IMG/VR virus record: IMGVR_UViG_3300020472_000033
Location: 1 to 54,888 of that record
Reading direction: 5' to 3' (one strand)
Length of the DNA stretch: 54,888 nucleotides
Source: a virus
The notes under the pieces: model-generated
Databases searched by the model: none
The model's input: the letters and a program-made list of their open reading frames with translations, nothing else
What the model was told of the DNA's origin: nothing
In this document: piece by piece, positions 1 through 54,888 of the stretch
Layout of the letters: every line of letters starts with the position of its first letter
Numbering within the stretch: the first letter of the stretch is position 1
Position numbers and translations under genes: made by a program

Positions 1-438
1 CCGTATGTCTAGATGATCTTCTGTTAATATTTGAAAATCCATTCCATTGTCTTTACACCAACTTTTTGCTGATTTCCATTTAGCTTCATTTACACCCCAT
101 CTTTTAACTTCACCATACCATTTTTTAGTCTTTCTTTTAGGGGTTTTTGTGGGAGGAGCACATTGATTTTTTGGTTTTATTTCAATAATAAATTTTTTAA
201 GTTTTCCATCTGTTTGCCGTACCTTAATATAAAAGTCAGGGAAATATCTATGTACTCTACCATCAAAAGGAGATACATAGGGTATGATAACTTCTTCACT
301 ACCCCATTCTAATATAGACTCGTTTGTGTCACAATAGACCATAAACTTACGCTCCCACAGAGAACGATAGTATATGCGAGTAGGATTACCAACATATTTT
401 TTAGGATCTTTAGGACGGTATTTTCCACTGTATGCCAT
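1..438 (-). CDS. 4: Head completion protein, T4 gp4-like (3' end cut by window)
   Basis: The minus-strand frame starts at the ATG complementary to 436-438 and runs off the window start, giving 146 codons. The product begins MAYSGKYRPK and contains YRSLWERKF, a WGSEEVIIPY segment, RYFPDFYIK, FIIEIKPK and a C-terminal LTEDHLD. The same succession is found in T4 gp4 (about 150 residues), so only the last few residues are missing. T4 gp4 (gp50/gp4) acts in head completion before tail joining and has a TnsA/endonuclease-like fold with an acidic E...D...EIKPK core, which is visible here. The gene is divergent from gp48 and shares a palindromic late-promoter region with it. Confidence 0.88.
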   Translation of the reverse strand, partial: MAYSGKYRPKDPKKYVGNPTRIYYRSLWERKFMVYCDTNESILEWGSEEVIIPYVSPFDGRVHRYFPDFYIKVRQTDGKLKKFIIEIKPKNQCAPPTKTPKRKTKKWYGEVKRWGVNEAKWKSAKSWCKDNGMDFQILTEDHLDIR

Positions 439-448
439 AGCTTGTCTG

Positions 449-473
449 TATAAATAGTTTCATAACTATTTAT
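449..473. promoter_or_regulatory. Divergent late promoters on a 10-bp inverted repeat
   Basis: TATAAATA (449-456) lies 38 nt upstream of the gp48 ATG. ATAAATAGTT at 450-459 is repeated inverted as AACTATTTAT at 464-473 with a 4-nt spacer, so the minus strand carries the same ATAAATAG core in front of gp4. T4 late promoters need only TATAAATA around -10. The natural reading is one promoter in each direction. Confidence 0.75.
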
Positions 474-486
474 CAAGGAAGATATA

Positions 487-1617
487 ATGGGATTTTCAGA
501 CGGAATTTTAAATGTTGTACAAAGTAGAGTAACATCTGCTGCTAGTAGAGCATTAACAACAGCTCACGGTAGACAATTAAATACTGGTACAGGTAGAGGT
601 ACTTGGTCTAATCCATCTAGCGCTAATATGATGACTACTGATTTTAGATCACAAATATTAAGTTATCCTTTAAACATAGGTAATGATCCACACCAAGGTC
701 ATTATATAGAATTTACTACAAATAAATATGTTCCTCCAAAAGTTTCTTTTTCTCATCAAGAAAGACAGATAGCTGCGAAAGGGCCACCAATGACTTCCCC
801 AATGTTCCATGATGATGCTGGTGATATGAGTGGTGTTATGGAAGAAGATGAAACTTCCTATTCTGATAAAACCAGAGGAATAACGGCTGAATCTGCAAAA
901 AAGATTGCAGAAACACATATTTGGTTATATATGCCACCATCTGTGTCAGTCCAATATGCTACAGATTGGAGTGAATTTGAAGTAGGACACATGGCAGAAA
1001 CAGCATCAAAAACAATTACAGCTGCAAGACAAGCTGGTGGTAGTATGTGGAATATGGTAGGAGCTGGAGCTGGACAGTTTTTTAGTATGGATACCGTAGA
1101 TCAACTAAAAGGTGTTGCAGTAGAAGCAGGGTTAGGAGTTGTAGGAAGTATGCCTGGGATGCAAGGAGCCAAAGAACTTGCACAACTTCATTGGGGCAAA
1201 ATTATTGGTAATAGAATGGAATTAATGTTTTTGGGAGCCAAAAGACGAGGGTTTAGTTTTAGTTTCAAATTAATGCCAAAAAGTGAAGCAGAAGCACAGG
1301 AAATAGAAAAAATTATTTTTGCATTTAAACATAATATGATGCCTAAATTTGAGTGGGGGCAGAGAAGGCAAACCATACCTAGAACATTTGATATTAAATA
1401 CCATTTCTCAGAAAGCAAAGAGAATGTATATATGAATAGAATCTCAACTTGTGTATTAAAGTCTATGGATGTACAATATGGTGGTTCTAGATTTAAAGCA
1501 CACGAACCAACTCAAGGACTACTTGGCGAAGTAGCCCCACCTTCAGAAGCAGAAATTAAATTATCATTTGAAGAATTAGCTATTCATGATCAAAAAGATA
1601 TAGAAACTGGATACTAA
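487..1617 (+). CDS. 48: Baseplate tail-tube cap, gp48-like
   Basis: 376 residues, close to T4 gp48 (364). In T4, gp48 caps the central hub with gp54 and starts tail-tube growth. The sequence has an early segment with YPLNIGNDPHQ followed by HYIEFTTNKY, a Gly/Ala-rich middle (about residues 165-225) and a C-terminal beta-rich part with FSFSFKLMPKS, a kinase-like FAFKHNMMP stretch and a motif ending in FEELA, all features of gp48/gp54-type tube initiators in marine T4-like phages. The ATG at 487 has an AAGGAAG ribosome site at 475-481. gp53 follows after one base. Assignment rests on this pattern plus position between gp4 and gp53. Confidence 0.78.
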   Translation: MGFSDGILNVVQSRVTSAASRALTTAHGRQLNTGTGRGTWSNPSSANMMTTDFRSQILSYPLNIGNDPHQGHYIEFTTNKYVPPKVSFSHQERQIAAKGPPMTSPMFHDDAGDMSGVMEEDETSYSDKTRGITAESAKKIAETHIWLYMPPSVSVQYATDWSEFEVGHMAETASKTITAARQAGGSMWNMVGAGAGQFFSMDTVDQLKGVAVEAGLGVVGSMPGMQGAKELAQLHWGKIIGNRMELMFLGAKRRGFSFSFKLMPKSEAEAQEIEKIIFAFKHNMMPKFEWGQRRQTIPRTFDIKYHFSESKENVYMNRISTCVLKSMDVQYGGSRFKAHEPTQGLLGEVAPPSEAEIKLSFEELAIHDQKDIETGY

Positions 1618-1618
1618 T

Positions 1619-2146
1619 ATGTATTTTAGAACCATACCAATTATACCATATGATGCTGATGGAAGTAGAAACTTTAAACTAGTAACTAATCTTCTTAGAA
1701 GGGTAGCTGTAAGGTCAAAAGTTATGGAAACAGCTGTTATGTTTGATACATATGATGTTATAGAAGGTGAAAATCCAGAAAACTTAGCATTTAAATTATA
1801 TGGTGATTCAGAGTTACATTGGATAATTTTATATGTTAATAATGTTACAGATAGATTTCATGATTGGCCTCTATCCACACCAGATTTTTTACGATATATA
1901 AATGATAAGTATGACGATGTTAATGCTACTCATCATTATGAAATACCACAAACATCTGGTGATACAACAAGAAAAATAAATATTGGTACAGATAAGACTG
2001 ATTATCCTTCTGCTACTATAGTTACTAACTATGAATATGAATCAAAACTACAGGATGAGAAAAGAAAAATCAGATTACTTGATGAAAGGTACGTTCCAGA
2101 TTTTGTAGAAGAATATACAAAACTGATGCAAGAAAGTGACATTTAA
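1619..2146 (+). CDS. 53: Baseplate wedge subunit gp53
   Basis: 175 residues; T4 gp53 is 196. gp53 closes the baseplate wedge and lets wedges assemble into the ring. The N-terminal half has the typical gp53 layout: a short strand with IPIIPYD, then LLRRVAV, DTYDVIEGENPENLAFKLYGDSELHWIILYVNN (a LysM-like segment, about residues 47-80), then DWPLSTPDFLRYI. The C-terminus is charged. The start follows the gp48 stop after one base, and the stop TAA overlaps the ATG of the next gene (TAATG), indicating translational coupling within a baseplate operon. Confidence 0.88.
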   Translation: MYFRTIPIIPYDADGSRNFKLVTNLLRRVAVRSKVMETAVMFDTYDVIEGENPENLAFKLYGDSELHWIILYVNNVTDRFHDWPLSTPDFLRYINDKYDDVNATHHYEIPQTSGDTTRKINIGTDKTDYPSATIVTNYEYESKLQDEKRKIRLLDERYVPDFVEEYTKLMQESDI

Positions 2147-3567
2147 TGGCTACTTTACAATCAGCTGGTGAATTTGAAATTAAATTTGCCTCCATAACAA
2201 CATCCTCAGGCATTGAACTTAGAATAGATGCCTCTCAGTTAGCTAATGTAACATTCTTTGAAAATATAAATCAATCAGCAGTAACAGGGTCAATACAAGT
2301 ATTTGATTCTGCTGCCCTATCTTCCATAGGCCCATTAATAGGACAAGAATATTTTAAATTAAAAATACTAACTCCAGGCCAGCAAGAAGAAATAATAGAT
2401 TTTACTAAAAATGTACTTCACATTTATAAAGTAAGCCAACGGTCTAGACTTTCACCCAACACACAAGCATATACTTTAGACTTTATTTCTTCCGAAGGAT
2501 TGAAAAATACAAGAATTAAATTATCACGGGCTGTAACTGGTTCTTATTCTGAAATTGTAGAAAAAATGTTAGATGAGGTTAATTGTAAAAAGAAACGATT
2601 TATTGAACCAACTAATGAATTAAAGAAAATGGTTATTGCAAATAAGTATCCATTTGATGTCATTAATATGTGTAAAGAAAAATCTATATCAGAAGCAAAT
2701 GATTCGCCTACATATAAGTTTTTTGAAAACTTTAGAGGATATCATTTTAGAAGTTTAGAAAGTATGTATTCTCAAGCACAACAATTTGTATGGAAATATC
2801 AATGGAAAGAAGTAGGTTCAAATCTAGATAGAGGATTACCTATTATTAAAGACCAGATGCAACAAATTATCACATATGAAGTATCTGGAATGAATGATAC
2901 TCTTTCTAATTCTATTACAGGTACTTTGGGTTCTAAACTTGTAGTTCACGATATACTAAATAAGTCATATACCTCACACACATATAATATGTTAGATGCA
3001 GCTGAGAGTGAAAAAAATATTAATTTTTATGCTGGTAAAAAAGGATTTCCTTTGTATAGTGAAACACCCATAGAACCTAATACTAAAATATCCGACTATT
3101 CCAGTAGGCAATACCTTGTACCCACTACATCTGTAGGTGCTAATGATGCTGGATATACAACTTCAAATGTAACTAATCCATATACACCAAACAATCCAGA
3201 AACGTGGCTTCAAAGAAGAAATTCCCAAATGGAAAAATTAAATAGGGGAATAGGTATGAAGTTACAGATATATGGTAATACATTTCTTGCTTGTGGTGAT
3301 ATTGTAAATGTGAATATTCCTGTAGTTGCAGCTGAGAATATTAAATCACAAATTCCAGCAGACCAATTAGATAAGTTATATAAAGGTAATTTCTTAATCA
3401 AAGCAATCCGACACGATTTTCAATGTAGTGAAAGTACACATTGGATGCATATGGAAATTGTTAAAGATTGTGTAGAAGAAAAATTGGTTGCAGTAGATGA
3501 TAATGAAGAACCAAAACCAATTAAAAGTGACGTAACAGAAAAACAATTCTATAACCAAGTACAATAA
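2146..3567 (+). CDS. Baseplate hub protein, gp27-like (probable)
   Basis: 473 residues. The N-terminal half opens with a beta-rich domain (residues about 5-120: an IELRIDASQL stretch, then VTGSIQVFDS), and residues 185-225 carry PTYKFFENFRGYHFRSLESMY, the sort of aromatic segment seen in gp27/gpD-type hub proteins. The C-terminal half has a barrel-like LQIYGNTFLACGDIVNV segment, also typical of hub proteins that bind the gp5 spike. T4 gp27 is 391 residues and forms the trimeric hub under the tube. Position directly after gp48-gp53 fits. An alternative is another hub-associated structural protein; homology to gp27 itself is inferred from pattern and context only. Confidence 0.62.
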   Translation: MATLQSAGEFEIKFASITTSSGIELRIDASQLANVTFFENINQSAVTGSIQVFDSAALSSIGPLIGQEYFKLKILTPGQQEEIIDFTKNVLHIYKVSQRSRLSPNTQAYTLDFISSEGLKNTRIKLSRAVTGSYSEIVEKMLDEVNCKKKRFIEPTNELKKMVIANKYPFDVINMCKEKSISEANDSPTYKFFENFRGYHFRSLESMYSQAQQFVWKYQWKEVGSNLDRGLPIIKDQMQQIITYEVSGMNDTLSNSITGTLGSKLVVHDILNKSYTSHTYNMLDAAESEKNINFYAGKKGFPLYSETPIEPNTKISDYSSRQYLVPTTSVGANDAGYTTSNVTNPYTPNNPETWLQRRNSQMEKLNRGIGMKLQIYGNTFLACGDIVNVNIPVVAAENIKSQIPADQLDKLYKGNFLIKAIRHDFQCSESTHWMHMEIVKDCVEEKLVAVDDNEEPKPIKSDVTEKQFYNQVQ

Positions 3568-3603
3568 GAAAGGAGGCTGCCATATAAGATACGACTCTAT
3601 ATT

Positions 3604-3831
3604 ATGATAAACCCTAAATTAGAAAAGGATAATTTACTTATGTCAAAAGTTAAAAATCGTGTAAAAAAAATGAACTTCCAAACACAACCAAGAACAGTTG
3701 ATTATGTTGAAATAAATAAAGGAGATAAATATATGTACGAATTTAGGATACGAGAGTCGCAACAAAGGCAGAAACCATATGAAATACTTTCACGAACTAC
3801 AGGAAGGTCTTTACGACCCTCACATATTTAA
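3604..3831 (+). CDS. Small protein of unknown function (start uncertain)
   Basis: A 75-codon frame; I do not recognise the product, which is basic and rich in Arg, Lys and Gln. The ATG at 3604 has a poor immediate ribosome site; a strong AAAGGAGG at 3569-3576 is 27 nt upstream, too far to serve it directly. An in-frame ATG at 3733 has an excellent AAAGGAG (3718-3724, 8-nt spacing) and would give only 32 residues. The frame overlaps the kinase gene by 53 nt. It may be a real short gene, a leader peptide coupling translation to the kinase, or a decayed gene. Confidence 0.4.
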   Translation: MINPKLEKDNLLMSKVKNRVKKMNFQTQPRTVDYVEINKGDKYMYEFRIRESQQRQKPYEILSRTTGRSLRPSHI

Positions 3832-4462
3832 AGCATTTTTTCTTGCTGGTGGCCCTGGCAGTGGTAAGTCTGAAGTGGTCAGACAAACCACTGGAGGGTT
3901 AGGTATGAAACTGGTCAACTCAGATAATGAATTTGAGAGACTTCTTAAACAAGCAGGCCTATCTATGAAGATGCCTAAATCAGAAGAAGAACCTAGAAAT
4001 GTTCAAAGAGATAAAGCAAAAGACCTAACTAAAGCTCGTCAAAAAAATTATCTAGAAGGTAGACTTGGTATTATAATTGATGGTACAGGTAAAGATAAAG
4101 ATAAAATTTTAAGACAATCAAATGAGTTAAGACTCCTTGGTTATGATACCCATATGGTATTTGTAAATACATCTATGGATGTTGCACTACAACGAAATGC
4201 AATGAGAGATCGTAGTGTACCAGAATCAATAGTGATTAAATCATGGAAAAATGTTCAGGCAAATATAGGAACATTTAATCAACATTTTAAAGGAACAATG
4301 ATTATTGTAGATAATAATGATCCTTTGGAAACCATGGCTAAAGATGTTTTTCCTAAAGTTTGGAGAATCATAAGAGGTTTGGCTAAGAAGAAAGTAGTCA
4401 ACACAAGAGCACAAAATTGGATAAGTCAAGAAACGGCTCGTAGAAATAGAAAAATAAGATAG
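3779..4462 (+). CDS. P-loop kinase / zeta-toxin-like ATPase
   Basis: 227 residues with a perfect Walker A, AGGPGSGKS, at residues 23-31, followed by a Walker B-like IIIDGTGKDKDK (about 99-110) and an arginine-rich QRNAMRDRSVP lid-like segment (about 140-150). This is the plan of small AAA/zeta-toxin-type nucleotide or sugar kinases. Similar proteins occur next to baseplate genes in marine T4-like phages. The substrate cannot be told. The N-terminus MKYFHELQEG before the strand resembles phage kinase starts, so the ATG at 3779 is preferred although its AAAGG site is weak and it lies inside the upstream small frame. Confidence 0.7.
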   Translation: MKYFHELQEGLYDPHIFKAFFLAGGPGSGKSEVVRQTTGGLGMKLVNSDNEFERLLKQAGLSMKMPKSEEEPRNVQRDKAKDLTKARQKNYLEGRLGIIIDGTGKDKDKILRQSNELRLLGYDTHMVFVNTSMDVALQRNAMRDRSVPESIVIKSWKNVQANIGTFNQHFKGTMIIVDNNDPLETMAKDVFPKVWRIIRGLAKKKVVNTRAQNWISQETARRNRKIR

Positions 4463-4473
4463 AAAGGAATTGT

Positions 4474-4806
4474 ATGAAGAAACAACTGTTAACCTTTGCA
4501 TTAGCGATGGCCATTGCCAATCCAGCTTATGCAGAGTTATTCGGTCTTGATTGGGAATCTACAGGAGAGTATAATGTAGATACCGAAGTAACATCTTTAA
4601 CAGCACAAGTAGGTAAATCCATTCTTTTAAATGGATTAACTTTAACAGCAGATGCAGATTTTGATATTATAGGTTCATCATTTAGTGGTACAGACTATAA
4701 GGCATCATTTGATGTTAGTGATAATCTAGAAATGTATTTAAGCTCTGGATTAGATTCTACTTGGACTAGAGAAGATATAGTAGCTGGTTTTAAAGTTACT
4801 TGGTAA
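4474..4806 (+). CDS. Small exported protein, beta-barrel-like, unknown function
   Basis: 110 residues with a clear Sec signal peptide: MKK, a hydrophobic core LLTFALAMAIA, and AYA followed by E at residues 19-21 as the cleavage site. The mature part (about 90 residues) alternates polar and apolar residues in short strands, contains many Thr, Ser and Asp, and ends in W preceded by VT, as outer-membrane beta-barrel strands often do. It could sit in the periplasm or outer membrane of the infected cell. An AAAGGA site at 4463-4468 supports the start. No family is recognised. Confidence 0.68.
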   Translation: MKKQLLTFALAMAIANPAYAELFGLDWESTGEYNVDTEVTSLTAQVGKSILLNGLTLTADADFDIIGSSFSGTDYKASFDVSDNLEMYLSSGLDSTWTREDIVAGFKVTW

Positions 4807-4814
4807 AAAAATAT

Positions 4815-4866
4815 CTACAGGGGTTAAAAACTTAGGAATTATATATACCTATGTAGACCCCTGTAG
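4815..4866. terminator. Long hairpin between convergent genes
   Basis: CTACAGGGGT (4815-4824) is perfectly complementary to ACCCCTGTAG (4857-4866). The intervening 32 nt contain a second weaker pairing, TAGG with CCTA. It sits between the stop codons of two convergent genes. The flanking tract is A-rich before and lacks a clean T-run after, so termination strength is uncertain. Confidence 0.5.
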
Positions 4867-4878
4867 GAATAAGTAGAT

Positions 4879-5361
4879 CTAGATCCCCCCATTTCTCTGT
4901 ATCAACCCCCACACAATAAATCCAATAACACCTGTAGTTACTAAAATTAAAAGTACTATAGCAGTTCCTTCAATCCACATTCGTTGTCTTTCTTGTTGGT
5001 CATAAACTGCTTTCTGCCTTCTTGTTCTTATATCGGCTTCAGTTTTCAGTAGTTCTTGCCATGCATTATGTCCTCTTGTCAATTGTATAATTTGTCTTAA
5101 TTGATCTCTCATATCTTCTGCCTTTTTCTTGGCCATAAAGATTTGCATAGCTTCCTCTTCTACAGAACCAGATTGGAATAGTTTCTTAAATAGAGGTGGT
5201 TTTTTGTTATATTCTTCTGCTTTTTTAATATCACTGACTGCCCCCATCCATTTTGACAATGAACCAGCCATATCTTCAATTTCTCGGCCTGCTTGAAACC
5301 CTTTGGTAATCAATTGGTAAGCACTAGTGGCAGTAGCCAGTGCTGTAACTGGATCTATCAT
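4879..5361 (-). CDS. C-terminally membrane-anchored protein, unknown function
   Basis: 160 residues from the ATG complementary to 5359-5361, chosen because AAAGGGG sits seven bases upstream on the minus strand; an ATG 13 codons earlier (5400) lacks such a site. The N-terminus has MIDPVTALATATSAYQLI, then a GREIEDM helix, a long charged helical region (about 60-125) probably coiled coil, and one transmembrane helix near the end (IVLLILVTTGVIGFIVWGL). The helix-anchor plan suggests a membrane-attached protein of the virion or infected cell. Similar proteins occur in marine T4-like phages without known function. Confidence 0.7.
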   Translation of the reverse strand: MIDPVTALATATSAYQLITKGFQAGREIEDMAGSLSKWMGAVSDIKKAEEYNKKPPLFKKLFQSGSVEEEAMQIFMAKKKAEDMRDQLRQIIQLTRGHNAWQELLKTEADIRTRRQKAVYDQQERQRMWIEGTAIVLLILVTTGVIGFIVWGLIQRNGGI

Positions 5362-5381
5362 ATTAACCCCTTTCTCGTTAA

Positions 5382-5424
5382 TATTTATTAAAAAATTCAT
5401 TTGACTAAATACCTAGAATAAATA
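5382..5424. promoter_or_regulatory. Divergent late-promoter-like sites
   Basis: The minus strand carries AATAAATA (complement of 5382-5389) upstream of the membrane-anchored gene, and the plus strand carries AATAAATA at 5417-5424 just before the synthetase-like gene. Both differ from TATAAATA only in the first base. This repeats the divergent arrangement seen at gp4/gp48. Confidence 0.5.
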
Positions 5425-5433
5425 ACGGAGATT

Positions 5434-6234
5434 ATGATGACACAACTAATAGACCCAATAAAATATACATCCTCAATGACCGCTTTACGGTCATTTTTTT
5501 TGTCTAAAGGCTTTCAAGAAGTACACACACAAAACAGATTATCAATTCTAGCAGCGTGTGAAGATCCATTCAATGTAGCAACATATAACTATGCTGGGGA
5601 AATATGGCCCCTACCACAAACAGGACAAATGTGGTTGGAATACGAACTCCTAAAAAACCCTTCATCGGAAGGGTTTTTTTGTATCTCCACTTCATATAGA
5701 CAAGAACCTAATGCAATCCCTGGCCGACATGATATTATTTTTCCAATGTTTGAATTTGAGATGCCAGGAGACATTAATGATTTAAAAAAGATGGAAATTG
5801 AACTTTGTCAACATTTAGGATTTCCAGAGTTAGAAGATAGAACTTATTACTACTGGGCTTCAAAATTTGGAGTTGAAGAATTAGATAATGAGCATGAAGA
5901 AAAAATTGGTAATGGAATGATAACGCATTTTCCAGAATTTACTTCACCTTTTTGGAATATGTCTAGAAATGATGATGGTGTTACAAGTAGAAAAATAGAT
6001 GTTATTTTAGGTGGAATGGAAACAATAGGAAGTGCTGAAAGAAGTACAGATGTTGAACAAATGAGAGATACATTTCACACCATTACAAATGGTGAATATA
6101 GTCAATTACTATTCAAACTATTCAGTAAAGAAAGAGTAGAAGCAGAATTAGAAAAATTTCTAGAGTTTGATTTCTTTCCAAGAGTAGGTGGTGGTATTGG
6201 TATGACTAGAATGATTGCAGCTTTGGAGAAATAA
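5434..6234 (+). CDS. Class II Asn/Asp-tRNA-synthetase-like catalytic core
   Basis: 266 residues. Motif 1-like helix at about 17-34 (FLSKGFQEV), LPQTGQMWLEYELL at 60-73, motif 2 SYRQE at 87-91 with RHD at 98-100, a class IIb signature METIGSAERSTD at 195-206, and motif 3 GGGIGMTR at 252-259. The order matches AsnRS/AspRS. Those enzymes are over 400 residues with an N-terminal OB-fold anticodon domain, which is absent here. Archaeal asparagine-synthetase-like AsnRS paralogues also lack it, so the product could make asparagine rather than charge tRNA. A tRNA-Asn gene begins 7 nt after the stop. GGAG at 5427 supports the start. Two terminator hairpins lie inside the frame. Confidence 0.75.
   Translation: MMTQLIDPIKYTSSMTALRSFFLSKGFQEVHTQNRLSILAACEDPFNVATYNYAGEIWPLPQTGQMWLEYELLKNPSSEGFFCISTSYRQEPNAIPGRHDIIFPMFEFEMPGDINDLKKMEIELCQHLGFPELEDRTYYYWASKFGVEELDNEHEEKIGNGMITHFPEFTSPFWNMSRNDDGVTSRKIDVILGGMETIGSAERSTDVEQMRDTFHTITNGEYSQLLFKLFSKERVEAELEKFLEFDFFPRVGGGIGMTRMIAALEK
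5475..5501 (+). terminator. Intragenic intrinsic terminator 1
   Basis: AATGACCG (5475-5482), a 5-nt loop, CGGTCATT (5488-5495), then a run reaching eight T bases to 5501. The 8-bp stem is perfect. It lies within codons 14-23 of the synthetase-like gene, in the region coding the motif 1 helix, so it could act as an attenuator when ribosomes do not follow the polymerase. Confidence 0.72.
5652..5680 (+). terminator. Intragenic intrinsic terminator 2
   Basis: CCCTTC (5658-5663), loop ATCG, GAAGGG (5668-5673), flanked by six A bases on the left and seven T bases on the right, extending the pairing to 12 bp. It falls just before the motif 2 codons of the synthetase-like gene. It has every feature of a rho-independent terminator and would also work, more weakly, on the opposite strand because of the A-run. 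Confidence 0.75.
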
Positions 6235-6241
6235 TTCTTAA

Positions 6242-6319
6242 TGTAGGGTGGCGGAATTGGTAGACGCATCAGGCTGTTTCCCTGTAATATTGTAGGTTCA
6301 AGTCCTACCCCTACAGCCA
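6242..6319 (+). tRNA. tRNA-Asn (anticodon GTT), CCA encoded
   Basis: Acceptor stem TGTAGGG (6242-6248) pairs with CCCTACA (6309-6315), then G73 and an encoded CCA. D stem GCG/CGC with an 11-nt loop; anticodon stem 6269-6273/6281-6285 has four pairs plus a T-T mismatch at 27-43; loop CTGTTTC gives anticodon GTT at 6276-6278; variable region 6 nt; T stem GTAGG/CCTAC with TTCAAGT loop. G73 and GUU are the known AsnRS identity elements in E. coli, and U1-A72 also matches. Odd points: T37 and C38 instead of the usual purine 37, and a D arm that resembles tRNA-Leu. A T7 run follows. Confidence 0.82.
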
Positions 6320-6370
6320 ACTTTTTTTAACTATCCTTTATTATCAAAGACTTACACGTTACGATTTTGC

Positions 6371-6399
6371 TTGACAATTCATCTTCCATATGATAGCTT
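6371..6399 (+). promoter_or_regulatory. sigma70-type promoter (weak -10)
   Basis: TTGACA at 6371-6376, then 17 nt, then TAGCTT at 6394-6399. The -35 is perfect and the -10 keeps T1, A2 and T6. The predicted start is near 6406, the first base of the next gene's ATG, so the transcript could be leaderless. Confidence 0.5.
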
Positions 6400-6405
6400 G
6401 TATAT

Positions 6406-6657
6406 ATGATGATTAATAAGACACATGAAGGTAAATGGATACGCCTCAAAGGTATCTCTGGTCACGGTAAGAATCGTATTCGTGAACATGGTGATCTTTG
6501 GTTCGTTATTCGTGTTCACGAAAACAAGATTCACTTACGGAGTCGTAATAAGACATTCAAATGTGGGGGTGTACTCTGGCATGACGGCCGTTGGATAGAT
6601 TCCCCCACTGACAAAAACTTTGAAATCGTTGGAATAGAATGGATGGTTGACGTTTAA
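6406..6657 (+). CDS. Small protein of unknown function
   Basis: 83 residues, basic, rich in His, Arg and Trp (HGDLWFVIRVHENKIHLRSR; LWHDGRW). Not recognised. The alternating pattern suggests a small beta-barrel of SH3 or similar type. No Shine-Dalgarno sequence precedes the ATG at 6406 or the ATG at 6409, and a promoter start is predicted near the same place. The stop overlaps the next start (TAATG), so it is coupled to the metalloprotease gene. Confidence 0.65.
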   Translation: MMINKTHEGKWIRLKGISGHGKNRIREHGDLWFVIRVHENKIHLRSRNKTFKCGGVLWHDGRWIDSPTDKNFEIVGIEWMVDV

Positions 6658-7112
6658 TGATACACGTAGAAGCATTTGGTGGAATTAAGAAGGATAGAGA
6701 ACTAGCAGAAGAAATTGCTTGGTTCTGTATTGAGACACTTATGCCTAGACATAAGACTCTTATGGTAGACATAACTCTAAGGAATACTAAATCCGAAGGA
6801 GCTTATGGATTTGCTCATATGGGTGATGATGAAAAAGAATTTTGTGTTGATATTGACCACAAAATAACACGTACAGAAAGTGTTGACCTATTCATTGAAA
6901 CAGTATGTCATGAAATGGTTCACGTTTGGCAGATGGCAACTAAACGAATGAAAGATACCTTTAGGGGTGGTTATAGAGTGTGGTGGAAATGTACAGATGG
7001 TAAATATAGGAACTACACCAAAATACTTCCTTGGGAAACACAGGCATATGCCCTAGAAGGAAAACTTGCAGAATTGTTTAAATTGGAGTTCTATGGACGA
7101 GATAACGTATGA
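6657..7112 (+). CDS. SprT-like zinc metalloprotease
   Basis: 151 residues. The zincin motif HEMVH occurs at residues 85-89 followed by VWQM, as in SprT/Spartan-type proteins, and the C-terminal half carries WWKCTDGKY and an LPWETQAYALEGKL helix. Two His and the Glu of HExxH would bind zinc and activate water; the third ligand is probably further downstream. SprT-like proteins in phages are common accessory genes, and Spartan relatives cut proteins crosslinked to DNA; the target here is unknown. It is translationally coupled to the upstream gene. Confidence 0.75.
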   Translation: MIHVEAFGGIKKDRELAEEIAWFCIETLMPRHKTLMVDITLRNTKSEGAYGFAHMGDDEKEFCVDIDHKITRTESVDLFIETVCHEMVHVWQMATKRMKDTFRGGYRVWWKCTDGKYRNYTKILPWETQAYALEGKLAELFKLEFYGRDNV

Positions 7113-7194
7113 AGAATGGGCCAGAACTTGGGTTGATGATCCGTGTGACGATTGTACACATTGGTTGATCTTTTTGCTTGACAAACTCTCTTAA
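7093..7194 (+). CDS. 33-residue acidic peptide
   Basis: The frame begins at ATG 7093 with a GGAG site at 7084-7087, overlaps the end of the metalloprotease gene by 20 nt in another frame and ends at TAA 7192-7194. The product contains YEEWARTWVDDPCDDC followed by a hydrophobic HWLIFLLDKL, with two Cys four residues apart. The last codons overlap a promoter -35 box. Not recognised; the good ribosome site and gene packing support it. Confidence 0.5.
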   Translation: MDEITYEEWARTWVDDPCDDCTHWLIFLLDKLS

Positions 7195-7217
7195 ATATGC
7201 GATCATATGATCATAAT
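7178..7217 (+). promoter_or_regulatory. Early promoter with palindromic operator-like site
   Basis: TTGACA at 7178-7183 with a weak -10 GATCAT 17 nt downstream (7201-7206). The 12-bp perfect palindrome GATCATATGATC at 7201-7212 covers the -10. The following TGATCATAATAGAGAGAAA-type leader recurs almost unchanged before the gene at 16368. The palindrome could bind a dimeric repressor. Confidence 0.5.
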
Positions 7218-7239
7218 AGAGAGAAAGGAAAATTATATT

Positions 7240-7371
7240 ATGAGTTGTTTACATAATGAAATGATAATGGAAAGTCTCTTTGAGAAATATCTTGAAGAAG
7301 GACATTCCGAAGAAGTTGCCGAAGAAAAGGCAATGGAAGAATTTGAGAATATGGGAGGCCCTTATGGTTAA
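7240..7371 (+). CDS. Small acidic protein, 43 residues
   Basis: ATG at 7240 with an AGAAAGGAA site, ending at TAA 7369-7371. The product is MSCLHNEMIMESLFEKYLEE at the start and then Glu-rich (EEVAEEKAMEEFENMG), probably one or two helices. Small proteins of this layout are common in early regions of marine T4-like phages. It overlaps the start of the next gene by 8 nt. Function unknown. Confidence 0.6.
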   Translation: MSCLHNEMIMESLFEKYLEEGHSEEVAEEKAMEEFENMGGPYG

Positions 7372-7597
7372 AGGTACAAAAATCATTGGAAATTTTGGTG
7401 CAATGCACTCACTTTGGTATGGTGAAATTGTCAAAGTTGACAAAACTACTAAATTGAAGGGTGATTATGCCATTGATGTTAAATGGGACAATGGTTCTAT
7501 CTCTAAAATGATGAGAAGTGACCTAATTCCAGATAAACATGGAATTGGATATATGACAGAAGATCATTATTATGGGGGATTTCCTCATTATGGTTAA
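7364..7597 (+). CDS. Small beta-rich protein, unknown function
   Basis: 77 residues from ATG 7364, chosen for its GGGAGG site at 7353-7358; an upstream in-frame extension lacks one. The sequence alternates short strands (GTKIIGNFGAMHSLWYGEIVKV, then YAIDVKWDNGSISKM) typical of a KOW/SH3-like barrel and ends in a Gly/Tyr-rich tail. It overlaps both neighbours slightly. No family recognised. Confidence 0.6.
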   Translation: MVKGTKIIGNFGAMHSLWYGEIVKVDKTTKLKGDYAIDVKWDNGSISKMMRSDLIPDKHGIGYMTEDHYYGGFPHYG

Positions 7598-7802
7598 AAA
7601 GAATACATTAAAAATTGGTGATTCTGTGATATCTCCTTATGGAATGTCTAAAATTACTAATATCACATTAACAGAAAATGTTGGTGATAAGTACGGACTT
7701 GATGTTAAGGAAATTTATACGAATCTGATAGAAAAAACAGTTGTTGACCTAGATGATGGTCATTGGGTATATGGTAAACAACTAGATTGGATACCGTACT
7801 AA
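7590..7802 (+). CDS. Small beta-rich protein, related in layout to the previous gene
   Basis: 70 residues from ATG 7590, preceded by GGGGGA at 7573-7578. The start context (G-rich site, then ATGGTTAAA) copies that of the preceding gene, and the product also begins MVKK, then LKIGDSVISPYGMSKI and a D-rich DLDDGHWVYGKQLDW segment, consistent with a small barrel. It may be a diverged duplicate of the upstream gene. The stop overlaps the next start (TAATG). Confidence 0.58.
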   Translation: MVKKNTLKIGDSVISPYGMSKITNITLTENVGDKYGLDVKEIYTNLIEKTVVDLDDGHWVYGKQLDWIPY

Positions 7803-7990
7803 TGGTTAGATTATCCACCAAACAGTTAAAAGTAACGTATGAATGGTTTACACCAAAGGGTAGACGTAGAACCTTTTATGACTTTGGTTATGGGGATACA
7901 GAAAAATCTGCCATAGATTTTGCGAAGAAAGCAATTAAACAAAGAATTAGACACGAAAATTACAAAGTGTTAGAAATGAAGTTTTTTTAA
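7802..7990 (+). CDS. Small basic protein, unknown function
   Basis: 62 residues from ATG 7802, which overlaps the stop of the preceding gene; a TTG 15 nt earlier is possible. The N-terminal half has strands (LKVTYEWFTPKGRRRTFYDF) and the C-terminal half a helix with SAIDFAKKAIKQRI. Basic and small, it might bind nucleic acid, but no motif proves that. It is followed by a T7-A8 tract and then a strong promoter. Confidence 0.55.
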   Translation: MVRLSTKQLKVTYEWFTPKGRRRTFYDFGYGDTEKSAIDFAKKAIKQRIRHENYKVLEMKFF

Positions 7991-7999
7991 AAAAAAGGC

Positions 8000-8028
8000 T
8001 TGACAAACCTATTTTATTGATGTATACT
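8000..8028 (+). promoter_or_regulatory. sigma70 promoter, near consensus
   Basis: TTGACA (8000-8005), 17-nt spacer, TATACT (8023-8028). The transcript would begin near 8035 with a GAGAGAGAGA leader that merges into the ribosome site of the gene at 8064. Confidence 0.85.
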
Positions 8029-8063
8029 AGTAATATAATCAAGAGAGAGAGAGAGAAAAGATT

Positions 8064-8222
8064 ATGAAAGTTAAGATTGTCAAAGACACATGGGCACATT
8101 CCAAAAAGTGCTGGTATATCATTGATGTTGAGACTAACATCTCATTCAACTACGGTGGTTTCACTTCCAAGAAAGCTGCCGTGAAGATTGTTGAGGATGC
8201 TGGTGGTGAGGTTGTAGGTTGA
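8064..8222 (+). CDS. 52-residue protein, unknown function
   Basis: ATG 8064 follows a long GAGAGAGA purine tract and a strong promoter; the TGA at 8220-8222 overlaps the next ATG. The product is MKVKIVKDTW..., with CWYIIDVETNISFNYGGF and a helix KKAAVKIVEDAGGEVV, a compact beta-beta-beta-alpha-like plan. Small phage early proteins of this sort are often host-takeover factors, but nothing here identifies a target. Confidence 0.6.
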   Translation: MKVKIVKDTWAHSKKCWYIIDVETNISFNYGGFTSKKAAVKIVEDAGGEVVG

Positions 8223-8323
8223 TGTTTAAGCTTTTGGTAGTTTTCAGTTTGATGTGGCTATTCGTTGCATCTGCATTTATAACAACAATGGTCTATTTGG
8301 CCAGTATAGGAGTCGTAGCGTGA
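8222..8323 (+). CDS. 33-residue single-pass membrane peptide
   Basis: The ATG at 8222 overlaps the preceding stop (TGATG). The product is almost all hydrophobic: MFKLLVVFSLMWLFVASAFI, then TTMVYLASIGVVA. It is one long or two short membrane segments. It overlaps the next gene's GTG start (GTGA). Its place in a coupled chain of frames supports expression; function unknown. Confidence 0.5.
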   Translation: MFKLLVVFSLMWLFVASAFITTMVYLASIGVVA

Positions 8324-8571
8324 TACGAGAAACAAAAAATAATGAATTGGTTATAAACCTAGATGGTTCAGATGGTAATGCATTTGCACTAATGGGTTCT
8401 GCTAAACGGTTAGCAAGAGAAATAGGATATGCTTCTGATGAAGTAGATGCTATGCTTGGTAAAATGACGAGTGGTAGTTATATAAACCTACTCAAAGTTT
8501 TTGAAGAATATTTTGGTTCTTATGTAGTACTTGAAACTACAAATTCAGAATATTTGGAGGCTCTTGCATAA
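8320..8571 (+). CDS. Small protein of unknown function (GTG start)
   Basis: 83 residues from GTG 8320, chosen because AGGAG lies at 8308-8312 with 7-nt spacing and because GTGA couples it to the membrane peptide. A longer frame from GTG 8254 would lack a ribosome site and run through that peptide. The product has LVINLDGSDGNAFALMGSAKRLAREIG, a helix typical of small phage regulators, and a C-terminal VFEEYFGSYVVLETTN. Not recognised. Confidence 0.6.
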   Translation: MIRETKNNELVINLDGSDGNAFALMGSAKRLAREIGYASDEVDAMLGKMTSGSYINLLKVFEEYFGSYVVLETTNSEYLEALA

Positions 8572-8660
8572 TGTACTTTGTGAAATTGATTCGTGATTTC
8601 ACGGCCTTTGTAGTCATACCGACTATATTGGTATTTTTAATGTTGGCTTACTTTGGATAG
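8571..8660 (+). CDS. 29-residue membrane peptide
   Basis: The ATG at 8571 overlaps the previous TAA (TAATG) and has GGAGG at 8556-8560. The product MYFVKLIRDF then a hydrophobic run TAFVVIPTILVFLMLAYF is a single transmembrane helix with a positively charged N-terminus. It is the second tiny membrane peptide in this stretch. Function unknown. Confidence 0.5.
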   Translation: MYFVKLIRDFTAFVVIPTILVFLMLAYFG

Positions 8661-8674
8661 GGGGTGAATATGTT

Positions 8675-8995
8675 ATGAACAAAAAATTAGATGCTCTTCT
8701 AGATACATTAGAAGAAGTCAAAAATCCTAAAGAAACAGTTTCAGTTATACATTCTGCATTTGATGAGAACTCTCACTTAGTTGCATTTGTAGATGTTGAT
8801 AAGTCTTGGACAGTGAATGAGAAACTTGAACACGCATTTAAAATGACCAACTCTATTGAAGATGCTTGGTGGAACAATGCTGGTGTTACCAAAATGTTTC
8901 CAGACAAGGGTTGTAGGTCTACTAGTGTTGGAGATCACGTTCTTGTTGGTGGATCTAAATATTTGTGTGGAATGAGTGGATGGAGTAAAATATGA
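8675..8995 (+). CDS. Protein of unknown function, 106 residues
   Basis: ATG 8675 after a GGGGTGA tract. The N-terminus is a helix (LDALLDTLEEVKNPKE); the rest looks like a mixed alpha/beta domain with VAFVDVDKSWTVNEKLEHAF and an aromatic, Gly-rich AWWNNAGVTKMFPDKGCR segment, ending CGMSGWSKI. Proteins of similar length and composition recur in marine T4-like phages. The stop overlaps the next ATG (ATGA). Confidence 0.65.
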   Translation: MNKKLDALLDTLEEVKNPKETVSVIHSAFDENSHLVAFVDVDKSWTVNEKLEHAFKMTNSIEDAWWNNAGVTKMFPDKGCRSTSVGDHVLVGGSKYLCGMSGWSKI

Positions 8996-9258
8996 TATTT
9001 AAAGCTCTTTTAATTGTCACTACTTTAAGTGGTACTGAATACAGTACACCTATGAAGGATATGACAAGTTGTTTGGATGCTCGTGCTACTATTGCAACAC
9101 AAGATGTTGGTGCTGAAGCATTGTGTATTCCTGCTGTTAAACAAGACTCATCAGAAAAGATGAAATCTATGTTTAATATAATGATGAATTTTGTAAAGAA
9201 AATGCAAGAAATGGAGACAAAATATGAAGGAAAAGGACAGAATATCTCGCCTTATTGA
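8992..9258 (+). CDS. Small secreted-type protein with a Cys pair
   Basis: 88 residues; short hydrophobic N-terminus MIFKALLIVTTL that could act as an uncleaved or weak signal, then SC at residue 27 and C at 45, and a charged Met-rich C-terminal helix. Two other small proteins in the window (9698 and 12732) share this plan: hydrophobic start, a conserved Cys about residue 30 and a second Cys about 20-30 residues later. They may be paralogues. Function unknown. Confidence 0.58.
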   Translation: MIFKALLIVTTLSGTEYSTPMKDMTSCLDARATIATQDVGAEALCIPAVKQDSSEKMKSMFNIMMNFVKKMQEMETKYEGKGQNISPY

Positions 9259-9361
9259 TAATGCCCATAAAGCCAAAGATACGGCTACTAGTTCTTGGGC
9301 TAAAAATTATTGGGATATTGTGATTGCCAATTTAGTTAGGTCAGCCAATAGGCTTATCTAA
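9224..9361 (+). CDS. 45-residue basic peptide
   Basis: ATG 9224 with a GGAG site near 9212; ends at TAA 9359-9361. The product MKEKDRISRLIDNAHKAKDT followed by a Trp-rich SSWAKNYWDIVIANLV helix looks amphipathic. It overlaps the end of the preceding gene by 35 nt in another frame and fills the gap before the HesB-like gene. Unrecognised. Confidence 0.48.
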   Translation: MKEKDRISRLIDNAHKAKDTATSSWAKNYWDIVIANLVRSANRLI

Positions 9362-9379
9362 ACTAATAAATAAAATACA

Positions 9380-9694
9380 ATGATTGAAATCACAGATAAA
9401 GCAACAGAATATATGAAGTCTGTAACATCGCCAGGTGCCTATGTTACATTAGGTGTTAAAGGTGGTGGTTGTGCTGGCTTTCAATATATTTGGGGTTTAA
9501 CTACTGATGAGGGTATTGAACACGTTAAATGGTCTAAACCAATTAATGATGTATTAGTTCTAGACCCCCTTGCCGAAATGTATGTTTTTGGTTCAATAGT
9601 TGATTATATTACAGAGCTCGGTGGAAGTTATCTTGCACTAAAAAATCCACAGTCAACAAGTAGTTGTGGTTGTGGTGAGAGTTTTGGGATATAA
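9380..9694 (+). CDS. HesB/IscA-like A-type Fe-S carrier
   Basis: 104 residues. GGGCAGFQY places one Cys at residue 31, and SCGCGES gives the paired Cys at 96 and 98, the three ligands of IscA/ErpA/SufA-type carriers. The ITDKATEYMKSV N-terminal helix also fits. Such proteins pass Fe-S clusters or iron to client enzymes; phage versions are known in marine phages. The window has several metalloenzymes (two radical SAM proteins, iron oxygenases), so a role in loading these is plausible but inferred. A TAATAAATA-like late motif lies just upstream (9363-9371). Confidence 0.85.
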   Translation: MIEITDKATEYMKSVTSPGAYVTLGVKGGGCAGFQYIWGLTTDEGIEHVKWSKPINDVLVLDPLAEMYVFGSIVDYITELGGSYLALKNPQSTSSCGCGESFGI

Positions 9695-9697
9695 TGT

Positions 9698-9910
9698 ATG
9701 CTGTGGTTGATAATTGTTGTACTCACCCAAATTGATCCCCAACAAGTAGATATAAAGACTGAATTGAAATTTACGGATAGAGATTCTTGTTACCAATTCG
9801 TATATCAAAATTATGACAGGCTTAATGGAGAAGTTAATAAGGAATATGACCAACATAAGTCAACTCCAAACCTTTTTTATTGCGCTAGTGTTAAGCGTGG
9901 TTCTCTCTAA
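9698..9910 (+). CDS. Small secreted-type protein with a Cys pair
   Basis: 70 residues; MLWLIIVVLTQ is a hydrophobic N-terminus, followed by a polar domain with SC at residue 31 and C at 63. It resembles the product of the gene at 8992 and the one at 12732 in plan. An ATG four bases earlier is blocked by an early stop. The ribosome site is weak. Its last 65 nt are overlapped by the next gene in another frame. Confidence 0.5.
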   Translation: MLWLIIVVLTQIDPQQVDIKTELKFTDRDSCYQFVYQNYDRLNGEVNKEYDQHKSTPNLFYCASVKRGSL

Positions 9911-10166
9911 CTGTACCTTTGTATCTTGGCCTGTGTCAGCATTAACTACAGCAGTAGATGTTGGATTAACTGTAGAAACTGGTAAGAGTACATCAGAACA
10001 CGTTGCATCTGTAGCAACTAAAATGGATTGTCAATGGAGTCGGTTGTTTAGTGATTGGAAAATATGCCTAACTCATGAAGAATATGTTGACAATTTAATG
10101 ATTATGAATTGTCAAATCTATTCGTGGGATTTCCTAAATAAGCCATATTGTAAGGAGAATGGATAA
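9846..10166 (+). CDS. Putative lipoprotein
   Basis: 106 residues from ATG 9846. The N-terminus MTNISQLQTF then FIALVLSVVLSNC has a lipobox-like LSNC ending at residue 23, which would be lipidated after cleavage. The mature part has Cys at four more places, including DCQWSRLFSDW and MNCQIYSW. Start sites at 9813 and 9825 are in frame and would lengthen the leader. Lipoproteins near phage lysis or exclusion genes often act at the cell envelope; none of that is proved here. The stop overlaps the next start (TAATG). Confidence 0.58.
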   Translation: MTNISQLQTFFIALVLSVVLSNCTFVSWPVSALTTAVDVGLTVETGKSTSEHVASVATKMDCQWSRLFSDWKICLTHEEYVDNLMIMNCQIYSWDFLNKPYCKENG

Positions 10167-11284
10167 TGCCTGCAAGGAAACATACCCAGTGGTTAGCTAA
10201 ACCTTCTGTAGATTACGTAGACTCACGCATTTATAGTGATTGGGATATTCACTATGAAGAACAGGAAAAGATTTTTAAGAAGGTTTGGATACCTATCTGT
10301 CATGAATCAGAATTGCCTAATCATCTAGACTTTCGTACCTCAAGTATTGCTGGTGAAAGAATCATTATGATTCGTGATACCGATAATGTTATTGCAATGA
10401 AGCATGATTTTACTGAAATGCCTCCATCTGGCGATTTACGTTTGGCTGGTGGATACGAACATTGGGATACTGAAAAACTTTATTGTGAAGTTAAGTATGG
10501 TGGCATGGTATGGGTAACACTTGACCCAAATCCTACAATGGATGTAGAACAGTGGGCTGCTGGTGCATTTGATTGTATTCAAGCTGCATTGGATACAGAA
10601 CCACTAGAGGTATTTCATTATCATAAGGGTATCATAGGAAGTAACTATAAACTATGGCATGATACGAATAGTGAATTTTATCATGATTTTATGCATTACT
10701 TTAATAGAGTCACAGGATTTAACGAGGAATATTTTGCACGTAAAAACACTGGATTTCCTAATGGTCACGTAAATGTAGGAAGTTTTGAGGTACAGTATGA
10801 TAAGTTTGACGGTGCAGATAGAGGAGCATTAAGTTTTCCTACACTACCACCTAATCAGTGGTACATGGTAGACCTATTTCCTGGCATGAATATAAATTTA
10901 CGTGGAAGTGCATTGCGTACAGATATTGTCACACCTCTTGCACCTAACAAAGTGATGATTGAGTTTCGTGGATTTGGTCTAAAGAAGGATACACCAGAAG
11001 AACGAGCAGAACGGATTAAACACCATAACACAATATGGGGCCCTTTTGGTCGCAATCTACATGAAGACTTGATTGGTATTGCTGGACAAGGTACTGCTAT
11101 GGCCCCTGGCACTGAATACCGTCACGTACTACACGGTAGAAAAGAAAACGATACGATCCACGATGAAGTGGGCATGAGGCATTACTATGAAGAATGGGGT
11201 ACTTGGATGGGCCGTGATCCATCTAATCCCATGAGAGAAAATGCCGTTTGGGAGAATAAAGAAGATGCACACGTACAGATGTAA
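10166..11284 (+). CDS. Rieske-type oxygenase alpha-subunit homologue lacking the Rieske cluster
   Basis: 372 residues. The N-terminus (DSRIYSDWDIHYEEQEKIFKKVW, then FRTSSIAGERIIMIRD) aligns by eye with ring-hydroxylating oxygenase alpha subunits, but the expected CxH...CxxH cluster segment after it is missing: MIRDTDNVIAMKHDF is followed within about 30 residues by KYGGMVWVTLDP, which normally comes after the Rieske domain. The mononuclear iron site looks kept: N160-YKLWHDTNSE170-FYH173-DFMH177 and D301 in NLHEDLIGIAGQG. Without the cluster, electrons must come from elsewhere, or the protein is not an oxygenase. The spacing H-x3-H differs from the usual H-x4-H. Reaction and substrate unknown. 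Confidence 0.75.
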   Translation: MPARKHTQWLAKPSVDYVDSRIYSDWDIHYEEQEKIFKKVWIPICHESELPNHLDFRTSSIAGERIIMIRDTDNVIAMKHDFTEMPPSGDLRLAGGYEHWDTEKLYCEVKYGGMVWVTLDPNPTMDVEQWAAGAFDCIQAALDTEPLEVFHYHKGIIGSNYKLWHDTNSEFYHDFMHYFNRVTGFNEEYFARKNTGFPNGHVNVGSFEVQYDKFDGADRGALSFPTLPPNQWYMVDLFPGMNINLRGSALRTDIVTPLAPNKVMIEFRGFGLKKDTPEERAERIKHHNTIWGPFGRNLHEDLIGIAGQGTAMAPGTEYRHVLHGRKENDTIHDEVGMRHYYEEWGTWMGRDPSNPMRENAVWENKEDAHVQM

Positions 11285-11699
11285 AATTTTAAGAGTTGTA
11301 GATGGTGATACAGTTGATGTAGATATAGACCTTGGATTTGGGGTTTGGATGCATAAAGAAAGAGTCCGTATTCACGGCATAGATACACCAGAATCACGTA
11401 CCAGAGATTTAGAAGAAAAGAAATATGGGTTGGCTGCAAAGGCCTTTGTTAAGTCATATCTTCCCATTGGTTCAGCACAAACACTTTGTACAGAGAAGGA
11501 CAAAACAGGTAAGTTCGGCCGTATACTAGGCAAATTCCTTGTGTATGACGCAAAAACGGACAGCCAGATACACCTTGGTAATATAATGATACGAGAACAC
11601 CATGCTGTGCCTTATTCTGGACAATCAAAAGAAGAAATAGAAGAATTACACATAGAGAATAGAAAATTTGTAAATAGTGAATATTTAAAGGAGATATAG
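11265..11699 (+). CDS. Thermonuclease-like (SNase) nuclease
   Basis: 144 residues from ATG 11265, which has GGGAG at 11250-11254; a start at 11241 lacks a site. The SNase core is clear: CKILRVVDGDTVDVDID, then ERVRIHGIDTPESR and DKTGKFGRILGKF, which carry the catalytic Arg, Glu and second Arg in the order of staphylococcal nuclease. The enzyme would cut DNA or RNA using Ca2+. No signal peptide is present, so it acts in the cytoplasm, perhaps on host nucleic acid. It overlaps the upstream gene by 20 nt. Confidence 0.85.
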   Translation: MHTYRCKILRVVDGDTVDVDIDLGFGVWMHKERVRIHGIDTPESRTRDLEEKKYGLAAKAFVKSYLPIGSAQTLCTEKDKTGKFGRILGKFLVYDAKTDSQIHLGNIMIREHHAVPYSGQSKEEIEELHIENRKFVNSEYLKEI

Positions 11700-11706
11700 A
11701 TAAAAA

Positions 11707-12732
11707 ATGATTATATGTGATGATGTTAAACTAGATTATTCTGACGTTTTAATTCGGCCCAAGAGGTCTACCATTACATCACGATTTGATGTAGATATGA
11801 ATAGAACCTACCAGTTTTATCATAGTAAAAAAGAATGGACAGGCATCCCTATTATGGCAAGTAATATGGATACTGTAGGCACATTTGAAATGCATACAGC
11901 ATTAAGTGAATATGATATGATAACTTGTATCGCAAGACACTATAATTTTGATATGGATAATTGGTGGAAGTTCCCCCACGATAAAATGGGCCTTATGAAC
12001 ACGTTATGTGTTATGGGTGGAATATCAAAAGAAGAACTAAAAGTAATTCCCCAAATTTATAACAATATTAGACCATCATTTATTGGACTTGATGTTGCCA
12101 ATGGATATACTATTAGCTTTGTAGATGCAGTAAAAGAGATGAGGGAAAAATGTCCAGATGCAACTATAGTTGCTGGTAATGTAGTTACTGCTGATATGAC
12201 TTCTGAATTAATACTTGCTGGTGCAGATATTGTCAAGGTAGGAGTAGGGCCTGGCTCTGTATGTACTACAAGAATTAAAACTGGAATAGGTTATCCACAG
12301 TTAAGTGCAGTAATAGAATGTGCTGATGCAGCTCATGGTTTAGGTGGCCATATCATTGCTGATGGTGGTTGCAATTCTTCTGGAGATATTGTTAAGGCAT
12401 TTGCTGGTGGTGCAGACTTTGTGATGATAGGTGGTATGCTAGCAGGCCATGATGAATGTGATGGAGAAGTTGTTGATGGTAAGATGGAATTTTATGGAAT
12501 GGCATCTGAATCTGCAATGGATAGGCATAATGTACCTCATAGGGAATACCGTGGGGTAGAAGGTAAAACTGTATCTGTTCCTTATCGTGGTGCTGTTAAG
12601 GATACTGTAATTGATATACTAAGTGGTATTCGGTCTGCTTGTACGTATGTTGGTGCAACAAAACTAAAATACCTATCAAAATGTACTACATTTGTGAGAG
12701 TTAATAGCACACATAATAGAGTATATGAATAA
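11707..12732 (+). CDS. guaC: GMP reductase
   Basis: 341 residues, the usual length. It has [40 protein letters not shown], the flavin-like phosphate-binding [18 protein letters not shown] with catalytic Cys at residue 186, [19 protein letters not shown] and [15 protein letters not shown], which is GMP reductase rather than IMP dehydrogenase (no CBS domains, [10 protein letters not shown]-terminus). GuaC converts GMP to IMP with NADPH and recycles guanine nucleotides to IMP and AMP. For an A+T-rich phage this would help raise adenine nucleotides from host RNA breakdown. The stop overlaps the next start. Confidence 0.93.
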
Positions 12733-12917
12733 TGATGATGATACTTGTCACTCTATGGTTAAATGGTATAAGTATAACCTTAGATGCCAAGGCAATGTAT
12801 GGTGTTATTAATTTAGAACATTGTAATAATGAACTGTCGTATATAATAGAGGACTTTGGTGCTGAAAGGGGTGAATGTACTCTTGGGGATATATTGGAAC
12901 AAAACATAAAAATATAA
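12732..12917 (+). CDS. Small secreted-type protein with a Cys pair
   Basis: 61 residues; [17 protein letters not shown] is a hydrophobic start, with Cys at 31 (EHC) and 49 (GEC). It shares its plan with the small proteins at 8992 and 9698. The ATG overlaps the guaC stop (TAATG) and is followed at once by two more ATG codons. Function unknown. Confidence 0.52.
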   Translation: MMMILVTLWLNGISITLDAKAMYGVINLEHCNNELSYIIEDFGAERGECTLGDILEQNIKI

Positions 12918-12924
12918 AAGAGAC

Positions 12925-12953
12925 TTGACTTTTCAGAGTCATCTTGATATTAT
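12925..12953 (+). promoter_or_regulatory. sigma70 promoter
   Basis: TTGACT (12925-12930), 17 nt, TATTAT (12948-12953), followed by an AAAAGGAGTGA ribosome site before the ATG at 12981. It starts a new transcript for the glutaredoxin to 2OG-oxygenase group. Confidence 0.8.
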
Positions 12954-12980
12954 GGTAGTATTATTATAAAAGGAGTGAAT

Positions 12981-13097
12981 ATGAAAAAAACATTTGAAAA
13001 GAGATTCGGTGAAGGAACTGCATGGGATTTAGACTATGGCAAATTGCTAATGATTGGACTCTTAGTTTATATTGCCTTTTTCAAGGATTTTACATGA
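12981..13097 (+). CDS. 38-residue membrane peptide
   Basis: ATG 12981 has a strong AAGGAG site (12969-12975 region) and a promoter directly upstream. The product MKKTFEKRFGEGTAWDLDYG then a hydrophobic LLMIGLLVYIAFF is a single transmembrane helix with a basic N-terminal tail. It ends one base before the glutaredoxin start. Function unknown. Confidence 0.58.
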   Translation: MKKTFEKRFGEGTAWDLDYGKLLMIGLLVYIAFFKDFT

Positions 13098-13098
13098 A

Positions 13099-13350
13099 AT
13101 GTACACAATATATACAACGGAAAACTGTGTCTATTGTAAAGAATCAAAAAATTTATTGGTTGAACACAATAAAGAATATCTGGAAGTGAAATTGGATAAC
13201 CAAGAAAAAATAACTGATTTCAAAAAGAATACAGGTTTTACAACTGTTCCACAAATATATCATGCTTCTGGTGACCATATAGGTGGCCATGAACAATTAC
13301 GTGACCACTTGAATAGACTATATTCACCAGTGGCTGACCCTCTTGAATAG
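13099..13350 (+). CDS. Glutaredoxin
   Basis: 83 residues from ATG 13099, with AAGGA at 13083-13087; a TTG-initiated extension from 13072 is unlikely. CVYC at residues 10-13 is the dithiol active site, TVPQIY holds the cis-proline, and HIGGHEQL is the C-terminal glutathione-binding GG. Glutaredoxins reduce disulphides such as those in ribonucleotide reductase and protein mixed disulphides; phage T4 encodes one for its reductase. Here it may serve that, or the metalloenzymes of the same region. Confidence 0.88.
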   Translation: MYTIYTTENCVYCKESKNLLVEHNKEYLEVKLDNQEKITDFKKNTGFTTVPQIYHASGDHIGGHEQLRDHLNRLYSPVADPLE

Positions 13351-13590
13351 ATGACGTATTCCACAGAAAGATTATTCCATTTTTCGTGCCAGACTTGCCG
13401 TAATTGGTGGAGTATAGCACATACAGATGAATGGAAACCAAAATCACTCTTCTGTCCACATTGTGGCCAAGTACACAAATATAATGTACTAGGTGAGCTG
13501 ACTAATCCAGAAGATTCTGCTGAACAGATGGGTAAACTAATATATGGTGCTGGCATAGGAGGCCAATTATTTGACGAAGAAATTGAATAG
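13351..13590 (+). CDS. Zinc-ribbon protein
   Basis: 79 residues. CQTC at 13-16 and CPHC at 35-38 form a Cys4 zinc ribbon (C-x2-C, 18 residues, C-x2-C). The rest includes a hydrophobic Gly-rich segment (KLIYGAGIGGQLF). The ATG directly follows the glutaredoxin stop, so coupling is likely. Zinc ribbons of this size bind nucleic acid or proteins; the partner is unknown. Confidence 0.72.
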   Translation: MTYSTERLFHFSCQTCRNWWSIAHTDEWKPKSLFCPHCGQVHKYNVLGELTNPEDSAEQMGKLIYGAGIGGQLFDEEIE

Positions 13591-13612
13591 AACAAATAGT
13601 TGGGGGAAGAAA

Positions 13613-13855
13613 ATGAATAGAGAACACTACCATACCTATTATGGTGATGATGAATATCAAAACAGATTAGCATTTGTATATAAAAATGGTTCTAATTTTG
13701 AGGTTGATTTATATGATGCTAATCAAGGTGAACGGACAACAGGTTTACCACCAGAAAAATTATATAAGACACTTGATTTAAGTGGACATTCAGAACAATA
13801 TGCTGAAGATGCTGCTGAGAATTGGGTGCTGGGTATTATAGAAAGGGAAGATTGA
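13613..13855 (+). CDS. Small protein of unknown function
   Basis: 80 residues from ATG 13613, supported by GGGGGAAG at 13602-13609; an earlier ATG at 13571 overlaps the zinc-ribbon gene and has no site. It begins MNREHYHTYYGDDEYQNRLAFVYKNGSN, then an acidic segment and LPPEKLYKTLDLSG, ending in a DAAENWVLGI helix. Compact mixed fold; no family recognised. Confidence 0.62.
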   Translation: MNREHYHTYYGDDEYQNRLAFVYKNGSNFEVDLYDANQGERTTGLPPEKLYKTLDLSGHSEQYAEDAAENWVLGIIERED

Positions 13856-14805
13856 AACGTATTTTGATAACAGGTGGCCTTGGCTTGATAGGTCACCAAC
13901 TATCCAGACAATTAGGAAAACTAGGTCATAAAGTAATAATTGTTGATACAAAAGAAACATATGGTGTAATACCACTAAATGAACTAGGGTATTTGATGAG
14001 TGAAAGAAGTAAATTGATTCCTCTAGATGCCGTAGTGTTGAATACAGATATATCAGACAGCCATTTAACAAATTTATTCAGTTTATATAAACCAGAAATA
14101 GTCATACATCTAGCAAGTTTTCCAAGACAAAAGGTTGTTAATGCCAATCCACAATTAGGTGCAAAAGTAATGATGCAAGGTATGCTGAACATACTGGAGG
14201 CATCAGTACAATATGGTGTTGAAAAAGTGGTATATACCAGCTCCAGTATGATATATGGTGATTGGAAAGGAACAATAAAAGAAGACCATCCCAAAAACCC
14301 CATTGGCCAGTATGCTATTATGAAATTATGTGGAGAATATCTATTACAGGATTATCATCGTAAATACAACTTGAATTACACCATTTATCGTCCAAGTGCT
14401 GTATATGGGCCTCTTGATGTTGAAGATAGAGTAATATCCAAATTTCTGTTACAGGCCATAAGAGGAAATGTACTCAAAGTCAACGGTAGAAAAGAAACAC
14501 TTGATTTCACCTATGTTGATGACTTGGTTGATGGACTAGTGGCAGGAGTATTATCTGATAGAACAAATAACCAGATATATAACATAACAAAGAGTCACAG
14601 TAAAACCCTACTAGAGGCCGCAAAACTTGCTGTTAAATTGGCAGGGAATGGCACTATAGAAATTGCTGAAAAGGATGAAGATTATCCAAGTAGAGGGGCT
14701 CTTGATATAACAAAGGCTAGATATGATTTCGGATTTAGACCCAAGATAGACATAGACGAAGGGTTTGAAATTTATTATAAATGGCTTAAGGAGAAATATA
14801 TATGA
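13852..14805 (+). CDS. NAD-dependent epimerase/dehydratase (extended SDR)
   Basis: 317 residues from TTG 13852, preferred because AGGGAAG lies just upstream and it overlaps the previous stop by three bases; another TTG at 13822 is possible. The Rossmann motif TGGLGLIG is at residues 7-14, EIVIHLAS follows about residue 80, SSSMIYGD and the QYAIMK (YxxxK) catalytic pair come in the middle, and RPSAVYGP, DFTYVDDLVDG follow, as in sugar-nucleotide epimerases and dehydratases. It would act on an NDP-sugar. It may supply sugar donors for the glycosyltransferases at 41.4-45.2 kb, which is inference. Confidence 0.85.
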   Translation: MKRILITGGLGLIGHQLSRQLGKLGHKVIIVDTKETYGVIPLNELGYLMSERSKLIPLDAVVLNTDISDSHLTNLFSLYKPEIVIHLASFPRQKVVNANPQLGAKVMMQGMLNILEASVQYGVEKVVYTSSSMIYGDWKGTIKEDHPKNPIGQYAIMKLCGEYLLQDYHRKYNLNYTIYRPSAVYGPLDVEDRVISKFLLQAIRGNVLKVNGRKETLDFTYVDDLVDGLVAGVLSDRTNNQIYNITKSHSKTLLEAAKLAVKLAGNGTIEIAEKDEDYPSRGALDITKARYDFGFRPKIDIDEGFEIYYKWLKEKYI

Positions 14806-15119
14806 ACTGTTGGCACTGTAATACAGAGTTGATTTGGGGTGGTGACCAAGACCTAACATCCGAAGAAAATGAATATGAACCAGCCGAAGAATTTGATATG
14901 ATTACAAATCTATCTTGTCCAAAGTGTGAGTCATACGTAGAGGTATATCATAAATTTAGGCCAGGTGCCAAATACGTATATCATAAATTTAATCAAGATA
15001 TCAAGAATAAACATGAAAAACTTGATAATTTTGAAAAACTTGAAAAACGTATGAGTAAGATACGAGAACAACTAGATTTATATGAACGAGATAAATCAGA
15101 GAAATTTCGCCGATCATGA
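14802..15119 (+). CDS. Zinc-ribbon and coiled-coil protein
   Basis: 105 residues. CWHC at residues 3-6 and CPKC at 39-42 make a Cys4 ribbon with an acidic insert between (SEENEYEPAEEFD). The C-terminal half (about 65-100) is a charged helix likely to form a coiled coil. The ATG overlaps the preceding stop (ATGA) and the end overlaps the next ATG. Function unknown. Confidence 0.7.
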   Translation: MNCWHCNTELIWGGDQDLTSEENEYEPAEEFDMITNLSCPKCESYVEVYHKFRPGAKYVYHKFNQDIKNKHEKLDNFEKLEKRMSKIREQLDLYERDKSEKFRRS

Positions 15120-15706
15120 ACACTATTACAATTCAAGACAATTTCATAGATGATAAACATTATGAAGAATTAACAAGCCTTCACATAGAATATAATAAGG
15201 TACATTGGATAGGAGCTCTGGCAAAACCTCAAAATGCACTACATAAACTAGTCTTGAAAACAAGGCCTGATATACCATCTGCCACAGACAAGTTGAAACC
15301 ACCATATTCATATACAGGTGCCACAGCTTGGTATAATATTCGTCCAATACATCCACAGTGGCATAATGATATTGATTCATATTGTACTAAGAACGGAATT
15401 ACGTATACACCACAAGACAAGCCACCATATACTTACCTATACTATGTAAAAGAACCAAGTAAAGGGGGTGAATTACAACTTGAAACAGGAGACTTGATAA
15501 TACCCAAGCTGAATAGACTTGTTTATTTTCCATGCTCTCTTATTCATAGGGTACGTATGTATACTGGAAACAGGGTATCAATAGGTATTATATGGTGGTT
15601 TGATATACCTTCCGAGCTATATGGAGTGCTAGGGGAGAAAGAAACCAAAGTACTTGATAGATTATGGGAAATAGAGGATGAGCGGAAGATCATTAAAAAG
15701 GGTTAA
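15116..15706 (+). CDS. 2-oxoglutarate/Fe(II)-dependent oxygenase
   Basis: 196 residues. The iron facial triad is H83-x-D85 (QWHNDID) and H144 (LIHRVRMYTGNRVS), with R153 nine residues later to bind 2-oxoglutarate; the double-stranded beta-helix is visible as GGELQLETGDLIIPKLNRLVYFP. Such enzymes hydroxylate proteins, nucleic acids or small molecules; marine phages carry many. It ends the operon that begins at 12981. The substrate is not evident. Confidence 0.84.
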   Translation: MNTITIQDNFIDDKHYEELTSLHIEYNKVHWIGALAKPQNALHKLVLKTRPDIPSATDKLKPPYSYTGATAWYNIRPIHPQWHNDIDSYCTKNGITYTPQDKPPYTYLYYVKEPSKGGELQLETGDLIIPKLNRLVYFPCSLIHRVRMYTGNRVSIGIIWWFDIPSELYGVLGEKETKVLDRLWEIEDERKIIKKG

Positions 15707-15993
15707 AAAAACATATAGTTGTTGTGTTTAAAGTCCTCAGCCTCACAGGAAAATCTCAGGACATACAGGGAAATTATTAGGGGTACAGGTACGCATAGCA
15801 CCCCATAGCAGTCCATATACACACACTTGATACCATAGCACACCACTTGATACAGAGAGAGGCCCTGTGCCATGGCTACAGTACAGTGCCAGGGAGGGAT
15901 ACCGAAATCAATTTAGTGGCTTGAGTATCCTCATGCACTACAGTGTTATAAGCCAGCACACGGCCGGCCACTATCACGAATCACTCAGCTGAT
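15707..15993 (-). ncRNA. Candidate minus-strand transcript, no gene seen
   Basis: A perfect consensus promoter (16000-16028, minus) would start RNA near 15993 that runs leftwards to a T7 tract at about 15708-15713. I see no convincing frame or ribosome site on either strand. The region holds paired stretches (for example CCCTG/CAGGG around 15870-15896) and a 20-nt tandem unit with ACTTGATAC at 15825 and 15845 and three CATAGCA copies. It could also be an antisense RNA towards the end of the 2OG-oxygenase gene. Confidence 0.45.
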
Positions 15994-15999
15994 CTTATT

Positions 16000-16028
16000 A
16001 TTATACCATACTATCACCCCCTTGTCAA
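16000..16028 (-). promoter_or_regulatory. Perfect consensus sigma70 promoter on the minus strand
   Basis: On the minus strand: TTGACA (complement of 16023-16028), exactly 17 nt, TATAAT (complement of 16000-16005). It is the only fully consensus promoter I found, and it points away from the plus-strand genes. Confidence 0.85.
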
Positions 16029-16061
16029 GCTAAATTAATTAAAAAAAATGTAATAAAGTGC

Positions 16062-16090
16062 TTGACATACCCTTGACTCTGTGGTACTAT
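16062..16090 (+). promoter_or_regulatory. sigma70 promoter for small RNA 1
   Basis: TTGACA (16062-16067), 17 nt, TACTAT (16085-16090). It lies back-to-back with the minus-strand promoter at 16000-16028, 33 nt apart. The start would be near 16097, with no coding frame before the terminator at 16217-16313. Confidence 0.82.
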
Positions 16091-16096
16091 GTGTAT

Positions 16097-16313
16097 GCTG
16101 AGAGATTAAAGAACAGCTAAGAGAACTACTGGAGTCATATGACTAGGGTTGAGAGCCACTGCAAGTTCTCTCTTTGTATGTGGGCACTTGATATCTTGAA
16201 AAAGCCTTTATGTGGTGGGGGGTATAGGGGGGTGTCCAAATCCTTTAGTTAGGATCCACCAATCTATAAATGCAATAAGTATCCAGAGAAAAATACCCCT
16301 ACCCCCCTTTTTT
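16097..16313 (+). ncRNA. Candidate structured small RNA 1 (about 217 nt)
   Basis: Bounded by the promoter at 16062-16090 and a GC-rich terminator. It has no open frame with a ribosome site. Pairing visible: AGAGAACT (16120-16127) with AGTTCTCT (16164-16171), enclosing the palindrome AGTCATATGACT (16133-16144); then the terminator stem with an inner hairpin ATCCT/AGGAT. No known family is recognised. It may be a regulatory RNA made early in infection, inferred from the host-type promoter. Confidence 0.62.
16217..16313 (+). terminator. Strong intrinsic terminator with long apical part
   Basis: GGGGGGTATAGGGG (16217-16230) pairs with CCCCTACCCCCC (16296-16307) with a 2-nt bulge, giving 12 pairs, followed by six T bases (16308-16313). 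The long loop contains a nested hairpin, ATCCT/AGGAT, closed by GGTG/CACC. Confidence 0.7.
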
Positions 16314-16315
16314 GC

Positions 16316-16344
16316 TTGACATGGGATCCCATCTGTGTTATAGT
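16316..16344 (+). promoter_or_regulatory. sigma70 promoter
   Basis: TTGACA (16316-16321), 17 nt, TATAGT (16339-16344), directly after the terminator of RNA 1. The leader GTGATCATAATGGAGAGAAA repeats that of the gene at 7240 almost base for base and includes the ribosome site of the gene at 16368. Confidence 0.82.
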
Positions 16345-16367
16345 GTGATCATAATGGAGAGAAATTT

Positions 16368-16592
16368 ATGAAAATATTAAAAGATATTAAAGAGATTGTT
16401 TTTTCTGATGGGGATATGCCTGTATCAGAATTTGTTGTTATGGCATCTGCTGCTGGGTGGTATGTCGGTAAGGTCTGTAAGGATCCAGATTGTGGGGGAA
16501 TGGTTGTACCTTATGATAGGTATACAGGCTATTATGCTTCCTCAGAGGAAGCTTGTGAGGCCTTAGATAGTTTTTATTATGCAGATATGTAA
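16368..16592 (+). CDS. Small protein of unknown function
   Basis: 74 residues with its own promoter and a GGAGAGAAA site. It begins MKILKDIKEIVFSDGDMPVS, then VVMASAAGWYVGKVCKDPDCGG, a two-Cys turn, and GYYASSEEACEALDSFYY. The segment SSEEACEAL is typical of small phage proteins in which a display of an input field (colour-coded turn then helix) resembles a KTSC-like or DUF domain, but no assignment is safe. It lies alone between two candidate noncoding RNAs. Confidence 0.65.
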   Translation: MKILKDIKEIVFSDGDMPVSEFVVMASAAGWYVGKVCKDPDCGGMVVPYDRYTGYYASSEEACEALDSFYYADM

Positions 16593-16619
16593 TTATTTTC
16601 AATAAAATGCATTTTTTGC

Positions 16620-16648
16620 TTGACAAATCCTTTTAGTTTTGGTATTAT
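16620..16648 (+). promoter_or_regulatory. sigma70 promoter for large RNA 2
   Basis: TTGACA (16620-16625), 17 nt, TATTAT (16643-16648). The start would fall near 16655, followed by a GTGAGAGAGAGAAAAATATGATG leader-like tract in which the ATGATGTAG frame ends at once. Confidence 0.82.
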
Positions 16649-16654
16649 TAGTTA

Positions 16655-17093
16655 TAGTCAGAAACAACGTGAGAGAGAGAAAAATATGATGTAGCAATAA
16701 CGTAAATGCCGTAAACGCCGTGAGTAGGTTCTCCCAATATGAATTGAAAACTATGTGGCATCGGAGGGGGATATTGGGTGTTCCTAGAGAATCATATTTC
16801 TGGTCTAGGGGCAAGGCAAGAGGGACGCAGCTCGCCACTGTACCGACTTTCGGAGTTCGGAGTAATACAGACCAACAAGGCCCAGAATGATTTTGTGAGT
16901 ATCATCTAGAAAACTCTCCACTGTATGCTCTAGTGAAGCTGAGATACTAACCCTGTCGCTGTCGGATGACCCATTAAGGAATACGGAGCGATTCAGAGTT
17001 GGGTGCCGAGAGAGAGAAGCATTAAGGTTGGTTGGACTCCAGTAAAGTTCCCAAATGTGGGTGGAGTTGGTAGTGTTGCTTCTCTCTCTTTTT
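16655..17093 (+). ncRNA. Candidate large structured RNA 2 (about 440 nt)
   Basis: Bounded by a strong promoter and a 12-bp terminator, with no credible gene between and a visibly higher G+C content than its surroundings. Pairing seen by eye: CCCAATAT (16733-16740) with ATATTGGG; CCTAGA with TCTAGG around 16783-16808; CTGTA/TACAG enclosing a CCGACT-UUCGG-AGUUCGG type hairpin near 16839-16870; ACTCC/GGAGT with CCCA/TGGG near 17036-17066. I could not match it to tmRNA, RNase P RNA, 6S RNA or group I or II introns. Large phage RNAs such as GOLLD and ROOL show that such molecules exist, but identity is open. Confidence 0.66.
17009..17093 (+). terminator. Intrinsic terminator of RNA 2
   Basis: AGAGAGAGAAGC (17009-17020) pairs perfectly with GCTTCTCTCTCT (17078-17089), and T bases continue to 17093. 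The 57-nt interior folds into a further hairpin (ACTCC/GGAGT, CCCA/TGGG). Confidence 0.75.
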
Positions 17094-17117
17094 ATATATA
17101 ATATATAGGGGAATGTT

Positions 17118-17360
17118 ATGGTTACGGATGAGGAAATGAAAGAGTTTGGTAGAGAACTAGCAAAGCTCTGCTTCAAAAATGACCATCTAGATAATGAAAA
17201 AGCTATGATGATGGGTGCTATGCTCATGAAAACAGCTATGGAATTGTATGTTAGAATGCTGAAAGATGAAGATATTAATAATCTTTTGGATGTTGTAGCG
17301 GAAAGTCTTCCTAATATACGGTATATAACGGAAACTGAAATTGATAGAACGATTCATTAA
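17118..17360 (+). CDS. Small helical protein, unknown function
   Basis: 80 residues, mostly helical: DEEMKEFGRELAKLCFKN, then NEKAMMMGAMLMKTAMELYV and a C-terminal NNLLDVVAESL. The ATG at 17118 has GGGGAA eight bases upstream. The AUG-rich helical character is like small phage regulatory or chaperone proteins. The stop overlaps the next in-frame ATG region (TAATGG). Unrecognised. Confidence 0.62.
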   Translation: MVTDEEMKEFGRELAKLCFKNDHLDNEKAMMMGAMLMKTAMELYVRMLKDEDINNLLDVVAESLPNIRYITETEIDRTIH

Positions 17361-17371
17361 TGGAGAATGTT

Positions 17372-17641
17372 ATGAAAGTAGGTAGTGAAGTAGAGTATAA
17401 TACTGGCGATCGGCGAAAATCGGGCGAAGTGCTGGGTGTATACTCTGATAATTTTGATGAAGTGAAGGTAGATAGTGGTAAGTATCTTGGCCAAGAGGTT
17501 AAAGATATTCTGGTCTATTGGTCTAAGAAAACGAAATCTTGGAGGCCTGTAAAGGAAAAGGATATGGGTTCTATATTCTTTGAGATTAAGGGAAAGGGAA
17601 AAGATCCGATTGATTACGTATTGATTGAAGAATTGGTATGA
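17372..17641 (+). CDS. Small beta-rich protein, unknown function
   Basis: 89 residues from ATG 17372, chosen for GGAG at 17361-17364; an ATG at 17360 overlaps the previous stop. The sequence VGSEVEYNTGDRRKSGEVLGVYSDN, then EVKVDSGKYLGQEVKDILVYW looks like a KOW/Tudor-type barrel. Its stop overlaps the next ATG (ATGA). Function unknown. Confidence 0.6.
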   Translation: MKVGSEVEYNTGDRRKSGEVLGVYSDNFDEVKVDSGKYLGQEVKDILVYWSKKTKSWRPVKEKDMGSIFFEIKGKGKDPIDYVLIEELV

Positions 17642-17886
17642 CTGAAGAGTATGAACAAACCGTACCAATGATACCACCAAATGTAACAGAAGTGGATCCA
17701 GAAGATTGGTATTTCTTTATTGAGTGGATAAAGCCTTCTCAATATAATGCATATCTACGAAAGGGATATGAACACGCAAAGATGGCATTTTTGGAGAAAG
17801 AAACCCAATGGGCTACCGTAAGACGTAAATTAGAAAAAGAAATGTTGTTCAAAAACATTGCTCAAGAGGTCACAACTACTAAATAA
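17638..17886 (+). CDS. Small acidic helical protein
   Basis: 82 residues; starts MTEEYEQTVPMIPPNVTEVD, then DWYFFIEWIKPSQYNAYLRK and a long charged helix with EKETQWATVRRKLEKEM. The start overlaps the preceding stop by four bases, so coupling is expected. Not recognised. Confidence 0.6.
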   Translation: MTEEYEQTVPMIPPNVTEVDPEDWYFFIEWIKPSQYNAYLRKGYEHAKMAFLEKETQWATVRRKLEKEMLFKNIAQEVTTTK

Positions 17887-17891
17887 ACCCT

Positions 17892-18083
17892 ATGAGTACT
17901 GATACAATAGTATATAGAGTAGTCAAAACACATAAAGAAGTGATATACGATGCCATTCCTTCCTATGAGGAAGCTTTTGTGGCAATGCAACAGGCAGAGG
18001 ATACTTCTGAACTTAGTATTGAACAATACAAGAAACCTTTATTTAAAGGAATACTAGGCAGAGATCCAGACCTACATCAGTAG
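17892..18083 (+). CDS. Small protein of unknown function
   Basis: 63 residues, MSTDTIVYRVVKTHKEVIYD then a helix SYEEAFVAMQQAEDT and KPLFKGILG. It lies six bases after the preceding stop; the ribosome site is poor (AACCCT). It is the last small gene before the gp5 late promoter. Unrecognised. Confidence 0.52.
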   Translation: MSTDTIVYRVVKTHKEVIYDAIPSYEEAFVAMQQAEDTSELSIEQYKKPLFKGILGRDPDLHQ

Positions 18084-18119
18084 TTCCTTATAAATATTCC
18101 GTAAGGAGTTTATAAGGAA
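18084..18119 (+). promoter_or_regulatory. Late promoter with ribosome-site-occluding inverted repeat
   Basis: TATAAATA at 18089-18096. TTCCTTATAAA (18084-18094) is perfectly complementary to TTTATAAGGAA (18109-18119), and the right arm contains the AAGGAAAG ribosome site of the gp5-like gene. RNA started by the late promoter would begin near 18102, without the left arm, so the site stays open; read-through RNA could hide it. T4 gene e is regulated in exactly this way. Confidence 0.72.
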
Positions 18120-18121
18120 AG

Positions 18122-19567
18122 ATGCTAGAAGAAAAAAGCAACTACATGGGCCATGATGGTTTCATATGGTTTGTAGGTGTTGTTGAAGATAGAAATGATC
18201 CAGAACGTGTAGGCAGAGTACGTGTAAGATGTTTAGGCCATCATACGGATGACTTAAATGAGATTGCAACGGATGACCTTCCTTGGGCTCACGTTATGCA
18301 TCCTGTTACTGATCCATCAATGCATGGATTAGGACATACCCCTTCCTTTCTTGTTGAAGGTTCTTGGGTTATTGGTTTCTTTAGGGATGCTGATGAAAAA
18401 CAACAACCAGTTATTTTAGGTTCTTTGCCTGGCTCTCCAGCATTTTCTGCTGATTGCAAGAAAGGGTTTAATGATCCTAGAAGTCCATTCTCCACACAAG
18501 ATGAATATACAGGAAAACCAGTATACGGGCCTTATCCAGTAGGGGCTGTAATTGATGATGAAGGTAATGAAAACACTATGTCTTCTGGTCATGTTACAGG
18601 TGAGCCTGATACGAATAGATTAGCAAGAGGTCAATCTTCCGAAACCCATAACTCTTTAGTAAATCGTAGAAAAGATAAAGTCACTAAGATTCCTATTGCG
18701 ACAAAACCCCATCTTCCTACAGTAGAATTAAATTCCACAGCTGAAACTCGTTCCACTTGGGATGAACTGGATCCAAAATCCATATTATCTACTGCTGACC
18801 CATATGTTTCAGCACAATATCCTTTTAACCACGTTCATGAAAGTGAATCTGGTCATATTAAGGAAATAGATGACACGCCTGGCGGAGAAAGATTATTTAC
18901 GCAACATAGTTCTGGAACTTTTGAGGAAATTCACCCAAAAGGTGACAAGATGGTTAAAGTTGTAGGTGATAACTATGAGATTATTGCTGGCTTCTCTAAT
19001 GTTCTTATTAAAGGTGATGTTAATATGACTGTAGAAGGTGATATGAGACAGTTGGTGAAAGGTGATTATGTTTTGGAGGTAGAAAAAGACTATACACTTA
19101 AAGTTGGTCAGAACCAAAGAACCAAAATCGGATATAAAGATGCTGGAGGGAACAGGGAAGAAGAAATTAAAGGAAATATTTCTACTAATGTCAATAGTGA
19201 CCACTTTACACGTATAGGTGGTTGGAAGAAGTGTACAGTTGGTACGCATAATGTTTTGATTGTTAATGATTATAGCAAAATGTCTATAGGTAAGAAGCTC
19301 TCAATAGCATCTTTAGGTAGTGATGTTAATATAACTGCAAAAAACAATATGACAATTACAACACTGTCTGGTATTTCCTCGTTCAAGTCTGGAAATAAAC
19401 TTAATATTAAATCAGCTGACCAAATGGTTATTCATACTGAAGCAACTGGATTAAACATTACTTCTGCTGGAGCAGTATTAGAAACATTTGGTGCTGGTCA
19501 AGATACAAATATTACAGGTACTTGGACTTGTGATACTACAGGTAATATAGAACTTAATAATAGTTAG
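18122..19567 (+). CDS. 5: Baseplate central spike, gp5-like, without lysozyme domain
   Basis: 481 residues. An N-terminal OB-fold (FVGVVEDRNDPERVGRVRVR, then PWAHVMHP and GSWVIGFFRDADEKQQPVILGSLPG) occupies about residues 14-115. A linker follows, and from about 240 to the end an acid/Gly strand repeat (IKGDVNMTVEGDMRQLVKGDY) forms the triangular beta-helix of spikes. T4 gp5 (575 residues) has a lysozyme domain between these parts; no lysozyme motif is present here, as in marine T4-like phages. The protein would sit below the hub and puncture the outer membrane. Confidence 0.86.
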   Translation: MLEEKSNYMGHDGFIWFVGVVEDRNDPERVGRVRVRCLGHHTDDLNEIATDDLPWAHVMHPVTDPSMHGLGHTPSFLVEGSWVIGFFRDADEKQQPVILGSLPGSPAFSADCKKGFNDPRSPFSTQDEYTGKPVYGPYPVGAVIDDEGNENTMSSGHVTGEPDTNRLARGQSSETHNSLVNRRKDKVTKIPIATKPHLPTVELNSTAETRSTWDELDPKSILSTADPYVSAQYPFNHVHESESGHIKEIDDTPGGERLFTQHSSGTFEEIHPKGDKMVKVVGDNYEIIAGFSNVLIKGDVNMTVEGDMRQLVKGDYVLEVEKDYTLKVGQNQRTKIGYKDAGGNREEEIKGNISTNVNSDHFTRIGGWKKCTVGTHNVLIVNDYSKMSIGKKLSIASLGSDVNITAKNNMTITTLSGISSFKSGNKLNIKSADQMVIHTEATGLNITSAGAVLETFGAGQDTNITGTWTCDTTGNIELNNS

Positions 19568-19575
19568 GAAAAATA

Positions 19576-19863
19576 ATGCCAGGAGTACATTTACACGGTT
19601 ATACAAGGGTTTGTTCTGCAACAACCATAGCATCTGCAAAAAGAGTATATTCGGATGGTGGTAGATTGTGGGCAATAAATGGTGATGTAAATTCTCATGG
19701 TGCTGGTAATTTGATTGCTGGTAGTCGTAGAGTTTTCTCTAATGGTCAAGCGATTGTTAATCATACACCAGATGGTAGTGCGGCTGATTCTCTATGTCCA
19801 GCTCCACTACATTGTGCCCCAATTACATCCCAAGGGTTTGCTAAAGTTATTGTGGGAGATTAA
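19576..19863 (+). CDS. PAAR spike-tip protein
   Basis: 95 residues. It begins MPGVHLHGYTRVCSATTIAS and contains repeated short strands with GG and N-G turns (VYSDGGRLWAINGDV, then RVFSNGQAIVNHTPDGS) and CPAPLHCAP, the PAAR-type plan that tips gp5/VgrG spikes and holds a metal. The gene follows the gp5-like gene by eight bases, as T4 gp5.4 belongs to the same tip family. Confidence 0.82.
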   Translation: MPGVHLHGYTRVCSATTIASAKRVYSDGGRLWAINGDVNSHGAGNLIAGSRRVFSNGQAIVNHTPDGSAADSLCPAPLHCAPITSQGFAKVIVGD

Positions 19864-19865
19864 AT

Positions 19866-20846
19866 ATGATATGTGGCCAAAGTACAGAGTTTAAAAATAT
19901 TTTAGAAAAATTTGATAATTTAGAATCTCAAATAACTGGTGGTTTGGAAACTACTGCTTCAGCTTTAGCTGCAAATTTAAATGTTGATTTAAATCTATTA
20001 GATTTAGATGTTCAAAAAATGATCCCAGCATTACCTACTGTGGAAGGTTTAAGTTTAACAGACCAAATGAATAATTTATTATCTATGGGTGCTGGTACTA
20101 TTGATTATACATCACAACTTGCAAGTATAACAAAGAATTTTGGCCCAGCTTTAACAACTGCTGGATATAGTTTGGATAGTATTGTCTCTGAAGCAGCTGC
20201 AGCTTTAGGTGGTGGTTTGGATATATGTGGAAGTATACCTAATATGAATTTACCGTCTGGAGCTACAGATGCAATAGAAGAAGCAAAAAAGGCTTTAGAA
20301 CCTACTATAGATTCTCTTTCGGAAACAATATCTGAAGTTGCAACTAGTACAGAAATGGAAAATCTTAAAAAGTCTTTGGAAGATACAGCTGCAAAATGGA
20401 AATCGGAAAGTGGTAGTATACCTTCCGCTCTAAAGGAATCAAAAGAAACTATACAAGTTGCTTATGAGGCTGGAATAAAGGATGTTGCATCGGCCGCTTC
20501 TATGGTAACTAAAAGTGATGCTGGAAAAGCAAGTAGTAGGTCTAATTTTAATTCTAAAGGAGTTGCAACTCAACGATCTTTGATACACATGACGTTTAAA
20601 ACTGGTGGTAAAGAAAAAATTTCTATGCCTAATTGGCCTGAAATAACATTAAATCATGAACCTTTAAATGTTTTATCAATACGTGTTGTGGAAAAAGAAG
20701 GAAATTCATACAAAGGTCGTAGAATTACAGATTATTCAATATCTGGTAAAACATTATTTCTAGGAGATTTAAATCCTGTAGATCAGTTTCATTCAGTAAG
20801 TGTTATATATTGGGGTTTAGATACAGTGGATAGCAGATGGGCATAA
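19866..20846 (+). CDS. Virion or baseplate protein, unknown function
   Basis: 326 residues. A helical first part (SLLE, Ala/Ser-rich segments up to about residue 225) is followed by a basic, beta-rich C-terminal domain (MTFKTGGKEKISMPNWPEITLNH, then VSVIYWGLDTVDSRW). A Cys pair occurs at 3 and about 121. It lies between the spike tip and gp25 and is probably structural. Its stop region overlaps the next start. Not recognised. Confidence 0.6.
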   Translation: MICGQSTEFKNILEKFDNLESQITGGLETTASALAANLNVDLNLLDLDVQKMIPALPTVEGLSLTDQMNNLLSMGAGTIDYTSQLASITKNFGPALTTAGYSLDSIVSEAAAALGGGLDICGSIPNMNLPSGATDAIEEAKKALEPTIDSLSETISEVATSTEMENLKKSLEDTAAKWKSESGSIPSALKESKETIQVAYEAGIKDVASAASMVTKSDAGKASSRSNFNSKGVATQRSLIHMTFKTGGKEKISMPNWPEITLNHEPLNVLSIRVVEKEGNSYKGRRITDYSISGKTLFLGDLNPVDQFHSVSVIYWGLDTVDSRWA

Positions 20847-21055
20847 TGTATATAATAAAAAGGAAGATTCTAGTCACCTTGAATGTCTACTATTGGTTGC
20901 CAGATTACCAAAACATTTTACAGCAGTTTGTTTGGCAAACATTAGATACTAAACCAAAATACCCAAGGGTACATAAATTTTTAGATTATTGGCATAACAA
21001 TATAGATGCTATAGTAAATGAAGTTCAAATATGTGAAAATGAAAGGAACACATAA
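20846..21055 (+). CDS. Small conserved-type protein, unknown function
   Basis: 69 residues from ATG 20846, which overlaps the previous stop (TAATG); an in-frame ATG at 20837 is also possible. Aromatic-rich: NVYYWLPDYQNILQQFVWQTLD, then YPRVHKFLDYWHNNIDAIVNE. Proteins with this YYW-pattern recur just upstream of gp25 in T4-like marine phages by memory of gene order, so a baseplate-assembly role is inferred. It is coupled to the next gene (TAATG). Confidence 0.58.
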   Translation: MYIIKRKILVTLNVYYWLPDYQNILQQFVWQTLDTKPKYPRVHKFLDYWHNNIDAIVNEVQICENERNT

Positions 21056-21327
21056 TGGGAAAGAAAAAGAAAAGTGAAGGATACACCTCAAAAGGTGAAC
21101 ATAAAAATGTTAATAAAAGTATACTAAAAGCAATGCGAAGGGATTATTTAAAGTCTGGTCAAAGGTTATCTAACCAACAAAAGGCCTTTTCTTTAGGTAA
21201 AAGAGTTATGGTTACCATTCCAAATCCTAGTGCTAAAGTGGAGACTAACAAACCTTTTATTCGTGTAACTGCAAAAGAGGCTGGTTGGAAAAAACAAGAA
21301 GCATTTAGGATGAAACAGGAGGGTTAG
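21055..21327 (+). CDS. Small basic protein before gp25
   Basis: 90 residues, strongly basic (MGKKKKSEGYTSKGEHKNVNKS), then LKAMRRDYLKSGQRLSNQQKAFSLGKRVMV and VTAKEAGWKKQEAF. The basic helix could bind DNA or another acidic partner. It is translationally coupled to the preceding gene. A late promoter follows it before gp25. Unrecognised beyond its conserved position. Confidence 0.6.
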   Translation: MGKKKKSEGYTSKGEHKNVNKSILKAMRRDYLKSGQRLSNQQKAFSLGKRVMVTIPNPSAKVETNKPFIRVTAKEAGWKKQEAFRMKQEG

Positions 21328-21330
21328 TAT

Positions 21331-21338
21331 TATAAATA
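21331..21338 (+). promoter_or_regulatory. Late promoter for gp25
   Basis: TATAAATA, 26 nt before the gp25 ATG. The RNA would begin near 21344, just where the CCTATAGG palindrome and the TAGGAG ribosome site (21345-21350) lie. Confidence 0.72.
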
Positions 21339-21356
21339 ATCCTATAGGAGTCTAAA

Positions 21357-21785
21357 ATGGCAATTATAGATGCACAACTTACGAATAATTCAGAACGTAA
21401 TGCACAAAGATATAAAGATTTGGATTTATTTTTTGCTTTTAAGTCCTCTACTAAAGATATTAATAAAGTAACGGATATCTTAGCAGTAAAAAGATCAGTT
21501 AGAAATCTTATATTAACAAATAATTATGAAAAACCTTTTCATCCAGAAATAGGTTCTGGTATTAGAGGACTTCTTTTTGAGCCATTAACTCCAATTACAG
21601 CAGCTGTTTTATCTAGAAAAGTAGAAGATGTTATAGAAAATTTTGAACCAAGGGCAAGATTAATTGGTGTACGGGCTTATCCCAATTTAGATAAAAATGC
21701 CTATGAAATTACTGTAGAATTTTATGTTGTAAATGCACCCACAGAATTAGTAAACATGGATATGTTGTTAGAGAGAGTACGATAA
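21357..21785 (+). CDS. 25: Baseplate wedge gp25
   Basis: 142 residues; T4 gp25 has 132. The gp25 core is clear: AVKRSVRNLILTNNYEKPFHPEIGSGIRGLLFEP, then SRKVEDVIENFEPRARLIGV and EITVEFYVVN. gp25 links wedge and inner ring and helps nucleate the sheath. The ATG has TAGGAG upstream, and the stop overlaps the gp6 start (ATAATG). Confidence 0.95.
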   Translation: MAIIDAQLTNNSERNAQRYKDLDLFFAFKSSTKDINKVTDILAVKRSVRNLILTNNYEKPFHPEIGSGIRGLLFEPLTPITAAVLSRKVEDVIENFEPRARLIGVRAYPNLDKNAYEITVEFYVVNAPTELVNMDMLLERVR

Positions 21786-23689
21786 TGGCCAATAATAAAA
21801 AATTAAGAGTAACAGAGTTTGATTTTGATGATATTAAATCAAACCTAAAAACCTTTTTAAAAAATCAAACGGAATTTACGGATTATGATTTTGAAGGTTC
21901 TGGAATGTCCGCTTTGTTAGATGTTCTTGCGTATAATACTCATTATCTTGGGTACAATATGAATATGTTAGCAAATGAAATGTTTCTAGATAGTTCTGTT
22001 TTAAGGTCTAGTGCTGTATCACACGCAAAAACACTAGGATATGAACCATCTTCTTCTACAACTGCTACTGCATCTGTTACTGTTAATTTAAATACTACTT
22101 CTGTAACAACTGCTACAATGCCAGCTGGTACTAAATTTTCAACTAAAATTTTAGATAAGAATTATTCTTTTGTAACTTTAGATGATGTTACTGCTTCAAA
22201 TATAGGAACTACTATTCCATATGAGAATATAAAAATATATGAAGGTAGTTTAATTACTAGTCGGTACATTGTGGACACTAATGATATTGCTCAAAAATTT
22301 ATTATTAATGATCCAAATATAGATACATCAACATTACGAGTTAAAGTTCAAAATTCTGCTTCAGACAGTACTATTTTAGTATATACAAAAACAACAGATA
22401 TCACCCAAGTATCATCTTCATCACAAACTTTTTGGTTACAAGAAATAGATGGTGGTAGATTTGAAGTTTATTTTGGTGATGGGGTTATTGGTAAAAAATT
22501 AGAGGATGGTAATATTGTATTGCTAACATATGTTGTTTCTAATAAAGAACTAGGAAATGGGGCTTCAACTTTTACAAATACTGGAGCTATTGCTACTGTT
22601 TCAGATATAACTGTAACAACTATTGCATCTTCTACAGGAGGTGCTGAAAGGGAAAGTATATCATCTATTAAAACAAATGCACCTTTAGATTATGCTTCTC
22701 AAGGCAGAGCTGTTACTACAGAAGATTATAAGGTTTATGTTAAAAAATTATACGCAAATACTGAGTCTGTACAAGTATGGGGCGGAGAAAATGGATCATT
22801 TGATTCTAGTTTAGGAGTAGTTAGTACTCCAGAATACGGTAAAGTTTTTATTTCAGTTAAAACAACTACAGGAAATAATTTAACATCAGCTGAAAAATCA
22901 TCTATAGAAACACAATTAGGCAGATATAAAGTAGCATCTATTACACCTGTAGTTGTTGATCCAGAAACTACATATTTAATATTAATTACAAAGTTTAAAT
23001 ACAATCAAAATGCAACTACCAAAACTTCAGAGGATTTAGTTAATTCTGTTAATAATACTTTAACAAATTATAACAATAATACTTTGAAAAAATTTAATAG
23101 TGTGTTTAGACATTCAGAAATTACCAGTTTTATTGATAACTCTCATACTAGTATTTTAAACAATCAAACTACTGTTAATTTAGGTAAGTTTATAACACCA
23201 ACTTTAAATTCTAAAGTTGGATATAATATTATTTTTTCAAATAAACTTTTTAATCCGTACAGTGGTTATAATGACACAAAAGGTGGTATTTTAGCTTCCA
23301 CAGGATTTTTTATAAGTGGAGATGCTACTAATGAACATTTTTTTGATGATGATGGAAAAGGAAATTTAAGATTATATTATATGGTAGGAAGTTCAAGAGT
23401 ATATACAAATGCTACTGCTGGTACAGTAGATTATGCTGATGGTAGTGTTGCTATTACATCTCTTAATATAACTTCTATTTCTAAAGTTGATGGTGTAGCT
23501 TCCACAAAAATTAGAATTACAGTAGTTCCAGAATCAAAGGACATTGTTCCTGTACGTAATCAAGTTTTAGAAATTGATTTAATTAATACTTCTATTGTAG
23601 GAGAAGTTGATACTATAGCATCTGGAGATGTTGGTGCTTCTGGTACATATACAACAAATTCTTCTTTCCCAACAAATCAGGCGTTCTAA
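21785..23689 (+). CDS. 6: Baseplate wedge gp6
   Basis: 634 residues; T4 gp6 is 660. The N-terminus has FDFDDIKSNLKTFLKNQTEFTDYDFEGSG and LLDVLAYNTHYLGYNMNMLANEMFLDSS, the hallmark of gp6/gpJ-type proteins, then TLGYEPSSSTTATASV and a beta-rich middle; EVYFGDGVIGKKLEDGN and AVTTEDYKVYVKKLYAN come later. gp6 dimers make the continuous baseplate ring. Coupled to gp25. Confidence 0.94.
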   Translation: MANNKKLRVTEFDFDDIKSNLKTFLKNQTEFTDYDFEGSGMSALLDVLAYNTHYLGYNMNMLANEMFLDSSVLRSSAVSHAKTLGYEPSSSTTATASVTVNLNTTSVTTATMPAGTKFSTKILDKNYSFVTLDDVTASNIGTTIPYENIKIYEGSLITSRYIVDTNDIAQKFIINDPNIDTSTLRVKVQNSASDSTILVYTKTTDITQVSSSSQTFWLQEIDGGRFEVYFGDGVIGKKLEDGNIVLLTYVVSNKELGNGASTFTNTGAIATVSDITVTTIASSTGGAERESISSIKTNAPLDYASQGRAVTTEDYKVYVKKLYANTESVQVWGGENGSFDSSLGVVSTPEYGKVFISVKTTTGNNLTSAEKSSIETQLGRYKVASITPVVVDPETTYLILITKFKYNQNATTKTSEDLVNSVNNTLTNYNNNTLKKFNSVFRHSEITSFIDNSHTSILNNQTTVNLGKFITPTLNSKVGYNIIFSNKLFNPYSGYNDTKGGILASTGFFISGDATNEHFFDDDGKGNLRLYYMVGSSRVYTNATAGTVDYADGSVAITSLNITSISKVDGVASTKIRITVVPESKDIVPVRNQVLEIDLINTSIVGEVDTIASGDVGASGTYTTNSSFPTNQAF

Positions 23690-23692
23690 ACA

Positions 23693-26600
23693 ATGAGTAT
23701 GAATGAAACAAAATTGGTGACTAAAGTTTCACCTTTGATAGAAGGTCAAGTGCCTGACTTTATTCAGGCCGATCATTCAAAGTTTGTTTCTTTCTTAACT
23801 TCTTATTACCAATTTTTAGAATCAGGCGAATTAAAACTAACACTATCAATTGATAGGTTACGTTCTGAAGTTGAAAGTTTAGACTATATTTTAGAAGAAG
23901 GTGGAGATAAAATTGTTCTAGAGGAAGGTGCTGGTTCAACTGGTAAATTTGTTAATAATGAAACTATTACTGGTTCTATTTCTAAAGCTACTGCTAAAGT
24001 TCTTGTTGAAGATACAAGTAACGGAAGAATTTTTATATCATCTAACCAAAGATTTGAAACTGGTGAAACTGTAACTGGTTCTGTTTCTGGTGCTGTTGGT
24101 ACTGTAACTTCATATCGTGGAAACCCTATTCAAAATATTCAACAATTATTAGAATATGCAAATGTAGATAATACAATCTTTGATTTCTTAGATAATTTCC
24201 GTGACCAGTTTATGAACGCAATTCCATCAACTCTTGCTGATGGTGTTTCAAAAAGAAAATTATTAAAAACTATAAAACAGTTATATACAGCAAAAGGAAC
24301 TTCTGAAGGACACAAAACCTTTTTACGGATGATACTAAATCAAGAAGCAGATATTTATTATCCAGAAGTTGATATGTTAAGGGTTTCTGACGGCCAATGG
24401 AATTATATAACTTCTTTAAGAGTCACAGCTCAAGTAAATTCCAATTCAGATGAGATTCTTAATCAACAAATTACAGGAGCAATTTCTGGAGCTACTGCTA
24501 TAGTTGTATCAATAGTAGGATTTTCTCAAGGAACAGATTCTATTTCTGAATTAGAAATAGATCCTAATTCTTTAAATGGTAGTTTTATAGATGGAGAAAC
24601 TATTACTGCTGTTTCAACTACAAGAGATATTCTTCAAAAATTTACTGTTAGAAAAATTGTTAATAATGGTACAATATTAGATAAAGGTATATTGCATACA
24701 TCAAATGAAGCTATTAGTTTACAGAGTACAGGTAATACATATGCAGAGGCTAGAATTGATGTTGTAGATGTAGGTTCTCTTAAATCTGTTTATGTAGATG
24801 AAGGTGGTAGTGGTTATAGAATTGGAGATGCTTTAACTTTTACTGGTGGCGGAGCAAATAGTAGTACTGCAGCTGGTTTTGTTGGAACTACTGGTTCTTT
24901 TTTAATACTAGAAGATGGTAATAATATTTTAAGTGAAGATACAACTTCACAATCATTTGTTCCTTTAGATATAGGATTAGAATCTGCTACTGTTCCTCTT
25001 GCTAATGGAACTTTTGTGGATGGTAATAAATTATTATTAGATAGAACACATACTAGCGGAACTGATGCTAATCATCATCTTGTACACGAAATTTCTGAGT
25101 GGAATATAAATTTAGACCAATGGAGCTCTATTGATGGTGACCAAATAGTTTTAGAAGAAGGTACTGACCCCACATCTAATGATGCTATTTCTAAAGTTTA
25201 TTTAACAAATGAAGGAAATGGATATTCTTCATTACCTACAATTGGAGTTACTTCAACTTTGGGAACAGGTGCTAAAATTATTGCAACTACTGATGATATA
25301 GGAAGAGCTCTTTCTGTAAAAATTACTGACCCAGGCTTTAATTATCCTATTGCACCAGAAGCTACTTTTTATACACATCTAATATTAAGAGATGTAACTA
25401 ATACAACATTTACTTCTGGAAGTTTATTAACAACTAATACTGGCACTGTTTATACTTATAATAATAATCCACAAATACTTTCAGTATTGTTAGATAATAG
25501 TGGAGATATTTTAACAGAGGATGGGAAAGATATTTGTTTTGAAGATGGTGATAAATTAACTTCTGAAGGTTCTGTTTTAGAAGGAGAAACTATTACTTGT
25601 GCTTCTGGCGGAACTGGAAAAGTACTTGTATCGGATACAGGTAATAGTAAACTAGATGTTGGTACACTAATATCATATCCTGGCGATTATACATCTTATC
25701 GTAATAAAATTGGTGAATCAGTTGTAAGAATACAAGATTCTAAATATTACCAACAATTCTCCTATGAAGTAAGAGTTGGCGCAGCTTTAGTTGAGTATAT
25801 GGATTCTTTAAAGAAAGCTGTTCATCCTTCTGGATTTTTACCTTTTGGTAAAGTTTCTATAGCTTCTCAAGTATCAGCTGCATTAAGTATTCCAGCTGGT
25901 AAAGATGTACCAGACTTTACTGCTGATACAGAAACCTTTACACCAGAACTTGCAAGTACATTTGAAAATCTCTTTACAACAGTTTTTGGTAGAAGACTTG
26001 GAACTGAGACTGATGGTAGTGTTTTTCCTGTAGAAGAAGCAAATCTACTTTTGGAGGATAATCAATTTGTTCTTTTGGAAGATGGTGAAAAAATTATTAC
26101 TACCAGACCTAATTCACTTGAAGGTTCAAGTACTAATTTATCTGAAGGTGAAAGAGATGTAACTTTAAAACAAAAAACAGAAATTGTATTGTCAATGCCT
26201 ACGACAAATACATCTAATCCAAATGCTTTAAAAAATCTTAATATACATCCTTTCTTTGGGTCTGCATTAACAATAGAACTTGAAACACAAACACAAGTTG
26301 AGGGTTCTTCTGTAACCTTTGATGATACTCAACCAGACGGTGCTGGTGGTGAAGATTTCTCTGATACTGGAATAGATTTTTCTAGTGGAAATACGCCAGG
26401 AGGTAGTTTGGTATTAAATGGAGAATATTCTGATCTAGCTTATGAAACAAATACCCTTATGAATACATTTGAAAATATTATGATAGAAGAAAGAGATAGG
26501 AGAGATGAAAGTGGCCCAAGATTTGACCTTATTGGTAATATAAGGTTTAATGAATTTTTAACTTATAATAATATTAACTTTGTTCAAGAAGATGGTGATA

Positions 26601-26764
26601 GATTAATGCAAGAGGACGGCAGTGCTGCTGGTTCTGGAACTTATGGAGAACGTCTAATATCTGAAGAACATGAACAAACTGCACAACTTCCTTCTTCAGT
26701 TTATACCCATTCTTTAGAAAAAATCGCTACTTATCATTCTGTAATAGATATTGGTCAAGTTTAG
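23693..26764 (+). CDS. 7: Baseplate wedge initiator, gp7-like (probable)
   Basis: 1023 residues, almost the length of T4 gp7 (1032). The N-terminus has VSPLIEGQVPDFIQADHSKFVSFLTSYYQFLE, and about 155-215 DFLDNFRDQFMNAIPSTLADGVSKRKLLKTIKQLYTAKGTSEG then FLRMILNQEADIYYPE, a pattern typical of the protein after gp6 in marine T4-like phages. A repeated motif of the form (I/L)LE(E/D)G appears at least six times through the length. In T4 gp7 begins wedge assembly with gp10. Order gp6 then gp7 supports the name, not direct identity to T4. Confidence 0.72.
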   Translation: MSMNETKLVTKVSPLIEGQVPDFIQADHSKFVSFLTSYYQFLESGELKLTLSIDRLRSEVESLDYILEEGGDKIVLEEGAGSTGKFVNNETITGSISKATAKVLVEDTSNGRIFISSNQRFETGETVTGSVSGAVGTVTSYRGNPIQNIQQLLEYANVDNTIFDFLDNFRDQFMNAIPSTLADGVSKRKLLKTIKQLYTAKGTSEGHKTFLRMILNQEADIYYPEVDMLRVSDGQWNYITSLRVTAQVNSNSDEILNQQITGAISGATAIVVSIVGFSQGTDSISELEIDPNSLNGSFIDGETITAVSTTRDILQKFTVRKIVNNGTILDKGILHTSNEAISLQSTGNTYAEARIDVVDVGSLKSVYVDEGGSGYRIGDALTFTGGGANSSTAAGFVGTTGSFLILEDGNNILSEDTTSQSFVPLDIGLESATVPLANGTFVDGNKLLLDRTHTSGTDANHHLVHEISEWNINLDQWSSIDGDQIVLEEGTDPTSNDAISKVYLTNEGNGYSSLPTIGVTSTLGTGAKIIATTDDIGRALSVKITDPGFNYPIAPEATFYTHLILRDVTNTTFTSGSLLTTNTGTVYTYNNNPQILSVLLDNSGDILTEDGKDICFEDGDKLTSEGSVLEGETITCASGGTGKVLVSDTGNSKLDVGTLISYPGDYTSYRNKIGESVVRIQDSKYYQQFSYEVRVGAALVEYMDSLKKAVHPSGFLPFGKVSIASQVSAALSIPAGKDVPDFTADTETFTPELASTFENLFTTVFGRRLGTETDGSVFPVEEANLLLEDNQFVLLEDGEKIITTRPNSLEGSSTNLSEGERDVTLKQKTEIVLSMPTTNTSNPNALKNLNIHPFFGSALTIELETQTQVEGSSVTFDDTQPDGAGGEDFSDTGIDFSSGNTPGGSLVLNGEYSDLAYETNTLMNTFENIMIEERDRRDESGPRFDLIGNIRFNEFLTYNNINFVQEDGDRLMQEDGSAAGSGTYGERLISEEHEQTAQLPSSVYTHSLEKIATYHSVIDIGQV

Positions 26765-26767
26765 ATG

Positions 26768-26775
26768 TATAAATA
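26768..26775 (+). promoter_or_regulatory. Late promoter
   Basis: TATAAATA, 24 nt before the ATG at 26792 and just after the stop of the gp7-like gene. RNA would begin near 26781, leaving the AAAAAGGAAT ribosome site at its 5' end. Confidence 0.72.
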
Positions 26776-26791
26776 ATAAAAAGGAATTAAA

Positions 26792-27574
26792 ATGGCATTT
26801 CAAGAAATAAATCGTGGTACTGGAGCTGATACTGGTGATGGCGATTCACTACGAGCTGGTGGATTAAAGGTAAATACTAATTTAGGAGAAATATATAATG
26901 CAATCGGAACTGGTTCTGCTGCTGGTTCAACGATTTGTACTGGAATAAGTGCTTCTGCAACTGTTATAACTCTTACGGCCCCTGTTCTTACAAATGCTAC
27001 TGCTACAAATATTAAAGGTGGCGGAAATAATACTAATGGACATACTGTTCCGAATTTAGCTGATGATACTTTTACTCTTATAGGTGCTACACAAACACTA
27101 ACAGGTAAGACTCTTACAAACCCAACAATTAATGCTGCTACTTTAACAGGAACGGTTGCTTCAACAGCAACTGTAACTGGTACTTTAGATTTAAGTGGTA
27201 CTGTCTTACAAGGAACAAATGCTTTAGTTTTTGAAGGTTCTGGTGATGATGCTCATGAAACAACATTTGCAATCACGAATCCAACTGTATCCGATAAAAC
27301 TATTACGTTTCCAGATACGACAGGAATGGTTCTATTAGATAGTACATTAGGAACATTTGATTATACTGTCGGTACAAGGTCTATGTCAACGGAAGATTGG
27401 GTTCAAGAATCTGGAGTTGCTGCTAGTTATGTTGATGGTATTAATACAGAAAGCACAATAGGTGACAAACTCCTAGAAGAAACAGATGGAGATAATCTTA
27501 AAATGGAAACACCATTTATAAAAATATTAACCAGTGGTGGAGCTGTGGTAAAAGTTGTCTACGGAGCAATATAA
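26792..27574 (+). CDS. Tail fibre-like structural protein
   Basis: 260 residues, rich in Thr, Ala, Gly and Ser, with a regular pattern GTVASTATVTGTLDLSGTVLQGTNAL, then DKTITFPDTTGMVLLD and a C-terminal GDKLLEETDGDN. The TITFPDTTG segment is common in phage fibre and baseplate-decoration proteins. The beginning FQEINRGTGADTGDGDSLRAGG is typical of marine phage fibre N-termini. It probably trimerises and joins the baseplate, but the exact role is unknown. Confidence 0.72.
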   Translation: MAFQEINRGTGADTGDGDSLRAGGLKVNTNLGEIYNAIGTGSAAGSTICTGISASATVITLTAPVLTNATATNIKGGGNNTNGHTVPNLADDTFTLIGATQTLTGKTLTNPTINAATLTGTVASTATVTGTLDLSGTVLQGTNALVFEGSGDDAHETTFAITNPTVSDKTITFPDTTGMVLLDSTLGTFDYTVGTRSMSTEDWVQESGVAASYVDGINTESTIGDKLLEETDGDNLKMETPFIKILTSGGAVVKVVYGAI

Positions 27575-27577
27575 ATA
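27570..27577 (+). promoter_or_regulatory. Late promoter for gp8
   Basis: TATAAATA overlapping the stop codon of the preceding gene and 27 nt before the gp8 ATG. RNA would begin near 27583. Confidence 0.72.
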
Positions 27578-27596
27578 AAGTTAAGGAAAAAACAAA

Positions 27597-29138
27597 ATGG
27601 CTGCAATAATTACAGAAAATTTTAGATACGAAAATGCCAATATTTTCAAAACCGATGTAGAAAGTGGTTCAGATAAATATTGGCTTTTTATAGGAAAAGC
27701 TACTCCATTCTCTGTAGCAAATGATGGAACTGGAGCTAGTGATTCGGCACCTCCAACAACTTACGATGAAGTTGCAAATAATAGTTATTATTGGGATGAT
27801 ATGTTAGCAGCTAAACATATTGCCAGTACTGATGTTGCTTTTGTCGTTCCTCGTAGAAATTGGACAGCTAGTGCTAGATATGATATGTATGAACATAATG
27901 TTAGTGGAACTAATTTAACATATTCTGGTGTTAATAATATTTATTCTTCTACTTTCTATTTTATGACTACTGAATATAAAATATATAAAGTTTTACATAA
28001 TGGTAATACAGGTGAGGGTAGTGCAGCTGCTGTATATTCTGGTGGGGTGGCTCCAGCTTTTACAGATAATTCTCCACAATTTCACGGAGGATACCTTTTA
28101 CAATATGTGTGTACTATTAGTACAGGAGATGTTGAGAAATTTTTAACTACTGATTTTATGCCAATTAAAACAAATTCTACAGTTGCTGCTGCTCAATCTA
28201 CTATGGGTACTGGTCGTATCCAATCTTTATTAGTCACTCCTGGCACTGGTTATAATAACGGTACATTTTATACACCAATTCAAGGGGATGGTACAAATGC
28301 TGGAACAGCAGATGGTGCTATTGTTAAAGTCATAACTTCTGGAAATAGTATTACTGCATTTAGTTCTGGTGGAACTAATATGCATGACAATTTACTTACT
28401 AAACGTGGTGGGTATACTTATGGAACAATTAATTTAAATAATTGTTTTTCTAATGCTACTTTAGCTACTCCTGCTACAATCCATTCTTCACCTCCTGTTA
28501 ATGCAATCATACCTATTATTGATCCTAAAGGTGGCCACGGTAGTAATGCTCCAAAAGAATTAGGTGCTCATTATGTAATGTCAAATACTACTTTATCTGG
28601 TGCTGAAGGTTCTGGTGATTTTAACACTGTTAATGATTTTCGTAGAGTTGGTATTGTAAAAAGTCCATTTGATTATGGAACAACCAATATTTCTGCTACT
28701 GGTACAAAACGACAAACGTATTGTGTTAATTTTGCTTCTTCTAGTAATAACTTTACCGTTGATGAAGAAATCCGACAAGCATCAACTGGTGCTATAGGTA
28801 GGGTAGTTCGTTGGGATGCTGCCAATAAAAATCTTTATTATCAACAAGAAAGACATAATCTTTATGGAACAAATGACGGTACATATTTAACTGGTAAGAA
28901 AGGTTCTTATAAAGCTTTTTCTGGAACAAATACAATTACAGGACAAACATCTTCACCAACACCTACTGGTACGCCTTCTACTACTACTGGAGCTGTAGGT
29001 GGTGTCACTTTTGCAAGTGGTTATGCTACTCCAGAAATGGCGTTTGATAGTGGTGACATACTTTATATAGAAAATCGTAAACCAATATATCGTGCTACAG
29101 ACCAAACAGAAGATGTAAAAATTATAGTGGAATTTTAA
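27597..29138 (+). CDS. 8: Baseplate wedge gp8
   Basis: 513 residues; longer than T4 gp8 (334), as in marine T4-like phages. It starts MAAIITENFRYENANIFKTDVE, then YWLFIGKATPFS, DMLAAKHIASTDVAFVVPRRNW and YDMYEHNVSGTNLTYSG, a run shared with gp8 proteins of T4-like cyanophages; the second half is a Gly/Thr/Ser-rich beta region. gp8 sits at the wedge periphery with gp10 and gp7. The stop precedes the next ATG by three bases. Confidence 0.86.
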   Translation: MAAIITENFRYENANIFKTDVESGSDKYWLFIGKATPFSVANDGTGASDSAPPTTYDEVANNSYYWDDMLAAKHIASTDVAFVVPRRNWTASARYDMYEHNVSGTNLTYSGVNNIYSSTFYFMTTEYKIYKVLHNGNTGEGSAAAVYSGGVAPAFTDNSPQFHGGYLLQYVCTISTGDVEKFLTTDFMPIKTNSTVAAAQSTMGTGRIQSLLVTPGTGYNNGTFYTPIQGDGTNAGTADGAIVKVITSGNSITAFSSGGTNMHDNLLTKRGGYTYGTINLNNCFSNATLATPATIHSSPPVNAIIPIIDPKGGHGSNAPKELGAHYVMSNTTLSGAEGSGDFNTVNDFRRVGIVKSPFDYGTTNISATGTKRQTYCVNFASSSNNFTVDEEIRQASTGAIGRVVRWDAANKNLYYQQERHNLYGTNDGTYLTGKKGSYKAFSGTNTITGQTSSPTPTGTPSTTTGAVGGVTFASGYATPEMAFDSGDILYIENRKPIYRATDQTEDVKIIVEF

Positions 29139-29141
29139 AAA

Positions 29142-32100
29142 ATGGCTCAAACTACAGACCTTAATGTTGCTCCTTATTATGATGATTTTGATAAGACTAA
29201 AAATTATAAACGAGTTTTATTTAGACCAGGCTTTGCTATACAAGCAAGGGAGCTAACACAATTACAATCAGCTCTACAACATCAAGTAGAAGCACACGGT
29301 AGTCATATTTTTAAAGAAGGGGCTATGGTTATTCCTGGCCAGATTTCTTTAAATCAAAGGTATAGTTCTGTAAAATTAGAAAATACATTTAATTCTGAAA
29401 ATGTTGCTTTAGCTCAATATTATAATGAAGAAAATCCTGTTACTATCACTGGAATTACTTCTGGTGTTAAAGCACAAGTAATAGGTTATGACAATTCTAG
29501 TTCTACAGACCAATCAGTATTATATGTAATGTATACTTCTGCTGGAACAAATGAAAGTGCTACACTTTTTACAGAAGGTGAAAATTTAAAAGCAAATATT
29601 GGTATTACACATACTAGTGCTATTAGTGCTAATGTAGCTTCTGCCACAGTTTTTACATCAACTTCTTCTATAGTAGATGATCCTAAAGGGCCAGCTTGTA
29701 GATATGGTTCAGCTGCTCAAATAGAGCCTGGGGTTTATTATGTAAACGGCCATTTTGTTGAAACTACTAGACAAACATTAGTTTTAGATAAGTATGGTAA
29801 TACTCCATCTTATAGAATTGGATGGAGTGTTGCTGAAGCCATTGAAACGCCAGAAGCTGAGTCAGATCTTACTGATAATGCTCAAGGTTCTGCTAATTTT
29901 TCAGCTAAAGGAGCTCATAGATTAGTTATATCAGTAACATTAGCAAAAATACCTTTATCCTCTACAAGTGATGCTAATTTTGTAGAGTTAATGACAATAA
30001 AGAATGGAACTATATTAAAAAGAGTTAGGACTACTGAATATTCAGAAATTGAAGAAACTTTTGCACGAAGAACTTTTGATGAATCTGGAGATTATACTGT
30101 AAGACCTTTTCAAATGGAGGCTAGAGAAAGTGTAACTATAGATGCAGAAGAAGGGGTATATGGTTTAGGGGATGAAACAGATGATGGTGGTACAGCATCT
30201 GATGATATGTTAGCAGTGAAACTGTCTCCTGGCAAAGCTTACATAAAAGGATATGAAATAGAAAAACTTGCTCCAACATTTAAAGATGTTAAAAAGGCAA
30301 GGGATACAGCAAGAGTTACTTCTGGTATATCTAATTGGTCAATGGGTAACTATTGTTTAGTTAATATGATATACAACTCACCAGATATTTCAAAGGGTGG
30401 AACTACGGTAGACCCATATAAACCTTTATTTATATATGATCAAGTAATTGGTTCTAAATCCCAAGATACAGAACCAACTGCAGCTGGTTCTATTATAGGT
30501 GTATGTAGAGCTAGACAGTTTGTTCATCATAGTGGTGCAGCTGGTGGTGCTGGTAATGACTTCTTTAGTCAGTATGATTATAATAGTAATAAGTATAAAT
30601 TATATCTTTTTGATATAAGGATGTTTACATCGTTAACATTATCTGGAACACCAGCAGCTACATTAGTGGCAAATCACGCAAATGGTGGAGTTAGGGTAAC
30701 AGGTGAAAATTCTGGTGCTGTTGGACTAGTTCACAGTAGTGGAACATCAGGCTCAAATTGTAATTTAACAAATATTGTAGGAACATTTCAAGTTGGTGAA
30801 AAACTTTTTGCTAGTGATAGAGCTGGTTATTTAGTAACTTCAGCCCCAGCAGATATAACTGTATCGGCAGCTGCAACTAATAGTTTTAGTGCTGCTAAAG
30901 CTGTTTTTCATGATGATGCTACTGCTCACCAAGGATTTTTAGCTGATATTGGTTTAAATGAAGAGGTTACTTTAAACGGTACTTGGAGAACCGAAACTAC
31001 AGGAAATTATCTAGAAGGGGTTTCTGGATATGATACTTCTCAACTTAGAGTAAATGATATTGTAACTATTCCTGCTGGTGGTGGTGCTACTGAATTAAGA
31101 AGGGTAACAGTAGTTGCAGCTGATAAGGTAACTCTTGCTTCTGCACCTACAACTGACGATATTACTAGTTCAAATATTGTAAGGCATCGTGCTAAGTTAT
31201 TTGATTCAGAAAAGAATATAAGTCTTTTAAAATTAAATAAAAATACTATTAAAACATTATTAACTCCTGCTTCATCACCTCAAAGTTATACGCAATTTAA
31301 TGCTTATCATCAATTTGAACCAGCTTCTGCTTCTGATGGTTCTGGTGTTATTACCTTTCCAGCATTAGGTGCTGGAGAAACATATGCTAGTGGAGCAAAT
31401 AAAAGTGATTATGTAGTTAGTGTTACAGATGCAGGCAATGGTACTGGTAAAAAGGGAGATATTGTTGACCATGTAGGAAAAGTTGATAATTCAGCTTTAG
31501 AACTTACAGAAGCAGCTGTATTTGGTACTTCTGGTACTTCTGTAAAAATAACAGCTCTAGTAACAAAAACTCAAGTTACTCAACGGTCAAAATCAACAAA
31601 ATTGTGTAAAGAACTTAAAGTATTTTCCTCTGGTGTAACTGCTCCTTGGGGCACAAAACAAACAGACAAACAAATTTCTTTAGGAAGATCAGATGCATTT
31701 AAATTAGTTTGTGTATTTGATTCAGAAGATGCTAGTAGTGACGCAGCTGCACCTACATTAACAAATGATGGTGTTATTGATAATGGGCCTTTTGTAAGGG
31801 GGGAAATTGTTACAGGACAAAGTTCTGGTGCTAAAGCAAGATTAATATCTATAACAAGTCCTTTTAAGTATGTTCCTATTGGTACTACAGATTTTATAAA
31901 TGGTGAAGAAGTTAAAGGAGATAGTTGGACAGGAAGAAGTTCAATACCTACAACAACTCTACATGGTTCTGCTGCCGTAACAGCTGGTTCAACTGTTATA
32001 ACATCACAATTTTTATTAGATACTGGTCAACGTGATAATTATTATGATATTTCTAGTATTGTAAGAAAAGATGGTATTGCCGCTCCAATTGGAAGATTGC

Positions 32101-35100
32101 TTGTAATTTATGATTACCTTGAACATGGGGCAGGAGATGTCTTTAGTGTAGATTCTTATACTGATGTTGCAAATCAAATGGGGTATGAAAATATACCAGT
32201 ATATTCTGCTACAAAAGTTGATCCAGATTCACCAGAACCAGCTGGTATTTATCCTCTAACAGATTGTTATGATTTTAGACCTACAGTTGTAGAAATTACT
32301 GGCACAGATGTATATGGTAATGTAGATAGGATAACTGCAAATTCCTTTAATTTTCATCATAGAGGATTTAATACTGCTGGTGGTGATCGTTATACTCGTT
32401 TCCCCCCACATGGAGCAAATGTACAATCTACTTACGATTATTATCTTAATAAGTATGCTCTCATTTTTATGGATCAAAAAGGAAATATTACAGTAAAAGA
32501 AGGTGTTTCAGCTGAAGTACCTCAATTACCAAAACCAGTTGAAAATGGTATGTTAATTGCTACTCTTTATCTTCCAGCATTTACATTTAAACCTAAAGAT
32601 GTAGAAATTCTTAGAGAAAAAAATCAACGATATACTATGAAGGATATCGGAAAATTAAAAACTAGACTTGACCATGTAGAATATTATACTGCTCTTAGTA
32701 TGTTAGAAAGAGATGCAGAGTCTTTTGAAATCACAGATTCAAACGGACTTAATCGTTTTAAGTCTGGTTTTGTTGTAGATAATTTTACTGGCCATAGAGT
32801 AGGTGATGCAATGAACACTGATTACAAGTGTTCTATAGATATGGAAAATAATGAATTACGTCCTAAGAATAAAGCAAACGCAGTATTTTTGGAAGAAGTA
32901 TCAACTACTACTGCTGAAAGAACATCTGCTGGTTATCAAAAAACAGGTGACTTATTAACACTTCCTTATACAGAACAAGAATTTACTTCTCAACCATATG
33001 CAACACGCTTAGAAAGGGTTACACCTATTCTTACTTCTAATTGGGTAGGGAATATAGAATTATCTCCTAGTGGAGATGAATGGTTTGAAACAGAAATTGC
33101 ACCACAATTAATTATTAATGTTGAAGGAAATTTTGATACATTCTTTGCTGCTAACAGAGATAAAATTGGTACTATTTGGAACGCTTGGCAAACTCAATGG
33201 AGTGGGGTTGTTAGTAGGGATACTAGGAGAGTAGGCCAAGGCGGTGGTACTGTTAGAAGGACTATAACTACATCAAGAACAGATTTGGAAAGAAGGGGTA
33301 TTAAAACAGAAGTTGTTGCTCAGATAGATGAAGAGTCACAAGGTTCTAGAGTAATTGCTACAGCAATAATTCCTTGGTGTAGATCTAAAACTGTAACTTT
33401 TGAAGGTACTGGATTTTTACCTAATACAAGAGTATATCCTTTCTTTGATAAAAAACCAGTTTCAAGTTTGGTAACTCCAGAAGCAGGATATTCTTTTTTA
33501 AATGGAGTTGCTGTTGATCCTATAATAGCAGGAAGTCCTTTGGTTACTTCTGCAGCTGGTAAGGTTAGAGGAACATTTTTAATTCCAGACCCAACTGTAT
33601 CTGGTAATTTAAAGTTTTCAACAGGTGAAACTCAATATAGACTTACTTCAAGTTCTACTAATAATATAAAGGTAGACCCAGTAACAGCAGGGGATGCAAT
33701 CTATTATGCTAAAGGTATTTTAGAAACTCATCAAGAAACTATTATTGCAACTAGAAATGCAAGATTAGTAAGAACAAATGTTACACAAGTTACAAGTCAG
33801 ACAAACTCAAGTACATCCTTTAGTGACTTTCAATCTGGAAGCAATGATGAACCGCCTGGTATTAGTGATGATGGTGGGGGTAATGATCCTGATGATAGCA
33901 ATGGTGATGATCCACTAGCTCAAACATTTATGGTAGATCAGAGTGGTGGTGCTTTTGTTACAAGTATAGATGTTTGGTTTGGAGAAAAAGATGCAGACCT
34001 ACCAGTAACTTGTGAAATACGTAATGTTGTTAATGGTTATCCTGGCCCTAAAGTTTTACCCTTTGGTAGAAAAGTATTAGAACCATCTGAAGTATCTCTT
34101 TCTGATGATGCTTCCGTAGCTACTAAATTTACATTTCCTTCCCCTGTATATCTTGAAGAAGGAAAAGAATATTGTATGGTGTTCATAGCAGCTGTACCTA
34201 GTTGGAAGATATGGATTTGCCGTATGGGTGAACAGGAAGTCGGTGGTTCTAGAAATGTATCGGAACAACCACATATAGGTGTTATGTTTAAGTCTCACAA
34301 CAATAGAGCTTGGGCTATGTCTGGTATGGAAGATATTAAATTTACAATCAATACAGCAAAATTTTCAGAAAATGATGGAACAGTAAATTTACAAAATAAA
34401 ACAATTCCTAGTAAAAAATTAAGAACCAATGCTGTAACTTTACAACATGGTTTAACAACACAAATTATTAATCATGTAGATCACGGTATGTACCATGCAT
34501 CTAATGATGTTACCATTTCTGGAGTTTCTGCTGGATTGGAAACTACACTAAATGCTGCTATTAATGACGGAGTTGTTAATACTTGTACTTTAACTACAGG
34601 CAATCTTGCAAACTTCAAAATGACAACTGGTAGATGGGCAGCTAAAGGTGGTGTTCATTATATTAGAATTGATGACGAAATTATTTCATTTGCAACTGCT
34701 GACCTTAATACTGGTACAGGTGTTATTACTAATGCAACTAGAGGAGCTTTATCAACAATAGCTGCTTCACATACTATAAATTCTAAAGTAGAATATTATA
34801 TGATGCACCAAGTTCCTTTATCAGAAATTAATAAAACTCATACTTCAATAGGAAATATTGGAATTGACAGTTATACAATAACTACATCTAGTTCTACAGT
34901 TATTCAAGGTGGTGTATCTTATGCTGCCGGCCCACCTGTAGTTCCACCTACTTCTGCTGGAATTGGTGGTATGAATATCTACGCAACTCAAAATTATATG
35001 TTTGATACTGTTCAAACTATGATAAGTGCTATGGAATTGCCAGGAACAACTATTGAGTCAAAAATCAGACCTACTTCATCTACATCTCCCAATGGTAGTC

Positions 35101-35816
35101 AAACATCATTTGCAACAACTTCTTCCTCTAATGCTAAAGGATTTCCTTTGAATGATAACTATGACTTTGATGAACCATATATGGTTTGTTCTTCACCAAA
35201 TGAAACTGGTCAAATGTCTGGTACAAAGAGTTTATTGATGCCAATTACTCTTTCAACTACAAATACAAATATTTCTCCAGTAATAGATACAGATAGAATG
35301 TCTTTAATTGCTATTACTAATAGAATGAATGCTATTTATTCTAGTTCTGATGTATATCCATCTTGGGATTATGTATCTTCTACCGAACCTAATGGTGATA
35401 ATAATGCAGGCATTTATATGACTAAAAAGGTAATATTAGATACTCCTGCTACGGCTTTAAAAATATTTTTTGGTGCTAATAGGTCATCTAATACAACTCT
35501 TAGATTAATGTATAAAATTTTAAGAAATGATGAAGCTATGGATTTTGATGAATTGGGTTGGGAGTATTTTAATCCAGTATATGCTACTAATGTTTTACAA
35601 CACGCTAGTTCTGGATTACCAGATATTACAGCTAATCCTTCTTTGGATGCAGATGATTTTCAACAATATGTATATACTGCTGGTGTGAAAGATGACGGCA
35701 TAGGTACTTCATTAGAACCGTTTGTTTCTTTTTCTATAAAAATTATTATGACAGGAACAAATACTTCTCAACCACCAAGGATTAAAGATTTAAGATGTAT
35801 AGCATTGGCAACATAA
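29142..35816 (+). CDS. Giant structural protein, DUF4815-type
   Basis: 2224 residues. The N-terminus MAQTTDLNVAPYYDDFDKTK, then LFRPGFAIQARELTQLQSALQHQVEAHGSHIFKEGAM is the DUF4815 start found in many phage baseplates. The middle is beta-rich with repeated Gly/Thr segments; DDPLAQTFMVDQSGGAFVTSIDVWF near residue 1595 marks a second domain, and Cys-rich or HG-type modules recur near the end. It probably stands for gp10 or a fused wedge and fibre-attachment protein. One gene spans 6.7 kb, the largest complete frame here. Confidence 0.8.
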   Translation: MAQTTDLNVAPYYDDFDKTKNYKRVLFRPGFAIQARELTQLQSALQHQVEAHGSHIFKEGAMVIPGQISLNQRYSSVKLENTFNSENVALAQYYNEENPVTITGITSGVKAQVIGYDNSSSTDQSVLYVMYTSAGTNESATLFTEGENLKANIGITHTSAISANVASATVFTSTSSIVDDPKGPACRYGSAAQIEPGVYYVNGHFVETTRQTLVLDKYGNTPSYRIGWSVAEAIETPEAESDLTDNAQGSANFSAKGAHRLVISVTLAKIPLSSTSDANFVELMTIKNGTILKRVRTTEYSEIEETFARRTFDESGDYTVRPFQMEARESVTIDAEEGVYGLGDETDDGGTASDDMLAVKLSPGKAYIKGYEIEKLAPTFKDVKKARDTARVTSGISNWSMGNYCLVNMIYNSPDISKGGTTVDPYKPLFIYDQVIGSKSQDTEPTAAGSIIGVCRARQFVHHSGAAGGAGNDFFSQYDYNSNKYKLYLFDIRMFTSLTLSGTPAATLVANHANGGVRVTGENSGAVGLVHSSGTSGSNCNLTNIVGTFQVGEKLFASDRAGYLVTSAPADITVSAAATNSFSAAKAVFHDDATAHQGFLADIGLNEEVTLNGTWRTETTGNYLEGVSGYDTSQLRVNDIVTIPAGGGATELRRVTVVAADKVTLASAPTTDDITSSNIVRHRAKLFDSEKNISLLKLNKNTIKTLLTPASSPQSYTQFNAYHQFEPASASDGSGVITFPALGAGETYASGANKSDYVVSVTDAGNGTGKKGDIVDHVGKVDNSALELTEAAVFGTSGTSVKITALVTKTQVTQRSKSTKLCKELKVFSSGVTAPWGTKQTDKQISLGRSDAFKLVCVFDSEDASSDAAAPTLTNDGVIDNGPFVRGEIVTGQSSGAKARLISITSPFKYVPIGTTDFINGEEVKGDSWTGRSSIPTTTLHGSAAVTAGSTVITSQFLLDTGQRDNYYDISSIVRKDGIAAPIGRLLVIYDYLEHGAGDVFSVDSYTDVANQMGYENIPVYSATKVDPDSPEPAGIYPLTDCYDFRPTVVEITGTDVYGNVDRITANSFNFHHRGFNTAGGDRYTRFPPHGANVQSTYDYYLNKYALIFMDQKGNITVKEGVSAEVPQLPKPVENGMLIATLYLPAFTFKPKDVEILREKNQRYTMKDIGKLKTRLDHVEYYTALSMLERDAESFEITDSNGLNRFKSGFVVDNFTGHRVGDAMNTDYKCSIDMENNELRPKNKANAVFLEEVSTTTAERTSAGYQKTGDLLTLPYTEQEFTSQPYATRLERVTPILTSNWVGNIELSPSGDEWFETEIAPQLIINVEGNFDTFFAANRDKIGTIWNAWQTQWSGVVSRDTRRVGQGGGTVRRTITTSRTDLERRGIKTEVVAQIDEESQGSRVIATAIIPWCRSKTVTFEGTGFLPNTRVYPFFDKKPVSSLVTPEAGYSFLNGVAVDPIIAGSPLVTSAAGKVRGTFLIPDPTVSGNLKFSTGETQYRLTSSSTNNIKVDPVTAGDAIYYAKGILETHQETIIATRNARLVRTNVTQVTSQTNSSTSFSDFQSGSNDEPPGISDDGGGNDPDDSNGDDPLAQTFMVDQSGGAFVTSIDVWFGEKDADLPVTCEIRNVVNGYPGPKVLPFGRKVLEPSEVSLSDDASVATKFTFPSPVYLEEGKEYCMVFIAAVPSWKIWICRMGEQEVGGSRNVSEQPHIGVMFKSHNNRAWAMSGMEDIKFTINTAKFSENDGTVNLQNKTIPSKKLRTNAVTLQHGLTTQIINHVDHGMYHASNDVTISGVSAGLETTLNAAINDGVVNTCTLTTGNLANFKMTTGRWAAKGGVHYIRIDDEIISFATADLNTGTGVITNATRGALSTIAASHTINSKVEYYMMHQVPLSEINKTHTSIGNIGIDSYTITTSSSTVIQGGVSYAAGPPVVPPTSAGIGGMNIYATQNYMFDTVQTMISAMELPGTTIESKIRPTSSTSPNGSQTSFATTSSSNAKGFPLNDNYDFDEPYMVCSSPNETGQMSGTKSLLMPITLSTTNTNISPVIDTDRMSLIAITNRMNAIYSSSDVYPSWDYVSSTEPNGDNNAGIYMTKKVILDTPATALKIFFGANRSSNTTLRLMYKILRNDEAMDFDELGWEYFNPVYATNVLQHASSGLPDITANPSLDADDFQQYVYTAGVKDDGIGTSLEPFVSFSIKIIMTGTNTSQPPRIKDLRCIALAT

Positions 35817-35817
35817 A

Positions 35818-36048
35818 ATGAGTACTAGATTTTTAAAAGTAGAAGGTAATGAAGATTTAGTAAGAGATACTTCTTCTAATGCTATAATAAATCGTAACAA
35901 AACAGCATATGAAGTTGCAAAGAAAAGAGCTGAAGAATCACAAAGACAAAGAGATGAAATTAGAACTGCTCTTAGGGAAATAAATAGTTTAAAAAGTGAT
36001 ATGCACGAAATAAAAACGATGATAGTACAATTAGTAGGTAAAGTGTAA
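35818..36048 (+). CDS. Small coiled-coil structural protein
   Basis: 76 residues. MSTRFLKVEGNEDLVRDTSSNAIIN is followed by a long heptad-like helix (RAEESQRQRDEIRTALREINSLKS, then MHEIKTMIVQLVGKV). It would form a trimeric or dimeric coiled coil, probably within the baseplate or fibre collar. The start lies one base after the stop of the giant protein, and the stop overlaps the next ATG. Confidence 0.68.
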   Translation: MSTRFLKVEGNEDLVRDTSSNAIINRNKTAYEVAKKRAEESQRQRDEIRTALREINSLKSDMHEIKTMIVQLVGKV

Positions 36049-36488
36049 TGGCAATAACAGCAGCTACAGTAGCAAATACTGATACATTAGAAAAATTAAG
36101 ACAAGAGTATAATAACTTACAAGCTGATGTATTGGCTTTAAATACTGGTGCATTAACAGTGTTTGGTGTTCCTAATGGTACGGAAACAGTAAGTGGTGAT
36201 GGTTCTGGAAAAGATGCTATTTCATTAAATACATTAATTAGTTTTTTAAACACCAGTGGAGGAAATTCTGATTTAACTTTAGCAACTGGACAAACAGGAC
36301 AAATTAAAATTTTAGTAATGACAAGTGCTGGAGGAAATACAGCTACATTAGATAAAACAGATGGTAATTTAGATACTACTGCTGTTAGTACTTCAATTGT
36401 TTTTAATGCTATTGGTGAATCTGTAACATTAGTATGGTCTGGTTCTAAGTGGTTTCCAATCAACGCTTTAGGGGCTACCATTACATAG
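36048..36488 (+). CDS. Structural protein, tail fibre-like
   Basis: 146 residues. Starts with a short coiled-coil segment (TLEKLRQEYNNLQADVLALN), then a beta-rich domain (LTVFGVPNGTETVSG, DLTLATGQTGQIKILVM, SVTLVWSGSKWFPIN). The pattern ending in VWSGSKWFPIN is common in phage receptor-contact or fibre-tip domains. It is coupled to the preceding coiled-coil gene. Exact role unknown. Confidence 0.65.
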   Translation: MAITAATVANTDTLEKLRQEYNNLQADVLALNTGALTVFGVPNGTETVSGDGSGKDAISLNTLISFLNTSGGNSDLTLATGQTGQIKILVMTSAGGNTATLDKTDGNLDTTAVSTSIVFNAIGESVTLVWSGSKWFPINALGATIT

Positions 36489-36498
36489 GAGATAACTT

Positions 36499-37713
36499 AT
36501 GGCTGTTGTGAAGCCCCTTTATATGAGCAATGGAAAACCAATACCAATGTCAACTACTATGGTTGACAATATTGTTGATGAATGTTGTTATCTTTACGGA
36601 GAAGGTTTTGATTATAATCATGGCACAGCTGTGCCACCAGTTTATCCCAAATCTTATAATTCCAATTCAGAAGCTACTACTTTAAACGATAATAGAATGC
36701 CTATCCTACCAGATACAGCACAAATTAGTGGTGGTGGTGCCGTTCATGCTCACAATTTGTTTCCTCAAGCCCAAACGATACAGTACGGTGGAAATGTGAC
36801 GGCAAGGGGTGATATTGATTGGAGAAGAGTTTGTGTTCGTGAATCAGAGCAATGGCAAACTTGGCGAGAAGATGTAGGCCAAGGTATTGATCCTTCTGCT
36901 AATATCGCAGCTGATGGGTTAGGATATAGGCCATCGGCATCTACCAATACTGATTATGCATCTGGTTTATATTTTCCTTTAAAATATAATGAAGATGGTG
37001 ACATTCAAGGTATGACTTTCACTGATTTTAAAGATACATTTATTCATCCTGCTATAGATAAGTTAGTTGAGGCTGGTACTACAGGCCTTTCAGCAACAGC
37101 TGCTGGAACTTTTATAGTTACTAATTCCTCATCACCACCAACTAATTTTGTTAATAAAGATGCACATAAGATCTTCCAAGATACTTGTGCTGATACTGAT
37201 TCATATACTACTGGAGCAAGTGGTATAACTATGGGTGGTGGTGGAGGCCCAGCGCCTGGAAACAACACTTACGGCCCTAGACAACAACATACAAAAGATG
37301 TTACTGGTGGTTCTTATTATTTACATATGAGAACAGGAACACAACTTAATATTCAACCAGCATTATTTTGGGATAATGACAGTAACAGTTTAAAAACAAA
37401 ATTTAATGAAGCACATTTTAATTGCTTTCTTAAAAGGTGGATGGCTGATACAGTAATTTATTCAACTGAAGGTTATAAAATTTGTTATGCTTTACTACCT
37501 AACGATAGTACTTGGCCAGGCGGTACTAATGGTAATGAAGTTAATAGAGGAATAATATATAATAAGATACTTGGAGGTTCTACATATACGACAGACGGAG
37601 CTGGTTCTGGCGATAGATATGCTTCTCAAATGTGGCCATCTGGCACATTAGCACAAGATGGAGCAGCTGGTCATGGGCCTTTTACATTATGGATACGTAA
37701 GCAATTTCCATAA
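36499..37713 (+). CDS. Structural protein of unknown role
   Basis: 404 residues, rich in Gly, Asn, Tyr and Thr. It has GEGFDYNHGTAVPPVYPKS, DIDWRRVCVRESEQWQTWRED, TGASGITMGGGGGPAPGNN and FNCFLKRWMADTVIY. The Gly5 linker before a beta-rich C-terminal half suggests two domains. Its place between fibre genes and the modification island suggests a virion protein. The ribosome site is TAGGAG at 36486-36491. Not recognised. Confidence 0.6.
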   Translation: MAVVKPLYMSNGKPIPMSTTMVDNIVDECCYLYGEGFDYNHGTAVPPVYPKSYNSNSEATTLNDNRMPILPDTAQISGGGAVHAHNLFPQAQTIQYGGNVTARGDIDWRRVCVRESEQWQTWREDVGQGIDPSANIAADGLGYRPSASTNTDYASGLYFPLKYNEDGDIQGMTFTDFKDTFIHPAIDKLVEAGTTGLSATAAGTFIVTNSSSPPTNFVNKDAHKIFQDTCADTDSYTTGASGITMGGGGGPAPGNNTYGPRQQHTKDVTGGSYYLHMRTGTQLNIQPALFWDNDSNSLKTKFNEAHFNCFLKRWMADTVIYSTEGYKICYALLPNDSTWPGGTNGNEVNRGIIYNKILGGSTYTTDGAGSGDRYASQMWPSGTLAQDGAAGHGPFTLWIRKQFP

Positions 37714-37738
37714 ATTGAATTAAATATGAGGAGGTGAA

Positions 37739-38284
37739 ATGTTTACAAAAGAAAATACAGAGTCTATAGTTTTTGCTGATCAAGGGCAAAGATATATTTC
37801 TATTTATTATAATGATGATGAAGTTATAGATCCAGAAATAGGATTTGAACTTAGAAGAGCCGATTATGATTTAGATGATGATAAGAATCCAGACGTACAG
37901 CAAATTTTAAAACTATGGACTTTTGAAGAAATAGAATTAAATACTAGAAAACTTAAAAAACTAGAAAGACAAGCATTTGAAGCTGAGATTCTTGAGATTG
38001 CTAAACGAGATGGTCTAATTTTAGACCCTAAAGGAATACAAGAAACAAATGACTTAAAAAAGGTTGAAGTTGTTAGAGATGCAGAACCTTCAACTGCTTT
38101 TGAACTACTTTTCAAAGAACATGATTATGAGAATGAAAAAACTAAGGAACAATTATTTAAATGTAAATTAATGGCCTTTGAATTGGATGAGGTTAAAAAT
38201 TCTAAAAAAAGAAAAATAAAAAGTGAATTAAGAACTGCAAAAACATTTAGAGAAGTTTTAGAAAGTACTTTAAAATTTTATTAA
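37739..38284 (+). CDS. Acidic protein of unknown function
   Basis: 181 residues, very charged. A beta-strand start (SIVFADQGQRYISIYYNDDE) leads to a helical remainder (LWTFEEIELNTRKLKKLERQAFEAEI, then DYENEKTKEQLFKCKLMAFE). The ribosome site GAGGAGG (37730-37736) is among the best in the window. It stands three bases before the radical SAM gene and may belong to the modification island or be a chaperone for fibre proteins; neither is proved. Confidence 0.6.
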   Translation: MFTKENTESIVFADQGQRYISIYYNDDEVIDPEIGFELRRADYDLDDDKNPDVQQILKLWTFEEIELNTRKLKKLERQAFEAEILEIAKRDGLILDPKGIQETNDLKKVEVVRDAEPSTAFELLFKEHDYENEKTKEQLFKCKLMAFELDEVKNSKKRKIKSELRTAKTFREVLESTLKFY

Positions 38285-38287
38285 ATT

Positions 38288-39382
38288 ATGATTTATGATA
38301 CAACAAAAAGATTAAGTTTTCATATAGAGGTAACTGATAAGTGTAATGCTAGATGTATTCAATGCTCTAGAAACATGATTGATAATAGTGGAAAATTAAA
38401 ACAAAGACCTAATTTACTTTTAACAGAACTTACTCTTAAAGATTTCAAAAAAATATTTAAAAATTTTAAATATCCTGTACGATTTATATCTATGTGTGGG
38501 AATTTTGGTGATGCTTTTATGGCTAAAGATATTTTTGAAATTACAGAATATCTTTGGACAGAAGTAATAGACCTTACCTATAAAAGCGATATGAGTTTTA
38601 ATATTCATACAAATGGTGGAATGAGAAACAAAGAATGGTGGTATGAATATGGAAAAATGGTTAAACGTGTTAGCAATGGCCGAGATTTAGTTACTTTTTC
38701 TATAGATGGTTTAGAAGATACTCATCATCTTTATAGAGTAAACACTAGGTATGATAGAGTAATAGAAAATGCTAGAGCATATATTGCTGGTGGAGGAAAT
38801 GCTGAATGGTCTTTTATAAGATTTGGACATAATCAACATCAAGAAGAAGAAGCAAAAAGAAGAGCTAAAGAATATGGATTTTCCTTTTTTATTCCTGTAG
38901 ATACTCAAAGGTTTTGGAATAAAGAACATATAGAATATAAATGGCGAAATAAAACTTATAGAATATCACCAGCAAAAAATAAAATAACTAAAGAAAAACG
39001 AATACTATCAGAAAGATTTAATTTAAATAAAGAAGAAGCAGTAAAAAATTCTAGAAATAATATAGAATGTGCTGTTTCTAAAAAGAATGAATTATTTATA
39101 GATTGTAGAGGGGATATTCATCCTTGTTGTTGGATAGGTTCGTGGCATTATCGTAATGTTAAAGGTATATATAATTTTGTAGAAGATCCAGAAAAACATC
39201 CAATAATGGAAATGCGAACAGTTAGAAATGCAATAAAAGAAGATTTAAGTGAGATAATTACAGATGATTTTTTCCAATATATTTTACCTATGAGTTTTGA
39301 GGTTTCTCCTAGTCATATATGTGTTAAACAATGTAGCAAAACGGATAAATTTACTACCACAAAAAAAAGAGCAGGAATTTAA
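38288..39382 (+). CDS. Radical SAM protein with SPASM-like C-terminus
   Basis: 364 residues. The radical SAM motif CNARCIQC gives C19, C23 and C26, with the expected strand and loop before it (LSFHIEVTDK). The middle shows SMCGNFGDAFM and FSIDGLEDTHHLYRV. At about 257-285 a Cys set appears (IECAVSKKNELFIDC, then GDIHPCCW), and ICVKQC near 345 completes what looks like a SPASM/twitch auxiliary cluster site. Such enzymes make modifications such as thioether or C-C bonds in peptides, or act on sugars. Adjacent QueC-like and glycosyltransferase genes suggest a modification role. Target unknown. Confidence 0.83.
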   Translation: MIYDTTKRLSFHIEVTDKCNARCIQCSRNMIDNSGKLKQRPNLLLTELTLKDFKKIFKNFKYPVRFISMCGNFGDAFMAKDIFEITEYLWTEVIDLTYKSDMSFNIHTNGGMRNKEWWYEYGKMVKRVSNGRDLVTFSIDGLEDTHHLYRVNTRYDRVIENARAYIAGGGNAEWSFIRFGHNQHQEEEAKRRAKEYGFSFFIPVDTQRFWNKEHIEYKWRNKTYRISPAKNKITKEKRILSERFNLNKEEAVKNSRNNIECAVSKKNELFIDCRGDIHPCCWIGSWHYRNVKGIYNFVEDPEKHPIMEMRTVRNAIKEDLSEIITDDFFQYILPMSFEVSPSHICVKQCSKTDKFTTTKKRAGI

Positions 39383-39383
39383 A

Positions 39384-40121
39384 ATGATTTTTGCAAATGA
39401 ATACGGTAGTGTGGATTTTTGGAAAGAAGTTAATATTCCAAATTTTAAAAAAGTAGCAGTAACATTATCAGCTGGAACTGACTCTGCTTTAGTACTGTAT
39501 ATGTTATGTACATATATTACAGAAAATAATTTAGATATAGAGATTTTACCTTTTACTGGTGTTGATACTAAAAGGCCTATGAATCATTTAAATGCTTCTG
39601 AAATAGTTGATTTTTTTCAAGAAAAATTTCCTAATATTACTTTTTTATCTCATTTTATATTTTGGTATGAACATACACCAAGAGATTCGGAAATGAAAAG
39701 AGAGGCTCATAGAAAGGAAGAACGTAAATTATATAACGAAGAAGATGTAAAACTTTTTTGTAGAGGTAAGTCTGCAAATCCACCAGAAGATGAAGCACAA
39801 AAACATAATATGTTTTTTGATAGAGAAAGAGAAAGAGATAGTGATATAGATGATGGCTATAAAATTTTTATGAGAACTGGTAGAGAAGGCAAGTCTGGAA
39901 GTGAGCCTGGGAGATGGATTTATACCCCTTTAGCATTTGTAGATAAAAGATTTGTAGCTAAATGTTATAAAGATTATGATTTAATGGAAGAATTATTTCC
40001 TATTACTGCATCTTGTATTGGATATGAAAAAACAACAGACTATTGGACTAAACCATGTAAAAAATGTTGGTGGTGTAAGGAAAAGTTATGGGCATTTGGT
40101 ATGTATGATGGAGGATTGTAA
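39384..40121 (+). CDS. PP-loop ATPase, QueC-like
   Basis: 245 residues from ATG 39384, just after the radical SAM stop; longer frames start inside the upstream gene. VAVTLSAGTDSALVLYM carries the PP-loop SAGTDS at residues 29-34 of an ATP pyrophosphatase. At the C-terminus C211, C225, C228 and C231 (ASCIGYEKTTDYWTKPCKKCWWC) form a Cys4 zinc site like that of QueC, which makes 7-cyano-7-deazaguanine. The middle has a charged insert of about 60 residues (SEMKREAHRKEERK, DRERERDSDID) not expected in QueC. The substrate may be another carboxylate that is adenylated and converted to an amide or nitrile. Confidence 0.76.
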   Translation: MIFANEYGSVDFWKEVNIPNFKKVAVTLSAGTDSALVLYMLCTYITENNLDIEILPFTGVDTKRPMNHLNASEIVDFFQEKFPNITFLSHFIFWYEHTPRDSEMKREAHRKEERKLYNEEDVKLFCRGKSANPPEDEAQKHNMFFDRERERDSDIDDGYKIFMRTGREGKSGSEPGRWIYTPLAFVDKRFVAKCYKDYDLMEELFPITASCIGYEKTTDYWTKPCKKCWWCKEKLWAFGMYDGGL

Positions 40122-41494
40122 TGGCAAAACCACCATTATGTTATTATCCTTTTTTTGGTCTTTCTGATGATACTAAGGGATATTGGCAAGCTTGTTGTCA
40201 AGCAAAACCTTTTGAAAATAAAGACGGCAATCAAAAATATAATATTAAAAATATGTCTTTTTTTGAATTTTTTAATTCTAAAGAAATGAAACAACTAAGA
40301 TATGATATGGTTATGATGAATGAATCTTCTGAATTATATCAAAAAACTTGCAAAAATTGTATTGATGAAGAAAAGATGGGTGTTTTATCAATGCGAAGGC
40401 AAATAACAGACGCTCCATTTAAAAGGGGCCCAATGCAAGTAAATTATGACCAAGGATTATTTAGGCATAATTTACTTGAAGATATAAAACAAAATCCAAA
40501 TAATAATTTACTGCCTACAGATGTTAAATATTTAAAATTACATTTTTTTGGAAATTTGTGTAATTTAAAATGTATAAGTTGTCAACCTATGAGTTCTTCA
40601 AAAATTGCAGCTGAACATATAAAATGGAAAAATGGTGGTCAATGGCCAGATTGGGAAGAAGGGGGGAGTGTATTAAATAAAGAATTAAATTTACGTATGA
40701 TAGAAAGTGCTATTATTAATCCTTATAATAAATTAAATAAGAAAAAATTTTTTGATGAATTAGAAGAAAGTTTGCCTACTATAAAAATGTTAGATTTTGT
40801 TGGTGGAGAACCAATGTATAATAAACAAATAAAGGAGCTGTTAGAATGGATTGTTTCTAAAGAGTTATCTAAAGGGTTAATGATAAAATTTACAACAAAT
40901 GCTATGTATGAAGATTATGAATTATATAATTTATTAAAATATTTTAAAAGTACATCTGTAGATATTTCTCTAGATGGTGTAGGAAAGAAAGACGAATATT
41001 TAAGAACTGGTACTGTATGGAAAGAAAAAATAGAAATTATTGATAATATTTATCAAACATTTTCTCAAATATCTTGGAGTAATACTATACAACTTTGTAA
41101 TATTGGATATCTTGATGAAATGTGGAAATTTATAGAACAATGGAAAGAAAAATATCCTAGAAAAGGCGTCATATGGAAAGGAGAAGAATATGGTGTGGGC
41201 CCTTTAAATAATATATTAAGTTGGCCTCCTATATTACAAGGGGTAAATATTCCAAAAAAAGTAGCATATATGTATATTAAAAAGTATGAAGATAAAAAAT
41301 TTCCTAGAAAAACAGAATTTATTAATATGTTACAAAATGATAAAGAAAGAAATCATGACCTTTTTTTGCGAGGTATGGCTAGATATAAATTTTATGATAA
41401 AAAACGAGGTACTTGTTTATTAGACCAATGGCCAGAATTTACAGAGTGGTACAATGAAGATTTTAACAGCATTATGGGGAAACAAATATTCTGA
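40121..41494 (+). CDS. Radical SAM protein with N-terminal twitch-like Cys cluster
   Basis: 457 residues. The first 80 residues have C7 (CYYPFFGL), C25-C26 (ACCQAK), C77 and C80 (CKNC), a twitch/SPASM-like auxiliary site placed before the core. The radical SAM motif CNLKCISC gives C147, C151 and C154, and VGGEPMYN follows near 227 as the GGE-type SAM-binding motif; SLDGVGKKDEYLRTG comes later. This layout matches the twitch radical SAM proteins known from marine phages. It starts over the stop of the QueC-like gene (TAATG), so both are co-expressed. Confidence 0.84.
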   Translation: MAKPPLCYYPFFGLSDDTKGYWQACCQAKPFENKDGNQKYNIKNMSFFEFFNSKEMKQLRYDMVMMNESSELYQKTCKNCIDEEKMGVLSMRRQITDAPFKRGPMQVNYDQGLFRHNLLEDIKQNPNNNLLPTDVKYLKLHFFGNLCNLKCISCQPMSSSKIAAEHIKWKNGGQWPDWEEGGSVLNKELNLRMIESAIINPYNKLNKKKFFDELEESLPTIKMLDFVGGEPMYNKQIKELLEWIVSKELSKGLMIKFTTNAMYEDYELYNLLKYFKSTSVDISLDGVGKKDEYLRTGTVWKEKIEIIDNIYQTFSQISWSNTIQLCNIGYLDEMWKFIEQWKEKYPRKGVIWKGEEYGVGPLNNILSWPPILQGVNIPKKVAYMYIKKYEDKKFPRKTEFINMLQNDKERNHDLFLRGMARYKFYDKKRGTCLLDQWPEFTEWYNEDFNSIMGKQIF

Positions 41495-42050
41495 AGAGGA
41501 CGTTAAAAAACTTCCTATTGATATTTGTTTTTCTGATAGAAAAATTGAAGGTATTAAAACAATACCTATAGATATGTCTTTTAAAGGTACTTGGAAAAAA
41601 ATGACTTTATTTAATAAACAATTACAATTAGGTGATTGTTTATTTTTAGATTTGGATATTATTTTGCAAGGAGATTTAAATATTCTTATTGATTATTATT
41701 ATAACAATAGAAAGTCTGGAAAAGTTATGTTAGCCCATGTACATTGGTACGATAATAAAAAAATGAATAATAAATCTCATTATATAAATTGTAATGTTAA
41801 TAGTAGTGTATTTGCTTTTAATAATAATGAATGTAATCATATATATCAAGAGACAATAAAATATAAAGAGAGACTAGAATTATTATTTGAAGGAACTGAC
41901 AAATGGTTTTATCATAAACATAAAGATTGGTACACTTTCTGGCCAGATGAATGGATACAACATAATTTTTTAAATTATGAAAAATTAGATAAAACAAAGG
42001 CAATTATTATAAGTGAAAATACAAATGCAAAAGGAAGAAATAAAGTTTAA
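41454..42050 (+). CDS. Glycosyltransferase-like protein 1
   Basis: 198 residues. MKILTALWGNKYSEEDV is a strand and helix start, LQLGDCLFLDLDIIL has the DxD (DLD) that binds a nucleotide-sugar metal in GT-A folds, and the C-terminal half contains SVFAFNNNECNHIY and WTFWPDEWIQHNF-type residues. The start lies 41 nt inside the end of the radical SAM gene in another frame. Similar glycosyltransferases follow, so this is a family tandem. The acceptor may be a tail protein. Confidence 0.76.
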   Translation: MKILTALWGNKYSEEDVKKLPIDICFSDRKIEGIKTIPIDMSFKGTWKKMTLFNKQLQLGDCLFLDLDIILQGDLNILIDYYYNNRKSGKVMLAHVHWYDNKKMNNKSHYINCNVNSSVFAFNNNECNHIYQETIKYKERLELLFEGTDKWFYHKHKDWYTFWPDEWIQHNFLNYEKLDKTKAIIISENTNAKGRNKV

Positions 42051-42693
42051 TTATGATTTAGGGTTATTTGGTGATACTTTAAATAGAATTATTCTTAGAG
42101 AATACCCACATAGATTACAAGATTTTATTAATAGTTTTTCTGGTAATCAAGTTCTGTGTAAAAAATGGCTTGTAACAGAATTAAAAAAACTTCTTATTAA
42201 AAGACAATATTTATCAAAAAGTAAAATTACCATATTAGGTTCTTGGTATGGAAATATTATTGTTCCTTTACTTGTAGATAATATTGAAGGTATAAAAGAT
42301 ATACAATTAATTGATATGGATGAGGATGCTTTAGATATTGGTAGAAAATTCTTAACTAGAAAATATAATGGAGTTAATATACATTATTTTAAAGAAGATA
42401 TTAATTTTACAGACTTTAGTGATTGGTATACTAATATAGTAATTAATACTTCTTGTGAACATATGATTCCTATGTCATCTATTTCTTTTAAAGATGATCA
42501 ATTTGTTTTATATATGTTACAATCTAATAATATGAAAGGACAAAGAGAACATATTAATTGTGTTAATAATACTATACAATTAGAAAAACAAAGTGATATT
42601 AATAAAAATTTTTATTCTGGAGAAAAAAAATTAGTAGGACAAAATAAAGAATTATATAAAAGATTTATGGTTATAGGAAAACGAGATGGTTAG
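42025..42693 (+). CDS. Methyltransferase-like protein
   Basis: 222 residues from ATG 42025; a GTG at 42013 is possible. KITILGSWYGNIIVPLLVDN forms a motif I-like glycine turn, and IQLIDMDEDALDIGRKFL gives the acidic motif II, as in SAM-dependent methyltransferases; NIVINTSCEHM is a motif IV-like segment. No clear ribosome site exists, so coupling to the upstream overlapping gene is likely. It could methylate a sugar or protein in the pathway. Confidence 0.64.
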   Translation: MQKEEIKFNYDLGLFGDTLNRIILREYPHRLQDFINSFSGNQVLCKKWLVTELKKLLIKRQYLSKSKITILGSWYGNIIVPLLVDNIEGIKDIQLIDMDEDALDIGRKFLTRKYNGVNIHYFKEDINFTDFSDWYTNIVINTSCEHMIPMSSISFKDDQFVLYMLQSNNMKGQREHINCVNNTIQLEKQSDINKNFYSGEKKLVGQNKELYKRFMVIGKRDG

Positions 42694-43390
42694 TATATGT
42701 ACAGTACTAACAGGAACAAAATATGATGTTGATGTTGTAAATAAATTATATAGTTCTTTGAAAAAACACACTATAAAAGATTTTAAATTTTATTGTTATA
42801 CAAACCATACAGGGTTTGATTATAATATTAATATTATTCCTATAACCACTAAAAATAAAAAATTACAATGGTATAAATTAGATTATTTTAAAAAAGATAT
42901 TATAGATGAGGAAGATATTATATTAATGGATATAGATATGGATATTGTAGGCAATGTTGATTTTCTATTTGAGGATAATAGTTTAGATGAATTTAGAGGT
43001 ACACATAGATTTTGGTGGAGGTGGAGAGAGGATAGAGATAATAAAAAATTTGCATTAAGTGGTAGTGTATATAAATTTAAAAATGGCCAACACCAATATA
43101 TTGTGGATACCTTTGAAGAAAATATTTCTTATTGGGAAGAATTTTTTATTAATAAAGGAATAACACACGGGCCTGTTAATGGAGAACAACATTTTGTTCA
43201 AAAAATGTTAGAGGATAACAACACAAAAGTTACGATGTTTCCAGAAAAACATATTGTTAAATGGAATAATAATGATTTTTTACAACAAACAAAATTAGAA
43301 TATGCTTACGAAAAATATACAAAAAATAATTATATAAAAAAACAAAAATTTAATACAGATGTTAGGATAGTTCATTATGCTGGAGCATAG
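42686..43390 (+). CDS. Glycosyltransferase-like protein 2
   Basis: 234 residues. ICTVLTGTKYDVDVVNKLYSSL is the N-terminal nucleotide-binding start, ILMDIDMDIVGNVDFLF carries the DxD, and HGPVNGEQHFVQKML is a C-terminal signature shared with the fourth glycosyltransferase at 44515. It overlaps the methyltransferase frame by eight bases and the next gene by 14. GT-A fold inferred. Confidence 0.78.
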   Translation: MVSICTVLTGTKYDVDVVNKLYSSLKKHTIKDFKFYCYTNHTGFDYNINIIPITTKNKKLQWYKLDYFKKDIIDEEDIILMDIDMDIVGNVDFLFEDNSLDEFRGTHRFWWRWREDRDNKKFALSGSVYKFKNGQHQYIVDTFEENISYWEEFFINKGITHGPVNGEQHFVQKMLEDNNTKVTMFPEKHIVKWNNNDFLQQTKLEYAYEKYTKNNYIKKQKFNTDVRIVHYAGA

Positions 43391-44036
43391 TGTTTATTGT
43401 GTAAATGTTGGGAATAAGTATAGTCCAGACTATGTTTTTAGATTAAAATCTATGGTAGAAAGAAATTTAACCATACCTCATAATTTCTATTGTATTACGG
43501 ATAATCCACAAAACTATGATTTTTCTATAAAGGCAGATGAAGGTTTAGATACTTGGTGGAATAAAATTTCTATATTTAAATACACAGGAAAAAATATATA
43601 TTTTGATTTGGATGTAATTATACACAATTCTATAGATAATTTATTTCATAAAGATTTTCATATGATACTACCTATATGGAAAGATCCTTGGAAAGCAAAG
43701 ATTATTAAAGAACGGCCAGATTTAGGCACATCTTATACTAATTCTTCTGTTATGTGTTGGTATAATGAAAAAAAGATATATAAAAAATTTATGAAAGATC
43801 CCGAATATTATATGTTTAAATATAGGGGAGATGATAGATTTTTATTCCATGAAACAAAACATAAAACATTTAATGAAAAGATAATTTATTCTTATAGAGA
43901 TGGAGCTCATTGGAAAGATGACAACGATAAGTTTAAATACAGAAAAGAATATTCAATAGCGTTATTTCATCAAGAACCAGAAATACATGATTGTATAGAA
44001 CATAGTATTGTGAGGGAAAATTGGAAGATTGGTTAA
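43377..44036 (+). CDS. Glycosyltransferase-like protein 3
   Basis: 219 residues. HSVYCVNVGNKYSPDYVFRLKSM, then IYFDLDVIIHNSIDNLF with a DLD motif, LPIWKDPWKAKI and SSVMCWYN. The C-terminal half contains DDRFLFHET and a FHQEPEIHDC end. Same layout as its neighbours but without the GPVNGEQ signature. It overlaps both flanking genes. Confidence 0.76.
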   Translation: MLEHSVYCVNVGNKYSPDYVFRLKSMVERNLTIPHNFYCITDNPQNYDFSIKADEGLDTWWNKISIFKYTGKNIYFDLDVIIHNSIDNLFHKDFHMILPIWKDPWKAKIIKERPDLGTSYTNSSVMCWYNEKKIYKKFMKDPEYYMFKYRGDDRFLFHETKHKTFNEKIIYSYRDGAHWKDDNDKFKYRKEYSIALFHQEPEIHDCIEHSIVRENWKIG

Positions 44037-44518
44037 AAAAATTATATATGGAAAGTTATAATGATAACGTAGTCTATAAAAAGATTGATGCCACTGAAAA
44101 ATTAAATTGTACACGATTTGCATATTTGGGATGGGTATATTTGGTTGACTATCAAGAATTTTTAAAAAAAGGGTTTGTAATACACTCTCATAATAATAAT
44201 TTGGATGAAAATTGTAGATGGTATAAAAACTGTAAAGAAAGTGGTTGTGGCCATACAGTATTTTATGATACAAAAGATACGTGGGATTTTTATCTTAATA
44301 TAAGGTTATTAAATTATCGTTTTCCAGACCTTTGTGGTTCAGAAGTTAAAATGGAAAAAATTTGGGAAGATTGTCCTAGTAAAGATAAATCAATAAAAAA
44401 GTACTATTCTAAAGAATTTTTTTCATGTCAAGATCAATCACATAGCACTCTTATATTAAAAAAAGTTGATGAGGAATATTTGAAATTGATTACAGAGGTA
44501 ATAGGTAGAGATTTATGA
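44021..44518 (+). CDS. Cys-rich protein of unknown function in the island
   Basis: 165 residues from TTG 44021 (AGGG at 44013-44016) or 156 from ATG 44048. It has CTRFAYLGWVYLVDYQEFLKKGFVIHSH, then ENCRWYKNCKESGCGHTVFYD with four Cys and a His pair, which could bind zinc, and CPSKDKSIKKYYSKEFFSCQDQSHS. It is set between glycosyltransferase genes and overlaps both. It may be an acceptor-recognition or accessory factor; that is inference. Confidence 0.58.
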   Translation: MEDWLKKLYMESYNDNVVYKKIDATEKLNCTRFAYLGWVYLVDYQEFLKKGFVIHSHNNNLDENCRWYKNCKESGCGHTVFYDTKDTWDFYLNIRLLNYRFPDLCGSEVKMEKIWEDCPSKDKSIKKYYSKEFFSCQDQSHSTLILKKVDEEYLKLITEVIGRDL

Positions 44519-45201
44519 AAATATTTGTAGTAAGAATAGGTGACAAATACGGCCCAGAGTATGAAACATATCTGGAAGAAAGACTTCCAGAATATGACTT
44601 TCATTGGATAAGAGAACCTTACTATCACGGCGTTCGTTTGCAATGGAATAAAATGTGGCCAATGTCTTCTAATTCAGATGAACCAGTTTGTGTGATGGAC
44701 ATTGATGTTCTTTTAGTTAATGACTATAAGAAGGTATTTGAATATCCTGTAGAACGTGGTGAATTTCTTGCAATGCCAGGATGGTGGAGAGATACTAAAG
44801 AAGAAGGTTATACTATTAATGGCGGATTCTTTAAATATCATCCTATAGATTGTAATTACATATATAAAAAGTTTATGATGAGTATAGATTATTGGCAACA
44901 ATATTATGTCAGAAATGGAGTTACAAAAGGCCCTGTTAATGGTGAACAGTATTTTGTAGAAGATAGTGTTAATGAAGAATTAACATTAAAACTATTACCG
45001 AATGAGTGGTTCACTCGTTGGGAAAGTAATACTAATGATAATTGGCAAGGCCAGATTACTACTAAGTACCGTAAAACAACAGGAAATGATTACATATATC
45101 TTGGTGGTGAATTTCATCCAGACATAAAATTTGTTCATTTTACACATTCTTTAAATAAACCTCATGAGTGGAAAGATTACGATGCCTTGAAATATAAATA
45201 G
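44515..45201 (+). CDS. Glycosyltransferase-like protein 4
   Basis: 228 residues. MKIFVVRIGDKYGPEYETYL, VCVMDIDVLLVNDYKKVFEY with the DxD (DID), EFLAMPGWWRDTKEEG and KGPVNGEQYFVEDSV. The last motif also occurs in glycosyltransferase 2 at 42686, so the two are paralogues. The start overlaps the previous stop (ATGA). It closes the island, followed by a late promoter. Confidence 0.8.
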   Translation: MKIFVVRIGDKYGPEYETYLEERLPEYDFHWIREPYYHGVRLQWNKMWPMSSNSDEPVCVMDIDVLLVNDYKKVFEYPVERGEFLAMPGWWRDTKEEGYTINGGFFKYHPIDCNYIYKKFMMSIDYWQQYYVRNGVTKGPVNGEQYFVEDSVNEELTLKLLPNEWFTRWESNTNDNWQGQITTKYRKTTGNDYIYLGGEFHPDIKFVHFTHSLNKPHEWKDYDALKYK

Positions 45202-45227
45202 TTTATACTTATAAATAAGAGTATAAA
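45193..45227 (+). promoter_or_regulatory. Tandem late promoters with flanking inverted repeat
   Basis: TATAAATA occurs at 45193-45200 and 45210-45217. TTTATACT (45202-45209) and AGTATAAA (45220-45227) are inverted repeats with the second promoter exactly in the loop; the right arm ends just before the GGAG (45229-45232) ribosome site of the gene at 45243. RNA from the second promoter would start near 45223, without the left arm. Confidence 0.72.
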
Positions 45228-45242
45228 TGGAGAACTTGAACA

Positions 45243-45578
45243 ATGGCAACACTATCTAATCTTTTTATAGACCAAGATGCAGACTTTTCTACAACCGTAA
45301 CAGTTAATGATGGATCAGGAAGTCCAATAGACCTTACTGCATATACAGCTATTGCTCAGATTCGGAAAAGTTATTCTTCTTCTACCTCAACGTCTTTTTC
45401 AGTAACATTTGTAAGTCCAAGAACTACTGGACAAATAACATTATCTCTTACAGATGTACAGACAGCAGCGTTGTCAGCAGGGAGATATGTTTATGATTTA
45501 GTTATAATTGCAAGTGGAGGTGATAAAACAAGAGTAGTTGAAGGAATTGCTACAATTAAACCTAGTGTTTCTAGGTAA
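45243..45578 (+). CDS. Ig-like phage structural protein
   Basis: 111 residues. MATLSNLFIDQDADFSTTVTVN, DLTAYTAIAQIRKSYSS, FSVTFVSPRTTGQITLSL and LSAGRYVYDLVIIASGG make an Ig/BppU-like beta-sandwich; proteins of this length and pattern are common next to fibre genes in marine T4-like phages. It probably binds fibre or baseplate proteins. It is the first gene after the modification island, with its own late promoter. Confidence 0.72.
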   Translation: MATLSNLFIDQDADFSTTVTVNDGSGSPIDLTAYTAIAQIRKSYSSSTSTSFSVTFVSPRTTGQITLSLTDVQTAALSAGRYVYDLVIIASGGDKTRVVEGIATIKPSVSR

Positions 45579-45594
45579 ATAAAAGGAAACCAAG

Positions 45595-45879
45595 ATGGCA
45601 GTAAATGCTACGGTTAATACACCAAGAACAACACAAGCAAGTTTATCTGATGCAAATACCTCACAAGTTGTGAGGATAACTGTACCTGGCCCAAAAGGAG
45701 ATACAGGAGATTCAGGAAATTTAACTTTGAATACTTTACAAGATGTAAATGTATCTACTCTTAATGATGGTGCTGTTTTAGAATACGATACAACCACATC
45801 AAAATGGGTTGCAAAAAATACAATAGGTTCTGATGGTATAACACCAACACTATTAACAATTAATTGTGGAAATTATTAA
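45595..45879 (+). CDS. Short fibre protein with collagen-like segment
   Basis: 94 residues. VPGPKGDTGDSGN is a collagen-like GxxGxxG element (residues 31-41), after a Thr/Ala-rich N-terminus and before a SKWVAKNTIGSDGI segment. Such short collagen-like tracts in phage proteins mark trimeric fibre parts. AAAGGAAAC-type ribosome site at 45583. Role in the fibre assumed. Confidence 0.68.
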   Translation: MAVNATVNTPRTTQASLSDANTSQVVRITVPGPKGDTGDSGNLTLNTLQDVNVSTLNDGAVLEYDTTTSKWVAKNTIGSDGITPTLLTINCGNY

Positions 45880-45891
45880 GGGAAATAAGCT

Positions 45892-47421
45892 ATGGCAACA
45901 GTTTTACAAATCAAAAGAGGCTCTCAAGCAGGAACAACTCAACCATCTAGTCTATCAGCTGGTGAATTAGCTGTAAGTTATGGTACTGGTACTTCTGCAC
46001 AACTACAGGGAAATAACGGTCAAAGAATTTTTGTAGGTAATCATGATGGAAGTGGGATACAAGTAGTTGGGGGCAAATATTTTGCAGATAAGTTAGATCA
46101 TGTAGATGGAACTCTTACTGCTGATTCAGCAATAACAACAGATACTAATAGTTCTGTAGATACACTTAAAATAGGAAATCATAATGCTAATGCTTCACAG
46201 TTTAAACTTATGGAAGCAACGGCAAATGGTACTAATGCAATTATTTTTAAAGGTCAAGCAGCTTTAGCTGCCGATAAAACAATTACATTTCCAGCTGAAA
46301 CAGGAACAGCATTAACATCTGTTTCCAGTGACAGTGATTTAAATAATTTAGGTACGCAAGATGAAAACTTGGATATGGGAACAAGTTATAAAATTGTAAA
46401 TCTTGCCGAGCCCACTAATGCACAAGATGCTGCTACCAAAAATTATGTAGACGCAAACAGTCAAGGATTAGATATTAAAGAATCTTGTGTTGTTGGTTCT
46501 ACCCAAGATATTGATAGTGATGCTACAGCTGGTACTTTTTCATATGCAAATGGAACTGCTGGTGTAGGTGCAACTTTAACAAATACACACCAAGAAGCTG
46601 TTAACATAGATGGTGTTGCTCTTGACGCTGTTAATATGAGAGTACTCCTTAAAGACCAAACTGCTCCAGCTGAAAATGGTATTTACTATGTTTCAACTGT
46701 AGGTGCTGGTGGAGCAGCTTTAGTTCTTACTAGAACATTGGACGGTGATTCACCTTCCGATTTAAGTTCTGGTTCTTTTACCTTTGTAGAAAAAGGTACT
46801 GTTAATGCTGACAATGGTTATGTTATGTCACAAGATGCAGCTATTACTATAGGTACAACGGCAATCACTTGGTCACAATTTTCTGGTGCTGGACAAATTA
46901 CTGCTGGTAATGGTATAGAGAAAACTGGAAATACATTAAACTTAGATATAAAAGCAAATAGTGGTATTGTAATTGATGGTGTAGAACTTTCTATGGATTT
47001 AGGTGCTTCTTCTATTACTGGTACTCTTGCGATTGGAGATGGTGGAACTGGTGCTACATCTCAAGCCACAGCTGCAACAGCATTAGGAGTGGGTACTGGT
47101 GACAGTCCACAACTAACAGGAATTAATCTTGGTCATGCTTCAGATACTACTCTTTCAAGAGCTTCGGCTGGAGATGTTAATATTGAGGGGAATATTATAT
47201 ATCGTGCTGGTGGAACAGATGTTGCTGTTGCAGACGGTGGAACTGGATTAAGTACATTTGCAAAAGGTTCAGTCGTTGTTGCAAACGCAGCTGATACAAT
47301 TTCTGCATTAGATGGTGGAACTACAGTTACAAGTACTGGTGCTCATGGTATTTTATTATATGCAGAATCTTCAGATACGATTGCTTGGAGTGAAAGTTTA
47401 GATGGTGGAACTTGGTCATAG
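45892..47421 (+). CDS. Tail fibre protein
   Basis: 509 residues. The start MATVLQIKRGSQAGTTQPSSLSAGELAVSY is the fibre N-terminal module also seen at 47431. The body has DKTITFPAETGTAL (about 125), NLAEPTNAQDAATKNYVDAN, a common fibre-to-shaft motif, YYVSTVGAGGAALVLTRTLDGDSPSDLSSGSF and GDGGTGATSQATAATALGVG, all typical of long fibre shafts. It should carry receptor binding or fibre stalk. The ATG has GGGAAA upstream. Confidence 0.82.
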   Translation: MATVLQIKRGSQAGTTQPSSLSAGELAVSYGTGTSAQLQGNNGQRIFVGNHDGSGIQVVGGKYFADKLDHVDGTLTADSAITTDTNSSVDTLKIGNHNANASQFKLMEATANGTNAIIFKGQAALAADKTITFPAETGTALTSVSSDSDLNNLGTQDENLDMGTSYKIVNLAEPTNAQDAATKNYVDANSQGLDIKESCVVGSTQDIDSDATAGTFSYANGTAGVGATLTNTHQEAVNIDGVALDAVNMRVLLKDQTAPAENGIYYVSTVGAGGAALVLTRTLDGDSPSDLSSGSFTFVEKGTVNADNGYVMSQDAAITIGTTAITWSQFSGAGQITAGNGIEKTGNTLNLDIKANSGIVIDGVELSMDLGASSITGTLAIGDGGTGATSQATAATALGVGTGDSPQLTGINLGHASDTTLSRASAGDVNIEGNIIYRAGGTDVAVADGGTGLSTFAKGSVVVANAADTISALDGGTTVTSTGAHGILLYAESSDTIAWSESLDGGTWS

Positions 47422-47430
47422 GGAAGTATA

Positions 47431-47997
47431 ATGTCTACTGTAATTAAATTAAAAAGAAAATTTTCTGCTGGGGCTCCAGCATTATCTGACCTTGTAGAAG
47501 GTGAAGTTGCTGTAAATACAGTAGATAAAAGAATTTATATGCGAGATGCTAGTAACCAAGTTGTTACTGTAGCGGAATCTGGTGCTTCAGTTGTAATATC
47601 AGAAACAGCTCCTGCTGGTGCAGCTGTAGGTGATATGTGGTTTGATTCTTCTGACAATGCTGGAAGAATAAAGGTTTATTATAATGATGGTGATTCTACA
47701 CAATGGATAGATGCAACACCAATATCTTCAATACCAGAAGCTGTTATGGTACAGGAAGATGGTGGAGATTATATTATACATGAAGATAATTCTTTTATAT
47801 CATATGAACAAGCAACCAATGATATCCATCTAAATCCTGTTTTACCTTTTGTTAGTGTTCAAAATGATACAGCTTATTTAGCAACGATTGATGCTAATCC
47901 TTCTGCAACATCAGATATTGATGTAACATTACCCACCAATAGTGGAACATTACAAACAGAAGATGATGTAATTGGTTTAATTATGGCTATGGGATAA
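47431..47997 (+). CDS. Fibre protein, N-terminal module plus short tip
   Basis: 188 residues. MSTVIKLKRKFSAGAPALSDLVEGEVAVN repeats the N-terminal module of the preceding fibre gene, then SETAPAGAAVGDMWFDSSDNAGRIKVYYNDGD forms a beta tip-like domain, and MVQEDGGDYIIHEDNSFISYE carries the acidic ED motif seen in other structural proteins here. It probably occupies an alternative fibre or a joint. The stop is 29 nt before the next giant gene. Confidence 0.75.
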   Translation: MSTVIKLKRKFSAGAPALSDLVEGEVAVNTVDKRIYMRDASNQVVTVAESGASVVISETAPAGAAVGDMWFDSSDNAGRIKVYYNDGDSTQWIDATPISSIPEAVMVQEDGGDYIIHEDNSFISYEQATNDIHLNPVLPFVSVQNDTAYLATIDANPSATSDIDVTLPTNSGTLQTEDDVIGLIMAMG

Positions 47998-47999
47998 GT

Positions 48000-48007
48000 G
48001 ATAAATA
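48000..48007 (+). promoter_or_regulatory. Late-promoter-like site
   Basis: GATAAATA, 27 nt before the ATG at 48027, the spacing seen at the other late promoters. It differs from the consensus only at the first base. Confidence 0.55.
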
Positions 48008-48026
48008 GTATTAAAGGAATATATAA

Positions 48027-51000
48027 ATGGCTAAGAAGTTAGTTTACGATTATACTATAGATGCTAGTGCTAGTAAAATTAGTGTTAAAGAAAATCATCG
48101 TATAGAAACATTACTAATTATAACTGATATTACTATAGGTAAAATTTTATATAAATTTGCTAGTCCAGATTTTGGCTATGTATCTTCTACGTATAATTCT
48201 ACTACAGAATACACAGAGATAGTTTTAGAACAAAATTTAAGTGGTCTTGGTGTACAAAATACAGATAAACTTCAAATATTTTTTGAGGAACAGCATACTT
48301 CAATTGAACCAGCTCGTGCTATTGTTGACCCTGTTCATAAACTTAGAGTTTCACAACCACAAAACTTAATTGATACAGATTTTGAATATGGACTTCAATC
48401 AACTAAATGGGAAACATTAGAAACTGTTAATAATGTTCCTTCTATTTTTTCTAATGCTGAAGATGGTATACAAAATGTACAATCAGTAACCTCTACAGCA
48501 TCTTCTAATGCTATTAGTGTAGTTACAGCTCAAGATCATGGTCTTGTTGTAGGAACTCCCATTGATGTTCAAGGTTTGGATTCTGCAACAGCAGAAGGTA
48601 AATATGTTATAAAAAGTGTTCCTACAACAGCATCCTTTACCTATCAAGCAAAAGCTGTTCAATCTACAACTGGAGTCATAAGTGGTGTGTATACACAAAT
48701 TATACCTGGCGAATTTTATACAGCATCAGAATTAGTTGTTAGTAGTACAGGAGGAATTACCACAGACGAAGGAAGTTCAAGTAATCTTACGATAAATACT
48801 GAATTTCAACATGGGTTTACTACAAGTACACAATTCTATTTACTTAATACTTTAGGAAGAAAACAATCTATCATAGCAGATCCAACAGCTGCAGCTCCAG
48901 ATACTTATAAGTATGCAGAAAATACAGCTACTGTAACAACTACTCTTAATCCTTTAGTTGTTAGTTCAAGTAATTTTAAAAGAATGAAATCTGGAGTAAG
49001 TTTTGATTTTAATGCTGCTAATACTGATGGAAATAGTCCTAGTAATATTACCTTAACTGCACATGGTTTAAAAAGTAATGACTATGTTCAATATCAAGTT
49101 TATGGTAATGATGCTCCTTTGAATGGTTTGGATAGATTTGAGATATGTGTTGTAAAATATATTGATGATAATACTATACAACTCTCATCCCAAATGGATA
49201 GTGTTGCACTTGGAAAAACATCACCAGATGCTAATTTTAAACAAATTACATTAGGATCAGCAACATTTGATTATGGTAAACATAAATTACATTTGGTTTA
49301 TGCTGTTTCAAGAGTTTATATAAGTAATAATTATCAAATGCATATGTATCCTCATGCCTATACTAAAAGTCTAAATGGTAGTGAAAGTAAACTTTCTGGT
49401 TCATATTCTGGTTGGCAATTAAAAACTACAACAGGATATGGTACTGGTAATGCTAGTTTAAAACATATGATGCTGATAAATGATGGACGATTTGCCTCTG
49501 TTAATAATTCTTCTTTTCCTAGACATTTTTATCGTGAAAACTTTAATGGTATGTATTCAGCTATAGCCCGATTCCCTGCTACTGGTAGTAGAGATTATTA
49601 TGGTTATGCGCCTTTTTGTAGTTTTTCTGGTAAAGGGTCTGGAACTTTTTATTTCAAACTTGATTTGAGAGAGGTACTGCCCACTGAGTTTTTTGATAGT
49701 GCCAATTATGCCAGTTATGTCCGGCCGCAATATGCTGTAGGTAGGGGTGCTGTATCAGCTGGTTCAAACCGATTTCAAATGAGGACTTACAGCACTTCTA
49801 ATTATACTGGTGGTTACCATACTTTTTATATGGACAATATTAATACTGGTGCTGGTAATGATAGAAATTACTTTAAAGTGTCAAGCACACACGCTCCTGG
49901 CAGTGTGCTTAGTTATATAAATTCCACTAAACCGTATTTATACGTAGCTATCGTAGCAGATGGTAGTGTGCCTGAAGCGAATATTGATGGAATGGATGAT
50001 GATATAAATTGGGAATTTGTTCCATTCTGGTATTTTCAAGTTACTAGAGGTACAGACCCATACGGCACAAATCATAGAGATTTTACTACTTCACCTTGGT
50101 ATCCTTATCCAGAAAAATCTGGAAGAAGTGATGGTTTGGGTAATAATGAGCCTGGCTATTATAATTATTATAATGATAATAGAGGTTATGGCGATGGAAG
50201 AGTGACTTGGACTAATACACACTATCAAGGAACTAGTAGTGGGTATCTCAGACATTATCAAACAACTGATTATGATACTAGTCCAGATTGGAATAATCAG
50301 GGCACAACAACTACACTATACGATACTGGATTATTTGCTGTACCATTATACGATGAAGATACTTATAATTCTTTATATTGGCAGAATCATGGGTTATTAA
50401 CAAATGATACAGTTACAATTTATAATTTAGATGACCAAATAGTATTAGAAGACGCAACAGGAAGCGCAGGCGATAGGTTATTGGTTGATGGTATTGATAC
50501 TGACGGAACAGCAGCTGGTAATTTTTTCTCTGTAGAAAGTTCTATTAGTACTAGTATAAAAGTATATACTACAGAATATCCTAATTATGACCTTCCTCTT
50601 AGTAACCGAAAGGCCTATACCCCTCAACCATTTAGCTCGTATAATAGGAGAGGTACTAATTGGAATAACAGTAGCTGGCAAGGAAATCAAGATACTGATA
50701 TATCTCTTAGGGGAGAATATCTACCAACAAAAGTTTATGGGGGTAAAGGTACAGACAAGTATGGTACTAATATAACAACAACATCATCTCCTGCTATTCC
50801 AGCTGTTGGTAAAGGAGCTCCAGATATTCTTCATACAGGAGAATGGGCCGGCCGAGAAGGGTTGCAAATTAAGTTTGAAGAAGAAATTCCTTCTGGAACT
50901 AGTTGTTATGTAGAAAAGGTTAATGATAATTACGTTAGAATATTACCAGCTGCTGGTGGATCTGCCTATCGGTTACGAACTGCTGAGGGTGTGTATAAAC

Positions 51001-54000
51001 TTGTTGCAGAAAAATCAAATCCATTTCAAGGATCATTCTATGCATCTAATCATGGATTTACTTCTAATACTGGTATACTATTCAATAATAGTGGGGGTGG
51101 TAGTTATCCAACAATTGATGCTGTTGGAACATATTATACTTCTTTTAATTCTTGGGCTAAAAATCTATTGGTAGATACTGTATCTTCCAAATGGGATCAC
51201 GCTGTAGCTCATAATAATATTAATCCTTATGATCAGACTGCCTCGGCCTCAGCTGAGAATTATTATATGGTATATGGAACACCATCAGCTCAACGAATGT
51301 TTAATGGTAACGGTAGACGGTGGTATGCTCTAATGTATCATCCTACCGTTAGTAATAAATATGGTGCTACTCCTAGATTTAGACAAGGTGATTCTGTATG
51401 GAATCCTTGGATTTCTTCTGCTACAGGAGCTCGTGCTTATGGAACTGCTTCAGATTATAATGAATATCTTGGTCATTACGATACAGATAAAAAAGATGGA
51501 GCTTCTGGCACTGGGTCAACCAATTTTCAAGAAAATGCTGGTAATATAAAATATGCTACAAATACTAAAGCTCTTGGAGTAGCCCAAAACAATCTTTGGA
51601 CAATATTGTGTTTTCCACCAAAGAAAAATAATTTCTATTATACTGCTAATGGTTCTGGAAGATTTGATATGCGATATAATGAATCGCATAATGTAGGTGC
51701 TATTTATCCTACCAGTACTGGTAGTGGTTGGATGTATAATATGGGCAATTATCCAGCTCACACTGGCAATAGTTCTACTGGTTGGACAAATAGTAGAAAT
51801 CATCAAATCTTGGCTGCTGGTTTAAAAACTGGAAGTATCACTGATGTACAAATTGTTTTGGAACAAGCAACAACTAGTTATCCTGCCAGTAATCCAGACT
51901 ATTTAGTTTTAGATACAGCTGCAGATGCTAATGATAATATAATGCATGAAGATATTTCATTAGGTAATTTTAGATTTTGTGGTACTACTCATCAAGTTTG
52001 GGGCCATAGTAATGGTAGAAATTCAATAGTACATATTGATATATGGATTGATAATCCAACTGATATGGGTGCAACTCCAGAGGGTCAAACAGGCCTAGGT
52101 ATACAAGGAGTTTACTTTAGTAGATATTATTATAGTAGTAATTGGGGAGGATACAATCGGCAATTGACTCAAAATTATAGTTACTCTAGAACGTATGGTG
52201 CTAATTTTATTCATGCTAATGGATTGTTAACGTGCGATAGTGGTGTTAAACTTGCAAAAAGTACTGTTGAAGGAGTCATGGTACAATTTATGCAAGATTT
52301 TATGGAAAATGTACAGGTTACACCTCCAGCTTTTAATAATACTGATACATATTATATTGATGTTGTTGATGATAATAGATTTAAATTAAAAACTTCTACA
52401 GCTGCAGATCCTTTGGTAATTTCAACTACTGGTAGTGGAGAATTTACTTTTACTTCTGCTAGAGGAGAACTAGGTAGTAATGATGGTGCTTTTGAAGCTA
52501 CTGCTGTTGGTGCTAATTCTGTTAGTGTTGCCGTACCTTTTAAGGTTTTACAAAGAGAAATAGAATTTACTGAAGCAACTTTTCAACAAGGTACTTCATT
52601 ATTTGATTCTGACAATCATGGATTAGTAACAGGACAACAACTTGTTTATGATAATGGTGGGAATACAGATGTTACTGGATTATCAAGTGGAACTGTATAT
52701 TATGCTATAGCAACTAATAATGACCAGTTTGGTGTAGCTCTTAGTTATGCACAAGCATTAACTAGTGAAACTATTTTGATTGATGATATTACAGGCACAC
52801 ACAAATTTACTTCAGATAGAATTGACGGTAAAGGTAAAGGACAAGGTACTGTTACTGTTTCAGAGTTAACAAAAGTAGTTACTGGTAATGAAACTTTATT
52901 TAAACGATATTTCTTGCCAGGAGATACTTTTAGTGTAAAAGATACAACACAATCTCCAAATATTATGACTGATTTTGTTATTGATTCTGTTACTAGTGAT
53001 ACTTCAATGAAGTTAACAGAGATACCAACATTTACTGCTGAAGAAACAGAATATGTTGTTAAAACAAAATTTTATACTAGACCTTCTGGTTCTTTTATTC
53101 ATAGGTCTTTTGATGGTGGAGTAGAAATTAAAGCTGGTAAGTCTCCCAAGAGCGTTATTACCAGACAAACAAGAAAATACTTTAGATATCAGTCTGGTAA
53201 AGGTATTCAATGTTCTCTTGCTATAAACTTTAATCCACCAAATTTAATAAAATCTTTACAGTCAGCTGGTTCTGCTACCTGTACACTTACTACGCAATAT
53301 CCACATGGAATAACAGTTGGTTGTGGAATAAAAGTTGAGGGTATTACAAATGATTCTGCATATAATGGTTCATTTACAGTTGCAAGTGTAACAGACGAGT
53401 TTACTTTCACTTACGCTGCTGGAAGTACACCATCTGCCACAACTGCAACTGGAGAGATGCAATTTCATGCCATAAATTGGAATGGTGCTTTGGTTCGTGG
53501 GGGTATGTTTGATAGTCAAAATGGTTTCTTTTATGAATTTGATGGTAGCGATTTATGGGCCGTTAGACGTTCTTCAACATTACAAATATCTGGAACTGCT
53601 ACTTTAACTCAAAAAAGTCAAACTGTTACAGGAACAAACACTTCTTGGAGTAGTACATTAAGTGCTGGTGACAGTATAGTTATTCGTGGCCAAACTTACC
53701 AAGTAGTTAATATAGCAAGTAATACTAGTATGACTATTCAGCCAGCATTTAGGGGTAGTGATGTTACTGGAGTTATTATTACCAAAACTGTAGATACAAG
53801 AATTAAGTCTGATAATTGGTCTATTGATCCTTGTGATGGTACAGGCCCAAATGGTTATATATTAGATACTACAAAAATTCAGATGGTATATTTTGATTAT
53901 GCTTGGTATGGTGCTGGTAAAATTAGATTTGGGTTTAAAGATTGGGATGGAGAGGTTACATATACTCATGAATTTGTTCATAACAATAGATTAACAGAAG

Positions 54001-54888
54001 CATATTTCCGAGCTGGTAACTTGCCAGGAAGATATGAGATTGAAAATACAGGCAATCCAACTTATATTCCTAATCTATTCCATTGGGGTACTTCTATTAT
54101 TATGGATGGTACATTTGATGATGATGAAGCATATCTCTTTACTGCAAACAGTAATACTTTGAACTCTACTAATGGTCAATCTAATACCTCAACAACTAAT
54201 GCTACAACAAAAGTTTACAGAGATTATGGAAGTCAAAGTTGGGGTTGGTATGATTGGTATTATTTGATGCCGTTTCCGACAGCAGATGCTTCTAAATTAA
54301 CGCCTGGCTCAACTCTATTCTCAAATCTTGATGAAACTAGTGGTAGTGCCTCACAGAATGCTGCTAATCTAGCTGAAAACAATAGAATAAATCTTTTATT
54401 ACAAAGTGCTCCTTATGGTAATATCATTGATTATACACAATATAGTGGTTCATCTACAGAAATATATGTTTATGCTGGTAATTTCCGATGGCCAGGCCCT
54501 TCTAATCCTAGCATTGGTAGTAGTTCACCATTTTCTATTGGTGCTGATATTGCTGGTACTGGTGGAACTGGAAATATTCTTGACTTAACACAAGATTCAC
54601 CACTTGTTTCTATTCGTCTTGCTCCTTCTGTAGATTCTGGTATTCCTGGCTTAGTCGGAGAACGAGAGATTATTAATAGGATGCAATTGAAATTAAAAGA
54701 AATTGGTATTGTTACAACTCACGATTCAGAAATTGGTTTAATTTTGAATGGAACTCTGGATAATAAAACATGGGAAAGAGCAAATCAACCATCACTTTCT
54801 CAATTTATAGCTCACTCTGCTGGTGATAAAGTAACAGGTGGTTCTAAAATCTACTCCTTCCGAGCATCTGGTGGACAATTTGATTGGT
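48027..54888 (+). CDS. Giant fibre/adhesin-like structural protein (3' end outside window)
   Basis: The frame opens at ATG 48027 (AAAGGAAT site at 48013-48020) and runs without a stop to the window end, 2287 codons. It begins MAKKLVYDYTIDASASKISV. A module with HG followed by L, F or I recurs about residues 170, 262, 345, 788, 1008, 1531 and 1758; a Tyr/Gly/Asn-rich stretch covers about 510-760. Near residue 1965 comes KIRFGFKDWDGEVTYTHEFVHNN, and a beta-rich domain with LEIF-type segments and VSIRLAPSVDSG follows near 2200. It is probably the main host-contact fibre or adhesin, inferred from size, composition and place. Confidence 0.78.
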   Translation, partial: MAKKLVYDYTIDASASKISVKENHRIETLLIITDITIGKILYKFASPDFGYVSSTYNSTTEYTEIVLEQNLSGLGVQNTDKLQIFFEEQHTSIEPARAIVDPVHKLRVSQPQNLIDTDFEYGLQSTKWETLETVNNVPSIFSNAEDGIQNVQSVTSTASSNAISVVTAQDHGLVVGTPIDVQGLDSATAEGKYVIKSVPTTASFTYQAKAVQSTTGVISGVYTQIIPGEFYTASELVVSSTGGITTDEGSSSNLTINTEFQHGFTTSTQFYLLNTLGRKQSIIADPTAAAPDTYKYAENTATVTTTLNPLVVSSSNFKRMKSGVSFDFNAANTDGNSPSNITLTAHGLKSNDYVQYQVYGNDAPLNGLDRFEICVVKYIDDNTIQLSSQMDSVALGKTSPDANFKQITLGSATFDYGKHKLHLVYAVSRVYISNNYQMHMYPHAYTKSLNGSESKLSGSYSGWQLKTTTGYGTGNASLKHMMLINDGRFASVNNSSFPRHFYRENFNGMYSAIARFPATGSRDYYGYAPFCSFSGKGSGTFYFKLDLREVLPTEFFDSANYASYVRPQYAVGRGAVSAGSNRFQMRTYSTSNYTGGYHTFYMDNINTGAGNDRNYFKVSSTHAPGSVLSYINSTKPYLYVAIVADGSVPEANIDGMDDDINWEFVPFWYFQVTRGTDPYGTNHRDFTTSPWYPYPEKSGRSDGLGNNEPGYYNYYNDNRGYGDGRVTWTNTHYQGTSSGYLRHYQTTDYDTSPDWNNQGTTTTLYDTGLFAVPLYDEDTYNSLYWQNHGLLTNDTVTIYNLDDQIVLEDATGSAGDRLLVDGIDTDGTAAGNFFSVESSISTSIKVYTTEYPNYDLPLSNRKAYTPQPFSSYNRRGTNWNNSSWQGNQDTDISLRGEYLPTKVYGGKGTDKYGTNITTTSSPAIPAVGKGAPDILHTGEWAGREGLQIKFEEEIPSGTSCYVEKVNDNYVRILPAAGGSAYRLRTAEGVYKLVAEKSNPFQGSFYASNHGFTSNTGILFNNSGGGSYPTIDAVGTYYTSFNSWAKNLLVDTVSSKWDHAVAHNNINPYDQTASASAENYYMVYGTPSAQRMFNGNGRRWYALMYHPTVSNKYGATPRFRQGDSVWNPWISSATGARAYGTASDYNEYLGHYDTDKKDGASGTGSTNFQENAGNIKYATNTKALGVAQNNLWTILCFPPKKNNFYYTANGSGRFDMRYNESHNVGAIYPTSTGSGWMYNMGNYPAHTGNSSTGWTNSRNHQILAAGLKTGSITDVQIVLEQATTSYPASNPDYLVLDTAADANDNIMHEDISLGNFRFCGTTHQVWGHSNGRNSIVHIDIWIDNPTDMGATPEGQTGLGIQGVYFSRYYYSSNWGGYNRQLTQNYSYSRTYGANFIHANGLLTCDSGVKLAKSTVEGVMVQFMQDFMENVQVTPPAFNNTDTYYIDVVDDNRFKLKTSTAADPLVISTTGSGEFTFTSARGELGSNDGAFEATAVGANSVSVAVPFKVLQREIEFTEATFQQGTSLFDSDNHGLVTGQQLVYDNGGNTDVTGLSSGTVYYAIATNNDQFGVALSYAQALTSETILIDDITGTHKFTSDRIDGKGKGQGTVTVSELTKVVTGNETLFKRYFLPGDTFSVKDTTQSPNIMTDFVIDSVTSDTSMKLTEIPTFTAEETEYVVKTKFYTRPSGSFIHRSFDGGVEIKAGKSPKSVITRQTRKYFRYQSGKGIQCSLAINFNPPNLIKSLQSAGSATCTLTTQYPHGITVGCGIKVEGITNDSAYNGSFTVASVTDEFTFTYAAGSTPSATTATGEMQFHAINWNGALVRGGMFDSQNGFFYEFDGSDLWAVRRSSTLQISGTATLTQKSQTVTGTNTSWSSTLSAGDSIVIRGQTYQVVNIASNTSMTIQPAFRGSDVTGVIITKTVDTRIKSDNWSIDPCDGTGPNGYILDTTKIQMVYFDYAWYGAGKIRFGFKDWDGEVTYTHEFVHNNRLTEAYFRAGNLPGRYEIENTGNPTYIPNLFHWGTSIIMDGTFDDDEAYLFTANSNTLNSTNGQSNTSTTNATTKVYRDYGSQSWGWYDWYYLMPFPTADASKLTPGSTLFSNLDETSGSASQNAANLAENNRINLLLQSAPYGNIIDYTQYSGSSTEIYVYAGNFRWPGPSNPSIGSSSPFSIGADIAGTGGTGNILDLTQDSPLVSIRLAPSVDSGIPGLVGEREIINRMQLKLKEIGIVTTHDSEIGLILNGTLDNKTWERANQPSLSQFIAHSAGDKVTGGSKIYSFRASGGQFDW

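Follow-up and report, generated by a model that had tools for sequence, protein, structure and literature searches.

The plus-strand interval 16655–17093 of the DNA analyzed here encodes, with near certainty, an RNA of a family that had not been catalogued before and that occurs in diverse uncultured phages. This DNA (the window, 54,888 bases) is part of the genome of a T4-like marine phage and encodes baseplate and tail proteins; judged by sequence comparison, about 36 further viral-contig sequences share the 5′ core of the RNA. The predicted architecture runs from a promoter through a leader of ~30 nt with Shine–Dalgarno-like purines and a start–stop AUG into a pseudoknot of three helices (P1/P3/P2). 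In the subclass to which the window belongs, this core is followed by a second pseudoknot (P4/P5) and then by a separable terminator module (module X). The comparison shows an RNA under selection for two pseudoknots, a terminator module, and a start–stop signal kept at near-constant distance. Large structured RNA families that are both new and strongly covarying are rare, and this one carries a built-in, testable clue to its action: across divergent phages, a start and a stop codon keep a near-constant distance from a pseudoknot. Parking of ribosomes at this place, if it occurs, would be a new way to stabilize RNA or to capture ribosomes, and the modular relatives provide ready sets of variants for probing.

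Predicted architecture and covariation

The RNA locus lies ~1 kb upstream of the gene for the baseplate hub (18122–19567), in a part of the window that is variable. Among phage records, the baseplate wedge protein of the window is closest to that of Methylophilales phage Melnitz (52%), followed by those of pelagiphages Mosig and HTVC008M (48%). The original prediction of a structured RNA at this site had proposed a TTGACA-17-TATTAT promoter, which we located with 11 of 12 matching positions, and a raised G+C content, which amounts to 0.44–0.50 in 200-base windows across 16700–17099 compared with 0.336 in the whole window. Two complementary pairs named in that prediction, CCCAATAT/ATATTGGG (16733–16740 with 16771–16778) and CCTAGA/TCTAGG (16783–16788 with 16804–16809), are present and form parts of the conserved, covarying helices P2 and P4. 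The UUCG-type hairpin also exists (16838–16870), but it lies where the relatives diverge most. The long stem of the proposed terminator is there as well, but it is no simple hairpin: it encloses ~60 nt and closes a conserved module. The predicted features are as follows, each with its basis where one applies.

16620–16648, plus strand: sigma70-type promoter TTGACA-17-TATTAT with TG ahead of the −10 element
16671–16679, plus strand: GAGAGAGAG, purine-rich Shine–Dalgarno-like leader (sequence)
16686–16694, plus strand: start–stop mini-ORF AUG AUG UAG, stop 15 nt ahead of P1 (cluster counts)
16706–16710, plus strand: P1 5′ strand AUGCC, partner GGCAU at 16757–16761 (alignment covariation)
16711–16728, plus strand: conserved joining stretch GUAAACGCCGUGAGUAGG (alignments A5 and A7)
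16729–16731, plus strand: P3 5′ strand UUC, partner GAA at 16741–16743
16733–16739, plus strand: P2 5′ strand inside the P3 loop, first pseudoknot, partner 16772–16778
16744–16756, plus strand: conserved joining stretch UUGAAARCUAUG (alignments A5 and A7)
16757–16761, plus strand: P1 3′ strand (covariation)
16772–16778, plus strand: P2 3′ strand (covariation)
16781–16788, plus strand: P4 5′ strand, partner 16804–16811
16798–16803, plus strand: P5 5′ strand UUCUGG inside the P4 loop, second pseudoknot, partner CCAGAA at 16882–16887
16815–16836, plus strand: hairpin bearing near-invariant GNGGGACGCAGCYC (alignment A7)
16838–16870, plus strand: peripheral variable hairpin with UUCG (in the window; different in relatives)
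16882–16887, plus strand: P5 3′ strand, within AAGGCCCAGAAU (model-free search and covariation)
16898–16948, plus strand: 3′ domain AGUAUC/GAUACU with inner CACU/AGUG (sequence; four close relatives have aligned counterparts)
17007–17093, plus strand: module X (covariation, folding energy)
17008–17019/17079–17089, plus strand: module X closing stem (covariation)
17020–17031, plus strand: module X invariant CAUUAAGGUUGG (alignment)
17036–17040/17063–17067, plus strand: module X inner stem (covariation)
17089–17093, plus strand: module X U-run, terminator (sequence)

The core was examined in alignment A5, which comprises 35 sequences (L275 and L291, cut by contig ends, were left out). It supports an H-type pseudoknot in which P1 has 4 pairs, P2 has 7, and P3, whose loop contains P2a, has 3. 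Among 34 distinct aligned sequences, 95.1% of 452 cells hold standard pairs, compared with 74.3% after shuffling and at most 52.1% with slid partners (covariation score 0.521 vs 0.192). Double changes occur at 11 of 14 pairs, including all seven pairs of P2, a helix that is 100% paired in the 11-sequence subclass. The unpaired stretches UAAAC..GYGAGUARG and UUGAAARCUAUG are conserved too, part of the conserved letters of the core having been fixed by the search pattern. The window fits the family definition formed by these stretches and P1/P3/P2 with 107 bits (E 3.7e-30) under model R1, whose alignment includes the window itself.

For the window's own subclass (alignment A7, 11 sequences), a search without prior model recovers P1, P2, an 8-pair P4, and P5. 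P4 has zero mismatches in the 11 sequences and double changes in 7 of its pairs. The subclass structure as a whole is 98.7% paired (81.1% when shuffled), with double changes in 18 of 29 pairs and a covariation score of 0.589 vs 0.232.

A third alignment (A6) holds 18 sequences of module X; exact duplicates were omitted, as were L216 and L249, in which the 3′ side is interrupted. All 9 pairs of the closing stem show double changes and the 5 pairs of the inner stem are 98.9% paired, so that the module overall reaches 88.1% paired vs 67.2% shuffled with double changes in 13 of 14 pairs. By itself module X is also more stable than its shuffles (z −4.04, matched by 0 of 200). Since the closing stem continues into the U-run in several members, this stem would also serve as the terminator. 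Copies of module X without a core occur in L141 and, behind a tRNA, in L149 and L152, while L212 and L250 carry promoter-like sequence just ahead of it; the module is thus separable. In four members fetched by the core pattern alone (L266, L274, L281, and L289), module X lies ~300 nt downstream. Just upstream of module X in the window, a second CATTAAGG (16972–16979) sits in a short hairpin that ends in AGAGUUGGG and resembles a miniature X core.

The covariation that the homologues were expected to show is thus present, and strong, in three separate alignments. It speaks against the notion that the locus is merely the remnant of an early mRNA leader, complementary by chance and without a function as RNA. 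That notion can draw on the resemblance of the leader to one ahead of a Melnitz gene and on the folding energy of the whole RNA (446 nt), which is at shuffle level (z 0.05; 48 of 100 shuffles fold equally well) in a program that ignores pseudoknots. We regard it as refuted by the covariation and assign it a vanishingly small probability. Coding capacity was rejected as an explanation of the core: with ORFs counted from 50 aa upward, 35 of 37 loci have no sense ORF across it and 20 of 37 have none on either strand, so that antisense ORFs span it in some loci and not in others. In the window, two antisense ORFs of 79 and 140 aa overlap the RNA.

Relatives, known RNA families, and downstream genes

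Using blastn against 50,697 phage records, the window RNA gave only chance or low-complexity matches, and the core was likewise not matched when five representatives taken from other contigs served as queries. An exact 26-mer from the hairpin region found no match, anchors on small neighboring proteins led to no relatives, and gp5 and gp6 anchors delivered many loci without any full-length homologue. Scanning the gp5 alignment identified L141, where segment 2560–2657 matches the 3′ end of the RNA (the first module X matches), and L152, where the module X counterpart comes straight after a tRNA. The CATTAAGGTTGG core that these two have in common was used as a pattern on viral contigs and retrieved 49 stretches, with ~19 distinct sequences of module X. 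Lacking the closing stem, L217, L219, L221, L222, L223, L225, L232, L233, L234, L238, L239, L241, and L246 were taken by eye as chance matches. By way of nhmmer, L256, L243, L244, L228, and L220 were recognized as nearly full-length relatives (E 1e-32 to 6e-23); L212 is more distant but matches over most of the RNA (E 5e-10), and the match in L218 is split in two pieces. A second pattern derived from the 5′ core yielded 47 stretches, 40 of them distinct when the window is counted, and 37 were kept as real after L268, L279, and L293 had been dropped by eye as chance core matches.

A model of the core finds exactly one match in each of the 31 pattern-retrieved records, as it must by construction. 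In a further 50 records the threshold of E 0.05 is passed by 7, strongly so by 6: the already known L243 and L256, the X-bearing contigs L216, L249, and L250, and one contig of a metagenome-assembled genome, which has the coordinates of the L290 record and is probably the same contig. The model found nothing convincing in Melnitz, Mosig, HTVC008M, T4, S-BM3, AG-345-P14, and P-HM2 (best 0.048). No match emerged under strict filters from 249 genomes of one bacterial phylum, a weakly informative result.

No known RNA was matched either, as the original prediction had anticipated. At gathering score, Rfam searches of the window and the relatives returned tRNAs only; none of the Rfam 15 families, which include introns, ribozymes, riboswitches, GOLLD, ROOL, OLE, HEARO, tmRNA, and RNase P, was found in the region or its relatives, and lax thresholds added only weak unrelated matches. 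ARAGORN and Rfam gave the RNA no tmRNA or tRNA identity, their sole match in the window being a tRNA-Asn at 6242. Since neither the region nor the relatives match Rfam, the RNA is not a known intron. We call the family new because no described family matches it and because neither a description of it nor its start–stop-plus-pseudoknot layout was found in a limited open-access literature search. With homologues, strongly covarying pairs, and no Rfam family in hand, the idea of a new large phage RNA has held up; the corrections to the original prediction concern the modular architecture, the use of the core as a 5′ leader of small genes in other phages, and the conserved start–stop mini-ORF, which had been overlooked. 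The absence of Rfam matches, known ribozymes included, also weighs on the possibility that the RNA is a ribozyme which cleaves or processes itself and thereby trims early transcripts of the phage. Small ribozymes are commonly found in such a setting, a phage pseudoknot whose unpaired nucleotides are invariant, but we see no invariant cleavage site and the start–stop signal would go unexplained, which makes this possibility quite improbable.

The most similar known RNAs in general character are GOLLD and ROOL, which one report describes as large, pseudoknotted, phage-encoded RNAs of unknown function, some near tRNA or tRNA-like genes (PMC12286853). The present family is likewise large, pseudoknotted, and phage-encoded, and some of its relatives lie near tRNA or tRNA-like genes, as in that account (PMC12286853). 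Unlike GOLLD and ROOL, the window RNA is shorter and has a 5′ start–stop ORF, and the core doubles as a gene leader; the GOLLD and ROOL covariance models do not match the region or its relatives even at a lax threshold. A trans-acting structural or scaffold RNA of this kind, which perhaps assembles with itself or with a phage or host protein, is nevertheless a rival, which we consider unlikely. Two pseudoknots with near-invariant unpaired stretches would suit it, as would the stand-alone gene and terminator of the window, an arrangement that the ornate phage RNAs share (PMC12286853). The mini-ORF would then be incidental or only an RNase shield. This rival does not explain the start–stop spacing, and cores that lead into genes (L260, L265, L277, L290, L298, and others) are odd for a purely trans-acting RNA. 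T4 itself has two stable RNAs of small size, rnaC and rnaD, whose genes are annotated next to tRNAs. Neither family model matches the T4 genome and blastn similarity to rnaC and rnaD is at chance level only; on these comparisons the two are unrelated to the window RNA.

In some members (L260, L265, L267, L277, L278, L283, L287, L290, L296, and L298) the core runs into a gene 100–270 nt further on, with no T-run or promoter between. In others, as in the window, a terminator or further RNA modules come first. The downstream proteins are unrelated (DUF932, DUF7178, a winged helix, a ligase-like fragment, and several without match) and thus do not form the conserved class of regulated genes expected behind a riboswitch, although DUF932 recurs behind cores of two different subclasses (L265 and L259). 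DUF932-type genes were noted behind the cores of L265, L259, L262, L271, and L282, of which L265 and L259 were covered by the Pfam run. A riboswitch or protein-binding leader, in which a ligand-bound pseudoknot controls the gene behind it and gene-less copies are decoys or relics, would account for compact covarying pseudoknots, conserved loops, and the position ahead of genes, DUF932 being among these in two subclasses. The unrelated nature of the downstream genes and the conserved translation signal upstream of the fold argue against such a leader, which we deem improbable.

The start–stop mini-ORF and a possible ribosome cap

Among the 35 members with at least 130 nt of upstream sequence, 30 have a promoter with at least 9 of 12 matches located 65–125 nt upstream of the core (random places: 15.7%). 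This position implies that the core lies near the 5′ end of the transcript. Within the leader, nearly every member has an AUG with an in-frame stop close behind it, in the manner of a start–stop minigene. Members were grouped at 85% identity, which left 26 clusters with enough upstream sequence; these share ancestry, and the counts are therefore not independent events. In 24 of the 26, an AUG starts within the 19 positions from −44 to −26 of the GAGTA motif, compared with 41% of 21-nt control windows on the same strands. Every such AUG meets an in-frame stop within 7 codons including the AUG (0–6 further codons), which is true for 29% of control AUGs. Upstream of the mini-ORF AUG, complementarity to the anti-Shine–Dalgarno sequence averages 4.33 nt (24 clusters) vs 3.07 nt for AUGs of other short ORFs. 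Stop spacing was measured in a slightly smaller set of 23 clusters: the stop, UGA in some and UAG in others, precedes P1 by exactly 15 nt in 16 of them and by 4–13 nt in the remaining 7. Relative to the AUG, P1 starts at +14 to +28 (median +19). The covariance-model matches L216/L312 and L314, which are without the scanned GAGTA motif, have AUG AUU UGA and AUG GCA UGA at the same place. L283 and L296, which by eye are the two most G+C-rich members and look clearly richer than the others, have no mini-ORF. The UGA or UAG before P1 could also belong to an RNA motif.

The least unlikely mechanism, which we put forward tentatively and at somewhat below an even chance, is docking of a ribosome at the start–stop ORF against the pseudoknot. 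An initiating ribosome covers ~15–17 nt past the first base of the start codon, and with its leading edge at about +15 to +17, P1 (median +19) would fall just beyond it. The transcript would be an early, stable phage RNA on which a ribosome initiates, terminates at once, and remains parked, its front edge touching the entrance to the pseudoknot. Parked ribosome and knot would jointly cap the 5′ end against ribonucleases, module X would close the 3′ end, and the early stop would prevent elongating ribosomes from unfolding the knot. In gene-bearing copies this cap would give the mRNA protection in cis. The window has no gene ahead of the terminator, so that the RNA itself would be the product; it may favor the phage by retaining ribosomes, initiator tRNA, or release factors, or by serving as a scaffold. 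The family may accordingly represent a new class of phage RNA, a ribosome-capped transcript that phages use both as an early-mRNA leader and, once further modules are added, as an independent RNA acting on the ribosomes of the host, a reading that we again consider possible rather than probable.

The lambda bar minigenes offer a precedent, as phage RNAs with a one- or two-codon ORF that is able to occupy ribosomes. The present family resembles these and other start–stop ORFs in having a one- or two-codon ORF in a phage RNA, and a strongly expressed gene-less copy could sequester ribosomes or release factors in a similar manner. The bar RNAs are not known to have a conserved pseudoknot at a fixed distance, unlike the near-fixed spacing found here. 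The put RNAs of HK022, structured RNAs of early phage transcripts with two stem–loops, are promoter-proximal, as is the core in 30 of 35 members. An antitermination RNA of the put type, which acts in cis on RNA polymerase and allows it to pass early terminators including the one at 17089, would fit this position and the small genes that are often found downstream. But put RNAs consist of two simple stem–loops and no ORF, whereas this family has a pseudoknot and a mini-ORF that antitermination does not explain, and we think it improbable that the RNA works in this way.

Neighboring elements and other RNA modules

Several further elements were noted around the RNA and in related contigs. A small RNA module (module Y) at 16114–16175 of the window, with a promoter at 16062–16090, has the layout GAGAC-UUCUGGA-stem-UAGG-stem-CACUGCUAG-GUCUC. 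Its relatives occur in L084, L141, and L192 (two copies) and are inserted behind the core in L261, L270, and L273. Another recurring RNA, module Z (GUGUC.CGAAUGGUCUU.CGUAUA.UGCUGAA..GCUAGGUGGAC.GACAC), often ends in a terminator and was seen at ~490–555 in L084, ~200–266 in L091, ~2110–2170 in L189, and behind the core in L276. RNAs with acceptor and T arms resembling tRNA lie at 2662–2756 in L141, at 2166–2344 in L189, and behind the core in L270. Their 5′ side carries UCUGG..GAGU, and two of them contain a long insert, features reminiscent of tmRNA; ARAGORN makes no call in L141, and its only call in L189 is a tRNA-His.

In the window, a T4-type late-promoter-like AATCTATAAATGCAATAAGTAT (16261–16282) is placed within the loop of a G-rich/C-rich terminator (16217–16313), so that late transcripts would lack the 5′ arm of this terminator; L276 has a similar layout. 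On the minus strand, a perfect TTGACA-17-TATAAT promoter (16028–16000) leads into ~290 nt of gene-less, G+C-rich sequence (15700–15993), which is perhaps another RNA. The far end of this stretch (15691–15780) has relatives in many of the related contigs. The interval 15116–15706 matches a PHROG labeled DNA endonuclease V; this label may be wrong, and the product looks to us like a 2OG-Fe(II) oxygenase. In L195, long degenerate runs of GGATCAAGTC-type repeats (1–290 and 1245–1720) flank a gene. Finally, 17360–17641 of the window encodes a small protein family that keeps its place upstream of gp5 in at least 10 relatives.

Follow-up and report, generated by a model that had tools for sequence, protein, structure and literature searches.

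Nine tightly packed genes on one strand, flanked by tail genes, form an island at positions 38288–45201 of the window (the whole stretch of viral DNA analysed here, 54,888 nucleotides). They encode two radical SAM proteins (rSAM1 and twi), a QueC-like PP-loop ATPase (QueCL), a class I methyltransferase (MT), four DxD glycosyltransferases (GT1–GT4), and one orphan ORF. We tentatively read the island as accessory and expressed late, an operon for glycan tailoring that occupies the host recognition cluster (HRC) slot of a pelagimyophage-kind, T4-like marine phage, with a host-envelope glycan as the likeliest acceptor. In the literature searched, no description was found of a conserved operon that joins glycosyltransferases to a pair of radical SAM enzymes and a divergent ATPase of the QueC fold.

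Gene layout and predicted enzymes

The upstream tail gene stops 3 nt before rSAM1, and rSAM1 is followed after a 1-nt gap by QueCL. The genes downstream overlap by 1 nt (QueCL/twi), 41 nt (twi/GT1), 38 nt (GT1/MT), 8 nt (MT/GT2), 14 nt (GT2/GT3), 16 nt (GT3/orphan), and 4 nt (orphan/GT4). A preliminary description of this DNA had given the same coordinates with eight genes, although its own list sums to nine, and had read overlaps of 4–41 nt as an operon. The tight same-strand arrangement stands, but the smallest overlap is 1 nt, rSAM1 and QueCL do not overlap, and all four glycosyltransferases, three of which had been called flanking, lie within the operon. The ORF that it had called a Cys-rich unknown has 7 Cys in 165 aa. 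A single marginal phmmer match (E 0.005) to this orphan was obtained among the fetched ORFs, and neither of the two syntenic phages described below has a copy. A TTG start at 39297 for QueCL was rejected because the ATG at 39384 comes after the rSAM1 stop and relatives begin at the same place.

Table 1 Features of the window that bear on the island.
Feature	Position	Strand	Evidence
rSAM1, radical SAM protein	38288..39382	+	PF04055 2.2e-9; CxxxCxxC and C-terminal auxiliary-cluster cysteines
QueCL, QueC-like PP-loop ATPase	39384..40121	+	Weak PF06508; AF2 model; SxGxDS, C(x)13CxxCWWC
twi, radical SAM with N-terminal twitch-type auxiliary domain	40121..41494	+	NF033640 231.6 bits
GT1, short GT-A-like glycosyltransferase (DxD)	41454..42050	+	phrog_1962 1.8e-9; DxD invariant with GT3 family
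MT, class I SAM methyltransferase	42013..42693	+	AF2 pLDDT 94.8; motifs in 48 sequences
GT2, short GT-A-like glycosyltransferase (DxD)	42686..43390	+	phrog_1962 7e-11; family of GT4
GT3, GT-A-like, DxD invariant	43377..44036	+	Pfam GT8 in 2/23 family members
Orphan ORF, 7 Cys in 165 aa, TTG start	44021..44518	+	Lineage-specific; coding status uncertain
GT4, GT-A-like	44515..45201	+	DxD (D62/D64) invariant in 27 sequences
u37739, conserved tail-side neighbour, marks insertion slot	37739..38284	+	Homologues beside cassettes
VrlC/DUF4815-type structural protein, upstream border of HRC	29142..35816	+	36.5% identity to Mosig 'putative VrlC'
Two T4-type late-promoter sites TATAAATA	45193..45217	+	Directly 3' of operon, before tail gene 45243
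A-type Fe-S carrier	9380..9694	+	TIGR00049 66.6 bits (cutoff 58.8); PF01521 above cutoff

The enzyme labels of the preliminary description held for the radical SAM pair and for the fold of MT; the match to QueC is weak. In a profile search, PF04055 was found in both radical SAM proteins (2e-9 and 3e-7). The CxxxCxxC cysteines of rSAM1 (C19/C23/C26) and its auxiliary cysteines C280, C281, C345, and C349 are invariant across 35 aligned relatives, and C261 is kept in at least 90% of them. rSAM1 scored 18.4 bits against SPASM (PF13186; cutoff 21.5), and its five conserved C-terminal cysteines, as against the seven-cysteine pattern of SPASM, bring it nearer to a twitch-type single cluster. twi passed the curated cutoff of NF033640 (N_Twi_rSAM; 170 bits), and its C147/C151/C154 together with C7, C25, C26, C77, and C80 are invariant in 23 sequences. 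The likeness of both proteins to sugar, peptide, lipid, and cofactor enzymes is roughly equal.

QueCL scored below the cutoffs of both QueC profiles (PF06508, 17.9 bits, cutoff 22; TIGR00364, 12.3 bits, cutoff 150.3). The best PDB matches of its AF2 model were Cap9 (Z 14.0), QueC (13.1), and TilS (13.1), which are tied. The PP-loop SxGxDS (relaxed SGGxDS) is present in 80 of the 82 QueC-like family sequences and reads SAGTDS in the window. However, the canonical QueC substrate motifs as defined in PMC13329287 were absent from the window and nearly so from the family (YxQxHxxE in 0, VPxRN in 2, and YPDC in 0 of 82). A zinc-type cysteine motif with variable spacing occurs in 71/82 sequences, and the strict C(x)8CxxCxxC spacing in none. 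A QueC-like family without the canonical QueC substrate motifs is new here. A preQ0/queuosine role was rejected, since these motifs are absent and, within this genome fragment, the island holds no queD/queE neighbours or other Que partners. Anti-phage defence (Qat, CBASS, viperin) was likewise rejected: QueCL had no PADLOC match, Y.DC of the Cap9 type (type IV CBASS) and the CGxCxxRR portion of the QatC motif C(x)19CGxCxxRR were each found in 0/82 family sequences, and the radical SAM proteins reached just 20–23 bits against viperin models. Elsewhere, QueC-like genes that occur solo are in some cases close to replication genes. A gene adjoining a QueC-like gene at another locus (L060) was considered as a pyruvyltransferase, a reading that found no support.

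The AF2 model of MT has a class I methyltransferase fold, and its nearest structures were NodS (Z 15.7), OxaG (15.2), and NTMT1 (15.0), again tied. The motifs conserved in the MT alignment are GxWxG, INTSCEH, and LQSNN. GT1 and GT2 match phrog_1962, while the glycosyltransferase call for GT3 and GT4 comes solely from the invariant DxD in family alignments. A PDB profile search found nothing for the GT1/GT3 family, and glycogenin alone for the GT2/GT4 family (E 0.057). With the radical SAM motif and auxiliary cysteines intact, the PP-loop ATPase, the methyltransferase, and the four DxD glycosyltransferases, the encoded enzymes are catalytically plausible. The A-type Fe-S carrier outside the operon might provide Fe-S clusters to the two radical SAM proteins.

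The T4-type late-promoter sequence TATAAATA occurs 10 times in the window (12.5 expected), which is not above chance. Only position exceeds chance: six of the seven plus-strand sites lie upstream of gene starts (0.27 expected). No exact TATAAATA site lies upstream of any operon gene. These sites suggest that the operon is expressed late, and the timing in late infection given by the preliminary description is probable on this basis.

Recurrence in phages and bacteria

In two further phages, eight of the nine genes share order, strand, and slot with the window at 27–72% identity, indicating that the island is more than a chance assembly. Mosig, a cultured Pelagibacter phage, carries at the same slot a variant cassette with homologues of rSAM1, MT, GT2, and GT3, together with an aminotransferase of the DegT type and a carbamoyltransferase of the NodU type. 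Among the matches listed, the MT family and the rSAM1 family were each found in more than 570 viral contigs, with strong co-occurrence; both families abound in viral contigs from aquatic sources. Across 133 dereplicated viral loci (67 rSAM1-anchored and 66 MT-anchored), MT, rSAM1, twitch rSAM, and QueC-like genes were found together. MT was present in 62/67 and twitch rSAM in 56/67 of the rSAM1-anchored loci; rSAM1 was present in 34/66 and a window-type glycosyltransferase in 47/66 of the MT-anchored ones. For several families in these neighbourhoods, the names ISYREPNA-type GT-like, SGNH-like, and PLP-like are by-eye sequence readings with no Pfam match or a sub-cutoff one.

The preliminary description had proposed a joint pathway and a survey of related phages for the gene set; the conserved order in two phages and the co-occurrence in the 133 loci support a joint unit. 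It had also named absence from relatives as an argument against the idea. Melnitz, by gp6 the nearest relative in culture, has the tail genes but not the island, which indicates that the island is accessory; this partial absence does not break the joint-pathway idea. The cassette is modular, being swapped at one slot and found in many aquatic phages. In 15 of 24 cases it and the slot-marker tail gene are on different strands, and it is therefore independent cargo. Next to the cassette, homologues of u37739 are found in both syntenic phages, in Mosig (28%), and in 20/66 MT-anchored loci.

The same enzymes occur in chromosomal clusters in six sampled Bdellovibrionota genomes, where no tail genes were seen within the fetched stretches, which argues for a cellular rather than a fibre-only substrate. 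These clusters also contain B12-rSAM and HMGL-like genes. A literature search linking Bdellovibrio with rSAM/SPASM found no papers.

Candidate acceptors

DegT aminotransferase and UDP-glucose/GDP-mannose dehydrogenase genes recur near cassettes, and a twitch rSAM is fused to a NodU-type carbamoyltransferase domain in an ORF cluster spanning 31 loci. These sugar-pathway neighbours favour a glycan substrate. In the proposed pathway, the glycosyltransferases would put sugars onto an acceptor glycan, the radical SAM enzymes would oxidise, epimerise, or deoxygenate sugar carbons, QueCL may adenylate a carboxylate (e.g. of a uronic acid) and form an amide, in line with the chemistry of QueC-fold and further PP-loop enzymes, and MT would cap an amine or hydroxyl. 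The acceptor would most likely be a host-envelope glycan (LPS) altered late in infection, whereupon progeny or rivals might cease binding the cell or its debris. Against glycan tailoring, the island holds no flippase, polymerase, or nucleotidyltransferase.

Another possibility, which we consider unlikely, is that the operon serves to assemble an unusual glycan on the tail-fibre or baseplate proteins of the adjoining genes and so alters adsorption or stability. The four glycosyltransferases, the placement amid tail genes, 3 nt from the end of its upstream neighbour, the late-type promoter sites around the operon, and the recurrence of slot-border genes (VrlC, u36499, u37739, and 45243 type) with cassettes agree with virion modification; late timing and the site beside fibre genes fit it equally well. 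However, the tail genes of Melnitz are kept without the island, opposite-strand cassettes are common, and within the stretches fetched, tail genes were not seen with the Bdellovibrionota clusters. Of the two substrates named in the preliminary description, a sugar is favoured by the neighbouring and fused genes, whereas fibre and envelope are indistinguishable from sequence; a host-envelope glycan is our first choice, without a decisive separation from a virion glycan. With phage–host pairs in culture (Mosig, which has a variant cassette, on Pelagibacter HTCC1062, and Melnitz as a cassette-free relative), late surface or virion modification in marine phages is directly testable.

A role of the cassette in producing or tailoring a metabolite or a membrane lipid is quite unlikely. 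Some cassettes are followed or neighboured by genes of the fatty-acid desaturase, aminotransferase-like, 2OG-dioxygenase, or FMN-reductase-like kind, the twi profile matches tetraether lipid synthase, and the B12-rSAM and HMGL-like genes of Bdellovibrionota could belong to a small-molecule pathway, but the four glycosyltransferases and the carbamoyltransferase fusion indicate sugar acceptors. Modification of a protein or peptide, with QueCL attaching a group at the N-terminus of a protein in the manner of Cap9, or with the two radical SAM enzymes maturing a peptide, is also improbable. Cap9 heads the tied structural matches of QueCL, and rSAM/SPASM relatives include peptide maturases; on the other hand, YPDC and YxQxHxxE are absent from all 82 family sequences and the relaxed Cap9 form from all but 6, PADLOC gave no match, and none of the tail proteins at 29–48 kb starts with MG. 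A hidden precursor peptide was rejected because the overlapping operon genes leave no room for one.

Decoration of a modified DNA base by the rSAM, glycosyltransferase, methyltransferase, and PP-loop amide ligase activities is very improbable. Phage PP-loop-type amide ligases do work on DNA bases (CmoY, PMC12783734), and the solo QueC-like genes near replication genes would suit such a role. However, the complete Mosig genome has a flavin-dependent thymidylate synthase as its only such annotation, with neither a base hydroxymethylase nor a gene of the Que pathway, the cassette is apparently under late rather than early promoters, and bacteria carry chromosomal clusters.

Under glycan tailoring, it is conceivable, though doubtful, that QueCL is the founding member of a new family of PP-loop ligases, which together with at least two radical SAM enzymes performs novel glycan chemistry (e.g. 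radical remodelling plus amidation). Many marine phages would use this toolkit, which has relatives in Bdellovibrionota, to rewrite cell-surface or virion glycans.

Comparison with known systems

NodS, which decorates Nod-factor sugars, ranks first by fold against MT in a tie with others, and the likeness is weak, with no sequence-level NodS membership seen. The carbamoyltransferase domains of Mosig and of the twitch-rSAM fusion match the NodU type, far below the NodU cutoff; unlike the Mosig cassette, the island of the window has no carbamoyltransferase. QueCL shares the SxGxDS PP-loop with the QueC family (PF06508: canonical QueC, Cap9, and QatC; PMC13329287, PMC13279940) and a QueC-type fold including the C-terminal cysteine site, but has C(x)13CxxCWWC in place of C(x)8CxxCxxC and partners that differ from those of QueC, Cap9, and QatC. 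twi scores as a member of the NF033640 N-terminal twitch subfamily and in the phages described here is paired with rSAM1 and the QueC-like ATPase.

Environmental T4-like genomes rich in radical SAM genes, with many such genes and an A-type Fe-S carrier per phage, have been reported (PMC5332604). The window also holds such a carrier; unlike the operon reading given here, neither a glycan pathway nor an operon is proposed in the sections of that report considered here.

The closest precedent is the pelagimyophage HRC of Zaragoza-Solas et al. 2020 (PMC7029224). Its text names neither QueC nor methyltransferase, and the parts considered here describe no conserved rSAM1–QueC-like–twitch–GT–MT–GT–GT order, no twitch-rSAM–carbamoyltransferase fusion, and no bacterial counterpart. 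The downstream border of the HRC is the neck gene gp14; the window ends within a large ORF (48027–54887) short of any neck gene. Glycosyltransferases and "radical SAM cassettes" are nevertheless reported there for this slot and the rSAM1/MT set occurs in hundreds of viral contigs, so the statement of the preliminary description that such enzymes seldom sit together in a tail cluster does not hold. Like the published HRC in the parts considered, the island lies downstream of a VrlC homologue and among fibre genes, with glycosyltransferase and radical SAM genes, and the HRC authors infer modification of the host O-chain.

Layout of the island and conservation of the operon

The virus record is complete at 54,888 bases, the molecule being a linear fragment, i.e., a partial genome, and T4-type baseplate and tail genes are present in the window. 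In gp6, the nearest cultured phages were Methylophilales phage Melnitz (52% identity) and Pelagibacter phages Mosig (48%) and HTVC008M (48%); therefore, a host of SAR11 or OM43 type is likely. By mechanical ORF calling, the island comprises nine genes on one strand, with junctions ranging from a 1-nt gap to a 41-nt overlap, encoding a radical SAM protein (rSAM1), a QueC-like protein, a second radical SAM protein (twi), a methyltransferase (MT), four DxD glycosyltransferases (GT1-GT4), and an ORF called Cys-rich in the preliminary description, which is an orphan. A tail gene terminates 3 nt upstream of the first gene. The GC content of the island is 26.8%, versus 33.6% for the window.

Coordinates of the island and of other features in the window and the compared stretches
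Stretch	Coordinates	Feature	Matches or neighbours
Window	3779-4462	Zeta-toxin-like kinase domain	PF06414, 2.8e-12; flanked by tail genes
Window	5434-6234	Short class II tRNA-synthetase-like protein, 266 aa	PF00152; top NCBIfam matches (aspartate--tRNA(Asn) ligase, asparagine synthetase A) far under cutoffs; directly upstream of tRNA-Asn
Window	6242-6319	tRNA-Asn(GTT)	
Window	9380-9694	A-type Fe-S carrier	TIGR00049, above cutoff
Window	10166-11284	Rieske-type ring-hydroxylating oxygenase-like	PF00848, slightly under cutoff; N-terminus matches anthranilate dioxygenase large subunits
Window	11707-12732	GMP reductase	NF003470, 501 bits (cutoff 397); amid tail-side genes
Window	37739-38284	Tail gene	
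Window	38288-45201	Island	
L033 (Mosig)	12426-13392	Split rSAM1 homologue	Core ORF and separate C-terminal ORF that contains cysteines
L110	4480-7407	975-aa phage protein	Twitch radical SAM fused to NodU-type carbamoyltransferase domain
L012	7953-8648	Solo QueC-like gene, no radical SAM neighbours	Adjoins apparent terminase gene (named by reading sequence)
L014	4753-5454	Solo QueC-like gene, no radical SAM neighbours	Near DNA-polymerase-like gene (named by reading sequence)
L018	7953-8654	Solo QueC-like gene, no radical SAM neighbours	Near DNA-polymerase-like gene (named by reading sequence)
L019	527-2042	Solo QueC-like gene, no radical SAM neighbours	Near DNA-polymerase-like gene (named by reading sequence)

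The order of the eight named genes and their position after VrlC among the fibre genes (the slot) were kept in two other viruses, one represented by two assemblies (L001/L002) and the other by L028/L029. Identities to the window for rSAM1, QueC-like, twi, GT1, MT, GT2, GT3, and GT4 were 56, 54, 40, 72, 55, 60, 58, and 60%, respectively, in L002; the corresponding values in L028 were about 45, 27, 41, 71, 70, 64, 69, and 27%. The flanking tail proteins of L002 were less conserved (30-38%) than its island genes (40-72%). The island is a conserved unit.

Alignment scans with MT and rSAM1 matched at least 582 and at least 574 viral contigs, respectively. We dereplicated the best 80 matches of each scan, a selection biased toward close relatives of the query, to 133 loci, in which the co-occurrence counts are lower bounds because of contig ends. 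Among the 66 MT-chosen loci, rSAM1 was found in 34, twi in 29, a QueC-like gene in 23, and any window-type GT in 47; among the 67 rSAM1-chosen loci, MT was found in 62, twi in 56, and a QueC-like gene in 29. In the MT-chosen set, a radical SAM gene was present in 20 of the 23 loci with a QueC-like gene versus 22 of the 43 without it (Fisher p 0.006).

Exchange, orientation, and expression of the cassette

The slot is modular. In Mosig, a cassette occupies the same place beside homologues of the tail-side genes 37739 and 36499 and of the VrlC/DUF4815 protein, on the opposite strand. It contains homologues of rSAM1 (as two ORFs), MT (31%), GT2 (31%), and GT3 (27%), together with genes for an aminotransferase and a NodU-type carbamoyltransferase, among others; QueC-like and twi genes are absent from it. 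Melnitz has tail genes only at the corresponding place. Of 24 loci with the 37739 marker, two of which (L140 and L002) are the same virus, 15 have the cassette on the strand opposite the marker and 9 have it on the marker's own strand.

Seven plus-strand sites in the window are exact TATAAATA sequence matches to T4-type late promoters, and six of them lay no more than 45 nt upstream of a gene start, against an expectation of 0.27. No exact site preceded any operon gene in the window, and two were located downstream of the operon. Four opposite-strand cassettes, that of Mosig among them, had an exact site immediately before the first gene. This placement makes late expression likely in both orientations.

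Properties of the island proteins

The QueC-like protein has a PP-loop and a cysteine site at the C-terminus. Its AlphaFold model (pLDDT 81, pTM 0.86) matched Cap9 (Z 14.0) and QueC (13.1), with TilS tied. Among 82 family members, YxQxHxxE, YPDC, and strict C(x)8CxxCxxC were found in none, VPxRN in two, and a CWWCxE signature in 35. Therefore, the protein has a QueC-type fold but is, by motifs, neither QueC, QatC, nor Cap9. In the tree, the L028 protein was not the closest relative of that of the window, suggesting that this position was exchanged or underwent rapid evolution. About half of the distinct loci found with the QueC-like search contained radical SAM genes, and about half were solo genes in other phage regions; thus, the family also occurs apart from these cassettes.

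CxxxCxxC was invariant in rSAM1 (35 sequences) and twi (23 sequences). The conserved auxiliary cysteines of rSAM1 were C-terminal (C261/C280/C281/C345/C349), with C261 present in at least 90% of the sequences; those of twi, a true member of NF033640, were N-terminal (C7/C25/C26/C77/C80). PDB profile matches pointed in mixed directions: both proteins matched cytosylglucuronate decarboxylase, rSAM1 also matched NifB and MoaA, and twi also matched SkfB and tetraether synthase. The A-type Fe-S carrier of the window may supply Fe-S clusters to these enzymes; other radical SAM-rich T4-like genomes also carry such a carrier (PMC5332604).

The MT model showed a class I SAM fold (pLDDT 94.8) with tied matches to NodS (Z 15.7), OxaG (15.2), and NTMT1 (15.0). 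In family alignments, GT1-GT4 formed two families with DxD invariant in each, the assignment of GT3 and GT4 being motif-based; GT8 was matched by 2 of 23 members of one family.

Sugar-pathway neighbours, bacterial counterparts, and known systems

Near these families, a DegT aminotransferase ORF cluster was found at 22 loci, UDP-glucose/GDP-mannose dehydrogenase at 10, and NAD epimerase at 10. Several genes in such neighbourhoods were named by reading the sequence, Pfam having matched them below cutoff or not at all. The ORF cluster of the twitch-radical SAM-carbamoyltransferase fusion occurred at 31 viral loci. Guilt by association with these recurring genes suggests a sugar-related role for the cassette. 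Alternatively, the cassette might serve DNA base hypermodification: CmoY, a phage amide ligase of asparagine-synthetase type, acts on DNA (PMC12783734), and owing to this precedent the DNA reading retains a low probability.

Scanning 84,980 genomes with a sequence pattern yielded three QueC-like relatives, at least one of which (L030) looks like phage DNA inside a MAG. By profile search of 291 genomes of the phylum Bdellovibrionota, the family was found in 6, one of which carries three copies on a single contig; among 385 alphaproteobacterial genomes, it was found only in the starting genome. Each of the six Bdellovibrionota genomes contained many twitch radical SAM and rSAM1 relatives, the strongest matches being clustered in five. 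The stretches L046, L047, L050, and L051-L058 showed chromosomal clusters of paralogous twitch radical SAM genes, with up to 20 profile matches per genome. These clusters also carry rSAM1, QueC-like, carbamoyltransferase, B12-radical SAM, and HMGL-like genes, and an MT homologue adjoins radical SAM genes in two of the stretches examined (L053 and L054). Bacterial QueC-like proteins formed two groups within the viral ones in the tree, and the direction of transfer was not evident.

The papers searched yielded no description of the conserved gene order in the operon, of its QueC-like member, of the twitch-radical SAM-carbamoyltransferase fusion, or of the Bdellovibrionota counterpart. For pelagimyophages, the location, the glycosyltransferases, and radical SAM cassettes have already been published, and modification of the host O-chain has been proposed (PMC7029224).
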